Shown here: positions 1 to 64,000 of the stretch, in pieces
Layout of the letters: every line of letters starts with the position of its first letter
How positions within the stretch are numbered: position 1 is the first letter of the stretch
Assembly: GCF_907164915.1 (NCBI RefSeq)
Contig: NC_061870.1
Location: 2,756,273 to 2,820,272, forward strand
Direction of reading: 5' to 3'
DNA length: 64,000 nt
Origin: Impatiens glandulifera
Taxonomy: Eukaryota; Streptophyta; Magnoliopsida; Ericales; Balsaminaceae
Program-made: the position numbers and the translations under genes
Notes under the pieces: generated by a model
Seen by the model: only the letters and a program-made list of their open reading frames with translations
Database searches by the model: none
Told to the model about the DNA's origin: nothing

Positions 1-89
1 ATTCGGCGTTGCGCATCCTATGGTAAATGTTGGGGGAGTCGGGGAGTGGGTCGGGAGGGAGAGAAACGGTCGCGAGAGGAAGAGAGTAG

Positions 90-767
90 GGGTGTTCAAT
101 ATTTGGTCTGAACCGAATATCCGACCGAATTTGAATTCACCGAATTCGAATTACATTTTCGGTTTTCGAATCGAATTTTAAACCGATTCAAATTCAAATA
201 CGGTTTTCGGTTTGGTTTTCGAGTTTAGGTTTCAATTCAAAAACCAAACCGAAAACCAAATTCATTTTTATTATATATTATATAACTTATTACATATTAT
301 ATAATAAATTATCATGGGCCTCCTACTAGATCCCTACATTAAATCCATAATCTCTCATTCATTTTCTTCTTCTCTAGTTGTTCACACCTCTCAACCACCA
401 CATATTATCGTCGTCAACACTGTTTTACTTTTTTCGTTCAATTGTCGAATATATATTGGTATTAGTCACTAAGCTAAGTTTGCATGATTTATATTTTTTA
501 TAATTTAAGTAGATAAGATCTCTTTAACAACTTATTTATTTTGTTAACTCTTTTAAAAAAAATTATCTTATGGGTAGTTGATGTATATTTGGTCTAAACC
601 GAATATCCTACCAAATTCGAACCGAATTCGAATTCACCAAATTTAAATAAACCGAATTCGAATTTATTCAAATTGGTTCGGTTTTCGAATTTGCTTAAAA
701 AAATTAAAAATTCGAAGAATCCGAATCGAAAACTCGAATAACCCGAAAACCGAACCGATGAACACTC
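90..767. repeat. ATTCGAATT/AACCGAA-rich dispersed repeat
   Basis: The stretch is built from many variants of AACCGAATTCGAATT. It starts with GGGTGTTCAATATTTGG and ends with AACCGATGAACACTC, so the outermost bases (GGTGTTCA and TGAACAC(T)) form a short inverted repeat, as in a small non-autonomous DNA element. An AT-rich core (about 260-590) separates two repeat-rich arms. Related sequence recurs at 25876-26015 and 43348-43550. No coding capacity was seen. The class is not established. Confidence 0.5.
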
Positions 768-1627
768 ATAGAAGAAAGAAAGAAAACTGAGAAATGAGGA
801 GAAAAGAAGTTAACGGAGAAAAATATATAATAAGGGTAAAATAGTCACAAAAAAAATTAAAAATTTTATTTACAAATTAATATTACAAAGGTTAGTTTTG
901 AGAATGACCCTATTTTTTAGGATTATTTGATCAAATTTTCAATATGATGCGTTTTTTTTTTCTTTAAATTTTCATATATGTTATCCATTTTTGTTTAAAT
1001 GATCAATATATTCTAACTATCTACTAAATGATCAATATATTCTATTTTATTTTTATTAAATTTAAATTTTAAATAAAAAATATATTTTTAATAATTAAAC
1101 CAACTAAAAATCCAAATGAGCTCACCTTTCCTATTTATCAAACCATAATTTTTGAAAAAACACTAGTAAAACCCTCAAATACCCAGAGATCAAAAGAAGC
1201 TCTTGCAGAATTGGATAATCTGAAATGGATTCTTAATTTTAGGCCTAAACCAACACGACAAACTTTGTCTATAAAGCTTGTGATAGGAGAGAAAGCAAAT
1301 ACACATTTCCAATCGTGCATCTCAATCATTCAAATGAAAAATTCTTTAACCAAAAGTCAAAGATCATGTCAAAAGCAGTACAAAAAAGATACAGTAAAGA
1401 AAGTATTTGAGAATACAACACACATGAACCTGAAAATAGATTTCAACAAATGAATATGCAAATAGATTTCAGCTTTGTATAATATCTTGCTTACTTTCCC
1501 CCTTAAATATCTAGCCCAAATGGGCGATAATGATGTGGGATTGTTGTGTTAAAAAAATGAAAAAAGAAATTTGTGCTAAGTGTTGTTGGGATTTGAATGT
1601 CACCTTTCTTCTTCTCCAGACATATTA
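768..1627. other. AT-rich 3' flank of the dynamin gene, no gene seen
   Basis: This stretch lies downstream of the minus-strand dynamin stop codon. It holds short AT-rich sequence and oligo-T runs. The short open frames on both strands resemble no family. The 3' UTR of the dynamin gene probably lies in the upper part of this interval. Confidence 0.6.
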
Positions 1628-4600
1628 TTATTTCCAAGCAACTGAATCTATCTCGTCTCTAGCAGACTTGTACAGTTCAAGCCTCTTCCCTATTTGTTGT
1701 CTTCTCTCCATTAATGCTGGATCCTCATCCAACATCTTACTAAGCTGCTCCTTCTGCATCAACCCCAACTTGTTATTATTATTAAAACTACAATGTTTCT
1801 ACGTTTAACTATTCCATTTTGTAACACTTTTTTTTGTTTAGATCAGGTCACATTTAAAAATATTATATTCAGAAACAGCCAAGTGTTTTCAAATGGGACT
1901 ATTATTTTCGGTGATGGATGGTTATACCTCCCGACGCCCAATTTGGGCGTAAAATCGATTGAGCAGGTTTCTCTTGGCCTGTAGAACTTGACATGTAACA
2001 ATGGCCTTGGGGATACTATTCTTTAATGATTCGCAAACCATATTTACATAAGCTGTAACATTTGATCCTGAAGATAGGGAAAAAGAAAATTATATATATA
2101 TGTATATTATTAAAAGTATAATGGATCATATATATATATAAAAAGATAACATAAATGACATACCAATCCTTCTCAAATGGTTGTCCGTAAAGCGGTCAGG
2201 ATTTTGATTTTGATTTTGATTTGGGCCGGAAGGGTTTGGACCATTTGGAGTTTTTTCGGGTTCAAGTTGAATTTTCCTGAAGAATTCTACTGTTAGATAA
2301 GTGGACTCCATCTCTACCAGCCGTAGGATTGTTTTACGGCTTTCATCACGAAATTTTTCCAAAGATTCGTTTGATGCAGATGCTATGTCGGACTGAAGTG
2401 ATGGGAATCGTTTCAACTCCTGAATAATAATTATAATTATTGCCAAATGATTTTCAGTGCAAGAGAAAAAAACAGACGGACTTGATATCACAATGTAAAC
2501 ATTTCAAAAACAAGACTTTTGAGTCCTTCATTCGTGGGCTATTTTGGTATTTTGTACTGGTACGAATTTTCATCCAAAAATTGACTTCTATGTTTGTTAA
2601 AAATTACCAGAACAATAATATAAATTTTATGGACCATCATTTACAAAAATAAAAATTCTATATACCAAATTACAGCAAAAGTCACATTATAAATTTATAA
2701 TCTATATCACAAATTCACAATCTAAAAAATAATGTCATACAAAATGAACCCAAAAATTTACACTATAATTTGGATCATGTCTAGAAATAATCTGAACAAT
2801 TTAGAAAATAATATTTATACGAAAAAGTATATATAAGTTAATTATGTTTCGAAACTCTAAAGGTTTGTGTTTCCCAAGGGCATCTCGAAGAATTATAAGT
2901 GTAAATATCTATAATTTCCATTTATCTAGTCCAAAAACAATTCATCTTAGCTTTTAGTGTCCCTTTCATTTCTTAGTTAATACTAATTAAGTGTTAGACC
3001 ACAGGACTAGTAACGATTATGATACTTATTTTCATCCAAAGATTTAAGAGTAAAAGATTTTAGTGAGGGAAACATAAAGGTTTGGTTAACTAACTAACTA
3101 ACCCTAGAATAAGCTGATAGAGCATTATAGACATGTCAGTAGAAGTAGAAGAATAAATTAGATGCGGAACCATTAAGTCATTTAGTCCTTTTATATTATT
3201 TGGCTTACGGTACATAAGCCGGTTGAGGGCCTAATAAAAGGATAATAAGAGCAGGAAAAGAAATTAAATTATGCCATTATTGAGAATTAATATGAATCTA
3301 TTGAAGGTATCTCTCTATCTCATATCTTATAAGTTATAATTATATCATCACCACTACAATTCTAACCCTATCTTATCTGCAATTGTAGGATCATCTACTA
3401 TTGCCGCTACTATTCATACTCTAGTTATTCTAGGAAGAAGCAAGGTATTAATTGGCTGAACGAGCTAGGTTTTGCTCTTGTTCTAACTAATATTATATCA
3501 CTGGTATTAAAGCAGTTGTCTTCACGCCTGTGATATTCTAGGATTATAATCGGAAGTGAAGCAGCAAGCAAAATTTATGAGTCAGTTGCAAGGTATCAGG
3601 AATTCAATTCCGATTAGCTTTGTTTGGTGATAGAGAGAATCAGCTTGGAACTGAAGAAGAAGACGAATCAGATAGTTAGAAACCTTCTTATTTACTTCCA
3701 AAGAGAGATTGTGATCATAGAATTTACTTGAAGAAGGAGCTGGGATTGTGAGCTTACAGCTTTATCCCACTTTACAGAAGAACGAAATGGAGAAGAAAAT
3801 CGATCAAATGCTGGAAAGTGGAGCTACAAAGAAGAGTTATAATCATTTTTCTTTGCCAGTGGTACTCGTTCAAAAGAATGATCAAACGTGGAAACTTTGT
3901 ATTTACAATTTGAGACTACGAAGAAACCATCAAAGACAAATTTCATTTTCCTTTAGTAGTATAATTGATAGATGAATTGCATGATAGTCAGATTTTTACG
4001 AAGATATCATCAAAGACAAGTTTGTATGGAAGAAGAGGATGGTCATAACGAGTTTGTAGTAATGCTTTTTGGACTAACAGATGCCCCTTCCACGCTTCAA
4101 AGGCTGAAGAAAAGAATTTTCAAATCCTATTTAAGAAAATTTGTATCGGTCTTCCTCGACTCATTCTTCCTCTACCTCATCCTCTTCCTCCTTCACGAGA
4201 AACCTTCAGTGCTTGCTCTTCTCCAACGACATTTGGTTTCTTCATCTTTGATTCATGCACCAGTAACGAACTCTACATAGCATCGACAGTGAGTGTGTCG
4301 ATGTCATTAGATTAGGTCAAACATTCTCAAAAACATTCTCAAAAACATACTCCTCAATTGAACACACAATGTAATTGAAGTTTTCGGTTAAGGTGCGCAA
4401 AATCTTCTCCACGATTTTGACGTCCTGCATATCATCCCCGCAATTTCTCATATCATTGACCACCACCATTACCCTTGAAAAATAATTGTTGATGTATTCT
4501 CCGGTCTTCATCTCCAGTAGCTCAAAGGTTCTTCTCAACGTTTGTAAGTGAGCACGCTTCACTCATGTGTTTCCTTGGTATTTGGTTTTCATTGAGTCCC

Positions 4601-7600
4601 ACAATTGTTTGGAAGTCTCCTTTAGCGTGATTGTTTAGAGAATGGATTTATCAATCGCAATAAAGAGATAGTTCTTCGCTTTTAAATCCTTCCATCTCGC
4701 CTCGTTAAGAGCCTTCTTCTGTGCTTCTGCCAAAGTTTCCTCATCTGCTGGCTCAGTGACTCCATCTCTCACTACCACGATGTATTCCTTTGATTTTAAG
4801 AGATTCTCCATGAGAAGACTCCAATGATCATAATCTCCGTCAAATTTCAGAATGTTTGGTGTTAGAAAAATTGCTTGATTCTCTCATTTCACTCACCCGT
4901 GTTTCTCTTTTCTTTTGATTTTAGCTCTGATACTAGAATTTGTAGAACTCAGAGAACAAAAGAACTAAAGTTGAATGCTTCGATATTTTATTATGCATAA
5001 GAAATAAGACTTAAATAGCCAATAGTTAAGACAAAGTCTTCTAAAAGACGTGCGCTAGTGCTAACTAAATATACGGAAATATAAAGTAAATAATATATTA
5101 ACTAATTGACTTCTACAATCTAGATTTGGTGTGGTAAATAATAATAATCCAACTGAACAACATATGCAAGTAGCGAAAAGAGTTCTGCGATACTTAAAAG
5201 GTACTTTGGGATTTGGTGTGTTTTACAAAAGAGGTGTTGTCGGGAATTTAATTGTCTACACAGACAGTGATTACGCTGGTGATATTGATGATAGAAAGAG
5301 CACAAGTGATTATGTGTTTTTTTTAAGTGGTGGAGCTGTAGCTTGGGCATCGAAAAAGCAGTCTGTGGTAATGTTATCAACAACAGATGAGTTTGTTGCA
5401 GCAGCTTATTGAGCTTGTCAATGTGTATGGATGAGGAGCTTGGGTTAAAACAATCAAGGAGCACGACAATTATACATGATAACAGTTCAGCCATTAAATT
5501 GTCAAAGAATCCCAATCTTCAGGGTTCTGAGCAAGCATATCGATGTCAGGTTTTATTTCTTGAGAGATCTAACTAAGGATGGTGTTGTTAAGCTTGTTCA
5601 TTGTGGAACAAACGAGCAGGTTGCAGACATATTAACAAAACCATTAAGTTTGGAGGGTCCAAGGGAGAAGCTTGGAGTGTGTGAAAGAAGAATAAACTAA
5701 GTGTTGTCACATTCAGTTTTAGGGGAGGCATTGTTAGAGTTTGAATTAGTCTTTAGCATTTAAAGTTTGAATTAGTCTTTAGCATTTAGAGTTTGAATTA
5801 GTCATTAGTATTTTAATAATCTCCTAGATTGTAGAAGTCAATTAGTTAATCTATTATTTAGTTTATATTTCCGTATATTTAGTTAGCACTATAGCACGTC
5901 TTTTAGAAGACTGTCTTTAGAAAACTTTGTCTTAACTATTTGGCTATTTAAGTCTTATTTCTTATGCATAATAAAATATCAAAGCATTCAGCTTTAGTTC
6001 TTTTGTTCTATGAGTTCTACGTAATATCTAAAAGAGGGGTAGTAGTTGATATATCGAAAATAGATGTAATCAAAGCATGGTCGAGGCCTACTAATCTCAA
6101 ACAATTTCGGGGTCTTTTGGGGATATTATCTCAGATTCATTCGGAATTATAGATCCATTGCCTTGCTATTTTCGAAATTTATTGAAGAAGTAAAAGTTTA
6201 TTTGGAATGAAGAGTCCACTATCGCATTTGACAAGCTTACAGATTCTATGATGAAACCTTCGGTATTAGCATTGCCCAATTTCGCGGAAGGGTTTTTTGT
6301 GGAGACAGATGCAAGTCATACTGGAATTGGTGCAGTTTTAATTCAAAAGGGTCACCCGATTGTGTTTTTTAAATAAAGGATTGGGTCATAAACTTCAGGC
6401 TTTGTCCACTTATGGACGAGAGATGTTGGTTGTTTTACATGCTATCAAGAAGTGGAAGAGTTATCTACAATTCAAGCCTTTTGTTATTAAATTAGATCGT
6501 GAAGCTCTTAAGCATTTGATATAATAGAAGTAGCTATTCAAGTTAGTGGACTTTGAGTTCTCACTTCAGAATAAGAAGGGTATAGAAAATGTGGTTGCTG
6601 ATGCACTTTCACGACTAGATACAGAGGGCACTTGCTTGGTTACATCAGAATTTTCATTGATTTTGATTAAGCTTTTGATGTAAATCTGAAATAAATCATG
6701 GGTAAGCTTCAAAAGGACTCTAACAGTGATCAAGGGTATTCATGGGCTAATGGAAAAATGAGAAAAGATAGAAGACTTGCAGTGGGTTATGACAAAGAGC
6801 TACGGAAATATATTATGTTTACCATGCTCAGCAGTGGGAGGTCACTCAAGGGTGATGGTGACGTATCAGAAACTCAGAAAAGCATATTATTGCAGGGGTA
6901 TGGAAAAAGATGTTGGAGAATTTGTCAGAACTTGTTTAGATGTCAACAACAACAGAAATGTAAACATCAAAGACCTAACTAAAGGCCTTCTCCAACCATT
7001 GAACATTCCCAAGACAATTTGGAGAAATATTTTGATTGATTTCATTGATGGATTATTGAAGTCACAAAGACATTATGTTATTTTGGGTGTTGTGGACAGA
7101 CTGTCAAAAATGACTCATTTTGTGAGCTTAGGGCATCCTTTTTCAGCTAACTTAGTAGCTCAGTTATTCTTGGATAATATTTTCAAGTTTCAAGGTATGC
7201 CACTAACTATAATAAGCGATTGTGATAAGACGTTTTGGAAAGAACTGTGTCGATTACAAGGGATACAACAAGCTATGTCTACTGCGTATCATCCACAAAC
7301 AGATGTTCAGATTGAGGTGGTCAACAAAAGCCTTGAAAATTATTTGCATTGCATGACGGGTCAAAAACCCAAATCATGGGCGAGTTGGCTCCCGCCGAGT
7401 GGTGGTATAACACCGATTTTCACTCGACAGCATTGACTTCTCCATACGAGATCGTTTATGGACAGGCTCCTCGGATTCATTACCCTTATTTAGCTTGGGA
7501 TTCGATTATTGATAATTAACTTGAATATATTGAAGGTTCTCTATCTTATTTCTTAAGATTCATCTATCATCATCTCTATTATTCTAACCCTGTCTCATCT

Positions 7601-10600
7601 GCAATTGTAGGATCGTCTATTATTGTGGCTCTTATTCTTTCTTATCTAATACTCTAGTTCTTCTACAATAAACAGTAGAATCAAGGTATTATTTAGTTGA
7701 TCAACTCTTATTCTTATTATTTATTACTTAATCAGATTTCTGGTTGACCTTTCTCTTAGTCAATGTTTGATAATCTAAGTTGTGTTTGATAATACAACTT
7801 AACCAAATAAGACATTAAGTGAAGTTATAATATCAAATACAGGCTCACTCTAAATGTTGAAGTGCTTATTTGAATTAAAACTATTTAATAGGTGTTATCT
7901 AAAATAACTTCTGTCTAGATTGAACTCAAACTAAACCAATAAAAGTGGAAAATCTGAATTAATTTGGTAAGTTATAAATTACTTAACTCATTAACATAGT
8001 AAGGGATCTTAAAAGACAACTTTAATATCTCAAAATTAATCAAGTTAGGGTTAAATAATATTTAAGTCGTTTCTCTACATTTGTTAACATTTTATCAAAT
8101 ATTTACATACCAAGTCTTACAACTTACATATTTTCATATAGTTTATTCCAACATTTATTTTTAGAGATTTAACTCTTTCGAATTTTAAAATTTAGTATTC
8201 CCAATTCAGCATTCAACAACACTTATTTATTGACAAAGTGAAAAGATATTAACTGCTACAGCAGTTTGATTGTGTCCGTCTAATACTAATTTAAAAATCA
8301 ATTCATATGTAACAAATGACTTGACTATAACATATTCTTACTTGTGTTTCCGCTATGGACTTCCTCACAAGCTCTTTTAGAACAAAGTGCACCTGGAAAG
8401 AAATGACACGAAAATTGATATGCAAGGGCAGATAGAAAGGATTAGAATACAGAGTGACTAGAAAATTACAGCATCAACCGAAGCTTCAGCTGGGCCTTTG
8501 AAGTATCCAAGTGATCCATCAATAAGCCTCCTGTAACCTTGTTCTGGGGCAATCAGATGTGGTTGATATCCATCTGCTTCCATAATAACTTTCCTGACGT
8601 TATTCATAGAAAGATGACGATCCAATGGGAGTTTTTTCATTGCTGCTGGTAATTGATTGTCAAATACACCGTAGATCCGATCCCCACCTGGTCGACTAAG
8701 GAAAACATGGTATCTTAGAAAGTGCAAACACAAATTAGAAAATAAGCACTATTAATTTTTAATAGCTCAAAATCCAGTGGAAAATTGCTAGAGATCATCC
8801 AGTATTTTGGTGAGTAGACAAAACTAAAGCTTGTTTCACGTAGAGTTTTCTTGAAATAAACTGATATTTTTACAAGAAATAGTATTGTTCAAAGAAAAAG
8901 TTATTATTTAATATCTAAAATATAATAAAAATAAAATAAGGGTGTTTTAGTAAATAATTTCATTGATTAAATTTTTTATGTTGGGATAAGGGATTATATG
9001 GATACACTTCATCAAACAAGGCCGTAGAATATTTTTCAAAATACTAAATTCTATTTGACATTTATTCCAATCAGATCCTCTCATGTAAAACAGTTAAAAT
9101 CGAGAGTATATTTAAAATCATTCAGAATTTATAAATTCGTAAAATCAAGAGTGTACTTAAAATCTTAAGAGTATATTTAAAAATATATATATTTTATATA
9201 TTATTATTATTTATATATATAATTAATTTACATGTAGACATCTGTTGATTAAATTTAACTAGTGATTCACGAAATGCATAGAATTACTCCATGCTTGCGT
9301 GTATGGAATTATATCTCTTGTAACAGATGCATAACATCTTCAGGACCAGCTGCCTATTTTATTATATTCCATTAAAGTTATGTATAAGTTTGAGATGAGG
9401 CTACCACTGCTCATTCATTATTTTATGAAATGAATAGTGTCTCCTCCCTATCAATCTTAAGTCTCCCTTTATTATCTGAGTCTCTCCCGATCACTCTCTT
9501 TGTTAATATCCAATCTAGATCTTCTCATCTTCATTCCTAATTTCTTACTTGTTGGCAAAAACAGGTGCAAATAAGATGAATCTTTAAATGTTGGAATTCC
9601 GGTCCCCCATTATGATCCATGTTACTTCATTATTATCAATCAGATCACTTGGGCCTTGTTTGATGAAGTTTAAATAACTCCCTCATCAAAATACTAAAAT
9701 ACCCTTACTTAATGAACAAATACAAATAAAAAAAAAGAGAATATTATTGATAACGATAACATACCCTCCGTCCAGGTGTTCCTTAAACACTCGATCAAAT
9801 GCACGGCACATTTCCAAAATAGTATACAGCTGGGCCTGCGTGCACAAATTAGTCACTACGTAAATGATTAAAAAGAACTCTGTTTTCCCCATAGCAAGAG
9901 TGTAAATGTGACGAGTTTAAAAAAAATTACCCCTCCATCTGCACCAACTGGCCTGCCAATACGATCCAATTCTGCATTAAGCTCATCAATTGTCTTATTT
10001 ATTAAAGAGATAATACTTGGTATACGCTGTCTGATAACAGCTTCCAGATGCTGCCACACAAGAAAATATGGAAAGTAAACTTATAATAGGGTAAAAGGAA
10101 ACTATGAAGCTAATATGGTTAAATTATAATAATGGGAGGGGCACCTGGGATAGAAGTTTTGCCAAATATTCTGAACCCATTTTGTTTGCCAAATGTCCAT
10201 ATTCCGGGCTAGTTTCAAAATACTCTTTCTCCTTTCTTCGTGCATCAATCATATCAACATTCTTATTTATATCGGCTTGTGAACGGTTAACAATTCCGAC
10301 CCAAGGATGCTGAAGTCTGTAAGATCTTCCTTCGAGGACCTTCAGTGTTGGAAGAGAAGATGAAAATCAATAATTAATTATCCCATTGTAGCCAAATAAT
10401 ATTACATAAATAAATTATTTCTTACATCTACGGCATTGGTTCCTTTATCCATCAGATCAAGTTTTGTGAGCACTCCAAATGTTCTTTCCCCTACAATAAG
10501 ACTGATCAATTTATCTTCTTTTCGGCCAATGTTCGCCTAATGGATATAAATCCATAGACAATATATGTTTTCTATTGCATCCATACCTGTAGGATCAACT

Positions 10601-12677
10601 TCTCTTGCAAGTTTTATAGCATCAGAAGTGGCAATATCTTGATTAGCAGGAGAAATGGCCAGGATAATGCAATTGGGCTGAAAAATAAAAATCTTTAAAT
10701 AAATCGTACCACAATATAATTGTCAAAGATGAATATAATACTCTTGCAAGCCCTTCTCAGCTCCCGCATTGGGGAGGATACTTTTTCCACGAGTTCACTA
10801 CATTTTGACTGAGATTGGATGATATCATTTTTGACACACTAGACGGGCTACTGGTTTGGCTAGGCAGTTTGTAATTGGATGTGAGGGTGGAGATTATTTG
10901 CTCTTGGATGGAGTTTTCACTTCAAAGGGGATTTTTTCCAATGTCTGTTGTTTGGACCTGGACGGAGCAATGTGACGGAACTGCTTGGTTGCGTGTTTAG
11001 GATGCAGTTCTGTCTTTTATCGCACAGATGACGGATGGAGTCATCAATATGCTGAAATTATTTTCCTAGTTTTACTTGAAACTGTGTCAAACCCATGTCA
11101 AGATTGTTTGGAAGGGGGTTGACACATTTCTAGTTTGGATTTATCATTTGATTCTTCTATAGAATTATGTTTGGAGACTTCTAAGGATTGCCTAATTTTA
11201 TACAGTTCTTCAAAAGATAAGAATAGGCATGGCATGTTTCCCTAAGAATGGAGACAAGTGTTTCGCATCTCTGTCAAAGTGAACTCTTGTCCTAATATGA
11301 GCAAACTTCCTCTAAATATTAATATTAAAAAATATTAAGTGGCACTTGTCACCACTATTGACTTTTGAAACTTTTCTTATCAATTTGATTCAAACAAAGT
11401 AGTTCAAAATGAAACAAGGATACAAATCGTGTAACTAGACAATTTAAAGAACATTAACCAACAAAGTTCTTTCTGTTCAGAAAGATGTAGCTCTCTAACC
11501 TTTTCAACATAAGTTCGAACCATGTTCTCAATATCCTGGACAATACTTTCTTGCTGTCCTTCTAAATAAGTGATTGAGAAACAGAAGACAGTTAGAAAGA
11601 GCAAAATGAAACAAAAAATAATTTACAAAACAGGAAATGGTAAGGACGCACCAACAGCAACCTTGGTCAGCCCGGGAAGATCTATAAGTGTTAAGTTCAC
11701 AACTGTAAAACGAAATTCAGACAAAATAATCCTGTGAGTTGAAGATGGTGCAACATATTGATCCTCCGACATTACATTGAATAAATTAGCCCATCACACT
11801 TGTATACTTATGTTACTATACGAATCCAAGACAAAACATGATAAAAATGGAAAGCACATACCATTGGGAGAGTAAATGCTTAGTTGGATTGGTTTATTAG
11901 AAATTTGTTTGCTCTTGCCGGTAATGCGGTCTGTTTCATCCGCAATCTCCTTGCGCACAGCAGCTGCAAGAATGGAACGAAAATAAAGGCTGTTAATGAG
12001 GGATTGTAATCTGGAAGTAAAATAAAATAACTTAGGATAGAACATCATAAGCAAATATCTTTGTGATGATGTAAAAGAATCATGGCATTGACCAGAAGAT
12101 GACTTCAACTTACCAAAATCGGTATATCGCCTCTTTGGTGCATGGAGAAACTCTGCATATTCAACTCCACCTTCTGTCTTATGGAGTTGCAATACCAATG
12201 GTCTTCTAGTAACAATGCCTGAGAGTTGATAGAAATTAAAAACAATGTCATCAACTAATGAGGAGATAAATCTGAACTAAAGAATCTTAAATCTTTTTCT
12301 TTCTCGCGATTAATTTAGAAAATCAATCAAAAGAATAGATGAAATGAGGAGATAAATCTGAAGTAGCAAGAATATTATACCAGATCCACGAGGAAGAAAA
12401 TCTCTTCCAACGACACTTTCCAGAACAGAAGATTTTCCAGAACTCTGATAATGATGGAATAAAAGTGATGTGAAGAAGATGAATCATAAAATCTGGATAT
12501 AGAAATAGGGCAGAATGAAGAAGTAAAAAAGAGAGAGTTAGGGACCTGTCCTCCAACGACGGCAACAGTAGGGAGAGCTTCCCAAAGAGACATTCCCTCT
12601 CCTCCATGATCGCCCAAAACAGTGCAAGCTCGCTGGATTCTGTTGACCAAACCAATCAAACTCTCCATAGTGGCCAT
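1628..12677 (-). CDS. DRP1E-like: Dynamin-related GTPase, DRP1 family (DRP1E-like), 16 exons
   Basis: This is a large self-assembling GTPase. Plant DRP1 proteins pinch or tubulate membrane at the cell plate and plasma membrane during cytokinesis and clathrin-dependent endocytosis. Exons (minus strand): 12677-12546, 12444-12381, 12218-12114, 11963-11862, 11702-11652, 11561-11500, 10677-10587, 10490-10426, 10339-10145, 10050-9931, 9835-9765, 8695-8470, 8392-8342, 2419-2164, 2067-1928, 1753-1628. All introns are GT-AG and the exons sum to 1857 nt, a 618-aa protein, the usual length for this family. The P-loop GGQSSGKSS is at about residues 42-50, DLPG at 142-145 and TKLD at 211-214. The middle domain and C-terminal GTPase effector domain follow, and there is no PH or proline-rich domain, as expected for DRP1. 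The start is the ATG of MATMESL; a second in-frame ATG lies three codons on. Intron 13 (2420-8341) carries nested retrotransposons. No frame damage was seen, so the gene is probably functional. The paralogue assignment (1E rather than 1C or 1D) comes from remembered sequence similarity. Confidence 0.93.
3748..4140 (+). pseudogene. Gypsy reverse transcriptase fragment
   Basis: The first part matches the gypsy RT entry region ([15 protein letters not shown], then [15 protein letters not shown]). After a frame change it continues with [17 protein letters not shown], the conserved 'MPFGLTNAPATFQ' block, and a damaged version of the F-x-D-D-I region. Stops and frameshifts rule out function. The reading resumes at about 6022 beyond the copia-derived block. 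Confidence 0.75.
4317..4880 (-). pseudogene. Copia gag fragment (UBN2-type)
   Basis: The minus strand encodes [20 protein letters not shown] and VVEKILR-like text, reading [19 protein letters not shown], typical of plant copia Gag (the UBN2 region). Upstream, up to about 4880, more Gag-like sequence is broken by stops. It reads away from the neighbouring minus-oriented LTR, as a 5' end should. Confidence 0.65.
5131..5700 (+). pseudogene. Copia RNase H fragment
   Basis: Readable blocks are [46 protein letters not shown] and [12 protein letters not shown], in the order of a copia RNase H C-terminus. Two frame interruptions lie between 5410 and 5530. It ends just before the polypurine tract and 3' LTR. 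Confidence 0.75.
6022..7520 (+). pseudogene. Gypsy RT end, RNase H and integrase relic
   Basis: After the copia block the gypsy frame resumes with [20 protein letters not shown], then RNase H ([19 protein letters not shown] near 6290-6350). The integrase core follows at 6990-7400 with [31 protein letters not shown] and [11 protein letters not shown]. It is broken by several stops and frame changes. The right LTR piece begins within about 20 bp of the last coding similarity. Confidence 0.75.
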
Positions 12678-12900
12678 TGTAGATCTAACCAAAGGGATAG
12701 AGATCTGATCGGAGTTTCGGCAGAGTGCAGGTGGGTGGGTGGACGAATCAAAATATATATATGTGTCTACTTTATGTGTGGAATGGATCTAGGACAGTGA
12801 CAGGCTAAAGTTGGAAAATCAGAAGAATAGAGAGAGAGAGTGTGTGTGTGTTAACAGCCGATTAGGTGCCGCTTTCATCCGTCAGACTTCTCCTCTTCCT
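12678..12900 (-). promoter_or_regulatory. Upstream region of the dynamin gene
   Basis: A TATATATAT run at about 12751-12760 lies some 75-85 bp upstream of the ATG on the minus strand and is the best TATA candidate. An AG/TG microsatellite (12829-12850) lies further upstream. The transcription start is not visible. Confidence 0.35.
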
Positions 12901-14582
12901 TCTCTTTTGGGTAAACTCGTGAAAGTTCAAAAATTATTACTTTTATTTAATTCAAACACATTTCTTAATTACTTTTTAGTCAATCACCTACATTTCTAGT
13001 TTTGAAAATAAGAGATTTAGGCATGGACTCCCTCCAAGATACAAGGCAATTGGAAGTATGCTAGAGAGAGAAAAAATATATATATAAAAAGTTTTATCTT
13101 TCTCAAAAAAAAAACAAAATTTAAAAATTTTAAAGAAACAAAAAAACAAAATTTTAAAAATTTAAAGAGGGTTTTCTTTTCCGGAATGTTTTTATTTCCG
13201 GTAAGTATTAAAAAATCATCAACGTTCCATTATCTCTATCTAAACGCGAGAAGAGTTCTATCAATGTGACTCTTGTCTTCAAGTAAAAGGGGTTCTGTAA
13301 ATCACTCACATGTTTGTACCTTTGAATCCGATTCGATTTTTCGTAAAGAGAAAACTAAATTCTCTCATTATCGTCAGAAAAAAAAAGTATTTTATTAAAG
13401 ACAAAATCTTAGTTTATTCTTAATATTGGAGTCTGTTTCTTTCATAATATTTAAATTATTATATGAACAAGAAAATCGATAACAATTTTTTTATATTTCA
13501 ACTACAAAATGTTAAAAACATGTTCAATGAAAAGCAGATCAGATTTTCTGCTACAGAATGGAGTGTTCCTCTGTTCCGGACTAATCAAAACTCAACAGCA
13601 TTATTATATTAATAAATTAAAATTTGGTTAAAAGGAAGGGAGAGAACCCAGAACCTGTATTTTTTTTCCGGGTTCATAAGAAGCGGAAAGGAGTGAAGCT
13701 TCTTTCGCTTCACTCCATTTTACATGACCCATTGAAAAGATGGTCTACACTATTTTAAATGAGGTTGTCCATGTAAAACTGATTGACATATATTCACTAT
13801 TGAGTGAAACGAACTTCATTTGACTCCGATTTATAAATTATGTTTATAAATTTATTTATGATGTATTTAAATGATTAAATAATAATTCATATAATTTTAT
13901 TTCTGATATATATAAAATAATAATTATGAATTAATATAATTTTATTTCAAGATCTGTTTAAAATAATAATCATAAATTATGTGATTTGAGATATTTAATT
14001 TAATTTTTATTATTGATTATAATTATATTTTATGATTGTGATATATTCAAATGAATTTGTACAAATTATTTCATAATGTATATATTTATATATTCAATAT
14101 GCATAAATTTGTTTGTAATGTATTGAAATATACTTTGATAAATTATTTAAAATTTTATATAATTATATATTAAATATATACACATAACAACATATTTTTA
14201 GTTATTTTTTGAAAGATATTTAAATTATTTTGTAAATATATTTAAATGAATTTGTAAAACAAAATATTCAATTTTTTTTTGCAATATATTTAAATGAATT
14301 TATAAAACAAAATATTTTAAAATTTATTTGTAAGATATTTAAAAAACATTATTTAAATTATTTTATATTTTATATAATTATATATTAAATATATAAATAT
14401 GTTCATTAAAACCACTAACACATTTATGTAAAAACATTTATACGTTCATGTAAAAACATTTATTTTTTCATGTAAGTCTGCAAAAGAATAAAAAATAAAA
14501 CAAGCGTTACCCGGTGAAACAAGCTTCACCTAGATATTTACAACGCTCAAATGAGTGAAACGAACACTACCTAGTGAAGCTT
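12901..14582. other. AT-rich spacer, no gene seen
   Basis: This is very AT-rich sequence (especially 13780-14470) made of ATATTTAAAT-like text. GAGTGAAACGAAC occurs twice (about 13801 and 14550) and GAAGCTTC/GTGAAGC motifs occur near both edges, so a small non-coding element may lie between them. No open frame resembles a protein family. Confidence 0.5.
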
Positions 14583-14749
14583 AAAACTCAAGCATACATT
14601 TCCGCACTTGAATCGTTCAAGAGTTTGCAAGAGGTTGCGCAGAATAGAAAGTGATTTAAATCCCTAACAGGATTTCTATCAAATCGTTTTTCCGAAGTCG
14701 TTATCAATCGTTAGACCCCGTCTTTATTGATTACGCTAATCCTATCAAT

Positions 14750-14761
14750 TGGTATTAGAGC
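14750..14761 (+). promoter_or_regulatory. Primer-binding site of element X
   Basis: TGGTATTAGAGC lies two bases after the LTR end CCTATCA. It resembles the initiator-Met tRNA complement (TGGTATCAGAGC) used by plant copia elements. Confidence 0.75.
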
Positions 14762-14790
14762 TCTGTTTCTGTTCTCAAGCCTTTCCAAGA

Positions 14791-16590
14791 ATGTCTACCA
14801 TAACCAAAGATTCCAGTGCTACCGTTATTCCCACTTTCTCTAGGGAAAACTATATCGTATGGAAGAAGAGAGTCCGTGCTCATCTCTCTTCTCTCCATGA
14901 CGACATGTGGAGTGTCATCATAGATGGTCCTATCAAGATTGACAAGGAGAAATCCGAATGGACCAGTAACGAAAAGAGGAAGAACAACCTCAACAACATG
15001 TCTTTTGATGTTCTGTACAAATCTCTCGATGACAGCATGTTCAACTATATTATCGAGTGCGATACTGCTAAAGAGGTCTGGGACATACTCACCCAACTGT
15101 GTGAGGGCAACGAGCAAACCAAGGAAAACAAGATCATGGTTGTCACTCAACAGTTTGACAGTTTCAAGATGCGTCCTGGTGAAACAATGAACGAGTTCGA
15201 CACCAGATTCAGTCAGATTATCTCTTCCTTATCTATCCTTGGCAAGACTTATATCAACATGGAGCTTGCTATTAAGGTCACGTGTGCTCTTCCAAGGGAA
15301 TGAGACATAAAGACGATGACTATGAGTGAATTCAAAGATCTCAACAAGATCTCTCTCTTTGACCTATTTGCTGATCTTAAGGCCTATGAGTTCGAGCTGA
15401 ACTGTAGGATTGAAGAAGATCAATCCACGTCCATTATCATTGCCAAAGCGCTGGTGAATGCTGAAGAGCCACCTGCTGCTACTGATGTGAAGATGGCGGC
15501 GCAGCAACTGAGCAGCGATGTCATGTCTCTCTTCGTGAAGAAGTTTGACGACTTCATGAAGAAGAGCAACCCTAATTCAAGCTCTTCAAATTCAAATGAT
15601 AATAAGAAATCAAAGGCTAATGTTAAATGTTATAATTGTGGTATTGCAGGTCATTACCAATCGGAATGCCGGAAGCCTAAGCGTGAAGATAAGAAGGATG
15701 ATGAAAAGGAGCTGAAGGCTCTTATGGAAGGAGATAGGAAGAACAAACAAAGCATCTATGACTCTTACTTCTCATCCAGTGATAGTGATGACGAAGAAGT
15801 GGCTTGCTTCATGGCAAGAGAAGATAAAGAAGAGGCTCAAGAAACTGAGGTATTTGACTTCTCTTCTGAAAAATTTTCAAGGGAACAACTGGTAGCTGCA
15901 CTAAATGACATGGTCATAGAGTATAGAAAGCTAGTAGAATCCCTAAATGAAACAAAATCATCACATGAAGTATCTCAACCAGTTTTACCTCAAACTTTTG
16001 AATCAAACGTTTTTGAAAAGAAAGTCGCAGAGATCTCATATGAGAATGAGTTGCTCAAAGAACAGATTCAAACTATTTCTAATGAAAACAAGAGGTTAAA
16101 CTATGTTATCAGTGCATGGACAATGTCTGGAGAAGCTATCAAATATTAAATCAGCATGTTAAAACCTGCTGGATCTAGATTTGGTCTAGAATTTAATGGC
16201 AATGACTCAAACCTATCATGCAAAAAGTCAAACTCATCTAATGACAAGCTTAAGCCAATAAGCTTTGTTAAAGGAAGTTTGACTGATATTGAATTTGATT
16301 CCATTCATGAAGAAGTAGCTTTCAAGAATGAAATAATTTATGTTTCGCCGACTGTTAGCTGGCTAAAAAATAAGTTAGAAGCAACTAACAGGTCTGGCAA
16401 CCTAAAACCTGACTCAAAGTCAAGGAGTTTTAAAAGAAAGTATTCTTCAAAAGTTAAGGGATCAGTGGCTAGTAGGAAGTCGTCTGCTAAGTCAAAATCA
16501 TACGTATTAATCACAACACAAAATGGGAAATCCATTAGAATATCTCAGATATGGATTCCTAAGGGACTAATTGATCGAGGACCCAATTGA
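14791..16590 (+). pseudogene. gag: Gag polyprotein of element X (broken)
   Basis: It starts MSTITKDSSATVIPTFSREN and continues with the plant copia Gag region (EWTSNEKRKNNLNN, then EGNEQTKENKIMVVTQQF). A complete zinc knuckle CYNCGIAGHYQSEC is encoded near 15630, followed by acidic and coiled segments and ending IWIPKGLIDRGPN. It is interrupted by TGA at 15301-15303, where the related Gag at 31906 has Trp (LPSAWDIKTM), and by TAA at about 16147. The final stop falls at the same place as in the composite's Gag. It is no longer translatable as one protein without readthrough. Confidence 0.8.
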
Positions 16591-17448
16591 AGATGGGTAC
16601 CAGAGTTTGTAAATAGTTTCATATGTAGGTGATGTAGGAGGGCTACAGGAAGGAAGCAAGGAGAATACTCTTTTGATTATACATCTCAGAAGATCAACAA
16701 TGGCACCTGCCATTTCAGATGACTAATTGTTTTCTTGCGTTTTTGTATTAAAATTCGGTTGGTCCGAAGAATCTCAAAAACATTTGTTTATTAATTTTGT
16801 ATATGCACAAAATTAGAGGGAGAAATTGTTTTGAAAATAAAGATACTCTCAGACGAAAGACCTTAATTAGTCTATTAGACGAGGTCGTCTAAAGGAAAAG
16901 GCATGTACTTAAACGTATTTTTGCTCACAATCTATGCATCTAAGTCTACATGTTTTGGTTAAAACCTGCGCGGTTAGACGTACACGTCTAATAGACGTTA
17001 GACGTTTTTACGTCAAGAGCAAGTGAATGCTCACGTCTAATCAAACACACGTCTAATACGTGTTTTTCATGCGTAATTAGACGTACACGTCTTATAAACA
17101 TTAGGCGCATATTTATGACACGTGATTAGACGCTTGCGTCTAATAGACCCATGCGTCTAATAGAAGTTTAGTTGTCATAGATGGGTGACGTAAGATAAAG
17201 TCTAACTACGTGTGTATTAGACCGATCAAGGACAATTGTCCCACGTGAGAAGATATCTACTTTTTCCTGCTCAAAAATAAAAACAGTCATCTCCAAATAA
17301 CATGAAGACACATGTCTTTCAATGTTAAGAAAGATTGACTAATATACCCTCAATATAATGATGACTCTTTGGAAAGGACGTCAAAAATTAATTGATGGGC
17401 CATACCCCTAGGTAAAACGACGGTTATCCTATATGACTTTTGATAGTC
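16591..17448 (+). promoter_or_regulatory. Non-coding internal region of element X with palindromic motifs
   Basis: This region replaces pol. From 16874 to 17166 it contains repeated TTAGACG...CGTCTAA palindromes (for example TTAGACGTACACGTCTAA), each with ACGT cores. A purine tract GAGGGAGAAATTG near 16815 looks like an abandoned polypurine tract. The region leads into the TATA box at 17449 and the accessory gene, so it probably acts as that gene's promoter (inference). Confidence 0.5.
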
Positions 17449-17456
17449 TATATAAG
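17449..17456 (+). promoter_or_regulatory. TATA box of element X accessory gene
   Basis: TATATAAG lies 129 bp upstream of the ATG at 17578, with a CT-rich leader (TTTTTCTCTCTC) in between. The same arrangement precedes the three accessory genes of the composite element. Confidence 0.5.
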
Positions 17457-18177
17457 GATAGCTTTGCATGAGATTTAAAGTTTCTTTCACTCAAGATCTC
17501 TAAGAACCCTAGATTTCGTTGTTTTTCTCTCTCAAAAACTCTTGTTCTTTGTGTGTCTGCTCGTATTCTTCTGAAAAATGGGAAACAAAAGAATCACGCT
17601 CGGTCACTGTACTTTGCAGGTGGATTTTCCTTCCGTTTACACGTTCGATCAACAAGAGGTGGTCGAAATGTTCAGATCCCTCGAGTATTCCGGTCTAGGA
17701 AAGTATCTGGGAGGGCCTTTCATCTTCCACGAGAAGGAAGTGAGGGAGTTATTCAAGTCTGCAACAATGGTGGATGATTCTATTGTGGAAACTGTAAATG
17801 GAATAAAAATCTCATTCAACGAGACGGTATATGCGAAGTTCTTTGAACTTCCATCAGAAGGGCATACGTTCAATTGACATCTATCAGCGGCGGTGACGGA
17901 GGAAATGAAGTCGGTCTTTTCTGCTGACGGCTTGGCGATTCGACTCAATGGAAGTAAGAAGGCTCTCAAACCACAGTTCATTTTACTGAATGATGTGGTG
18001 GCGAAAGCACTTCAAGGGAAGGCGGGTTCATTCAATCTCTACAGTCAAGATCGGTTTGACTATATGTCTGCCATCTCAAAGGGGATTCATGTCAACTAGG
18101 CCTTAACGCTGTTCCAGAATCTCTACTTTTCAATTAACCAGGAGAACAAGGAGAGCATTAACTTTGTTGCCCAAATA

Positions 18178-20077
18178 AGCCGTGTTGGGTCAAATTATTT
18201 TGACTAAGTGTTGAAATAATTTAACCATTGAGATTTTGATGATGAAATGACTTATGAGTTTTGATGCAGGTGTATTGAAATCATATTTCATAAGACTTGG
18301 CTCTAATGAGGGTCATTAGACCGATTTTGGCGTTAGATGCATAGAATTAGATGTACAGTCTAACTCAACGGAGTTAGACGTGTAGTCTAATGAATGCATA
18401 GAATTAGACGTACAGTCTAACTCAACGGAGTTAGACGTGCAATCTAATAAATGTATAGAATTAGACGTGTAGTCTAACTCAGCAGAGTTAGACGTGCAGT
18501 CTAATATAGTTGCAATTAGACGCAAGTCTAATGTACACGGAATTAGACGTGCAATCTAACTCAGCGGAGTTAGACGTGCAGTCTAATATATTTGTAATTA
18601 GACGTGAAGTCTAATATATTTGCAATTAGACGTGTAGTCTAATTAAGTGAAAGTTAGACGTGAGTCTAACTCCTTCAGATAAGTCTGAGGTAGAACCGGA
18701 ATTAGACGTGCAGTCTAACTCAATGGAGTTAGACGTGCAGTCTAATAGTTATTGGATAGTTAGATGTGTAGTCTAATTAAGTGAAAGTTAGATGTGAGTC
18801 TAATTCCTTCAGATAAGTCTAAGGTAGAACCGAAATTAGACGTGCAGTCTAACTCAGTGGAGTTAGACGTGCAGTCTAATGGTTATTGGATAATTAGACG
18901 TGTAGTCTAATTAAGTGAAAGTTAGACGTGAGTCTAACTCCTTCAGATTAGTCTGAGGTAGAATCGGAATTAGACGTGTAGTCTAACTCAGTGGAGTTAG
19001 ACGTGCAGTCTAACTCAGTGGAGTTAGACGTGCAGTCTAACTCAGTGGAGTTAGACGTGCAGTCTAATGGTTAGAGTAAATAGACGTAAGTCTAATTCTA
19101 TTAAACCAGGCAGTCTAATAGACTCTGTTATTAAAAAAGGGATGTTTGATTTCATTAGACTGATTTTCACAATCAGTCTAACTAAAATACGTCTAATGCT
19201 CAGCTTAAGCAGTATGCTTGAAGCTAGCATTCGCCTACCCACGTGCTATAGATGTACCCTACTCCTGCTCCACCTTCTAGTGAAGATCAGTACAACAGCT
19301 ATATGCAACCAACCAACGAATGCCACGTAAGAGAATTTTCCTCACATTACTTGTTTTGCAGGTACATCCCTGATGGAATATTCGACGCACTACTAGTGGT
19401 GTACGACCACGATCATTGTGCTCAAAACCTGCTGTGTACAATGGAGGCTTTCCAATGGAAGAGTGCCACGTATCATTCTAAAAGATTCGACCGTTAGCTC
19501 CTGCTCAGTATTTAACAAATCTCAAGGACAACGGACAATCCGCCTCACGAACAGCCTTAAGAAAACTGCTAACCTTACGAATTTGCCGATCTTTAGAGAA
19601 TTCAAGTCTTTAAATATTTATATTGTGAAGCTGCTTTCTGATTGTACTGTGTGTGAATCAAGAGAGAGCTAGAATCAAAAACACCTTTAGCTGAGTGATA
19701 TTCTTCATCTTGTAATTGAACAGAAAGTGTTCTATTCAATAGTGAACTAAGTGTGTATAAACTGTATTTGATTTGAATCATATTATAGTGAATCCTTCCG
19801 GTGGTTGGAAGAAGGGGTGACGTAGGAGAGGTTCTCCGAACATCCATAAACAAACTGCTGTGTTCTTTCATTTCTGTCATCTTTTCATATTTTCATCTTG
19901 TGCTTCAAACCCAAGTAAATAATTCCGCCTTGAATCTGTTTCAAGTGTTTGGAAGTGTTTGCGTAGAATAGAAAGCGAATTAAATCCCTAACAGGATTTC
20001 TTTCAAACCATTTTTCATAAGCCTTCATTCATAGTCAGACCCCCGTCTCTATCGATAAAGTCGGTCCTATCAAGCCG
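18178..20077 (+). mobile_element. Solo LTR with perfect target duplication AGCCG
   Basis: The LTR is 18183-20072 (TGTTGGGTC ... CCTATCA), flanked by AGCCG at 18178-18182 and 20073-20077. It has the same start and end sequence as the 3' LTR at 22905-24503 but carries a longer palindrome array (1890 bp against 1599 bp). No internal region remains, so LTR-LTR recombination has removed it. A TATTTAA near 19510 is a candidate LTR TATA box. Confidence 0.88.
18347..19068 (+). repeat. Array of TTAGACGTGCAGTCTAA palindromes in U3
   Basis: Roughly two dozen 17-bp units of the form TTAGAC-GTGCA-GTCTAA recur every 26-32 bp, separated by short linkers such as CTCAACGGAG. Arms TTAGAC/GTCTAA pair within each unit and most units hold an ACGTG core. 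The copies are imperfect. They may be transcription-factor sites; the function is not shown by the sequence. Confidence 0.8.
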
Positions 20078-22888
20078 TCTATTGGAGCATTTGAGGGTCC
20101 CGATGGAGGATTCTGAATCAATTAATCCGACCAGGGTGTACACTGTCTTTATAGTCGCAAACATCCTTGTCAGAATGAATAACAACAAAGAGTCTATTTC
20201 CGGAGCCTCGAGTCAACAGACAGCAGGAAGGTCTGTTACCCGATAAAAACATCCAGCGGCTTCTGTCCTGTCTACAGGAGCCAAACAAACCAAGACTGGG
20301 AACGAGTCTGAGGCTAGCTCTACCAGCCTTAAGAGCTCATCGAAGAAGGATTCTGGAATGGTTGATTCCAGAGTCAGGCAAGGTCTAGTCGAACTTGCCA
20401 CAATTCCCATGTCTCCCCTGTCTCCGGCTGCCAGTCAGTTATGGAGATCATCAAGATCATCTATTTCGAAAGGAGAAAAGTCAAAGGTTCCCCCCGTGCG
20501 TCTAAATCGATGAAGGCGTCATCGAAAGTAACTTCTTCCCAATCCCTGGCCGATGTGCTCAAATTTAAGGTTCCTGAGATGGAACAAGAAAAATCTGTTT
20601 TTATTCTTGAAAAGGAACCTGCTGTTGGGCCAACTATTGAGCTAGTTGATCCAACCACTGAAATTTTGAACATCAACCTGATCTTGTAGTCTCGGGTGCT
20701 ACGGAACGTACTGAACCAGAGCAAAGCGCTGTTCCTTCCTCTGTTGCTGGTGGTGAACCTGAAAAGGTTAAGTCTATGCTATTAGAACTTCCTCACGTTC
20801 CAAACCTTGTTCCAACGGAGTCTTTGGTGGGTGGAAAGATTGTTCCAGCAGAACCCGCACCAGGACTTTTCGTAAAACCATTGACCGCTCATGAAATCAT
20901 GCGTTATGCAAGACAATCTGCTGGAATTGTCTTTGGAGAACCACGACCCTTTCCAAAGCCCAAAGAAGTGATAGGAAAAGGAAAGGATATTGTTTCAAAT
21001 GTTGATGAAGAAGTTTCGGAGGCAACGTGTATTGTTGACCTCATGATGGATCAGGCCAAAGCTACTGCTGCTGAGAAGATAAAGATTTTTGATACCTGGG
21101 TACTGAACAGAATGTCCATCAAGTACACCAGAGTCATCAAAGGTAAAGGGATAATCAGTCAATGGAGGGAGCTAGTCAAAAATGAGAAAAAGGTCTTGAA
21201 TTGGGCTAAGACTTCAGAGGTGTATAAAGCCCTTAAGAGAACAGATCTGGTGGAAGCAAACTTGAGAGGAAGAGCTCTCTTTCCTATTCTCGAGGCAAAA
21301 AAAGCCAACTTCAATCCCATTGAGAAAGGTGCTGAAGCAGAAGCAAAGGCTTTGAAGAGGTTGGACGGGATTATGAAGAACTATAGCTCAGTGGTTACTC
21401 GGTACGTTGATGGAGCAAGTTGCTCAAGAGATAGCCCATTCGGAAGTTCCTCAGATGAAGATGAACAAATATACTTATCTGATGATGCAGATGTGCAAGT
21501 TGTTGCTCATTTGATCGAACTTGGAAGTTTGTATGCAGAAGAGAATCGTTTAAAAGCTCAACCTTTTATTGAGTAAGCCGAAGAACCTATTCAGTCGAAC
21601 CCTTCTAGAGAAGAAGAAGAAGTGATTCAAGAGCCTGCTCAAGCTGTTGAAAATAATGCTGATCAAGAGTCCATTCAAGATCTTATATCGTAAGAAAGAG
21701 ATGACGTTGAAGAGCCGGTTCAAGCTCTTGTAACTCAAGAAGAAGAAGTGGTAAAATCCCCTGCTGTCAGAACAAAGGGATCTCAAGAAAAAGAGGCTGA
21801 AGTCAGTCAACCTGAGATTGTCAGATCAGAGGGAGAACCCTGAAAAGAAAAAGAAGCTGAGAGTAGTTCCTCATCTGAGGGGGAACAAGATCAGAATGCT
21901 CAAACTTTCAAGCCTCTACTATTTCCCAATATCAATGCTGCAAATGTTTTTGAGAACATTCTTAATCCTCTTCACAATTCAGGGAACTTCTTCGAAAGGA
22001 TTAACAGAACAGAGAAAGAGTTGGAAGAAGAAGATCAAAATAAATCTGATGGTGGATTAGAGGAGGATGAACCTGAGCAGTCCATACAAGTTCATACCAA
22101 CTTCAGTCCAATTCAGACCATGGCAGCAGATTCGCAAGATAATTCATCTAATGAAGTATCTTCAGCTGACGGAACAAAGCTCATGAAGTTTATGTCAACC
22201 TTGTTAACAACGCTTCAGAAGAATATGACAGTTATGCAATCCAATATGACGAAAATTATGAAAGCCCAGAAGGAAGACAAGAAGAACTTTGCCGATCTGG
22301 TTAAAACCCAAAATGAGTTGGAGCTAACATTGAAGAAAAACACTTACGAGGTTGAAGTCACCAATACGAATTTTGGAAATTTTGAAAAGAAACTCTTCAG
22401 TCGACAATCTGAAATGATGAGCCTTGAAAGACAGATCAATCTTGATAATCAAAGAGAGGTTATGGAAGCAATGGACTTGATTCAAAATCATCTGGTTGAA
22501 ATTCAAGGCAGTATGAGAAGAACAGATGTTGAAAGACTAGAGTACGTTGATTCTATCACAAGCAAATTTCAAGCTGAAGAGAATGCTAAAGCTGCTGAGA
22601 AAGAGTCGAATCTTATCACTCAGGGCGAGGCTGTAAGAGGAAGAAGAGGTGATAGGTGAAGGGATGAGATATGAAGGAACTCGTTTCCCGATCGATCTTC
22701 AAGTGAAAAGGGAAGAACAATAATCTCCTTTCTCTTGCTCTGTTAACTTATGAACTGTGTTCCTTTAACTATGTTTTTGAATATTGGTTTTTGAAAAGTG
22801 TTTATGTAAGATGGATAAACAAGTTTTACTTCCTATCTATATGATGAATGCATAATTTGTTATCTATGCAACGGTTTTAATATCATCA

Positions 22889-22900
22889 TCAAAAAGGGGG
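22889..22900 (+). promoter_or_regulatory. Polypurine tract of element X
   Basis: AAAAAGGGGGAAATTG lies directly before the 3' LTR start TGTTGGGTC, as expected for the plus-strand primer site. Confidence 0.75.
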
Positions 22901-22904
22901 AAAT

Positions 22905-24503
22905 TGTTGGGTCAAATTATTTTGACCAAGTGTTAAAGTAGTTTGACTATTGGAATTTTGATGATGAATGTATATTAAACTCAATCTATGCGTCTAATTG
23001 CTTTTGGTGCAGGTGTATCAAAAACATGATTATATTAGACTTGGTCTTAATGAGGTTCATTAGACCGATTTGGCATTAGATGTACAATTAGACGTGCAGT
23101 CTAACACATGGAGTTAAACGTACAGTCTAACTAGCGGAGTTAGACGTGTAGTCTAACTAGCGGAGTTAGACGTGCAGTCTAACTAGTTGAGTTAGACGTG
23201 CAGTCTAACACACGGAGTTAGGCATGCAGTCTAACTAGTGAAAGTTAGACGTGTAGTCTAACTAGTTGAGTTAGACGTGTAGTCTAACACACGGAGATAG
23301 ACGTGCAATCTAACTAGTTGAGTTAGATATGTAGTCTAACACATGGAGTTAGACGTGCAATCTAACTAGTGGAGTTAGACGTGCAGTTTAACTAGTTGAG
23401 CTAGACGTGCAGTCTAACTAGTGAAAGTTAGACGTGCAGTCTAACTCCTTCAGATTAGTCTGAAGTGAAATTTAATTAGACGTGAGGTCTAATGGAAAGA
23501 GAAAGTTAGACGTGCAGTCTAACTAGTGAAAGTTAGACGTGCAGTCTAACTCCTTCAGATTAGTCTGAAGTGAACTATAATTAGACGTGAAGTCTAATCC
23601 CATTAGACCAGGTGGTTTAATGGATCTTGTTATTAGACGGGGACGTCTAATTTTATTAGACAAGGTCGTCTAAGTGAAATACGTCTAATGCCATGCTTAA
23701 GCAGTTGCTTGAAGCTAGCACCCGCCTACCCACGTTCTCTAGTTGTACACTATTCATGTTCCACTTTCCTATGAAAATCAGTACGACAGCCAGCTGTAAC
23801 CAATTGATTAATGCCACGTAAGCAAATATTCTTCCCACTACTTGTTTTTGCAGGAATATACATGAAGAATATTTGGCGCACTACCAGATTGGTACGGCCA
23901 CGATCTTTGTACTTAGAGTCTGTTGTGTACTATGGAGGCGTTCCAATGGAAGCTCTCCACGTGTCATTATGAAGATTCGACCGTTGGTACCTGCTTTTAT
24001 TTAAAGATCCTCAAGGACAACAGAAGAATTATCGATCTATCGATACTCAAATTATTCTATCTTAACTGTCAGCTGCTTTCTTGCTTTTTGTTAATCAAGA
24101 GAGAGTTAGAATCAAAGCATTGTATTAGCTGAGTGATATTCTTCATATTGTAAGTTGATCATAGTGTGTTCTATTCAACAGTGAGCTAGTCGTGTGATTG
24201 TATTTGATTCGTTGAAATCTTAGTGAATCCTTCCGATGGTTGAAAAAGGGGTGACGTAGGAGAGTTTACTTCGAACTTCCATAAACAAACTACTGTGTTG
24301 TTTCTTTCTGTCATCTTTTCATTCTTGGTTCTTAGCTTCAAACTCAAGCAAACATTTCCACACTTGAATCGTTTAAGAGTTTGCAAGAGGTTGAGTAGAA
24401 TAGAAAGTGATTTAAATCCTTAACAGCATTTCTATCAAATTGTTTTTCCGAAATCGTTATCAATTGCCATACCTCGTCTCTATTGATTACGCCGATTCTA
24501 TCA
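22905..24503 (+). mobile_element. 3' LTR of element X
   Basis: It begins TGTTGGGTCAAATTATTTTG and ends GATTCTATCA. It holds a palindrome array (23088-23600), a TATA-like TTATTTAAAG near 23997, the two-hairpin leader motif (24223-24286) and a U5 tail matching 14583-14747. It is about 1.6 kb and differs from the solo LTR mainly in array length. Confidence 0.85.
23088..23600 (+). repeat. Palindrome array in the 3' LTR of element X
   Basis: The same TTAGACGTGCAGTCTAA units as in the solo LTR, with linkers such as CTAGTTGAG and CTAGTGAAAG. About fifteen units are recognisable. Spacing and linker sequence differ from the solo LTR, so the array has expanded or contracted independently. Confidence 0.75.
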
Positions 24504-25062
24504 AAATCTATCTTTGTCCTTCCATTGGAAAATTTGGTCTTAATTATCTAATTTAAATCTTGAATGTTCCGTTTAGTCACATTTACTTGGAAATAAATAT
24601 CTAAAAATGTAAAGTTGGATTACTAAAGTAGGAGAGACTGAGCTTAGTGGGAGACATGTGGACTAAGAGAAACTCTAATGGATCAATGGTTGTCCAGGAG
24701 TGGTCCGAGAGACCCAATACAAATTCAAATTTTGTAGTCCCACCAAATTAAAATAAATATAATAATTATACATTTTTATTAAAAACATATTTAAAAATAA
24801 AAATTATATATATAAAAAATATATCAAAAAATATATTAAAAATATATATTAAAAATATTAATATAATAAATGGTAAACAAACAATATACCATAATTTGAT
24901 TCAACAAAAATACTAGGAGCATTGGATGGTTGGCGCGACGAGCTCAAGAGCGTTGGATGGAGGGGTCGACGCTGATCACGGAGCTGGCCATTGGGAAACA
25001 TGAATCACTGCGTTAGCGTGCATGAATGCGTGATCTATATGTGCTGGACGTGGATGTTTAGA
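24504..25062. other. Spacer, no gene seen
   Basis: AT-rich sequence with a locally GC-richer patch (24905-25040). No family resemblance and no RNA gene was recognised. Confidence 0.5.
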
Positions 25063-25390
25063 CTGGGCCGGTCCTGAGAGAGTATGAGAATTTGAGGCCC
25101 TATACAAATTTAAATTTTAGGGCCCTAAAATAGTAAAAATATATATTTTTAAATTTTAATAATATAAATTAAGATATAAATGATTAATATATTATAATAA
25201 AGAAATAAGAGATTAAAAAGGAGATAAAAAAGTTATATATATATAGATTGCATAATATATATATTTAATATTAAAGGAGAAAAAAAAATAAAAAATAAAT
25301 AATAATATAATATTGTTAAATATTAAAAATTGGGGGCCTATAAATGGGGCCCTGTGCAACTGAATAGGTTGCCTTACCCCAGGGCCGGGC
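25063..25390. mobile_element. MITE-like element with GGGCCGG ends
   Basis: The left end CTGGGCCGGTCCTGAG and the right end CCCCAGGGCCGGGC form an imperfect terminal inverted repeat around an AT-rich core. Internal GGGCCCTAAAA and GGGGCCCTGTG motifs mirror each other. No target duplication was found. The family is unknown. Confidence 0.45.
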
Positions 25391-26517
25391 GCTGTGCGTA
25401 GGTGACGCGTCCGGGTTGTTTGATTTGAAGACGTGTAGACGACAAAGATTGTGTCGTTTACATCTTGTTTTTATTTTATTTTAAGATATTTTTCCTCTTA
25501 ATAATTAATTTGTTGAAACTCTTAGGATAAAGATTGAATAAAATAATAATAATAAATTATTAAACCGATGGCATAGATATTTAATATGACATGTTATTTT
25601 TCATGTAATAACTAGGAAATTGTTAAAAAAAAAATCAATGAATTAAAAAGGATAATTCATTGGAACATATAACTCATTTTTATATCCTTGGAGCTGTTAA
25701 ATATGATAGTATACAAGAACATTCATTTATGAAAATGTCTACCAAATTTTATTTTTATTGAAAACCTACCACCTATATTCAGACACTATTAATCACTTAA
25801 ACACAGTTTTTCACTCAAAAATATTGATCAACTAAATTATTTCTTGGCATAAAATTAACACAAGTATTATGGTTAGGGTGTTCATCGGTTCGGTTTTTGA
25901 ATTATTCGAATTTCTCAGTTCGGTTTCTTCGAATTATTAATTTTTTTTACTTAATTCGAAAATCGAACCGAATTTGAATTTGATATTCGATTCGAATTTC
26001 GAATAATTCGAACCAAATTTAATTTTCTTTTTACTTTTATTGTTAAATCTTTAATTCGAATTATTCTAATTTAAAACAAAATTTGAATTATGATGTTGAA
26101 CGATAAAGATAGATCTTGAATTCAAAATATGTGTTAAACCTTATTAAGATATATCAAGATTTAATAGTTTTGACAATGAAAAAACTAAGACATAACGAGA
26201 TTAAATAAATCAAACTCAAATATTTAGTTGAAGCCTAGAGACTCTTTCGTATGAGAATTGAGAAGAGATGTAGTTGAAACCTGAAAACTCTTTTATATGA
26301 GAATGAAGATGAAAGAAGGAGATAACAAATTGAGATTATCTTAAGAATAGAGATAAGGAGGTTAGAGAGATTATTTGATTAGGTTAGAAAATAAAAATGG
26401 ATTAGGTTTAGAATATTTATGAGTTGTGCTGCTGCCTGGTGATAAATTAGAGTTAAATAATATAAATGAGGTAAGCGAAGCCTAAGAAATTAGGTTTAAA
26501 GAATGCACGAGGAAATT
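25391..26517. other. AT-rich spacer containing an ATTCGAATT repeat
   Basis: 25876-26015 begins GGGTGTTCATCGGTTCGG and matches the dispersed repeat at 90-767. The rest is AT-rich with no recognisable gene. It runs up to the target duplication of the composite retrotransposon. Confidence 0.5.
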
Positions 26518-26522
26518 ATTAT

Positions 26523-27467
26523 TGTTAGGATCTAGGTAGCCGCTGGAGGACCGGGGGTTGGACCGGTTAGCGGTTCTCACTCGAAGGGTGGTGGTTAATC
26601 CGGTTAGAGATTAACACCGGAGTTTCAATACTACACAACCTGTCACAAACTCTTGAACTAGGTTCAAGCGCGGAAGAGATTTGCTTTCAGGTTGAAGCGG
26701 CACACTTGTATGATAGGCAGAATCGGTTTTATATGATGGAGGTTTGAGATTTGATGGGTCGGCTTCAGTAATCTGAGATTCGGCTTGGATAGAGTTTAAG
26801 TTGGTTATAGCGGTACGGATCGGTTAGATAATGAAACCGGCAGACAGTAAATAACAAGACAGATTTTATGGATGATCGGAGATAAAGCTCCTACGTCACC
26901 CCTTCCTCTCGAAACCGCGAGAAGGATATTCACTAAGAAATACAAGTACAATCCGATCGAGACTTATTTCCTGCTCGATAACACTCTTACAATTTATACC
27001 GAAATTGTAAAACACACACTTTAACTTTAGCACTTAGGCTTTCTAGAACAGCACAGTCTTATCACTTGTAGAATAAATGCTCTTAGAATTTCTCACTTGT
27101 CTCACTGTATGTTGCTTGTCCCACTGTGTCGCGCATTTATTCTTCTTCAACTGCCCCTTTTATAGGTGAAATATGCCAACGGTCATATTTCACTTCCTTG
27201 AATCTGATTGGCTGAGCAGAGGTGCAGAGGTTCAGTGATTCAGTGATTCAGAGCATGCGGTCATCTTTTCAGACCTGGCGGTCAACCTTAGACCTGGCGG
27301 TCTGTCTCAGACCTGGCGGTCTGTTCTTCCGGTGTGTAAGACAAACCTGCTAGGTTTGTCTTTTACTCAATGTAGGCACTGTCTGGTAGACAGTTATCTG
27401 TACTTGGAAGATCCCCTTTCTAACTTATCCTGAAGTGGAAAGATCCTGTAGGACTGTTTTCTGCAGC
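26523..27467 (-). mobile_element. 3' LTR part of the composite, minus orientation
   Basis: The sequence is inverted relative to 30921-31866 and nearly identical. It includes the TATA box (27158-27164 as TTTTATA), the GACCGCCAGGTCT repeats and the two-hairpin leader (26865-26935). Its upstream side stops at CTGCAGC (27467), the same LTR position at which the plus copy starts. The first part of U3 is absent here. Confidence 0.85.
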
Positions 27468-27952
27468 TTGGTTTCGCGTGAGAATGAAAAAGAATGGCCG
27501 AGAGTCCCTTTTATAGGTGCGGTTTGGAAGCCCAACCGTCCCATCAACATTGGGCGGGAGTTTTCCCTCCAAGTTGAAAAGGCGGCAAACCATGGGCGGG
27601 AGTGAAAAGGCGCCAATCCGTGGGCGGTAAACCAGGGGGCGGGAGTTTTGGGCGGGAAATTTCCCTCCAAAAGTTTTGCTTTCGCCATTGATGACGCAAC
27701 CCTCTTTTGAGACCGATTGATGCGCCGGTTTCTAAATTTAACCGGTTAGTAGAGTTTTGCAATCTTTTGAGTTTAAGCGGGTTTTCTATGTGACTGGATA
27801 AGGGCGCGGTTATAATTTGAAGATGTTAACCGGTTACTTAGATAGATATTTAGGGTATTAAGAAGACCCGGTCATTTAAACTGAAATAAAATTTTATTCA
27901 AGAGACAATACAGAAAGAGAACTGAAAGATAGTTCGATGCAAAAATAGGCAT

Positions 27953-28660
27953 TTAAGAAGTAAAAACCATCTTGGAGAACTTCTCTTCCACCGCATCCGC
28001 ATCAAGGATGTTTGAGGGGGATGCCGGTGTACCCGGTCCAAATTCTGGCCGGTACCTGAGAATCAGCTTACTTATGTGAGGTGCATAGCCGAGACCTTTC
28101 TTGGTCAGCACCATGTTCTTCAGGTTTTGAAAGATGACCGCTGACCAATTGATGGTCGTTTTGCTGAAGATGTGGGTCATCATGTTGTAGGTATTCTTTG
28201 AGTACCGCTGATTTGGGGACTGACAAAGAATTGACCGAGTCACAATCTCAAGAAGGAGTTGAGCATTACGACCGAGGCGGGTTTTTAACCCATAGTTTTC
28301 CACTGGATCAAGGTTTCCAGAGAAGAGTAGTGCATAATAGAATGCATCAATTCCCTCCAGAGTTGGGAAATCAGAGAACCCTTCCGTGGGCAGATTGAGT
28401 AGGGAGGCAAATTCGGCTTCATCAAGCCAGAAGGTGTGGTCTCTTACCGTAGAGACGATGTAATCGCCCCTGATGCAGGCACTTCTGAAGAATGCATTGA
28501 CATCCTCAATCAGTATGGGACCGGATTCTTCGAGGAAGGTTCGAAGGCCGGTATCAATAAAGGATTCAAACATGGTTTTCTTTGCATGATTTCCGTCTCA
28601 TTCTTCCATACATGAGTTGAAATCGACGCTCAAAAAGTTTCCTAGGGTTCTGCTCGGCAT
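27953..28660 (-). pseudogene. Accessory gene b' (copy of b, one nonsense codon)
   Basis: Same length (708 nt) and nearly the same sequence as gene b at 38702-39409. The Trp codon of MEEWDGN is TGA here (28598-28600), leaving an internal start at MFESFIDTG (28573) that would give about 206 aa. Other differences are single residues (Asn for Lys in EDVNAFF, Arg for Gln in RYRPEF). Its TATA box and CT-repeat leader are preserved upstream near 28740 and 28690. It is probably inactive or truncated. Confidence 0.8.
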
Positions 28661-29113
28661 GTTTCTAAACTTTGATATTAGAGAGAGAGAGAGAGTTTAT
28701 GATTTGAGGTGTGTTGATTTCATGAGGAAAGCTCTCCTTTTATAGAACCGGTTTTGGAGGGAAAATGTTTGCATTGAGTGACATTTTTGTCTCTTTAGAG
28801 AAGAGAATCTTTATATTTCCAAGGTCATTGGGAAGAGTGTGCTTTTTGACTATTTGCGGTTCTCGAGGTAAATGTTTGTGGAAAGGTAACCAAGTTAGTT
28901 GGGTATTGATTACTTGTGTTAGTTGGGAGTTACCTCATTAAATAAAAATTCCTTTTTCATTAATGTGCTAACATAATGAAGATCAAAAGAAACCGAAGGA
29001 ATCATAAATAAAACCGAGGAAAGACATAAGAAAAGCCAAAGTGATCATGATGATGTTGGATAAGGATACACACGGTACGTGCAGCAAAATGACCGGGTGC
29101 AGGAAGAAGTGGC

Positions 29114-29875
29114 TTAATGTGCGTGGGAGTTGACGACACCGGTAGGGTTGTTACGACGGTTCCTTCTCCTCCAGGCCCTCTCAAACCGCTCATAGAAAGA
29201 GTCGGTTATCTCTTTGGTCAGCACTTGGGCTTGGTTCAGACCTTCTCCGGGACAGGTCGGAACACCTAGCTCCACAAGGAGGCAGCTTAGTTGGGGGATG
29301 AAGCCGATTGATCGGATGCCAACCATCCAGATGAGGACGTCAAACAGCACCCAGGACTAGTTCACCGGTGTACCGGTGACTATAGCCGCCATCATGTTGA
29401 AGGTTGAGGTACAGTAGGTATTGGTGACATCTCTCCCGAAAATACTCCTACCGATCACATCGTTGAGAAGCTGATATTCAGCTCTCAAGTGTGATTTTGT
29501 ACCGTGATCTTCAACCGGTTCGTCAGACCGTGCGAGGGTGAGGGAGATCTCGGCCTTTATGTTGGCCGGAACATCGAGATCTGTCAACCCTTGCTTTGGT
29601 AGGCTAAAGCACCGCGCAAAGTCTCTTTCGGTGAAATCAAAGACGATACCTCCTACTTTAGATTGGATGTGAGTTTCAAAGTGGGGGGTCCCCCTGAATA
29701 CCCTGGCGTGATAGAAAAACTCTAGTATTGATTCAGGATAGATGGTGTGTTTGTCGTCCAGGAAGTACCGAAGACCGGTATCTTCTAGGGATTTGATCAT
29801 CTTATACACCTCATAGTGCTCTGTGCTCGAGCAGGATTGAAAATTAACCTGAAGAATGTTGGGAAACTGAGACAT
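29114..29875 (-). pseudogene. Accessory gene a' (copy of a, one nonsense codon)
   Basis: This copy of gene a (37489-38250) begins MSQFPNILQVNFQSC and is open to TGTPVN. There the Trp codon is TAG (29357-29359); the gene-a copy reads TGTPVNWSRV. Sequence after the stop still matches gene a to its end. If translated it would yield a 172-aa protein lacking the C-terminal third. Confidence 0.82.
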
Positions 29876-30389
29876 TTTTGCCTTAGTGAGAGGATGATCT
29901 TTTGTCTTGTGAGTGTTTTGGTGAATGTTTGCTTCACTTAAATACTAGTTGGGGGGCTATCCTATTGTCCAGGTATTAAATGAGGTGATATCTATTAACT
30001 GCAGGATATAAGATATTGCATGAAATAGGCAGGTTTGCAGTCTAGGATGTTGGTCATAGACCTGGACTGTGAAAGATATCATCAAATCTTCACGTCTTTT
30101 TAGGTGCGACCAGTTTACTTTGAAAGGGTAATGTTTCAGAACAGATATCTTTAAACACTGATAATTATTCCACTTCTGTTTGAAATTCAAATAATCTAAG
30201 ATAGCCTGCTTCCAAACCGGTCAGTCATTAGTTGTTCATCCCGATGCGGTTATTTGGTGCATGCACCAAGTAACCGGTCGGTTTATTCTATCTGATAAAC
30301 TGGGCGGTTCTTCCACAAGTACCCTGAAAATTCGAAGTTCAGCAGTTTAGGAAGAATTACCGGTTTTGTCTGTCTGAATCGGTTTCCCT

Positions 30390-30842
30390 TTAAGCATCCT
30401 TAGGAAGGATCTGACTAATATCGGTTAAACCGAGAGTAAGTCTGAATTGAGAGAACTTAGCTTCCTGTAGAGGCTTCGTGAAGGTATCGGCTACTTGTTG
30501 ATCAGTCGATACGTATTCCAGCCGGATATGCTTCAGCGTGACATGTTCCCTAATGAAGTGGTGCCTTATGTCAATATTCTTGGTCCTAGAGTGGAGAACC
30601 GGATTGTAAGTTATTGCTATGGCACTCGTGTTGTCACAGAAAATCGGAGACTCTTCGGCTGTTACAACGAAGTCCTTCAGCTGTTGTTGGATCCAAAGTA
30701 ATTGTGAACAGCAGCTTCCGGCCGCCAGATATTCAGCTTCTGCAGTGGATGTGGCCACCGATGTCTGTTTCTTGCTATGCCATGAGACAAGCCGGTCACC
30801 TAGGAACTGACATGTTCCGCTGGTACTTTTCCTGTCAATCTT
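30390..30842 (-). pseudogene. RNase H tail of pol, minus copy
   Basis: It reads [20 protein letters not shown], then [12 protein letters not shown] and [11 protein letters not shown], ending LPKDA. It matches the end of pol in the plus copy. It is truncated at 30842, where the match to the plus copy (36523) stops abruptly, so no catalytic pol remains in this orientation. Confidence 0.8.
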
Positions 30843-30920
30843 TTCCGCGAAACCTAGAATGATACCAAAGGAACAGACTGAACACTTCCATATTCATATA
30901 AGTCTGAGGAAAGTCTGCAG
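30843..30920. other. 78-bp junction sequence inside the composite
   Basis: This lies between the minus pol tail and the plus LTR part. It matches neither the plus pol (36445-36522) nor the other LTR part. CTGCAG occurs at its right end and again immediately inside the LTR. It could be filler from end joining or a fragment of missing LTR. Confidence 0.5.
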
Positions 30921-31065
30921 GCTGCAGAAAACAGTCCTACATGATCTTTCCACTTCAAGATAAGTTAGAAAGGAGATCTTCCAAGTACAGACAACTGTCT
31001 ACCAGACAGTGCCTACATTGAGTAAAAGACAAACCTAGCAGGTTTGTCTTACACACCGGAAGAAC

Positions 31066-31135
31066 AGACCGCCAGGTCTGAGACAGACCGCCAGGTCTAA
31101 GGTTGACCGCCAGGTCTGAAAAGATGACCGCAGGC
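31066..31135 (+). repeat. GACCGCCAGGTCT tandem units in U3
   Basis: Three copies of GACCGCCAGGTCT plus a shortened fourth are spaced 18-20 bp apart, about 90-160 bp upstream of the LTR TATA box. Each is a near-palindrome (AGACC...GGTCT). The position suggests enhancer sites (inference). Confidence 0.65.
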
Positions 31136-31223
31136 TCTGAATCACTGAATCACTGAACCTCTGCACCTCTGCTCAGCCAATCAGATTCAAGGAAGTGAAA
31201 TATGACCGTTGGCATATTTCACC

Positions 31224-31230
31224 TATAAAA
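31224..31230 (+). promoter_or_regulatory. LTR TATA box of the composite
   Basis: TATAAAA sits in ACCTATAAAAGGGGC. The same box appears in reverse at 27158-27164 in the other LTR part. Transcription would start near 31255, with about 650 nt of leader before gag. Confidence 0.7.
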
Positions 31231-31454
31231 GGGGCAGTTGAAGAAGAACAAATGCGCGACACAGTGGGACAAGCAACATACAGTGAGACAAGTGAGAAAT
31301 TCTAAGAGCATTTATTCTACAAGTGATAAGACTGTGCTGTTCTAGAAAGCCTAAGTGCTAAAGTTAAAGTGTGTGTTTTACAATTTCGGTGTAAATTGTA
31401 AGAGTGTAATCGAGCAGGAAATAAGTGTCGATCGGATTGTACTTGTATTCCTTA

Positions 31455-31523
31455 ATGAATATCCTTCTCGCGGTTTCGAGAGGAAGGGGTGACGTAGGAG
31501 CTTTATCTCCGAACATCCATAAA
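31455..31523 (+). ncRNA. Conserved two-hairpin leader motif (composite LTR)
   Basis: Order: CCTT, inner stem CTCG/CGAG, bulge AGG, AAGG, linker GGGTGACGTA, then GGAG-loop-CTCC, then GAACATCCATAAA. Equivalent copies are at 19788-19850, 24223-24286, 26865-26935 (minus) and 51811-51888. The inner stem is CTCA/TGAG in the last, a compensating change. The motif lies downstream of the TATA box, so it would be in the RNA. The role (packaging, dimerisation, polyadenylation) is unknown. Confidence 0.55.
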
Positions 31524-31868
31524 ATCTGTCTTGTTATTTACTGTCTGCCGGTTTCATTATCTAACCGATCCGTACCGCTATAACCAACTTAAACTCTATC
31601 CAAGCCGAATCTCCAGATTACCGAAGCCGACCCATCAAATCTCAAACCTCCATCATATAAAACCGATTCTGCCTATCATACAAGTGTGCCGCTTCAACCT
31701 GAAAGCAAATCTCTTCCGCGCTTGAACCTAGTTCAAGGGTTTGTGACAGGTTGTGTAGTATTGAAACCCCGGTGTTAATCTCTAACCGGATTAACCACCA
31801 CCCTTCGAGTGAGAACTGCTAACCGGTCCAACCCCCGGTCCTCCAGCGGCTACCTAGATCCTAACAAT

Positions 31869-31880
31869 TGGTGTCAGAGC
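31869..31880 (+). promoter_or_regulatory. Primer-binding site of the composite (plus copy)
   Basis: TGGTGTCAGAGC lies two bases after the LTR end CCTAACA. It differs by one base from the usual plant copia initiator-Met site TGGTATCAGAGC. Confidence 0.8.
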
Positions 31881-31905
31881 AGTTAGTTTCAACACTCAAG
31901 CAAGC

Positions 31906-33717
31906 ATGTTTCAGGATAGGCCTTCAATGCTAGAAGGTGATGACTTTGCCAACTGGAAGGCACGGATGTATCTACACTTAATCACCTTGGACGATGAGAT
32001 GGAGTCCATTCTGGCCGAAGGACCGATAATTATTAATAAGGACATAAAGGAATGGACGGCTGAAGATAGAAGGAGAAACAACCTGGACAACCATGCAAGA
32101 AACCGGATCTCCAACAGCGTGGACAGAAACACATATTGCAAGATTAGATATTGCAAATCAGGAAAGGAGACATGGGACACCGTTATCCAGATATTTGAAG
32201 GAAATGAAAGAACGAAGGAAAACAAGATAATGGTAGCCACCCAGAAGTTTGAAAGCATGAAGATGAAACTAGGAGAAACGATGAAGGAATACAGTGACCG
32301 GTTCACTGGTGTGTTAGATGAGCTAGCAACACTTGGAAAGAGGTATGACAACAAAGAGGTTATCATGAAAGCATTGAGATCTCTTCCAAGTGCGTGGGAC
32401 ATAAAGACAATGGTAATGAGGGAATCAAACTGCCTAAACAAGATGAAGCTGCATGATGTATTCGAAGATCTTAAGGCATATGAGTTTGAAATGAGATCTA
32501 GAACTGAAGAGGAGGTCTCGGCCTCAACCTCAACCAGAGCATTGATCACACCCATAGAACCGGCTGCTTCTGCTCCAGCACCGATCAGAACCGCCGAACA
32601 GTTTACTGAGGATGCCATGGCTATGCTCGCACAGAAGTTTGGAAGGTTCATGAAAAGGAGCCAACCAACAAACTACAACTACGGCGATAAATCCAATGTA
32701 AGATTTTATAATTGTAATTGTTTGGGTCACTTTAAGTGGGAATGCAGGAAACCAAAGAGGGATACTCGGAAACCGGATAACCAAGATAACCGGAACAATT
32801 ATCAACAAATCGGTGAAGGAAGTGAAGTACCGAAAGCACTGATAGCCGATGATGGAGGAAGTCTATGGGCTCACAGTGACAGTGATGATGAACTTACATG
32901 CCTCATGGCAAATGAGGAACAGGTATTTGACTCTCCTTGCGACGAATTTACTAAAGATGAACTATACAATGCATTAAATGACATGGTAGAAGAATATAGG
33001 AACCTACTAGCCATGTTGCCTAAGAACATAAACATTAGAACCGATCCTATAATACCCATTCCGACAGAACCAGAGGTACCCATTATAACCGAACCTCCGG
33101 TTGTAAAACCTGAAGACACTCCTACTTTAGAAACCGAGTTAGATCCTAAGACCGAACAATCTAGTGAACCGACTAGAGAACTAACCGAGGAGGAAAATGC
33201 CCGACTTCAATATAAGATGGCTGCATATAAGAGATCTAGTGATATAGTAAAGAAAATGTGTAGTCATTACAGACATCCTCGTTGCAAATTTGGCCTAGGA
33301 TACACAGAGGATAGCTCCAAAGACCGAAAATACGTAGAGAAAGTAAGGCTTACAAGAGGTAACCTTCCCCTTATAAGATTCCTTAAAAGCTCCTGGACCG
33401 CTGAAGAAGAGTTGACCGCATACTATAGGGAAGAAAAGCTAAAATACGACTATGTTGGTCCAACAGAATCTGAGAAATGGCTTGACCCTGTGAAAAGAAA
33501 AGCCGAAATCCTCAAACATATGAAAGCCTTTCCTGAACCGCATAGGTCAAACCAAAGATCACCGAACCGAAGATCACCACCATTTAAGACTTTTATAGAA
33601 AAACCGAGATACACAAGACCAAGTGCCAAAAAGACGGTCAAAACCCTAGCAAAGAAGACCGTCCGGTTTGTCAAGGTTTGGATACCCAAGGGACTAATCG
33701 CATGTGGACCCAAGTAA
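31906..33717 (+). CDS. gag: Gag of the composite SIRE-like element
   Basis: A 603-aa open frame from ATG 31906, 26 bp after the primer-binding site. The N-terminal part is typical plant copia Gag (DDFANWKARMYLHL, then EGNERTKENKIMVATQKF, then LPSAWDIKTMVM). A zinc knuckle lies near residue 267 but reads FYNCNCLGHFKWEC, so the first zinc Cys is Phe; the homologue in element X has all four ligands. A Thr/Pro/Glu-rich stretch (about 380-430) and a basic tail follow, ending WIPKGLIACGPK. The stop lies at the same relative place as in element X's Gag, while the protease is encoded in a different frame just beyond. Gag would form the particle that packages element RNA. Confidence 0.85.
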   Translation: MFQDRPSMLEGDDFANWKARMYLHLITLDDEMESILAEGPIIINKDIKEWTAEDRRRNNLDNHARNRISNSVDRNTYCKIRYCKSGKETWDTVIQIFEGNERTKENKIMVATQKFESMKMKLGETMKEYSDRFTGVLDELATLGKRYDNKEVIMKALRSLPSAWDIKTMVMRESNCLNKMKLHDVFEDLKAYEFEMRSRTEEEVSASTSTRALITPIEPAASAPAPIRTAEQFTEDAMAMLAQKFGRFMKRSQPTNYNYGDKSNVRFYNCNCLGHFKWECRKPKRDTRKPDNQDNRNNYQQIGEGSEVPKALIADDGGSLWAHSDSDDELTCLMANEEQVFDSPCDEFTKDELYNALNDMVEEYRNLLAMLPKNINIRTDPIIPIPTEPEVPIITEPPVVKPEDTPTLETELDPKTEQSSEPTRELTEEENARLQYKMAAYKRSSDIVKKMCSHYRHPRCKFGLGYTEDSSKDRKYVEKVRLTRGNLPLIRFLKSSWTAEEELTAYYREEKLKYDYVGPTESEKWLDPVKRKAEILKHMKAFPEPHRSNQRSPNRRSPPFKTFIEKPRYTRPSAKKTVKTLAKKTVRFVKVWIPKGLIACGPK

Positions 33718-36700
33718 ATGTGGGTACCAAACAGTTGTAAATATGTATATTTTGCAGGATCCAAAGAAACGGCTAGGAAACTCTGAATGGTTCTTGGACA
33801 GCGGTTGCTCCAGGCACATGATCGGAAATAGCAATTTGCTAACCGATATCAGAACAGTAACCGGTGATCTAATCACCTTCGGTGACAACTCAAAAGGTAG
33901 AACTGTGGGCAAGGGTAAGATTGTCCATGGTAACCTAACTATTGATAATGTACTCTTAGTTGAAAACCTACGTTTTAACCTGCTTAGCATTAGTCAGATG
34001 TGTGATGCTGGATATACTGTAGAATTTCTTAAACATGCATGCTTAGTTAAGAACTCTCAAGGTATTGTACTGCTAACCGGAAATAGGATAGGTAATATCT
34101 ACAAGGTAGACTGGAAAACTAAAGTAGAATACCCTATATGCATGATAGCTAAGACTGATCAAACCTGATTATGGCATAAGAGATTAAACCATCTGAACAT
34201 GAAAACCTTAAACTATATTCGCGGTAAAAAGCTAGTTGAAGGCATCCCTGATATAGTATTTAATCAGGATAAGGTCTGCTCAGCATGTCAAATGGGTAAA
34301 CAAACTAGGTCAAACTTTAAGATTAAAGGAAATATCCAATCTAGTCGATGCTTAGATCTTCTTCATATGGACTTATTTGGACCTATTCAGGTTGTTAGCC
34401 TAGGAGGCATGCTTTACACCATGGTAGTTATTGATGATTATTCTAGATTTACATGGGTAATATTTCTACCATCTAAACGAGAAACCACATCAAACCTAAT
34501 TACACTTCTTAAACGCTTGCAAAATGAAAAATCAACTCGCATTAATAGCATTCGAAGTGATCGAGGTACCGAATTTACCAATAGTACCTTGACCGCATAT
34601 CTTGATGAATCCGGTATTAGACACGAGTTGTCTAGTGCTAGGACTCCTCAACAAAATGGCCTGGCCGAGAGAAGAAACCAGACTCTCAAAGAAGCCGCAA
34701 GGTCCATGATAGCCGATTCCGGCATTGCTCAGAAATTTTGGGCTGAAGCTATCAACACTGCATGTTATACACAAAATCGGTCTTTAATTAACAAGTTTCA
34801 CAACAAAACACCGTATGAGGTTTATTTTAACAGGGTTCCCAAAATTAAGCACCTCAAGATTTTCGGTTGTAAGTGTTATATACATATAAATGGTAAAACC
34901 CAACTCACTGCTTTTGATGCAAAAACCGATACCGGGATCATGCTAGGTTATTCAGCAGTGAGTAAGGCATATAGAGTGTATAATAATAGAACCTCAACCA
35001 TGGAGGAAACAATTCACGTTGTTTTCGATGAGTCGGTTGAAAGTAACACTGCATCATGCTTTGATCTACACAACAGATTGGAAAATAATAATATCCATTC
35101 TGATAGTGAAGATGAGACTCCGGTCTTCAGGCGGTTTGTCCATGACCAAATGGGTAGTATTGAAACCCAGCCAGATCAAGCTGTTCCACAACAGGAAGCT
35201 GACACTTCGGTTCAATCCGAGGAAGTTGGTCGGTATGAAAATCCTGCTCAGCCTACCGACATGTCTAGTCTTGATCAAGAAAACGGTAATTTGGTAGACA
35301 TCCCTGAACTGAATCTCAGAAGAAACAGTAAACATCCTCCTGAGCAAATTATAGGTGACCCTTCAGAACCTGTTCGAACTAGGCGTCAACTTCTGGAGGA
35401 ATACTTTAATTCCGCGTTTATATCCCAGATTGAGCCGAAAAGAATAGATGAAGCATTGTCAGATCCGGATTGGATCTTGGGAATGCAAGAAGAGCTAAAC
35501 CAGTTCGAGAGTAGTAAAGTCTGGTACCTAGTTCCTAGACCGAGAGATCAATCGGTCATAGGAACAAGATGGGTATTTAGAAATAAACTCAATGAGGACG
35601 GTTTGGTCACAAGGAACAAAGCCAAATTAGTGGCTCAAGGTTACAGGAAGAAGGCATTGATTTTGAAGAGTCATTTGCCCCTGTAGCTAGGATTGAAGCC
35701 ATTAGGATTTTTCTAGCCTTTGCTGCTTTCAAAAACTTTAAGGTTTTTCAAATGGATGTTAAAAGTGCATTTCTGAACGGTGACCTACGTGAAGAGGTGT
35801 ATGTTGAACAACCACCCGGTTTCAAAAACGCTGCATTTCCAAACCATGTATACCGGTTAAATAAAGCTTTATACGGTCTAAAGCAAGCACCTAGAGCCTG
35901 GTATGATACACTAACCGCATTTTTATTACAACATGATTTCACCATCGGTTCGGTGGATAAAACGCTGTTTAAATTCGAAAAGAAGGAACATATCCTACTT
36001 GTTCAAATCTATGTAGATGATATTATTTTCGGTTCCACTGATCCTAAGCTATGTGATAAATTCTCAAAAATGATGACTGACAAGTTTGAAATGAGTATGA
36101 TGGGAGAATTAAGTTTCTTCCTAGGTCTTCAGGTTAAGCAACTCAAAGAAGGAACATTCATTAGCCAACCTAAGTATACCAAGGAGCTACTAAAGAAGTT
36201 CGGAATGGACACATGCTCCTCAGCGGCTACTCCAATGAGCTCATCGATTAAATTGGACAGGGATGATGAGGGCCAATCGGTAGACCAGATCGCATACCGG
36301 GGCATGATCGGTTCTCTCCTATACTTGACAGCGAGTAGACCGGACATTCTGTTTGCAGTCGGTGTGTGTGGGAGATTCCAAGCAAATCCGAAACAGTCCC
36401 ACTACACAGCCGCAAAGAGGATACTGAAGTATCTAAAAGGCACACCTGATGTCGGTCTGTGGTATCCAAAGGATTCATCCTTTAACCTAACAAGTTATTC
36501 GGATGCAGACTATGCAGGGTGTAAGATTGACAGGAAAAGCACCAGCGGAACATGTCAGTTCCTAGGTGACCGGCTTGTCTCATGTCATAGCAAGAAACAG
36601 ACATCGGTGGCCACATCCACTGCAGAAGCTGAATATCTGGCGGCCGGAAGCTGCTGTTCACAATTACTTTGGATCCAACAACAGCTGAAGGACTTCGGTG

Positions 36701-36975
36701 TCACAGCCGAAGAGTCTCCGATTTTCTGTGACAACACGAGTGCCATAGCAATAACTTACAATCCGGTTCTCCACTCTAGGACCAAGCATATTGACATAAG
36801 GCACCACTTCATCAGGGAACATGTCACGCTGAAGCATATCCGGCTGGAATACGTATCGACTGATCAACAAGTAGCCGATATCTTCACGAAGCCTCTACAG
36901 GAAGCTAAGTTCTCTCAATTCAGACTTACTCTCGGTTTAACCGATATTAGTCAGATCCTTCCTAAGGATGCTTAA
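33704..36975 (+). pseudogene. pol: Pol polyprotein of the composite (one nonsense codon, one frameshift)
   Basis: Domains in copia order: protease (WFLDSGCSRHMIGN, near 33790), Gag-pre-integrase and zinc region (LWHKRLNHLN ... CSACQMGKQ, 34170-34310), integrase (DLFGP, VIDDYSRFTW, SDRGTEF, PQQNGLAERRNQ), reverse transcriptase ([32 protein letters not shown]) and RNase H ([35 protein letters not shown]). Breaks: TGA at 34166-34168 just before LWHKR, and a small deletion near 35645 (after LVAQGY) that shifts the frame. The pol frame differs from the gag frame. All catalytic blocks remain readable, so the damage is recent. It is not functional as a single protein. Confidence 0.85.
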
Positions 36976-37419
36976 AGGGAAACCGATTCAGACAGACAAA
37001 ACCGGTAATTCTTCCTAAACTGTTGAACTTCGAATTTTCAGGGTACTTGTGGAAGAACCGCCCAGTTTATCAGATAGAGTAAACCGACCGGTTACTTGGT
37101 GCATGCACCAAATAACCGCATCGGGATGAACAACTGATGACTGACCGGTTTGGAAGTAGGCTATCTTAGATTATTTGAATTTCAAACAGAAGTGGAATAA
37201 TTATCAGTGTTTAATGATATCTGTTCTGAAACATTACCCTTTCAAAGTAAACTGGTCGCACCTAAAAAGACGTGAAGATTTGATGATATCTTTCACAGTC
37301 CAGGTCTATGACCAACATCCTAGACTGCAAACCTGCCTATTTCATGCAATATCTTATATCCTGCAGTTAATAGATATCACCTCATTTAATACCTGGACAA
37401 TAGGATAGCCCCCAACTAG

Positions 37420-37426
37420 TATTTAA
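37420..37426 (+). promoter_or_regulatory. TATA box of accessory gene a
   Basis: TATTTAA lies 63-69 bp before the ATG of gene a, separated by an A/C-rich leader with no upstream ATG. Confidence 0.45.
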
Positions 37427-37488
37427 GTGAAGCAAACATTCACCAAAACACTCACAAGACAAAAGATCATCCTCTCACTAAGGCAAAA

Positions 37489-38250
37489 ATGTCTCAGTTT
37501 CCCAACATTCTTCAGGTTGATTTTCAATCCTGCTCGAGCACAGAGCACTATGAGGTGTATAAGATGATCAAATCCCTGGAAGATACCGGTCTTCGGTACT
37601 TCCTGGACGACAAACACACCATCTATCCTGAATCAATACTAGAGTTTTTCTATCACGCCAGGGTATTCAGGGGGACCCCCCACTTTGAAACTCACATCCA
37701 ATCTAAAGTGGGAGGTATCGTCTTTGATTTCACCGAAAGAGACTTTGCGCGGTGCTTTAGCCTGCCAAAGCAAGGGTTGACAGATCTCGATGTTCCGGCC
37801 AACATAAAGGCCGAGATCTCCCTCACCCTCGCACGGTCTGACGAACCGGTTGAAGATCACGGTACAAAATCACACTTGAGAGCTGAATATCAGCTTCTCA
37901 ACGATGTGATCGGTAGGAGTATCTTCGGGAGAGATGTCACCAATACCTACTGTACCTCAACCTTCAACATGATGGCGGCTATAGTCACCGGTACACCGGT
38001 GAACTGGTCCAGGGTGCTGTTTGACGTCCTCATCTGGATGGTTGGCATCCGATCAATCGGCTTCATCCCCCAACTAAGCTGCCTCCTTGTGGAGCTAGGT
38101 GTTCCGACCTGTCCCGGAGAAGGTCTGAACCAAGCCCAAGTGCTGACCAAAGAGATAACCGACTCTTTCTATGAGCGGTTTGAGAGGGCCTGGAGGAGAA
38201 GGAACCGTCGTAACAACCCTACCGGTGTCGTCAACTCCCACGCACATTAA
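37489..38250 (+). CDS. Accessory gene a of the composite (unknown function)
   Basis: An intact 253-aa frame, the first of three paralogous genes after pol. It begins MSQFPNILQVDFQSC. Shared family blocks: SLEDTGLRYFLDD (about 27-39), ILEFFYHARVF, IVFDFTERDFARCFSLPKQG, a middle S(D)-x-PVEDHGTKSHLRAEYQLLNDV block, and NMMAAIVTGTPVNWSRVLFD (about 160-180). The C-terminus is basic (RAWRRRNRRNN). No signal peptide or membrane segment is obvious. The protein resembles 'putative plant transposon protein' domains in memory only. It could act in the nucleus, but nothing here proves it. A closely matching copy, a', is broken. Confidence 0.75.
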   Translation: MSQFPNILQVDFQSCSSTEHYEVYKMIKSLEDTGLRYFLDDKHTIYPESILEFFYHARVFRGTPHFETHIQSKVGGIVFDFTERDFARCFSLPKQGLTDLDVPANIKAEISLTLARSDEPVEDHGTKSHLRAEYQLLNDVIGRSIFGRDVTNTYCTSTFNMMAAIVTGTPVNWSRVLFDVLIWMVGIRSIGFIPQLSCLLVELGVPTCPGEGLNQAQVLTKEITDSFYERFERAWRRRNRRNNPTGVVNSHAH

Positions 38251-38619
38251 GCCACTCCTTCCTGCACCCGGTCATTTTGCTGCACGTACCGGGTGTATCC
38301 TTATCCAACATCATCATGATCACTTCGGCTTTTCTTATGTCTTTCCTCGGTTTTATTTATGATTCCTTCGGTTTCTTTTGATCTTCATTATGTTAGCACA
38401 TTAATGAAAAAGGAATCTTTATTTAATGAGGTAACTCCCAACTAACACAAGTAATCAATACCCAACTAACTTGGTTACCTTTCCACAAACATTTACCTCG
38501 AGAACCGCAAATAGTCAAAAAGCACACTCTTCCCAATGACCTTGGAAATATAAAGATTCTCTTCTCTAAAGAGACAAAAATGTCACTCAATGCAAACATT
38601 TTCCCTCCAAAACCGGTTC

Positions 38620-38626
38620 TATAAAA
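38620..38626 (+). promoter_or_regulatory. TATA box of accessory gene b
   Basis: TATAAAA in GGTTCTATAAAAGGAGAGC lies 76-82 bp before the ATG of gene b. A (CT)n tract (38669-38682) sits in the leader, as in many plant promoters. Confidence 0.65.
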
Positions 38627-38701
38627 GGAGAGCTTTCCTCATGAAATCAACACACCTCAAATCATAAACTCTCTCTCTCTCTAATATCAAAGTTTAGAAA
38701 C

Positions 38702-39409
38702 ATGCCGAGCAGAACCCTAGGAAACTTTTTGAGCGTCGATTTCAACTCATGTATGGAAGAATGGGACGGAAATCATGCAAAGAAAACCATGTTTGAATCC
38801 TTTATTGATACCGGCCTTCGAACCTTCCTCGAAGAATCCGGTCCCATACTGATTGAGGATGTCAAGGCATTCTTCAGAAGTGCCTGCATCAGGGGCGATT
38901 ACATCGTCTCTACGGTAAGAGACCACACCTTCTGGCTTGATGAAGCCGAATTTGCCTCCCTACTCAATCTGCCCACGGAAGGGTTCTCTGATTTCCCAAC
39001 TCTGGAGGGAATTGATGCATTCTATTATGCACTACTCTTCTCTGGAAACCTTGATCCAGTGGAAAACTATGGGTTAAAAACCCGCCTCGGTCGTAATGCT
39101 CAACTCCTTCTTGAGATTGTGACTCGGTCAATTCTCTGTCAGTCCCCAAATCAGCGGTACTCAAAGAATACCTACAACATGATGACCCACATCTTCAGCA
39201 AAACGACCATCAATTGGTCAGCGGTCATCTTTCAAAACCTGAAGAACATGGTGCTGACCAAGAAAGGTCTCGGCTATGCACCTCACATAAGTAAGCTGAT
39301 TCTCAGGTACCAGCCAGAATTTGGACCGGGTACACCGGCATCCCCCTCAAACATTCTTGATGCGGATGCGGTGGAAGAGAAGTTCTCCAAGATGGTTTTT
39401 ACTTCTTAA
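38702..39409 (+). CDS. Accessory gene b of the composite (unknown function)
   Basis: An intact 235-aa frame starting MPSRTLGNFLSVDFNSCMEE. It is a paralogue of gene a, with corresponding blocks SFIDTGLRTFLEESG, IEDVKAFFRSACIRGDYIVS, EFASLLNLPTEGF, PVENYGLKTRLGRNAQLL and THIFSKTTINWSAVIFQNL. It ends EKFSKMVFTS. No enzymatic motif was recognised. It has its own TATA box and a CT-rich leader, and a polyadenylation-like AATAAA follows near 39463, so it appears to be a self-contained transcription unit. Confidence 0.75.
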   Translation: MPSRTLGNFLSVDFNSCMEEWDGNHAKKTMFESFIDTGLRTFLEESGPILIEDVKAFFRSACIRGDYIVSTVRDHTFWLDEAEFASLLNLPTEGFSDFPTLEGIDAFYYALLFSGNLDPVENYGLKTRLGRNAQLLLEIVTRSILCQSPNQRYSKNTYNMMTHIFSKTTINWSAVIFQNLKNMVLTKKGLGYAPHISKLILRYQPEFGPGTPASPSNILDADAVEEKFSKMVFTS

Positions 39410-39846
39410 ATGCCTATTTTCGCATCGAACTATCTTTCAGTTCTCTTTCTGTATTGTCTCTTGAATAAAATTTCATTTCAGTTTAAATGACCGGGTCTTC
39501 TTAATACCTTAAATATCTATCTAAGTAACCGGTTAACATCTTCAAATTATAACCGCGCCCTTATCCGGTCACATAGAAAACCCGCTTAAACTCAAAAGAT
39601 TGCAAAACTCTACTAACCGGTTAAATTTAGAAACCGGCGCATCAATCGGTCTCAAAAGAGGGTTGCGTCATCAATGGCGAAAGCAAAACTTTTGGAGGGA
39701 AATTTCCCGCCCAAAACTCCCGCCCCCTGGTTTACCGCCCACGGATTGGCGCCTTTTCACTCCCGCCCATGGTTTGCCGCCTTTTCAACTTGGAGGGAAA
39801 ACTCCCGCCCAATGTTGATGGGACGGTTGGGCTTCCAAACCGCACC

Positions 39847-39853
39847 TATAAAA
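39847..39853 (+). promoter_or_regulatory. TATA box of accessory gene c
   Basis: TATAAAA in CACCTATAAAAGGGAC lies 108-114 bp before the ATG of gene c, followed by a CT-rich leader (TTTCTCTCTCTAAGC). A preserved copy in the left arm has lost its gene. Confidence 0.65.
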
Positions 39854-39960
39854 GGGACTCTCGGCCATTCTTTTTCATTCTCACGCGAAACTACTTTCTC
39901 TCTCTAAGCTCTCAAAATCTCTGAAGCGGTTATTTCTCAAACTTTCTCAAACTCTCTAAG

Positions 39961-42573
39961 ATGGGGCGCGATTCGGCCTTGTTTAAGCACTTGACTCAGG
40001 TGGATTTCGAGGAAATCCGACAGAAAGGCACGTCCGAGGCAAAGGAGGTTATTGACCGGGTAGCCAATACCGGTCTGGAGTATTTTCTCGACGGTCCTCA
40101 TGTTCTATATAAAGAGGCGGTTGAGGAGTTTTTCAACACCGCAACTATCTCCGACGATAAGATCACCGCAACTGTATGCGGTACTGAAATAGAGCTCACC
40201 GAGGCATCGGTGGCAAAGAGCCTGCGCCTTCCAACAGCCGGCCAGGATGCAACGGCAGACATAGAGCTTAAGACTTTTGAGGCAGCTTGCCAGATACTCT
40301 CGGCGACTAAGGAGCCGATAAAAGTATCCGGTAGCAAATCAACGTTGAAACCGGAGTATATTCCAATCTGTGATATCTTCGCAAGGGCGATTCTGGCAAG
40401 GGGAGGAAACTACAGCAGCCTAACCAGGGACAAAATCAGGATGCTGGTCGGCCTGATAGAAGGAACAAAGGTTAACTGGGCAAAGGCAGTGTTCCACAAT
40501 TTAATGGAAATGGTGAAACCGGACTCAAACCGGTCATGGGGATACACCGTTCCTCTAGGTAAGATCTTCCTTCACCATAACATCAACATCGGACCCGGCG
40601 TCATCATCGCAACTAGAAGCCTCATCAGATCCAAACAATTCCTGGAAAGGAAGCAGCCGGCCCCCGGTTCCAAAGGTGGCCGAAAGAAGAAAGCTGGCAA
40701 GAAAGCGGCCTCAACGAAAGAAAAGGCCGAGAGCCAAGGGAAAGAGAAAGTAACTTTCTCGGAACCGCCGCAGCCAACGGAGGATGAAGAATCGGCTACC
40801 CCTTCTGAAAGAACCGATACAGAAAAGACCGATGACGAAAGATCGGCCAATGAAGAAGAGCATTCGGGCCAGAGCCCCGATAATGCCGGTCCTGACACAA
40901 ATCCTGAGACCACCGAGGGCGGTGAAGAGGATGGTGAAGAAGGCGGTAACGAAAGAGGTAACGAAGAAGAGAAGGAGGACGAAGAGGCAGAAGCGGATAG
41001 GGTAGCTCTCAAACTCCTAAAAGTCACTGAAAAGCGAGCCGGTAACATTGAGGAAATTTACCAGGAATGGCACGAGCACCGGTTCGGTAAACGGTATAGG
41101 CACATCCTACCGGGCTACACCGACGAGGAATGCTTCCAAAGAATGAAGGAAGTGGAGGACGTGATCATGGATCTCACTACATCCGATACCGTTGAAGAGG
41201 TACTAAACCGAACCTACCTATTAAAACCGCGAGCACTACTACGGAAGCTTATCAGACGCATCCGAAAGATTACGGCGAAGTTCGAAGAGGTGGGATCGGG
41301 GGACACCTTAACACCGCTGGTGTTGGAGAGGCTTGAAAAAGCCAAAGGAGACCTTATTCAAGAAATTGACCGGCTGGAGGCAATGTACGGTCAAAGGGAA
41401 ATACCGGTCTATACAGCTCCCCGGATTGATACAAGTCCAGATCATTGTCCAACACCTCCAAGGGCGAATTCGGCGACGGAGGAATCCGATGAAAGGGCGA
41501 ATCCTCCTCTCACCGGACAATCTACACTCAAACAACCGGATATCTCGGAACCGGAAGTCTCAGAACCGGGTGCTACAAAAGAATGGGTTGAGAGCCGTCT
41601 TCAAAGGTTTGAAGACTCAACAAAAGAACGGGTTGATAGCCGTATTCAAGAGTTCGAAGACTCCGAGGTTTTCCCTTTGAAGGAGAAATTCCAAAGAACC
41701 GTTTGCTCGGCACTCAAGTTCGCCAACACCACATGGCAACTTTTGGAGAGAACGAAAGAACGGTTCTCAGAAATCGATGAAGATCAACGGGAAGAGGCGG
41801 TTCTGCGCAGCAAACATCTTAGGCGAACCATGATTTTGGAAGATACGACTTCCGAGATAAAACAGGACTTTGGCCGGCTTGAAAGGGAGACCGATCAACG
41901 ATTGACGGAGGTTGCTAACGACCTGGTAGGCACAACACTCGGACGGGTCTCCGAACTTGAGAAGAAAAATGAGGGTCTCGAGGCCGAACTCAAGGCGCTT
42001 TCCGAACAAGTTGCCGAACTACTCAACGCAAAGATGAACGCGGACGCCGCGGCTGTAGAGGCTGATGCCCAAGCGGCTAAGAAGGTCCAGGATGAGCTGG
42101 ACGCCGAAGCTAGAAAAGAAAAGGAGGCACCACGATCATCGCAACTTACCGAGGAGGAAGAGGAAGCCGAGCGAATTCGAAGGGCAGAGGCTAAGTTTCC
42201 AGGACTTGCAAAGAAGGCAGCCGCTCAAGCTGCGAAGGATGCTGCGCGGTTGGAAAGGGAAAGTCAGAGGCTAGAAGGCTATGCAACCGCTAACAAAAAG
42301 AAGAAGGAAACCGCTGCCTCTTCGATACCGGCGAAACGGAAAAGAGAACCTTCGAAGAAAACTCAAGTGGCCGACCTACTGAATGAGGTCACTGAAACGG
42401 TCATTAAGAGTAGACCGCAGCAGACTACTCAAGACGAAGATGAGGTTGAAGAGCACCTGCGGTCCCGGTCTACAAGACAACGAGTCTCCGAACCGGCCAG
42501 TCAACCGCAACCAGCGAAGAAAAAGCGGAACAAGAATCTGATAGCCTGCTATGACTTCTCGGACTCGGAATAG
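39961..42573 (+). CDS. Accessory gene c of the composite: 870-aa domain plus coiled-coil protein
   Basis: Residues about 10-225 carry the domain shared with genes a and b (VANTGLEYFLDG, AVEEFFNTATISDDKITATV, SVAKSLRLPTAG, GSKSTLKPEYIPICDIFARA, GLIEGTKVNWAKAVFHNLME). A Lys-rich segment (about 233-260), a strongly acidic Glu/Asp-rich segment (about 270-345), a helical region, Pro/Ser/Thr-rich sequence (about 480-540) and long Glu/Lys/Ala coiled-coil stretches (about 600-770) follow. The end has nuclear-localisation-like clusters (PAKRKREPSKK and AKKKRNKN) and an acidic CYDFSDSE tail. The frame is intact across 2.6 kb, unlike pol, which argues for recent selection or youth. It resembles the accessory gene of element X. 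The function is unknown; a nuclear structural or targeting role is conjecture. Confidence 0.78.
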   Translation: MGRDSALFKHLTQVDFEEIRQKGTSEAKEVIDRVANTGLEYFLDGPHVLYKEAVEEFFNTATISDDKITATVCGTEIELTEASVAKSLRLPTAGQDATADIELKTFEAACQILSATKEPIKVSGSKSTLKPEYIPICDIFARAILARGGNYSSLTRDKIRMLVGLIEGTKVNWAKAVFHNLMEMVKPDSNRSWGYTVPLGKIFLHHNINIGPGVIIATRSLIRSKQFLERKQPAPGSKGGRKKKAGKKAASTKEKAESQGKEKVTFSEPPQPTEDEESATPSERTDTEKTDDERSANEEEHSGQSPDNAGPDTNPETTEGGEEDGEEGGNERGNEEEKEDEEAEADRVALKLLKVTEKRAGNIEEIYQEWHEHRFGKRYRHILPGYTDEECFQRMKEVEDVIMDLTTSDTVEEVLNRTYLLKPRALLRKLIRRIRKITAKFEEVGSGDTLTPLVLERLEKAKGDLIQEIDRLEAMYGQREIPVYTAPRIDTSPDHCPTPPRANSATEESDERANPPLTGQSTLKQPDISEPEVSEPGATKEWVESRLQRFEDSTKERVDSRIQEFEDSEVFPLKEKFQRTVCSALKFANTTWQLLERTKERFSEIDEDQREEAVLRSKHLRRTMILEDTTSEIKQDFGRLERETDQRLTEVANDLVGTTLGRVSELEKKNEGLEAELKALSEQVAELLNAKMNADAAAVEADAQAAKKVQDELDAEARKEKEAPRSSQLTEEEEEAERIRRAEAKFPGLAKKAAAQAAKDAARLERESQRLEGYATANKKKKETAASSIPAKRKREPSKKTQVADLLNEVTETVIKSRPQQTTQDEDEVEEHLRSRSTRQRVSEPASQPQPAKKKRNKNLIACYDFSDSE

Positions 42574-42688
42574 GGGCTCTCCTTCTCTTAATTATGCCTA
42601 TCTTAATATATATTATTGTCTATTTTCGGTTATCTATATATATATAAAGTTATTTTTGAAACCGGCCATCTTTTGCATCTCTACTTAG

Positions 42689-42892
42689 TTTTGATAATTT
42701 TAAATAAAATAATCAAAAAGGGAGAAATTGATAAGATAAAAGATAAACTTTTCCAAAATTTTTCTCAAATTCTTTCGAAAAATTCTCCTAAGTCAAGTTC
42801 AAAAATCCGGACAAACAAAACAACCGGCCTACGGTTGCAAACTTACATGATTTTGATAATTTTAAATAAAATAATCAAAAAGGGAGAAATTG
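42689..42892 (+). promoter_or_regulatory. Duplicated polypurine tract of the composite
   Basis: A 42-nt module containing ATAATCAAAAAGGGAGAAAT occurs at 42689-42730 and again at 42851-42892. Only the second is followed by the LTR start TGTTAGATAAAA. The first is followed by TTGATAAGATAAAAG, an imperfect echo of that start. Confidence 0.7.
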
Positions 42893-43239
42893 TTAGATAA
42901 AATTAGACCGGTTCAAATAAACCTAACTTAAATAAACCTTCCATGCAGGAACAAGGAACCGGACCGGACAAACAAAAGAACCGGCTAAGAAAACTAGCCG
43001 GTCAAGCTACTAAACCGACCAAGAATACTTGGAACATGACCGCACAAAGAAGGATCGACCAAAGCTTAAAACCGATCCTTCTTTGTGCGGTCATGTTCCA
43101 AGTATTCTTGGTCGGTTTAGTAGCTTGACCGGCTAGTTTTCTTAGCCGGTTCTTTTGTTTGTCCGGTCCGGTTCCTTGTTCCTGCATGGAAGGTTTATTT
43201 AAGTTAGGTTTATTTGAACCGGTCTAATTTTATCTAACA
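42891..43239. repeat. Perfect palindrome of two LTR starts (167-bp arms)
   Basis: 42891-43057 is the first 167 bp of the LTR (plus orientation) and 43073-43239 is its exact reverse complement. A 15-bp centre (43058-43072) separates them. The right arm is the 5' end of the minus-strand insertion and the left arm is the truncated 3' LTR of the plus copy. Confidence 0.92.
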
Positions 43240-43565
43240 ATTATATATAATAAATGATATAATATAATATATAATAAAATAAATAAATAATTATTTATTA
43301 TATATAATAAATTGTATATTATATATAATAAATAATAAAAAAATAAATTCGGTATTTGGTTCGGTTTTCGAGTTGAAACACCAAATCGAAAACCAATTCG
43401 AAAACCGGAAATGAAATTCGAATTCGATTTATTCGAATTCGGTGAATACAAATTTAATTTATTCGAATTTGGTGAATACAAATTCAATTTATTCGAATTC
43501 AGTAAATACGAATTCGATCGGATATTCGGACCAAATCAAACCAAATATTTAACGTCACTACTTAT
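43240..43565. repeat. TA-rich stretch and ATTCGAATT repeat
   Basis: 43245-43345 is nearly pure A/T with ATATATAATAAAT text. 43348-43550 belongs to the same ATTCGAATT/AACCGAA repeat family as 90-767. It includes the tandem TTTATTCGAATT(C/T)GGTGAATAC repeated three times. Confidence 0.6.
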
Positions 43566-44751
43566 TTATGATATCTTGACAAATATATTTATGATATCTT
43601 GACCTATCCTTGTATGAATCAATCCAAAATCCAAAATACTACACTCTAGAGTATCTTTATAACCATCATTATCGAAATATGATTGTAAATTACTACTTGA
43701 TCTTGCCCTGAGTTTGTAAATTACTACTTGATCTTTTCCCTGAGTTAGCTTATGCAAATTCATATCACATCACTTTTTGACAGCTTTGATACGCATACTA
43801 TATTATCTTTGTTAGTTTCTGTATCAGTCTCTTCATTCGCTGCACTTTGAATCTTACCCTCACGACCTACTTGATACATATTGGGTTAGTTGTCGAGTTC
43901 GTCGTTCTAGTACTGGCTACAATATATAATTTGAGTGATAACTTCATCTCATTGAATTTCATTAAACAATCCGAGTAAAGAGCAATTCCACGTGTTATTA
44001 CCAAATTATGTTGGATTCAATCCCTTATTAGAGAACTACATATTTCATTATAATATTCATTATAATATTATCAAATTTTGTGGTGTTACAACATTGAATC
44101 TCTGTTTTTATTATCTAACCCAATTTTCACGCTCAAACTAAAACGAGTTACAAGAAAATTACTCGCTATCAAATATATTTTTTCCTAATTGAATATTAGA
44201 TTGCAGATATTTTTACAAAACTACTTTCTTTGCACCATATTTTTTTTTCCGAAACAAGCTCGTCCTTGTTGCGTCACCGTTTCACTTGTGATGAGATGTT
44301 TGAAGCAAAACAGTTGCATGATCACTTAAACTAGTTTCGAGAGTAGATGCAAAACAACAGTAAGATCAACAAAACAATGACAAATGTTTTGGTGAGGAAG
44401 AAGTTTTCATGGAGGTGTCAAGATTTATTTGTGTAGGTGAGAGTTCATTAGATAACAACGTGATGTCTTCAACTGTCAGTGGGTGAGTAGATTTTTAGCA
44501 CAGAGGAAGAATCATTCATGGTAACAAAATTGAAAATAGCAAAGAAAAGGAAAAAACAGAAAACATACTCAAAATTTGCATGCAGAGCAGCCTTTTAATT
44601 TATACAGTCATGAATTGAACATCTGTGTTCTTCTTGTTGTGTATTGTTTGATCAAATGGAAAAGAGAAGTATTGAGAGAGACAGAACCTAAAGTATGTAT
44701 GATCTGTCTCTCCCCACAAACAAACAATTAATTAGTAAACACAAAAACAAG
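43566..44751 (+). other. 3' flank of the kinase gene with a copia relic
   Basis: Near 44203-44240 the plus strand reads IADIFTKLLSLHH, the end of a copia RNase H (ADIFTKPL motif). Surrounding sequence is too decayed to define an element. The rest shows no gene. The kinase 3' UTR probably lies near 44600-44751. Confidence 0.4.
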
Positions 44752-46823
44752 TTAGCCATTATTGATATCCACACTTCCCTGACCACCAGTTTGGCGTGTT
44801 TTATCACGCCAATTCTCTCCCCACATCTTGGCTTCGGCAACAGCTCTTTCTCTGTTAAGCGTCTTTTCAGTATCACGAGGAGAATCATCTCTCTCCGACC
44901 CCCCTTCAGTACTATCCCACTTTCTTCCCGTTGACACCTCATTATCGTCATTCTTCGATATTCTACCCCCTCTTTCCTCTTTAAGTCTATTGATCGGGTC
45001 ATAAACTTGGTTAGACAAATACGAGAGGGCGGTTACCACATCCCCTATCAGAGGACGGGCAGCTGCCTGCTCCTGTATGCACATAGAAGCCACTGCTAAT
45101 GCTTGGTAAAGACCCCTCGTCGGAAAACGCCCTTCCAGCCGAGGATCTGATAGTTTCGCAATATTACGACGGTCGTTGAATAAGGGACGGGCCTGCACAA
45201 CAAAAGAAAATAGAAAATGTGATCATGTTCCTAGTGGAATTTATAGCAAGTTAGTGATCACTCACTCGTTCCAAAATGAGTATCATGCAATGCAATGTGA
45301 TATCAAAGAATGAAGAAGACAGATTAGTATTAGCGCCACTTCGAATCAAATGAATTTTCGTTTCAAAAAACAAATAAGATCATTTTTCTTTATTTTTTCG
45401 ACATTACCCATGCCACAAGATTCTGTTCTCCATTAGGTCTGGAGCTGTCAATGGCCTTTCTTCCCGTAATGAGCTCCAAGAAAACTACCCCAAAACTGTA
45501 AACGTCAGACTTGACAGTCAGCTGTCCGGTCATGGCATACTCAGGTGCACAATAGCCGTAGGTACCCATGACCCTGGTGGAGACATGTGATTTGTCACCC
45601 GTGGGTCCAAGCTTTGCGAGCCCGAAGTCTGAAAGTTTTGGATGGAAACCTTCTGCTAATAATATGTTAGACGACTTAAAGTCTCTATAAATGACTGGTG
45701 GGTTTGCCTTATCATGGAGATATTCCAAACCTCTGGCTGCACCTACAGCTATCTTCATTCTAGTATTCCAATCCAAGGCTTCATCTTCAGGACCAAGATC
45801 TACACGGATGGAGGGAGAAGCTAGCTCAAAAAAATAACTATCACAAAATATAAAAATAAATTACCATTGCAGTTTATATAACTTTATAATTACCAAGAAG
45901 GTGATCTTCCAAAGATCCTAATGCCATGTATTCATAAACTAAGAGCCGTTGATCTCCATCAGCACAATACCCAATCAAACTTACAAGATTAGGATGATGA
46001 AGAAGACTGAGCATTAGAACTTCCACAAGAAATTCTCTGTTACCCTGAAGCCCATTTCTATCCAATTGTTTAACAGCAATAACCTGGTGGAGAAACTTTG
46101 AATTTTCAGTAAGGTTCACATAGTCTTCTAAGTAGGAGGAGAAGTGAAGAAATACCTGCCCTGTGCTTTCAAGCAACCCTTTATACACACTTCCAAATCC
46201 ACCTTCACCTATGAAACACTCTGGCCTGAAATGCTTTGTTGCAGCCGAAAGCTCGCGCAAGGTGAATATATGCGCAGCAATATTCACTCCCTCCAGACCT
46301 ATGTTCGAAACCGATGATTCCCTCTTTGGTTCCGTACTGTTTCTTGCCTTCATTCTATCTGCTCCTGTAAAAGTAATCACATATAAAAGCCATGAACCAA
46401 ATGAAAATTTAACAAAATCATCAAAGGTCCATAATTCTTCTTGTTTGCATACTAATTATCAACAATTGTTCTGGATTCCAATTTAACAACCTCAAAGAAG
46501 ATTCTCTATCAAAATGACCTAGACTAAACCTTACTCATATCCAAAATCCAGACATAACTGTACTACGAAGATTTAATTCAATTCAATTCAATTCAATTCT
46601 ATTAGAAACAGATCAGATCAGATCAAACAGAGATTAATTGCTCATAAGGGGAAGGAGAGAAACTTCTTGTACTGAACCAACAAGAAATGAGACACTGACC
46701 TGAGGATAATCTTGAAACGTTGGAAGGAACCGTCGAATGGATATCCTCCCGATCATTCCTCAGTTTACTATGTGTATTGAGCATTACCTCCTCCTTCGAG
46801 TCGAAACAAGGAAAACAACCCAT
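44752..46823 (-). CDS. Receptor-like cytoplasmic kinase, subfamily VII (PBL27-like), 5 exons
   Basis: A membrane-anchored Ser/Thr kinase; this subfamily relays signals from pattern-recognition receptors to MAP-kinase cascades. Exons (minus): 46823-46700, 46364-46156, 46083-45894, 45799-45408, 45192-44752. All introns are GT-AG; 1356 nt gives 451 aa. The start is the ATG of MGCFPCF, giving Gly2 for myristoylation and Cys3/Cys6 for palmitoylation. Kinase motifs: GEGGFGSV (94-101), Lys116 (IAVK), YRDFKSSN (212-219) and DFG (232-234). The activation segment is followed by [39 protein letters not shown] is typical of the PBL27 group. A Ser/Asp/Glu/Arg-rich tail of about 80 residues follows the kinase domain. 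It looks functional. The paralogue within subfamily VII is not certain. Confidence 0.92.
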
Positions 46824-47870
46824 GAATGAAAAAGATTTCCCAGATATCAATTCTTAATCTGAACCCTCCCGAAATCCGATTGAACACAGATTAGATCAAA
46901 TCACCATGTTCTGGTGCCAAGACGTATAAGGAAGGGATGATCAAAATCTCAAGGGAGATGATTAATTCAACAAACAAGGATCGTTCCTGTATCCAATCAG
47001 AAATGGTGGGAGATGGAAATGGATAATTTTGTAGTTAAGATGTTTACGCTTTTCGAACAAGAACTGTAAACGGCTGGCTGTCTGTCTGATGAGCCAGCCT
47101 CCTTAGACAAAATAAACTCGTATTCAAGACACCCTTTTTCACATTTTATACGTCGTCTATATGAATTCACCAGAAGTTTCCTTGACCAAACGCCTCTCTA
47201 TTCTCACTTTAAAGTTCTCTAGTCAAAGCTATATTTATTAGTCCTCACTAAAACACCATTTATTTCACTAAAAGGAATTATCTTATGTCATCACATTCAC
47301 AACTATAACAAAAATATATATACATATTATGTCAATCTCATTCACTCTTTTTTCATTATAGTTGGAAAGTAAATATTAGTAAATAGTTTTATTTTTTTAA
47401 CTTAATAGTATAATTCAAATGATAAAAATTCTATTTAAGAAACTATATATTTGTAAGGAGTCATTAGTGTATGAGATTGTGCTACCTTTATAAATAGACA
47501 AATCAAATATTATTTTCACATTTTCAAATTTTACTTACCTCTAAATTCACCATTTTAAGTTGTAAATCTATATTATGACCAATATATATAGATTATTGAT
47601 TACTTTAGAATAATTTTGTTAATCCAATTAACATTACTTTATTTTGTAGCTATGAAGAGAAAATTCCTTATAAGCTTTGAAAAGTGTTTTACATAGAAGA
47701 CCCGCAACTTGAAACATTAAGCTATGACTCAATCTCTTAAAATTACTAGAATATACGGAAAATTTGACAAAATGACCCTAAAGATCCCCTTAAATGCGCT
47801 GGTGACCAGCGCATAAATTAAATTGCCCTAGTGATCACTTAATTTTTTTTAACGAAATTACCCCCTCCGT
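46824..47870. other. Upstream region of the kinase gene, otherwise no gene
   Basis: The kinase 5' UTR and promoter should lie in 46824-47150 on the minus strand. No convincing TATA box was found. 47150-47870 is AT-rich and shows no coding similarity. Confidence 0.45.
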
Positions 47871-48790
47871 GTAACGCGAAGGGGAAGACCGTCATGCGAA
47901 GGGAAAGAGTGTGAAAAGTTCAGAATACCTTTAATATTTAATATAAATTCGCCTTTTTTTCATTTCTTTTCTCCCCTTCTCTCTCTTCCCACTCTCCTCC
48001 TTCTTTTCTTTACGGACACAAAACGACGAACGACGGCAATCTTCAAAAACCTAAACGGCGACGATCTTTGACGAACAGTTACAACGAACGACGATCTTCG
48101 ACGGACAGCCACGACGAACGACGATCTTCGACGAAAACAAGCTTGAGCACGAGCACGAGCACACTAGTAGCAATTGGTATGGTACTCTTCTTCCTCGAGC
48201 ATGATGATCTGAATCGGTTCCGTTTCAGGGAAGATTCATGTGATTCGGTCCCTTCTCGCGACGGAAATGATTGTCTCGCAAGAAGGGACTGAATCACATG
48301 AATCTTCTCGCGATGTGATGAGCCGTCCCTTCTCGCAAAGGGGAGGATCGTTACGCGAAGGGAAATGGTGTAAAAAGTTTATAATACCCTTAATATTTAA
48401 TATTAATTTTCCTTTTCTTCATTTCTCTTCTCCCCCTTCTCTCTCTTCCCACTCTTCTCCTCCTTCTCTCTACAGACACAAAACGGCGAACGACGACAAT
48501 CTTCAAAATCCTAAACGACGACGATCTTCGACGGACAACCACGACGAACGATGATCTTCGACGACAGCCACGACGAACGACGATCTTCGACGGACACAAG
48601 CTTAAGCACGAGCACGAGCACACTAGTAGCAACTGGTATGGTACTCTTCTTCCTCGAGCTTGATGATCTGAATTGGTTCCGTTTCAGGGAAGATTCATGT
48701 GATTTGGTCCCTTCCCGCGACGGGAATGATTGTCTCGCGAGAAGGGACCGAATCACATGAATCTTCTCGCGATGTGATGGGTCGTCCCTT
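47871..48790. repeat. Tandem duplication of about 460 bp at the MULE left end
   Basis: 47871-48341 and 48342-48790 have the same order: an ACGCGAAGGG motif, AATATTTAATAT, CTTCTCTCTCTTCCCACTC, a GACGATCTTCGACG minisatellite, GAGCACGAGCACGAGCACAC, then TCCGTTTCAGGGAAGATTC. Each unit ends in a stem-loop with 30-bp arms (48231-48306 and 48690-48765). Confidence 0.75.
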
Positions 48791-48965
48791 CTCGTAAAGG
48801 GAAGTCCCTTATCGCGAAGGGAAGTCCCTTCTCGCGACGATCACGATCGTCTTGCGAATGCCACAATCGTCTCGCGAAGGGCATGATCGTCTCGCGAAAG
48901 ACACAATCGTCTAGCGAAGGGCACGGTCGTCACGCGAAGGGCATGTTCGTCTCGCGAAGGACATC
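48785..48965. repeat. TCGCGAAGGG motif cluster 1
   Basis: About ten tandem variants of CGTCTCGCGAAGGGCA, each about 20 bp. Similar clusters occur at 52640-52800, 59345-59425, 61410-61510 and 61735-61850, always inside this MULE. Confidence 0.7.
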
Positions 48966-49050
48966 ATTTTTAATGAATATTTGCATGACTTCAATTGTAT
49001 GGGATCGTCTCGCGACGACTCCTCATTCTAATAGTATTATTTATTCATTC

Positions 49051-51586
49051 ATGTTTTCAATTGTAGCTGAAGTATTCGTTTTGTATAATGGAAGGTGGAA
49101 ATTTGTTGATGGTACAATGAATTTTCATGCAAGTTCGATCAAAACTTTGGATTTACCCCTAAATACTAATCTTGCCGAATTAGTTGATTTCATATATGAT
49201 GCACTTAACCTGTAGAGATCTACATATGATTTAGTGTTTTAAGTCAAATATGATGTTTCGCGTATGACAAATCCTCCCCCTCTTGTTATTGATTAAGACA
49301 AGGATGTGAGCACATATTTATCATAGTTGATTTCGGGTCGCACTCTATCACCACTGTGTGTCTTTGTAGTAGAGAAGTCACCGCTTATTCAAGATAAGAT
49401 ACCACTACTTACATACCCAAATCAAGAAAGTATACTACCACTTACTCAAAAAAGTATACTTGGAGTTGTACCCTCGTAGGATGTCTTTGAAAGTCAAAAT
49501 GAAGTAGGAGAAAAAAACTCTTTGCGTCATTATGAGGATTTGCTTACTACTATTAGTGTCGCACCAACAATTGCACCCTCGCATAAGCAATCATCAATAC
49601 CTACACCATATACTCTAAGAGAAACAGTTCCATCGACAAACCGATCAATACCTACACCATCTACTGCAAGAGAAACAGTTCCATCGAAAGACCGATCAAT
49701 ACCTACGACAATAGACCCATCATCAATACCTACGGTAGAAGACCCATCATCAATACTGACAAACCACTCATTTGGGATGACATTAAGTAAAACCGTATTG
49801 GAAGTCGGTGCATTGTTTGATAATAAAAAAGAACTTCAACTGAGATTATAGAAATATGCGATGACTAATCATTTTGAATTCAAAGTGGAGAAGTCAAGAA
49901 AACTCTTTGGTATGTGAAATGTGTGAATGAGACATGCAAGTGGAGATTGCGTGCTGTGAAAGGTAAATTATTTGAGATGTTTGAGATTCGGAAATTCGAC
50001 CATTAACACTCATGCTCAGTTTTGTCGAGGCCACATAAAATAATACAAAAACTAACATGGGTTATTGGGCAGTGCATGAAAAGTAAGTACATGAACCATC
50101 ACCATGACCACTTGCCTAAGAAGATAATTAAAGACATGCAAACAAGTTATGAGATACATTTGAGTTATAATAATGCTTGAAGGTCAAGAGAAAAGGCTTT
50201 AATGGCAGTGTGAGGAACGATAGAGGATTCCTATGGAAAATTGTCATCATACATTTACATGTTAGAGAAGAATAATTCCTGTACCATAACAGACATCTAG
50301 ACAGATGAACTCGACCACTTTAGGTATATGTTCATGTCCTTAGCTCTCTCAATTAGGGGTTTCAAAGCCTCTTGTTGTCCTGTATTGTGCATAAATGTCA
50401 GCTTTCTTAAGCACAAGGTGGGAGGTCAACTATTGGTGGCTATAGTAGTGGATGAGAATGAGTAACTATATAATGTTGCATTCGGCATTGTTGATTTAGA
50501 GAATAATAACTCTTGGACTTATTTCATGCAAAAACTGAGAGATGCAATTGGATTAATTGATGATCTCGTCTTCGTATCGGATAGACACCAAAGCATCGCC
50601 AATACCTTGTGTGTAGTTTTTCCAAAAGCAGACCACGAGGCGTGCACATATCACATAAAGATGAATATTTTGGCCAAATTCAAAACTGATAACTGTCACG
50701 CGAAGTTTGATTTGGCTTCTCATGCGTACACAGTCTCCAACTTTAATCGGTATTTTGACAAGATCAGGGTTAAGGATTAAAGGATTGCTGCATATTTGGA
50801 AGAAATCCATAGATGGAGTAGATCATTTTTCCCCGGTAAGCGATACAAACACCTCACAATAAATTATGCTGAGAGCTTTAATAGTCAGAGTAGGGAAGCC
50901 ATAAAGTATCTAATTTAAACAATGACTAACTATTTAAGATTCATAATACAACATTAATTTCATGATATAAGAGAAAAAGCGTCCAACCACCAAGAACGTT
51001 TATCTCCAACTTATGAAAAGTTATTACGTGAGGAATTCGAGAAGGCCAGATTCTATAACATCTCCCCGCTTAACCGATTCGAGTTTTATGTGCATGACAA
51101 TGAGTCCTATTTTAAAGTCAATTTAAAAGACACGAGTTGCACTTGTAGGGTATTTGAAGTATCCAGTCTTCCTTGTACGCATGCCCTGGCTGCTGCCCGT
51201 CACTGAAATTTGGTTTCTTATGACTTCTTCTCAAGGTATTATTCAACTCACATGTTCAATCTATCTAACCAATTGTTTAATCGTTCTATTTTCCTTGCTC
51301 ACAAGTATTACACATCTAAATCCTTGTTGAATGCATATGCGAAGACATGTTATCCTATTTGTGATGAAGATGATTGAGATATTCCCAAAATTTTCAAACA
51401 ACGCATGTGTCTAAACCACCTCTTAAGGTTAAGAAAGGGCGACCACAAATAAAGTGTAGGTCATACCAAGGTGAGGTCTGTAAGGTCCTGAGACTATGCA
51501 ACTCATTTGCTGGTCTAGAACATAATAGAACAACATGCAAAGCAGTGATGATTGCACCATCTACTACAAGAGCATCGTCATCTTAG
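49051..51586 (+). pseudogene. MuDR-type transposase relic
   Basis: N-terminal MuDR block EVFVLYNGRWKFVDG (49070). A zinc/DNA-binding-like block with VKCVNETCKWRLRA is near 49915. The MULE transposase core reads KHKVGGQLLVAIVVDENE, LYNVAFGIVDLENNNSW, then LVFVSDRHQSI (50570). A SWIM zinc finger CTCRVFEVSSLPCTHALAAA is near 51137-51200, and a C-terminal knuckle CNSFAGLEHNRTTC near 51500. In the core, INVSFLK has Asn where the family has its first catalytic Asp. Several stops and frame breaks (for example 49215, 49849, 50463, 50778) make it non-functional. Confidence 0.78.
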
Positions 51587-51639
51587 CATAATGAGTCATC
51601 ATCTCAAGTTCTAAGAGTTCTCAAGTTTGATAGATTGTT

Positions 51640-52080
51640 AAGTTGTATTACATATTGTTCTTTCTGTGTGAGATTTTAGTATTGTAAGTTGACATAATCT
51701 GTTTCTGTTCAACAGAGTATTGTGTGCTAAGAGTTCATAAACGGACAATATATAAGTCCTGGTTGTCCGACTGGGTTTGTTTAAGCGTTGTACTAAAACC
51801 AAATCTTCTAGTGAATATCCTTCTCAAGGTTGAGAATAAGGGGTGACGTAGGAGAGTTTACTCCAAACATCCATAAACAAACTCTGTGTCTTGTGTTCTT
51901 TTCATTGTGCATTTTCCAACTCTTTATCTGCCGCTTTAAGTATAAAAAAACAGTTCCGCACTTGACTCTGTTCAAGAGTTTGTGACGACTTGCGAAGAAT
52001 AGAAACATATATTAATTTATAACAGAGTTAATATCAAACGAAGGTTTTCACGGTTAAAAACAATTGGTCAATGCCCTGCT
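51640..52080 (+). mobile_element. SIRE-like LTR fragment (leader and U5)
   Basis: It includes the two-hairpin leader motif (51811-51888) and a U5-like tail (CCGCACTTGACTCTGTTCAAG, GCGAAGAATAGAAAC) resembling 24330-24420. It belongs to a third family, distinct from element X and the composite. No other part of that element is visible here. Confidence 0.6.
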
Positions 52081-52639
52081 ATTGTTGACTCCTTTTCTGA
52101 CACTTAAGTTATTCAAGATTTCAATCTTTTTTCAAAATATGCCCAGTATCCATAGTATATTTAAGATTCTTATATTATTAAACATTTTCATTTATTATAT
52201 TTAAACATTAGCTAATAAAAGATAAAATGTAAAAGATGCTTGTTTTTTACTTCACTATCATCAAAGCCATGAGATTTAATATGTTTAAAATTAAAATTTA
52301 TTTTTAATGATATTATTGGTAAGTAAATGAGTTTATTATTTATATAAATTAATATAATTTCTTATAAAAAATGGTATTACAATGTTTCAGCATATTGAGT
52401 TTTTCTTGATTATTTTTAAATTTTAAGTTGCAATGTTCTTTGGTCTATTATTTAGTTGTTAATTGAATATACCACAAAGATCAAACTAAATTAATTTATT
52501 CATTATCAATTATTTTCAATTCTAGTTTTAATTGTGTGAATATGTTTTGAATTTGTTATATGATTCTACCAGTCTTTCATTATATTATATGCTATGAATA
52601 TGATATAAAATTTGTTATGTGCAATTTGGTTTTATCTTA
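52081..52639. other. AT-rich sequence inside the MULE, no gene seen
   Basis: AT-rich text between the LTR fragment and the TCGCGA cluster. No coding similarity was seen on either strand. Confidence 0.5.
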
Positions 52640-52800
52640 AGGGACTGCCCTTCGCAAGGAGGGACATTCCTTCGCGAGAAGGCCCATCACGAGAAGGGAT
52701 TTCCCTTTGCAAGAAGGCCCATTACGAGAAGGGACTGCCCATCGCGAGAAGGGACTTCCCATCGCGAGACGATCAGACCATTCGCGAGACGATCGTGCTG
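52640..52800. repeat. TCGCGA/GAAGGG motif cluster 2
   Basis: Repeated GCGAGAAGGGACT(G/T)CCC variants in head-to-tail order, ending CGCGAGACGATCGTGC. It lies between the transposase relic and the end of the Ulp1-like gene, roughly where two convergent MULE genes would terminate. Confidence 0.65.
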
Positions 52801-52982
52801 GACAATTATCCTATACAATTGAAGACAAAATAAGCCAGAATACAAAATATACAAAATGCACTTTAACTCCAAGTTCTCTTCAAACATTCAAATAGTCCAA
52901 AATATTAACATTACATCAACTTTACAAAATACAACTATGGTTATAAAATTTGATGGAATAACCTGACGGTCCACTTCTTTCT

Positions 52983-53606
52983 CTAAAAATCCATTTCATT
53001 TGAGGTCACATTCTCTACACCTAGGTTAGCAGTCAAGTATTCCATATACATATGCATGAAGATACCACAGTCCCCACTCTAGGTTTCTCTGGGAACTTCC
53101 CCACTCTTAGTTGCATTGGGGACTTGCCAATTCTTGGTTACTTTTGGGTGTGGAAGTCTTTTGTATGTAATGGGGTTGTAGCTTAGCTTAGGAAACCTTC
53201 TTTTCTCAAGAGGAGAGATTTCCTTGTTAAGTATATACAGAATCATTTCACATAATGGTTTCAATAATGAATCAATATTCTTATAAATATAAGAATCGCA
53301 GTCATGCACGTCAATGTGCCACTCTTGTAGATGAGCAACGCACAATATCCAGTGCTTGTTACTTAGGTTCAACGATACATATATATCATCTACTAACTTC
53401 CATTTAGGAAAATATCTATCTCCAGCACACCCGTAATACTCGACAAATTCTTCAATATTATACTGTTCAGGATCTTTAAGAAATGTTTTGTGCTATCGCC
53501 TGAACTTTTCTCCGAGCAAACAATCCCCTATTGCTACTTTCTTCTTGTATATCTTTGGATATTTTGCAATCCATTTTCTCAAGAGGTAGTAGAATGCGTC
53601 GATTTC
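52983..53606 (-). pseudogene. Ulp1-type (C48) cysteine protease domain, last exon
   Basis: SUMO-protease-like domain. After an AG acceptor at 53607-53608 it reads EIDAFYYLLRKW, then VSLNLSNKHWILCV with the catalytic His, WHIDVHDCDS with the Asp, and finally SGDCGIFMHMYMEYL with the catalytic Cys block. In-frame stops interrupt it: TAG after GEKFRR, where Trp is likely, and TAG just before SGDCG. It is the C-terminal end of a minus-strand gene whose upstream parts lie at 53690-54203 and 58949-61466, beyond a copia insertion. It is not functional as it stands. Confidence 0.72.
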
Positions 53607-53689
53607 CTACACAATGGAAAAACATTCAGTATTTATATCAAAGAATCTTGTTAGAATAACATTAATAATGAATTGCACGACTTACCGCA

Positions 53690-54203
53690 TCTTCAAGCGA
53701 GGTGAACCTTGTTAGAATTCTATAAAAAGATATTCTTCCCTTCTTCGCAAGTATAGAGATCAATTTTTTATTGGTTGGTATTTGGATCTTTCATCCAGTT
53801 TTGTACTTGATCCAACAGTTGATCTTCAAATTTTGAAGGGGATTGAATTTTATTGGATCATTTGTCTTTTCCTGTTTTCCCGAAGGGTTGGTGAACGAGT
53901 CATCTATCTTCGGCTTCTTCATCCTCTTATTTCGACTAAGTATTGTTTTAGGAGAAGTATTGAATTCTTTGAAATCATCATGATCTTCCTCCTCCTACGT
54001 CTTCTTCTTTTCATTCTCTTGCTTCTTTTTATTCTGCCACACAATTTTGTAGAGCACCATTGCATCATCTCCCTCCTTCTTCTCATCATTCACATTCCCC
54101 TTCATCTCCTTCTTCTCATTAACCTTCATCACCTTCATCTCCTTCATCTCCTTATTCTCATCTTCCTTTTCATTAACCTTCATCTCCTTCTTCTCATACT
54201 TAT
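53690..54203 (-). pseudogene. Ulp1-like gene, Lys/Glu-rich and linker exon
   Basis: The minus strand reads Glu/Lys/Met repeats (KEMKEMKVMKVNEKKEMKG), then a basic linker and SFYRILTRFTSLEDA before a GT donor, which joins in sense to EIDAFYYLL of the last exon. Frame breaks occur near 53800-53980. Its 5' side is cut at 54203 by the copia element. Confidence 0.5.
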
Positions 54204-57200
54204 TGTTGAGTTATGGAGCCTACACTTATAATAAATTATATATTGTTAATTAGAGTTTATTGGGTTTTCTTTATTTGGTTTTGGGCTTAGTCCTGACCAA
54301 AGTTATTTAGGTTTATTACCTAAATGTTTACCCTATAAATATGTGATTATTAAGGGTTTACATTGTTAGACAGAATTCTAGAGAGATAAAGTGTGAGGCA
54401 AAAACTCTGTATTCCTTCTTCTTCATAGTAAATCTGGTGGTGGCTGAAGTGGATGTAGCTCAATTTGAGTGAACCACTATAAATCTGTGTGTTCTTGTGT
54501 TCTTCTTTCTTGTGTTTTTACAAATTGTTTTCAAACAGGTCGGATTTGGGAGATACAAATCCTAACAACTGGTATCAGAGCAGTTAGGCTAGATCTGAGA
54601 ATTGGAAACAATGGCAAGTGAGAATAGTATACGACATGAGATTGGAAGATTTGATGGGACAGATTATGCCTACTGGAGAATGCAGATTGAAGATTATCTC
54701 TATGGAAAGAAGCTTCATGTTCCTTTGAGTGAGAAACTAGAGAAGATGGATGAAGCTGAATGGAAACTCCTTGATAGACAGGTTTTGGGAGTTGTCCGAT
54801 TGACGCTAGCCAAGACGGTTGCTCACAATGTAGCAAAGGAGAAGACCACCATGGGTCTGATGAAAGCTCTTTCTGATATGTATGAGAAACCATCTGCTAA
54901 CAACAAGGTACACTTAATGAAAAGACTCTTTTACTTAAGAATGGTTGATGATACTTCTGTCACTACTCATTTGAATGAATTCAATACAATTGTGAATCAA
55001 TTGCTATCTGTTGAGATTGATTTTGGGGATGAAGTTAGTGCCCTGTTTTTGTTAGCATCTCTACCAAATAGTTGGGAACCTATGAGGGCAGCAATTAGTA
55101 ATTCAGTTGGAAATGCTAAACTAAAATTTGTTGAAGTTAAAGATCGTATTCTTGCTGAAGAGGTTCGTAAAATTGATTCTGGTGAAACATTCAAAGGTTC
55201 TGCTCTGAATGTGGAAAACAGGGGAAGAGGTAATGATAGAAATTTCAACCGAGGTAAGAGCAGATCTATGTCAAGGAGCAGGAGGAGTCAGTCCAAGTCT
55301 GGGAGGACATTTGAGTGCTGGAATTGTGGTAAACAGGGTCATATGAAGAGGAACTGCAAAGCACCGAAGAAAAATGGTGATAATAAAAATGATGCAGCCA
55401 ACGTTGTTACAGAATCTGTCACTGATGCGTTACTTCTATCTGTTGATAGCCCGATAGATTCATGGGTTTTGGACTCAGGAGCGTCTTTCCACACCACTGC
55501 TCACAAAGAATTAATGGAGAATTATGTGGCTGGAAACTATGGAAAAGTTTATCTCGCAGATGGTGAGCCACTGGATATTGTTGGCATTGGTGACATCAAA
55601 TTGAAGATGGCAAATGGTTCTGTTTGGAAGATTAATAAGGTGAGACACATTCCAGGTTTAATGCGCAATCTGATTTCTGTTACACAACTTGATGAAGAAG
55701 GTCACAATTTCAGTTGTGGAAATGGTGCGTGGAAGGTGACTAAAGGAGCAATTGTTGTTGCTCGAGGTCATAAAACTGGAACGTTATACACGACTTCAAC
55801 TTGCAGAGAAACAGTTGCTGCTGTAGTTGATGACTCGAAGAACAGTGAGTTGTGGCATTGCAGGTTGGGCCATATGAGTGAAAAAGGGATGAAAATTCTT
55901 TTGAAGAATGGACAGATTCTAGAACTGAAGTCTGTTGAACATCAGTTATGTGAAAACTGCATTCTTGGAAAACAGAAACGGGTGAGTTTCTTAAAGATTG
56001 GGAAGGAGCTCAAGAAAGAAAGACTAGAGTTGGTACACACTGATGTGTGGGGACCTGCACCTGTTTCTTCTATTGGCGGATCATACTACTATGTGATTTT
56101 TATAGATGATTCAACAAGAAAAGTATGGGTTTACTTTATGAAGCACAAGTCTGAAGTATTTGCTATTTTCAAGAAGTGGAAGGCTTTGGTTGAAAATGAA
56201 ACAAATCAGAAAGTTAAGTGCTTGAGATCCGACAATGGAGGTGAATATATCAATCTAGATTTCAAAGAATATTGTGCTGTGAATGGGATCAGTATGGTGA
56301 AGACTGTTCCCCGAACGCCTCAAGAGAATGGAGTAGCTGAACGAATGAATCGAACATTGAACGAGCGTGCTAGAAGCATGAGATTGCATGCAGGGCTGCC
56401 TAAAACCTTCTGGGCAGAAGCTATTAATACTGCTGCCTATTTGATAAACAGGGGACCCTCTGTTCCTCTTGAATTCAGAATTCCTGAAGAAGCTTGGAGC
56501 AATAAAAAGGTAAATCTTTCTTATTTGAAAGTGTTTGGTTGTTTATCATATGTTCATATTAATGAATGTGATAGGAGCAAGCTTGATCCAAAGTCTAATA
56601 AATGTTTTTTCATTGGTTATGGTGATATCGAGTTTGGTTATCGTTTCTGGGATAATCAAAATCGGAAGATCATTCGTAGCAGAAATGTTATCTTCAATGA
56701 ACAGGTTCTCTACAAAGATTGTGTTGGGAAGACATCAGATGGTGATTCCAAGTTGGAAGAGACTGGTACAGTCGATTTGAGACAATTTTCAGCTAAATAT
56801 ATACCGGTTGTCGAAGAAGAACAATGTGTTGTTGAAGATGAAATCGTTGAGAACGTGGCCCCAGAGGTAAATCAGCAAACACCGGTTATACAGTTGAGAA
56901 GATCATCAAGGAATCGAAAACCAGTTGAGAGGTGGTCTCCATCTCTGAACTATATCTTGTTGACAGATAGAGGTGAACCTGAATGTTATGAGGAAGCAAT
57001 ACAATCTGATGAATCGATTAAGTGGAAGTCTACTATGAAAGATGAGATGGACTCTTTGATGTTGAATCAGACTTGGGAGCTCACTGAGCTACCAAAGGGA
57101 AAGAAAGCACTTCACAACAAATGGATCTTCAGGATTAAAGAAGAACATGATAAAACCATGAGGTACAAGAATAGGTTGGTTGTGAAAGGATTTCAACAAA

Positions 57201-58953
57201 AAGAAGGTATTGACTACAATGAAATCTTCTCTCCAGTAGTTAAATTGATGACAATTAGAACTATTTTGAGTTTGGTTGTGAAAGAAGACCTTCATCTTCA
57301 ACAAATAGATGTCAAAACTGCTTTCCTTCATGGTGATCTAGATGAAGAAATTTATATGCGACAACCAGAAGGATTTGAAATCAAAGGAAAAGATGAGCTT
57401 GTGTGTAAACTTCAGAAGAGTCTGTATGGTTTGAAACAGGCTCCAAGGCAATGGTACAAGAAGTTCGATAGCTTCATGAAAAGTAACAATTTTTTGATGT
57501 GTGAAGCTGATCATTGCTGCTATATCAAGAGGTTTGATAAATCGTACATTATTCTTCTTTTCTACGTTGATGACATGTTGATTGCTGGAGCAAGCTTGTA
57601 TGAGATTAACAAGCTCAAGAAAGAGTTGTCTGAAAAGTTTGCAATGAAGGATTTGGGTGCTGCTAAACAATTCATTGGGATGAGAATTTTCAGGGATGAA
57701 GAAGTTCTCAAGCTTTCACAAGAAGAATATGTGAAGAAAGTTCTTAGCAGGTTCAACTTGTATGATGCAAAACCAGTTACTACCCCCTTAGCTAGTCACT
57801 TCAGACTATCTAAAGATCAATCGCCTTCAACAGAGGAGGAGAAAAATTACATGGCCACTGTTTCGTATGCCTCTTCCATTGGTTGTATTATGTATGCGAT
57901 GGTTTGTACAAGACCAGACATAGCACATGCAATGGGAGTTGTTAGCAGATTCATGAGCAACCCGGGTAGACAACATTGAGAAGCAGTAAAGTGGATACTA
58001 CGATACTTAAGAGGAAGTACGGGTCTCGCTTTGTATTTTCGAAAGTCTAATATGGGTTTAGAAGGATATGTTGATGCTGACAATGGTGGTGATGTTGATA
58101 GTAGGAAGAGCACAATAGGGTACATTTATACTCTGGGAGGTACTGCAATCAGTTGGGTATCAAAATTGCAGAAGATTGTTGTTTTTTCTAGTTGTGAAGC
58201 AGAGTATGTTGCTGTGACAGAAGCTGCTAAGGAGATGATGTGGTTACAACCTTTTTTGCGAGAATTGGGTCAAGACTACGTGGGAAGTGTGTTGCGATGC
58301 GACAGTCAGAATGCCATTCATTTGGCAAAGAATCCTGTTTATCATGGCATGACGAAGCATATACAGGTTCGTTATCATTTCATTCGGTCAGCTTTAGAAG
58401 ATGGAGTATTAGCTCTTGAGAAGATTCCCGGGAGTGAGAATCCAGCTGATATGTTGACGAAAGTTGTGACAAATGAGAAACTGAAGTTGTGTGCAACTTC
58501 AGTTGGTCTTCTTCGTTAAGACACCGAATGGAAAGCCACTACCGATCGAGAGATGATGAAGTTAGTCTCCAAGTGGGAGATTGTTGAGTTATGGAGCCTA
58601 CACTTATAATAAATTCTACATTGTTAATTAGAGTTTATTGGGTTTTCTTTTTTTGGTTTTGGGCTTGGGCCTGACCAAAGTTATTTAGGTTTATTACCTG
58701 AATGTTTACCCTATAAATATGTGATTATTAAGGGTTTACATTGTTAGACAGAATTCTAGAGAGATAAAGTGTGAGGCAAAAACTCTGTATTCCTTCTTCT
58801 TCTTCATAGTAAATCTGGTGGTGGCTGAAGTGGATGTAGCTCAATTTGAGTGAACCACTATAAATCTGTGTGTTCTTGTGTTCTTCTTTCTTGTGTTTTT
58901 ACAACTTGTTTTCAAACAGGTCGGATTTGGGAGATACAAATCCTAACACTTAT
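54199..58953 (+). mobile_element. Near-intact Ty1/copia element with target duplication CTTAT
   Basis: 5' LTR 54204-54567 and 3' LTR 58582-58948, both TGTTGAG ... CCTAACA, differing by about seven substitutions and one 3-bp indel (about 98% alike). CTTAT flanks at 54199-54203 and 58949-58953. The primer-binding site TGGTATCAGAGC is at 54570-54581 and the polypurine tract AAGTGGGAGAT is just before 58582. One long gag-pol frame with a single stop lies between. It landed in the low-complexity part of the MULE's Ulp1-like gene. Confidence 0.93.
54611..58519 (+). pseudogene. gag-pol: Copia Gag-Pol polyprotein, one in-frame stop
   Basis: A continuous frame from MASENSIRHEIGRF to TSVGLLR, broken only by TGA at 57977-57979 inside RNase H (RQH*EAVKW, where Trp is expected). 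Blocks in order: Gag (YWRMQIEDYLYG), zinc knuckle CWNCGKQGHMKRNC (about residue 236), protease VLDSGASFHTT (about 284), pre-integrase HCRLGHMSEKG, integrase (VWGPAPVSSIGG, SDNGGEY, PQENGVAERMNR), reverse transcriptase ([32 protein letters not shown] at about 984) and RNase H (VDADNGGDVDSRKSTIG, ADMLTKVV). About 1302 codons, the usual copia length. It is likely inactive unless the stop is read through, but it is the best-preserved polyprotein in the window. Confidence 0.9.
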
Positions 58954-59300
58954 CATCTCCATTCTCCTTCTCCTTCTCCTTCACCTCACCTTCATTCTCC
59001 TTCTCATTCTCCTTCTCCTCCTCCTCCTCCTCCTTCTCCTTCTCCTTCTCCTTCTCATTCTCTTCACCTTCTTTCTCCTCACCTTCATTCTTCTCATCTT
59101 CATTCATCTTCATCTTCATTCTCCTCACCGTAATTCTTCTCATCTTCATTCATCATCCCCTTCATCTTCTCCTTCTATTCATCTTCATTCTCCTAATTCA
59201 CATTCTCTTCATTCTCCATCTCCTCATTCATCTTATCCTTCTTCTCATCTTCACCTTCATTCTCCTCACCTTCATTCGTCTTCATCTCCTACAAAATGGA
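58954..59300 (-). repeat. CTT/CTC/CAT low-complexity coding remnant
   Basis: Mixed TTCTCC, TTCATC and TTCACC repeats. On the minus strand this reads Glu/Lys-rich text (EEKEGEENEKEKEKEKEEEE), continuing the E/K-rich segment on the other side of the copia insertion. It looks like a decayed version of the pure hexamer array at 59893-60403. Confidence 0.6.
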
Positions 59301-59344
59301 AAAATCTTGGGTTCACTTTATAATTGCATTACTTCAATGGTGCA

Positions 59345-59425
59345 GTCGCGAGAAGGGACTGCCCTTCGCGAGACGATCATGCTCTTCGTGACAGGCAAGA
59401 TCGTGTCGCGAAGGGCCGTCCTTGT
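59345..59425. repeat. TCGCGAGAAGGG motif cluster 3
   Basis: A short cluster (GTCGCGAGAAGGGACTGCCC, CGCGAGACGATCATGC, GTCGCGAAGGGCCGTCC) inside the Ulp1-like gene. It lies between its E/K-rich part and the segment at 59425-59700. Confidence 0.6.
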
Positions 59426-60522
59426 CAAATTTCAATATCTACCTCATCCTTCATCTCCTTCTTCTCCTCCTCGTTCATCTTCTTCTTCTTCTTTTTCTCC
59501 TCCATATTATCTAATTTGGCTAATAATATGGCCATCTTTTTGGTCACATGGCTGGCTAACTGGTTGGACATACTAATAATCAACTTTCTCATATAAGTAT
59601 GGTGATTTTGTTGAGTTTCTTTAATGATCATTATGTCTGTTTTCAGCTCTTTGAGCTCCTCCTTCAGCTCATCACATTTACATCCAACATTAGGTTCTAC
59701 AGGATTTTAAGTCGTGGTGGGGGAGGTAGGGGGACTAAGAATCTTGGAAGGTTTGGGACTAGATTCTACATCATAATCAAGATTTCTCTTCCTATTGGAA
59801 GATTTAAGAGTAGTATCTACATCTTGATCTCCATCTTTAACCTTTCTCTTTCTGTTGGCATGTTTGGGAGTAGGTTCTTTAGACTCTTCATCTTCACCTT
59901 CACCTTCACCTTCACCTTCACCTTCACCTTCACCTTCACCTTCACCTTCACCTTCACCTTCACCTTCACCTTCACCTTCACCTTCACCTTCACCTTCACC
60001 TTCACCTTCACCTTCACCTTCACCTTCACCTTCACCTTCACCTTCACCTTCACCTTCACCTTCACCTTCACCTTCACCTTCACCTTCACCTTCACCTTCA
60101 CCTTCACCTTCACCTTCACCTTCACCTTCACCTTCACCTTCACCTTCACCTTCACCTTCACCTTCACCTTCACCTTCACCTTCACCTTCACCTTCACCTT
60201 CACCTTCACCTTCACCTTCACCTTCACCTTCACCTTCACCTTCACCTTCACCTTCACCTTCACCTTCACCTTCACCTTCACCTTCACCTTCACCTTCACC
60301 TTCACCTTCACCTTCACCTTCACCTTCACCTTCACCTTCACCTTCACCTTCACCTTCACCTTCACCTTCACCTTCACCTTCACCTTCACCTTCACCTTCA
60401 CCTTTAGGGATGACTATCTTCCCCCCATCTATAAATCCCTCAAACAAATCATCAGCTGAATTGTCTATTTGTTCAAAATCCACCCCACTATATAAGCTCT
60501 TTTCCATGGAGGACTCTTTCAA
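59426..60522 (-). pseudogene. Ulp1-like gene, central region with (Gly-Glu)n
   Basis: From ATG 60522 the minus strand reads [18 protein letters not shown], then about 85 Gly-Glu pairs, then nuclear-localisation-like basic clusters ([22 protein letters not shown]) and a Pro/Ser-rich end. More K/E-rich text follows to 59426. Such variable acidic linkers occur between DUF1985 and Ulp1 domains in transposon-carried genes. Whether this ATG was ever a start is doubtful. Confidence 0.45.
59893..60403. repeat. (TTCACC)n hexanucleotide array, about 85 units
   Basis: About 511 bp of essentially perfect TTCACC repeats. No stop occurs in any of the six frames, so all six frames stay open across it (Gly-Glu, Lys-Val or Glu-Gly type on minus; Thr-Phe, Ser-Pro or His-Leu type on plus). 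Purity suggests recent expansion or strong slippage. Confidence 0.92.
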
Positions 60523-60555
60523 TATTAGTTAGATCCGTGGTCTGAAGGACAACCT

Positions 60556-61466
60556 TTATATCCTATAAGGTGTTCTTCTTGTTGCAATAATAGAGTAATA
60601 TCCTTGGGCGTAGAGGCTCATTAAGCTTCCCCTATTGGAGAATTTAGGGACAAAGCTTTTGATGACCTCATATGTCCACAATTGAAATGCTAGTGCGAAC
60701 CCATACACGTTATAAGGAAAATCATCATGAATCCCTCTCGCCACCTTCTTGTAAAAATATATAGAACTAAGATGTTTTATGGCCTTTTTAAGACCCTTTA
60801 GGGTGGCTCTAAAGTAGACCTTCCCCCATGGAAATCGGAGGAAAGTTTCCACGTATTCCACCATGTGATTTTGACAAGTACAATCCTCCTTAGGTCAAAT
60901 GCAAATAGGTACTAGCAAATCAGGCATACCAACACCGCATCTTCCTTATCAGTGCATGACATAAAATGAGACTCAAACAAGTTGATTCATACAATCATTT
61001 TCCCTTTAAATTATTTAATTAAGAGAGGTGGACAACATCGACATTCATCTTCTTCTTTGTTCACCACAGGAAATATGTCGAAGTTAAGGCCTATAAAAAA
61101 GGAATACTTCTTCATAACAAATACCAATTCCTACCCATTCACCATGAAAATAATCTCCTTCGAGTTTGAGCTTACCTTCCTAAGCAGCATCTGATGGCTT
61201 ATTTTTCCTAAGAACAGCAAGCCCAAGGTTGTGAATAAATATTTGAATTGGGTATTCAAAACTATCTCCAAAAGATCCATTGTATCGAACTTGTCAAATA
61301 TCTTCTTGAGGCTGTGGACACATTTCCAAGAAATCCTACCAGAAAACTCAAGAACGGTGGTTTCTACCATATACAAAAGGAACAAAAAAATATAAGAACA
61401 AATAACTAATACACCGTCGCAAGACGATCGTGCCGTGGCGAGAAGGCCCATCGCAAGAAGGGACAA
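60556..61466 (-). pseudogene. DUF1985-domain segment of the Ulp1-like gene
   Basis: The minus strand reads LKKIFDKFDTMDLLEIVLNT, KISHQMLLRKVSSNSKEIIF (61130-61340), then FPWGKVYFRATLKGLKKAIK and DFPYNVYGFALAFQLWTYEV (60640-60850). These are the opening and closing blocks of DUF1985, the domain found in transposon-borne Ulp1 proteins of plants. The middle (60870-61130) is decayed, and frame breaks separate the two ORF pieces. Confidence 0.62.
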
Positions 61467-61895
61467 CTATCTCGAAACCCTAAACCCATCGTGATAAAGG
61501 ATGGCCCATTGCGAAACCCTACACATAAAGCCTAAACCAAAAACTAAAACTAACTAGATTAATGACGATGATGATGGAACGAGAAGACAAGCATGAATAA
61601 TCGTCGAGGCAGGGAGTAGTGAAGTTAAGTAGAGGCTAGAGAGAGACGAGTCGTCGCGACATAGTGAAGAAACAAAATGTTCATCGCGTAATACTTATAA
61701 ATAGAGTATAGCGCGTGACAAACCGCGTGCCTCTTCGACTTCTTTCACGAGACGATCTTTCCCTTCGCGAGGCGATCTTGCCCTTCACGAGAAAGGACAA
61801 CCCTCGCGAGAAGGGACGACCCTTCATGAGAAGCCCCATCGCGAGAATCACATGAATCTTTCCTGAAACGGAACCGAATCAGAGCATCATCTGCA
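61410..61895. repeat. Right-end motif clusters and inverted repeat of the MULE
   Basis: Clusters 4 (61410-61510) and 5 (61735-61850) hold CGCGAGAAGGG and ACGAGACGATC motifs. 61850-61895 is the reverse complement of the left-end TCCGTTTCAGG(G)AAGATTCATG block. This supports it as the right terminal region. Confidence 0.6.
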
Positions 61896-61910
61896 AATAT
61901 AATTATCGAC

Positions 61911-61968
61911 AAGATGAACAACCAAGATGAACAAGATGAACAAGATGAACAAGATGAACAAGATGAAC
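61911..61968. repeat. AAGATGAAC nonamer repeat
   Basis: Six tandem copies of AAGATGAAC with one interrupted unit. It lies just outside the MULE right-end similarity. No function is suggested. Confidence 0.75.
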
Positions 61969-63693
61969 AACCTCATCTGCATGCATCTGCAAATATCATG
62001 GTTTATGGTTCCTCCCTTTAAGGTCCTTCAATAGCATCCAACCTGCATTGAAGATGAACACAAAAACATTTAACAAAACTATAATGGAAATAAGAACATA
62101 AATCACATGATATTAGAACGGGTTTTCATCGTCGATCCATATGATGTGTTTGTAGGAAAAGAACGCGTAATTTTTTTTTTATTTTTGGACCATTTTCAAA
62201 ATTCATGCTATTTTTGGACCATTTTTAAAGGATAATTTCAAGTATGATTATCATACTAGACCATGCAAATTTATTTTATATTTGGCGTGTTAAAATGAGG
62301 TGTCTATAACTCCCATTTACCTTAGCCCCCCTCATGGCCCTATGACCCAAGAGGAAATCTCACTATATGAAGAATACTATGAAAAAACTACCGAGGCTCA
62401 ACACAGAATTCAAGAAGGAGAAAAAACCCTATGGAAACCCATAGAGGACCAATCCTAGTAGCCGATCAACCACCTTCGACCTAATATGAACAACAAATTT
62501 CCCAAATGCAAGCCATACAAGCCAAATTGTAAGAACAATTGGATAAGATGGCTAAAAGAAAAGCCGTCGATGAGCACCATGATTAGAAGTACACCATTAA
62601 AACTGCCTTCATCTTGTATCTCGTAAAATGGACAAGAAGACCACTCTTTCAATAGTTACGTCACCATAATGTGAGATGATGAATCAAATTTTGGTATCGA
62701 ATAAAAGCAAAACGTAGCTGTCTCAATTAAGAGTCCTCGCATAATTTTATTTTTAACGAAACCTGGAAACAAATTAAAGTATTCCGTTTTAAGGGTTTGA
62801 TACTTGGTGACATGTATGAAAGAGCCTCGACGCTATGTCCCACATGCCCGTCCTAAATGGCCTGTCTCTACTTTAAAACAATTGTTCATTTCAAATGTGA
62901 AATATAATTACATTTTATTTGTGTTCAAAACTTGAGTTGTTCATCTAAAGTTCATAACTTAATTTTAACAAGGAACTATACTTATTCATGTCTAATAAAT
63001 AGCTTTATGATGTACATAATATTATACGAGGTTGTAAGATGAATGCAATAGACGTAGCTAATAAATGAGAGAGCATTAAATGAGAAATGAAAGTCAAATT
63101 TTCTCAAATTAGTATTGGCTTTCAAGGAAATATCAAGAAAATTATTAGAAACATGTAGGGTTTTTTCTTATAATTTTTAGAGTTTTAAAAATCAAGTTAT
63201 TTTATCTTAAATTTAGATAAATATTCCAAACATATCCTAAAAATTTTGATTTTTTTTTATTTTGGTTAAAAATAATATTTAAAACCACTTTATAATTTTT
63301 GGGATTTACTGAATTGATATTTAAATAAATAAAAGTGAAAATAATGTAAAAAGAGAACAAAATAGCCCGTGTCACTCAAGTTTAAAGGGACGTGGCTTGG
63401 GGGGAGATCCATGTCTTTGGAGCTACCGAGGTGGCTTAGAGGTCATCCAAAATAAGTAAGTGGTCATGCTAGCATCGAGACGTATTGGGAGGATCAGGCC
63501 AACTTCGGATAGGCTTGGGAGATGCTTCTGTTAAGGGACTTCATTAATGTTTTTGGGGAAAATGACTTAGCATCATTTCATTAAAAACCCCAAAAAGGAA
63601 AAAGAAACATGAATTGTTTTTATCAAGCTAGACAAATCTTAAACTTGATTAAAAAAAAAACAGAATTAAACAACAAGCATACAAATTACAAGT
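61969..63693. other. Spacer, no definite gene
   Basis: AT-rich sequence. 62320-62460 on the plus strand reads GPMTQEEISLYEEYYEKTTE-like text, possibly a decayed transposon coding fragment, but no family was recognised. TTTTTGGACCATTTT occurs twice (62183 and 62210). Confidence 0.4.
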
Positions 63694-64000
63694 TCATGAC
63701 ATGATTACAAACCACACACACAATCTTTCAACTTTATCTTGCCTAAAAACTATCCATTTTTGTGACTTTATCATATGAGATCTTCTAACTTTGGTATATG
63801 TTCCAATTCTGCTCACTTGTGGGAATACGTCTCCACGTTTGCATGAGTGAATTATAATCAAATACGACATCCTTCTAAACTTCATCCAAATTCCTTCTAA
63901 CTCTTGAATATACCTCACATTCCTTTCAACCCAAATATGGTAGATAGTTGACGCTAAGCCACACTTGTAAACACTTGATGAAAATTGGTTACCATTTTCC
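63694..64000 (-). pseudogene. LINE (non-LTR) C-terminal relic, runs off the window
   Basis: The minus strand reads ASTIYHIWVERNVRYIQ near 63905-63955, like the zf-RVT tail of plant L1-type elements (YHIW-x-ERN). It then decays toward 63694. The upstream part lies beyond the window end. No poly-A tail was identified. Confidence 0.45.

Follow-up and report, generated by a model that had tools for sequence, protein, structure and literature searches.

Two opposed, closely related LTR-retrotransposon copies within a single target site duplication in Impatiens glandulifera

LTR retrotransposons nested within members of their own family have been described as 'autoinsertions', reverse orientation included (PMC6911290), and complex elements with three LTRs are likewise known (PMC5379124); as far as the accessible text of these reports goes, the opposed composite within one duplication that we describe here is a variant of such arrangements. 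It resembles autoinsertions in that a copy lies within what would be an older member of the same family, but differs from those set out in the available sections of that paper (PMC6911290) in its truncated inner LTRs, in the absence of a duplication belonging to the inner copy and in the discontinuity of the outer one. The three-LTR elements also have more than two LTR parts per unit; the types described are unidirectional and the word 'inverted' is absent from the main text of the report (PMC5379124), whereas the parts here are opposed. Capture of foreign or retrotransposon DNA at double-strand breaks, in the portions of the two papers at hand (PMC10923293, PMC4516963), gives truncated ends, short microhomology and templated filler, which the scars here resemble, although the piece that would have been captured in this case amounts to almost an entire element, lying within another member of the same family. 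Fold-back inversions at breaks share inverted arms, a short loop and short microhomology with this locus, to judge from the accessible part of PMC11724301; self fold-back would, however, continue into the polypurine tract and the interior, whereas the arm here stops at LTR position 1 and is followed by the duplication. Retroviral autointegration, according to the available text of PMC2644782, produces an inverted internal arrangement of cDNA much as seen here, but the inner junctions at this locus are without an LTR terminus. The same composite was not recognised in the literature by title or by the start of the abstract, in a survey that covered subscription journals thinly and from which we make no claim of absence.

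We analysed a window of 64,000 nucleotides (G000:C9:2756273-2820272) and searched the genome from which it comes (654 Mb, 1110 contigs). The rearranged unit occupies 26523-43239 (16,717 bp) and is bounded on both sides by the target site duplication ATTAT (26518-26522 on the left and 43240-43244 on the right), with minus-strand LTR edges outermost, as the initial annotation had described. When the left and right flanks were searched separately, the matches besides the window were found to be an old dispersed repeat of roughly 65-91% identity, and several left-flank and right-flank matches adjoin each other in the genome. Three of these places were fetched (L079-L081; C3:3380640-3380860, C5:35919690-35919900 and C3:43263140-43263380), which are paralogs within the genome, not alleles. 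Alignment revealed that in 3/3 the flanks were joined directly with a single ATTAT, at 82.7-84.9% identity. Since all the fetched empty sites join the flanks in this way, both outer ends come from one integration, and the outside of the unit is a single LTR-retrotransposon insertion. The proposal of one outer duplication was thereby upheld, and the empty-site comparison suggested along with it, run here on paralogs, gave no sign of two insertions.

Alignment to full LTRs, with positions numbered on the 1339-bp LTR of copy L015, revealed how the two copies are arranged. The outer copy lies on the minus strand and comprises its 3' LTR from position 383 to the end (26523-27470) and an interior starting in the RNase H region and running beyond the second extra ORF (27471-30842), 98.96% identical to plus 36523-39891. 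A filler of 13 nt (30843-30855) leads into the inner copy on the plus strand, which consists of a 5' LTR from position 321 to the end (30856-31866), an interior recognised by its ORFs and Pfam matches, with a polypurine tract at its end (31867-42890), and a 3' LTR head corresponding to positions 1-186 of L015 (42891-43074). The unit is completed by the 5' LTR head of the outer copy (positions 1-170; 43072-43239, minus), which has CCG in common with the plus head. Across the inner copy the outer one is thus discontinuous: its sequence breaks off at LTR position 170 and resumes in the RNase H region. A deletion at 27470/27471 has also cost the outer copy some 3 kb of interior together with positions 1-382 of its 3' LTR. 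The inner copy is without two full LTRs, starting at LTR position 321 and ending at 186, and at its inner edges neither a target duplication of its own nor an LTR terminus was found. It does hold 39892-42890 and the LTR head, both missing from the minus 3' end.

Most of the anatomy given in the initial annotation was confirmed: the 3.37-kb inverted arms, the opposed LTR parts (tails at 26521-27470 and 30918-31868, 98.1% identical) and the palindromic LTR head (42888-43057 and 43073-43242), which is 100% identical over 170 nt, the chance of zero differences in 167 bp of the heads being 0.15. Its plus-strand interior stood as well, with the limits moved from 30921-43057 to 30856-43074 by the full LTRs, and its junction coordinates were close, but the deletion at 27470/27471 was missing from its map. 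We found that the 65 bp ahead of 30921 belong to an LTR, that of the plus copy, and that the 15-nt 'loop' between the head arms is the inner copy's own LTR in plus orientation. The 78 bp between the arms were also considered as foreign DNA, which was ruled out, as they are LTR except for the 13 nt.

The plus strand of the inner copy carries gag (31858-33717), a pol with broken frames (33698-36975) and, downstream of pol, three extra sense ORFs (37420-38250, 38645-39409 and 39925-42573) of 276, 254 and 882 codons from stop to stop. Matches to PF14223 (gag), PF00665 (integrase) and PF07727 (reverse transcriptase) were all over the Pfam cut-offs, and their order, gag, integrase, reverse transcriptase, is that of a Ty1/copia family. 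Each of the three extra ORFs matched Transposase_32 (PF20167) under the Pfam cut-off, and a protein search with the second gave no relatives at E≤0.001 among 283 candidates. Three pattern matches to the reverse transcriptase were obtained in viral_contigs, none of which was confirmed as a relative. Sireviruses have their polypurine tract in multiple copies, according to the accessible text of PMC2829016; the Sirevirus polypurine octamer AGGGGGAG was absent from the interior, so that the octamer gives no Sirevirus assignment here, and a variant, AAAGGGAG, is present at 41882, 42717 and 42879, the last two being close to the LTR. Nine full LTRs from other copies of the family measured 1259-1339 bp, and 4033 first-look LTR candidates across the genome indicated a high-copy family.

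Several other features lie in the same window. The plus strand at 54202-58948 holds a further Ty1/copia element; its LTRs are 97.3% identical, and it has a 1126-codon ORF and an apparent CTTAT duplication. A hexanucleotide repeat of about 519 bp, perfect or nearly so, is found at 59886-60404, and a minus-strand frame over it (59707-60528) gives an extended Gly-Glu run. At 14578-24504 there seems to be another region of this kind in a more decayed state, with a related copia gag (14740-16149) and with imperfect repeats that lie at 18.3-19.1 and 23.0-24.0 kb. Some 1.5 kb beyond the right end of the unit, exon-like ORFs on the minus strand (44752-46455) suggest a putative plant protein kinase gene.

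The inner junctions were then used as queries against the genome, the best 40 places being scored in each search. Among these, the window alone spans the join at 27470/27471 (J_left), the filler junction (J_mid) and, besides the palindrome's own reverse match, the turn between the heads (J_right); the remaining scored places match one side of the junction or, in the J_right search, the two sides separately. The search for the same junctions elsewhere that the initial annotation had proposed thus yielded none but the window among the best 40 scored each time, which is strong but incomplete evidence that the rearranged form has not multiplied in the genome. Opposed LTRs 12 kb apart at C4:35867120/35879188 were considered as a second case; on mapping, the intervening stretch proved to lack any interior of the family, and the case was dropped.

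J_left is a direct join without inserted letters; a 4-nt insertion, CAAG, was ruled out there, as these letters align to LTR 383-386 with one substitution. At J_right the turn takes place at 3 nt (CCG) common to both heads, and at J_mid 9 of the 13 nt of filler (CGCGAAACC) equal the sequence across J_left; the match of the filler to the other two junctions was equalled by 156/20,000 random element 13-mers. All four LTR breakpoints fall within 213 bp (chance 0.014), and two of them are separated by some 16 nt (about 0.02 by chance, calculated for a spacing of 15), a clustering that would follow if the deletions had been steered by LTRs facing each other in inverted orientation. The CCG microhomology and the 9-nt match within the 13-nt filler give the scars the look of end joining. 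In Arabidopsis, joining by polymerase theta is marked by short microhomology and templated filler, and microhomology averages 2.4 bp at one T-DNA end, as stated in the available sections of PMC10923293. The available text of PMC2829016 gives CGG-CCG symmetry as the core of a repeated motif in Sirevirus LTRs, and genome instability at palindromes is documented in the part of PMC3315005 at hand.

An LTR terminus was found at none of the three inner junctions (0/3). We reject autointegration on this ground, and the self-integration of cDNA put forward in the initial annotation was not borne out. Nor can the inner 3' LTR simply have folded back on itself, as the arm stops at LTR position 1 and meets the ATTAT site. 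We considered whether two separate copies had been mis-joined during assembly, for which the high copy number of the family would give occasion. Such an artefact is very unlikely: the joins sit at short microhomology and filler, not at long identical repeats, the outer ends have one duplication confirmed by empty sites, and all scars lie within one 38.8-Mb contig, where a mis-join in long repeats would be expected to look different.

The minus and plus copies are mutual nearest relatives among the places scored. The minus piece 28682-29955 matched the plus arm at 99% and the next place at 94% (best 40 of 2343 first-look candidates), and the identity of the pair was 99.05% in an alignment with eight other copies. 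In an alignment with 15 other copies, from which the partial or split matches L010 and L068 were excluded, the arms formed a clade with support 1.0, the nearest outgroups to the plus arm being 94.6% and 94.0% identical. LTR tails were compared in the same manner (26 found, 20 distinct used): the two tails of the pair were 98.3% identical here, and the next-closest tail reached at most 97.0% identity to the pair, which had a support of 0.89 and one private letter in common, compared with 2-10 in ordinary LTR pairs of one element.

The changes that separate the copies were distributed unequally in the arms. Polarity was counted with gapped columns excluded; of the 32 arm substitutions, the two nearest outgroups placed 24 in the minus arm and 5 in the plus arm and left 3 ambiguous (p=0.0005); a strict rule gave 18 versus 4, with 10 ambiguous (p=0.004), and the branch lengths were 0.0084 (minus) and 0.0015 (plus). 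After nine further copies had been added, 11/11 differences within 37401-38560 were minus-derived. The minus letter was found in the 15 outgroups at 3-7 of the 32 sites each, no outgroup being markedly higher. The LTR tails were nearly even, with 9 derived changes on the minus and 7 on the plus side by majority, branches of 0.0099 and 0.0077 and a divergence resembling that of ordinary LTR pairs. Pooling arms and tails gave 33 minus versus 12 plus changes (p=0.0025; heterogeneity p=0.08). Within the minus arm (27471-30842) the transitions C>T and G>A also tend to follow one another in runs of the same strand type (6 runs, 17 transitions; one-sided p=0.07), possibly reflecting damage to single-stranded DNA; these 17 transitions were listed by hand, two with ambiguous polarity, and were given no weight when the histories were judged.

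Because one source predicts equality, the unequal arms speak against one element that had inverted itself. The description of the retrotransposon as 'half inverted within itself' therefore fits poorly, and the plus copy also has stretches of interior and LTR without a counterpart in the minus copy. Even arm change is equally predicted, against the 24 versus 5 observed, by an inverted duplication in place, in which sister-chromatid switching during replication or repair would have inserted an inverted copy of the body into one integrated minus element. The single ATTAT duplication, the mutual nearest-relative status, the clustered LTR breakpoints and tails diverged like an ordinary LTR pair would all fit such an event. 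With 39892-42890 and the LTR head present in the plus copy, the J_left deletion would have had to come later or simultaneously, and a late J_left is at odds with a filler apparently copied from it, so we regard this course as improbable.

Two close co-packaged RNAs or cDNAs may instead have been joined in inverted orientation, in the course of reverse transcription or later, and integrated once by integrase. This would account for the mutual nearest-relative status, the single duplication, the head arm stopping exactly at LTR position 1, the identical heads and the even tails, and it fits the two polypurine copies by the LTR: a plus strand primed at 42717 could have entered the LTR, switched at CCG and run off the end, and the target of the switch could have been the displaced plus strand starting at LTR position 1, giving a natural integrase end. 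A one-piece molecule from one source would have even arms, however, so that two unequal sources are required, and no copy exceeds 94% among the best 40 scored; three switches per molecule, together with filler templated by a different junction, would be more usual for end joining. Recombination between two packaged genomes is a possible origin, and we give integration as one piece a substantial, if not the largest, share of the probability. Its specific form, a reverse-transcription chimera of co-packaged sister genomes with an inverted segment, a palindromic LTR end made via the displaced plus strand and a single 16.7-kb integration, seems to us somewhat unlikely.

We tentatively favour the reading that an older minus copy had a younger, opposed near-sister placed inside it. 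Starting from the observed anatomy, nearest-relative status and unequal arm change, we infer an order of events and the enzymes involved. A minus-strand Ty1/copia copy would have integrated, creating the ATTAT duplication, and would have lost part of its 3' end at J_left; the near-sister would then have landed inside it in the opposite orientation, either as a normal insertion or through its cDNA being captured at a double-strand break. LTRs and arms that faced one another would have created large inverted repeats, and polymerase-theta-like end joining may have closed the breaks, trimming both inner LTRs, deleting everything in the outer copy between about LTR position 171 and the RNase H region and leaving the 3-bp microhomology on the right and a filler partly templated by J_left in the middle. 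Such repair deletions would have wiped out any inner target duplication.

Because the plus copy holds 39892-42890 and the LTR head, it was not templated by the minus copy after J_left, and two separate molecules are favoured because the arms are unequal and the 3' part of the plus copy is intact. The mutual nearest-relative status of the copies and the even LTR tails speak in turn for models with the two joined from the outset. The single outer insertion, the arm asymmetry, the filler match and the clustered LTR breakpoints argue for the two-step history. Against it stand the rarity with which a chance insertion strikes its own closest sister, the even tails (9 versus 7) with their single private letter in common, the absent inner duplication and the identical heads. 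A further weakness is that a rate difference, between an active source and a silent copy, has to be assumed, because a strict clock gives equal paths. The initial annotation had offered integration as one piece or nesting with a lost duplication; the single duplication common to both held, and the nested or captured copy is preferred. The probabilities that we attach to these histories are judgements, and a very small share was given to none of them.

Since the outer duplication, the empty sites, the three scars and the polarised differences are all readable, the locus allows a concrete test of whether composites of this type form before integration, during reverse transcription, or after it, by nesting and end joining. 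LTR composites with inverted arms could, moreover, yield long hairpin transcripts, which may give rise to silencing signals.
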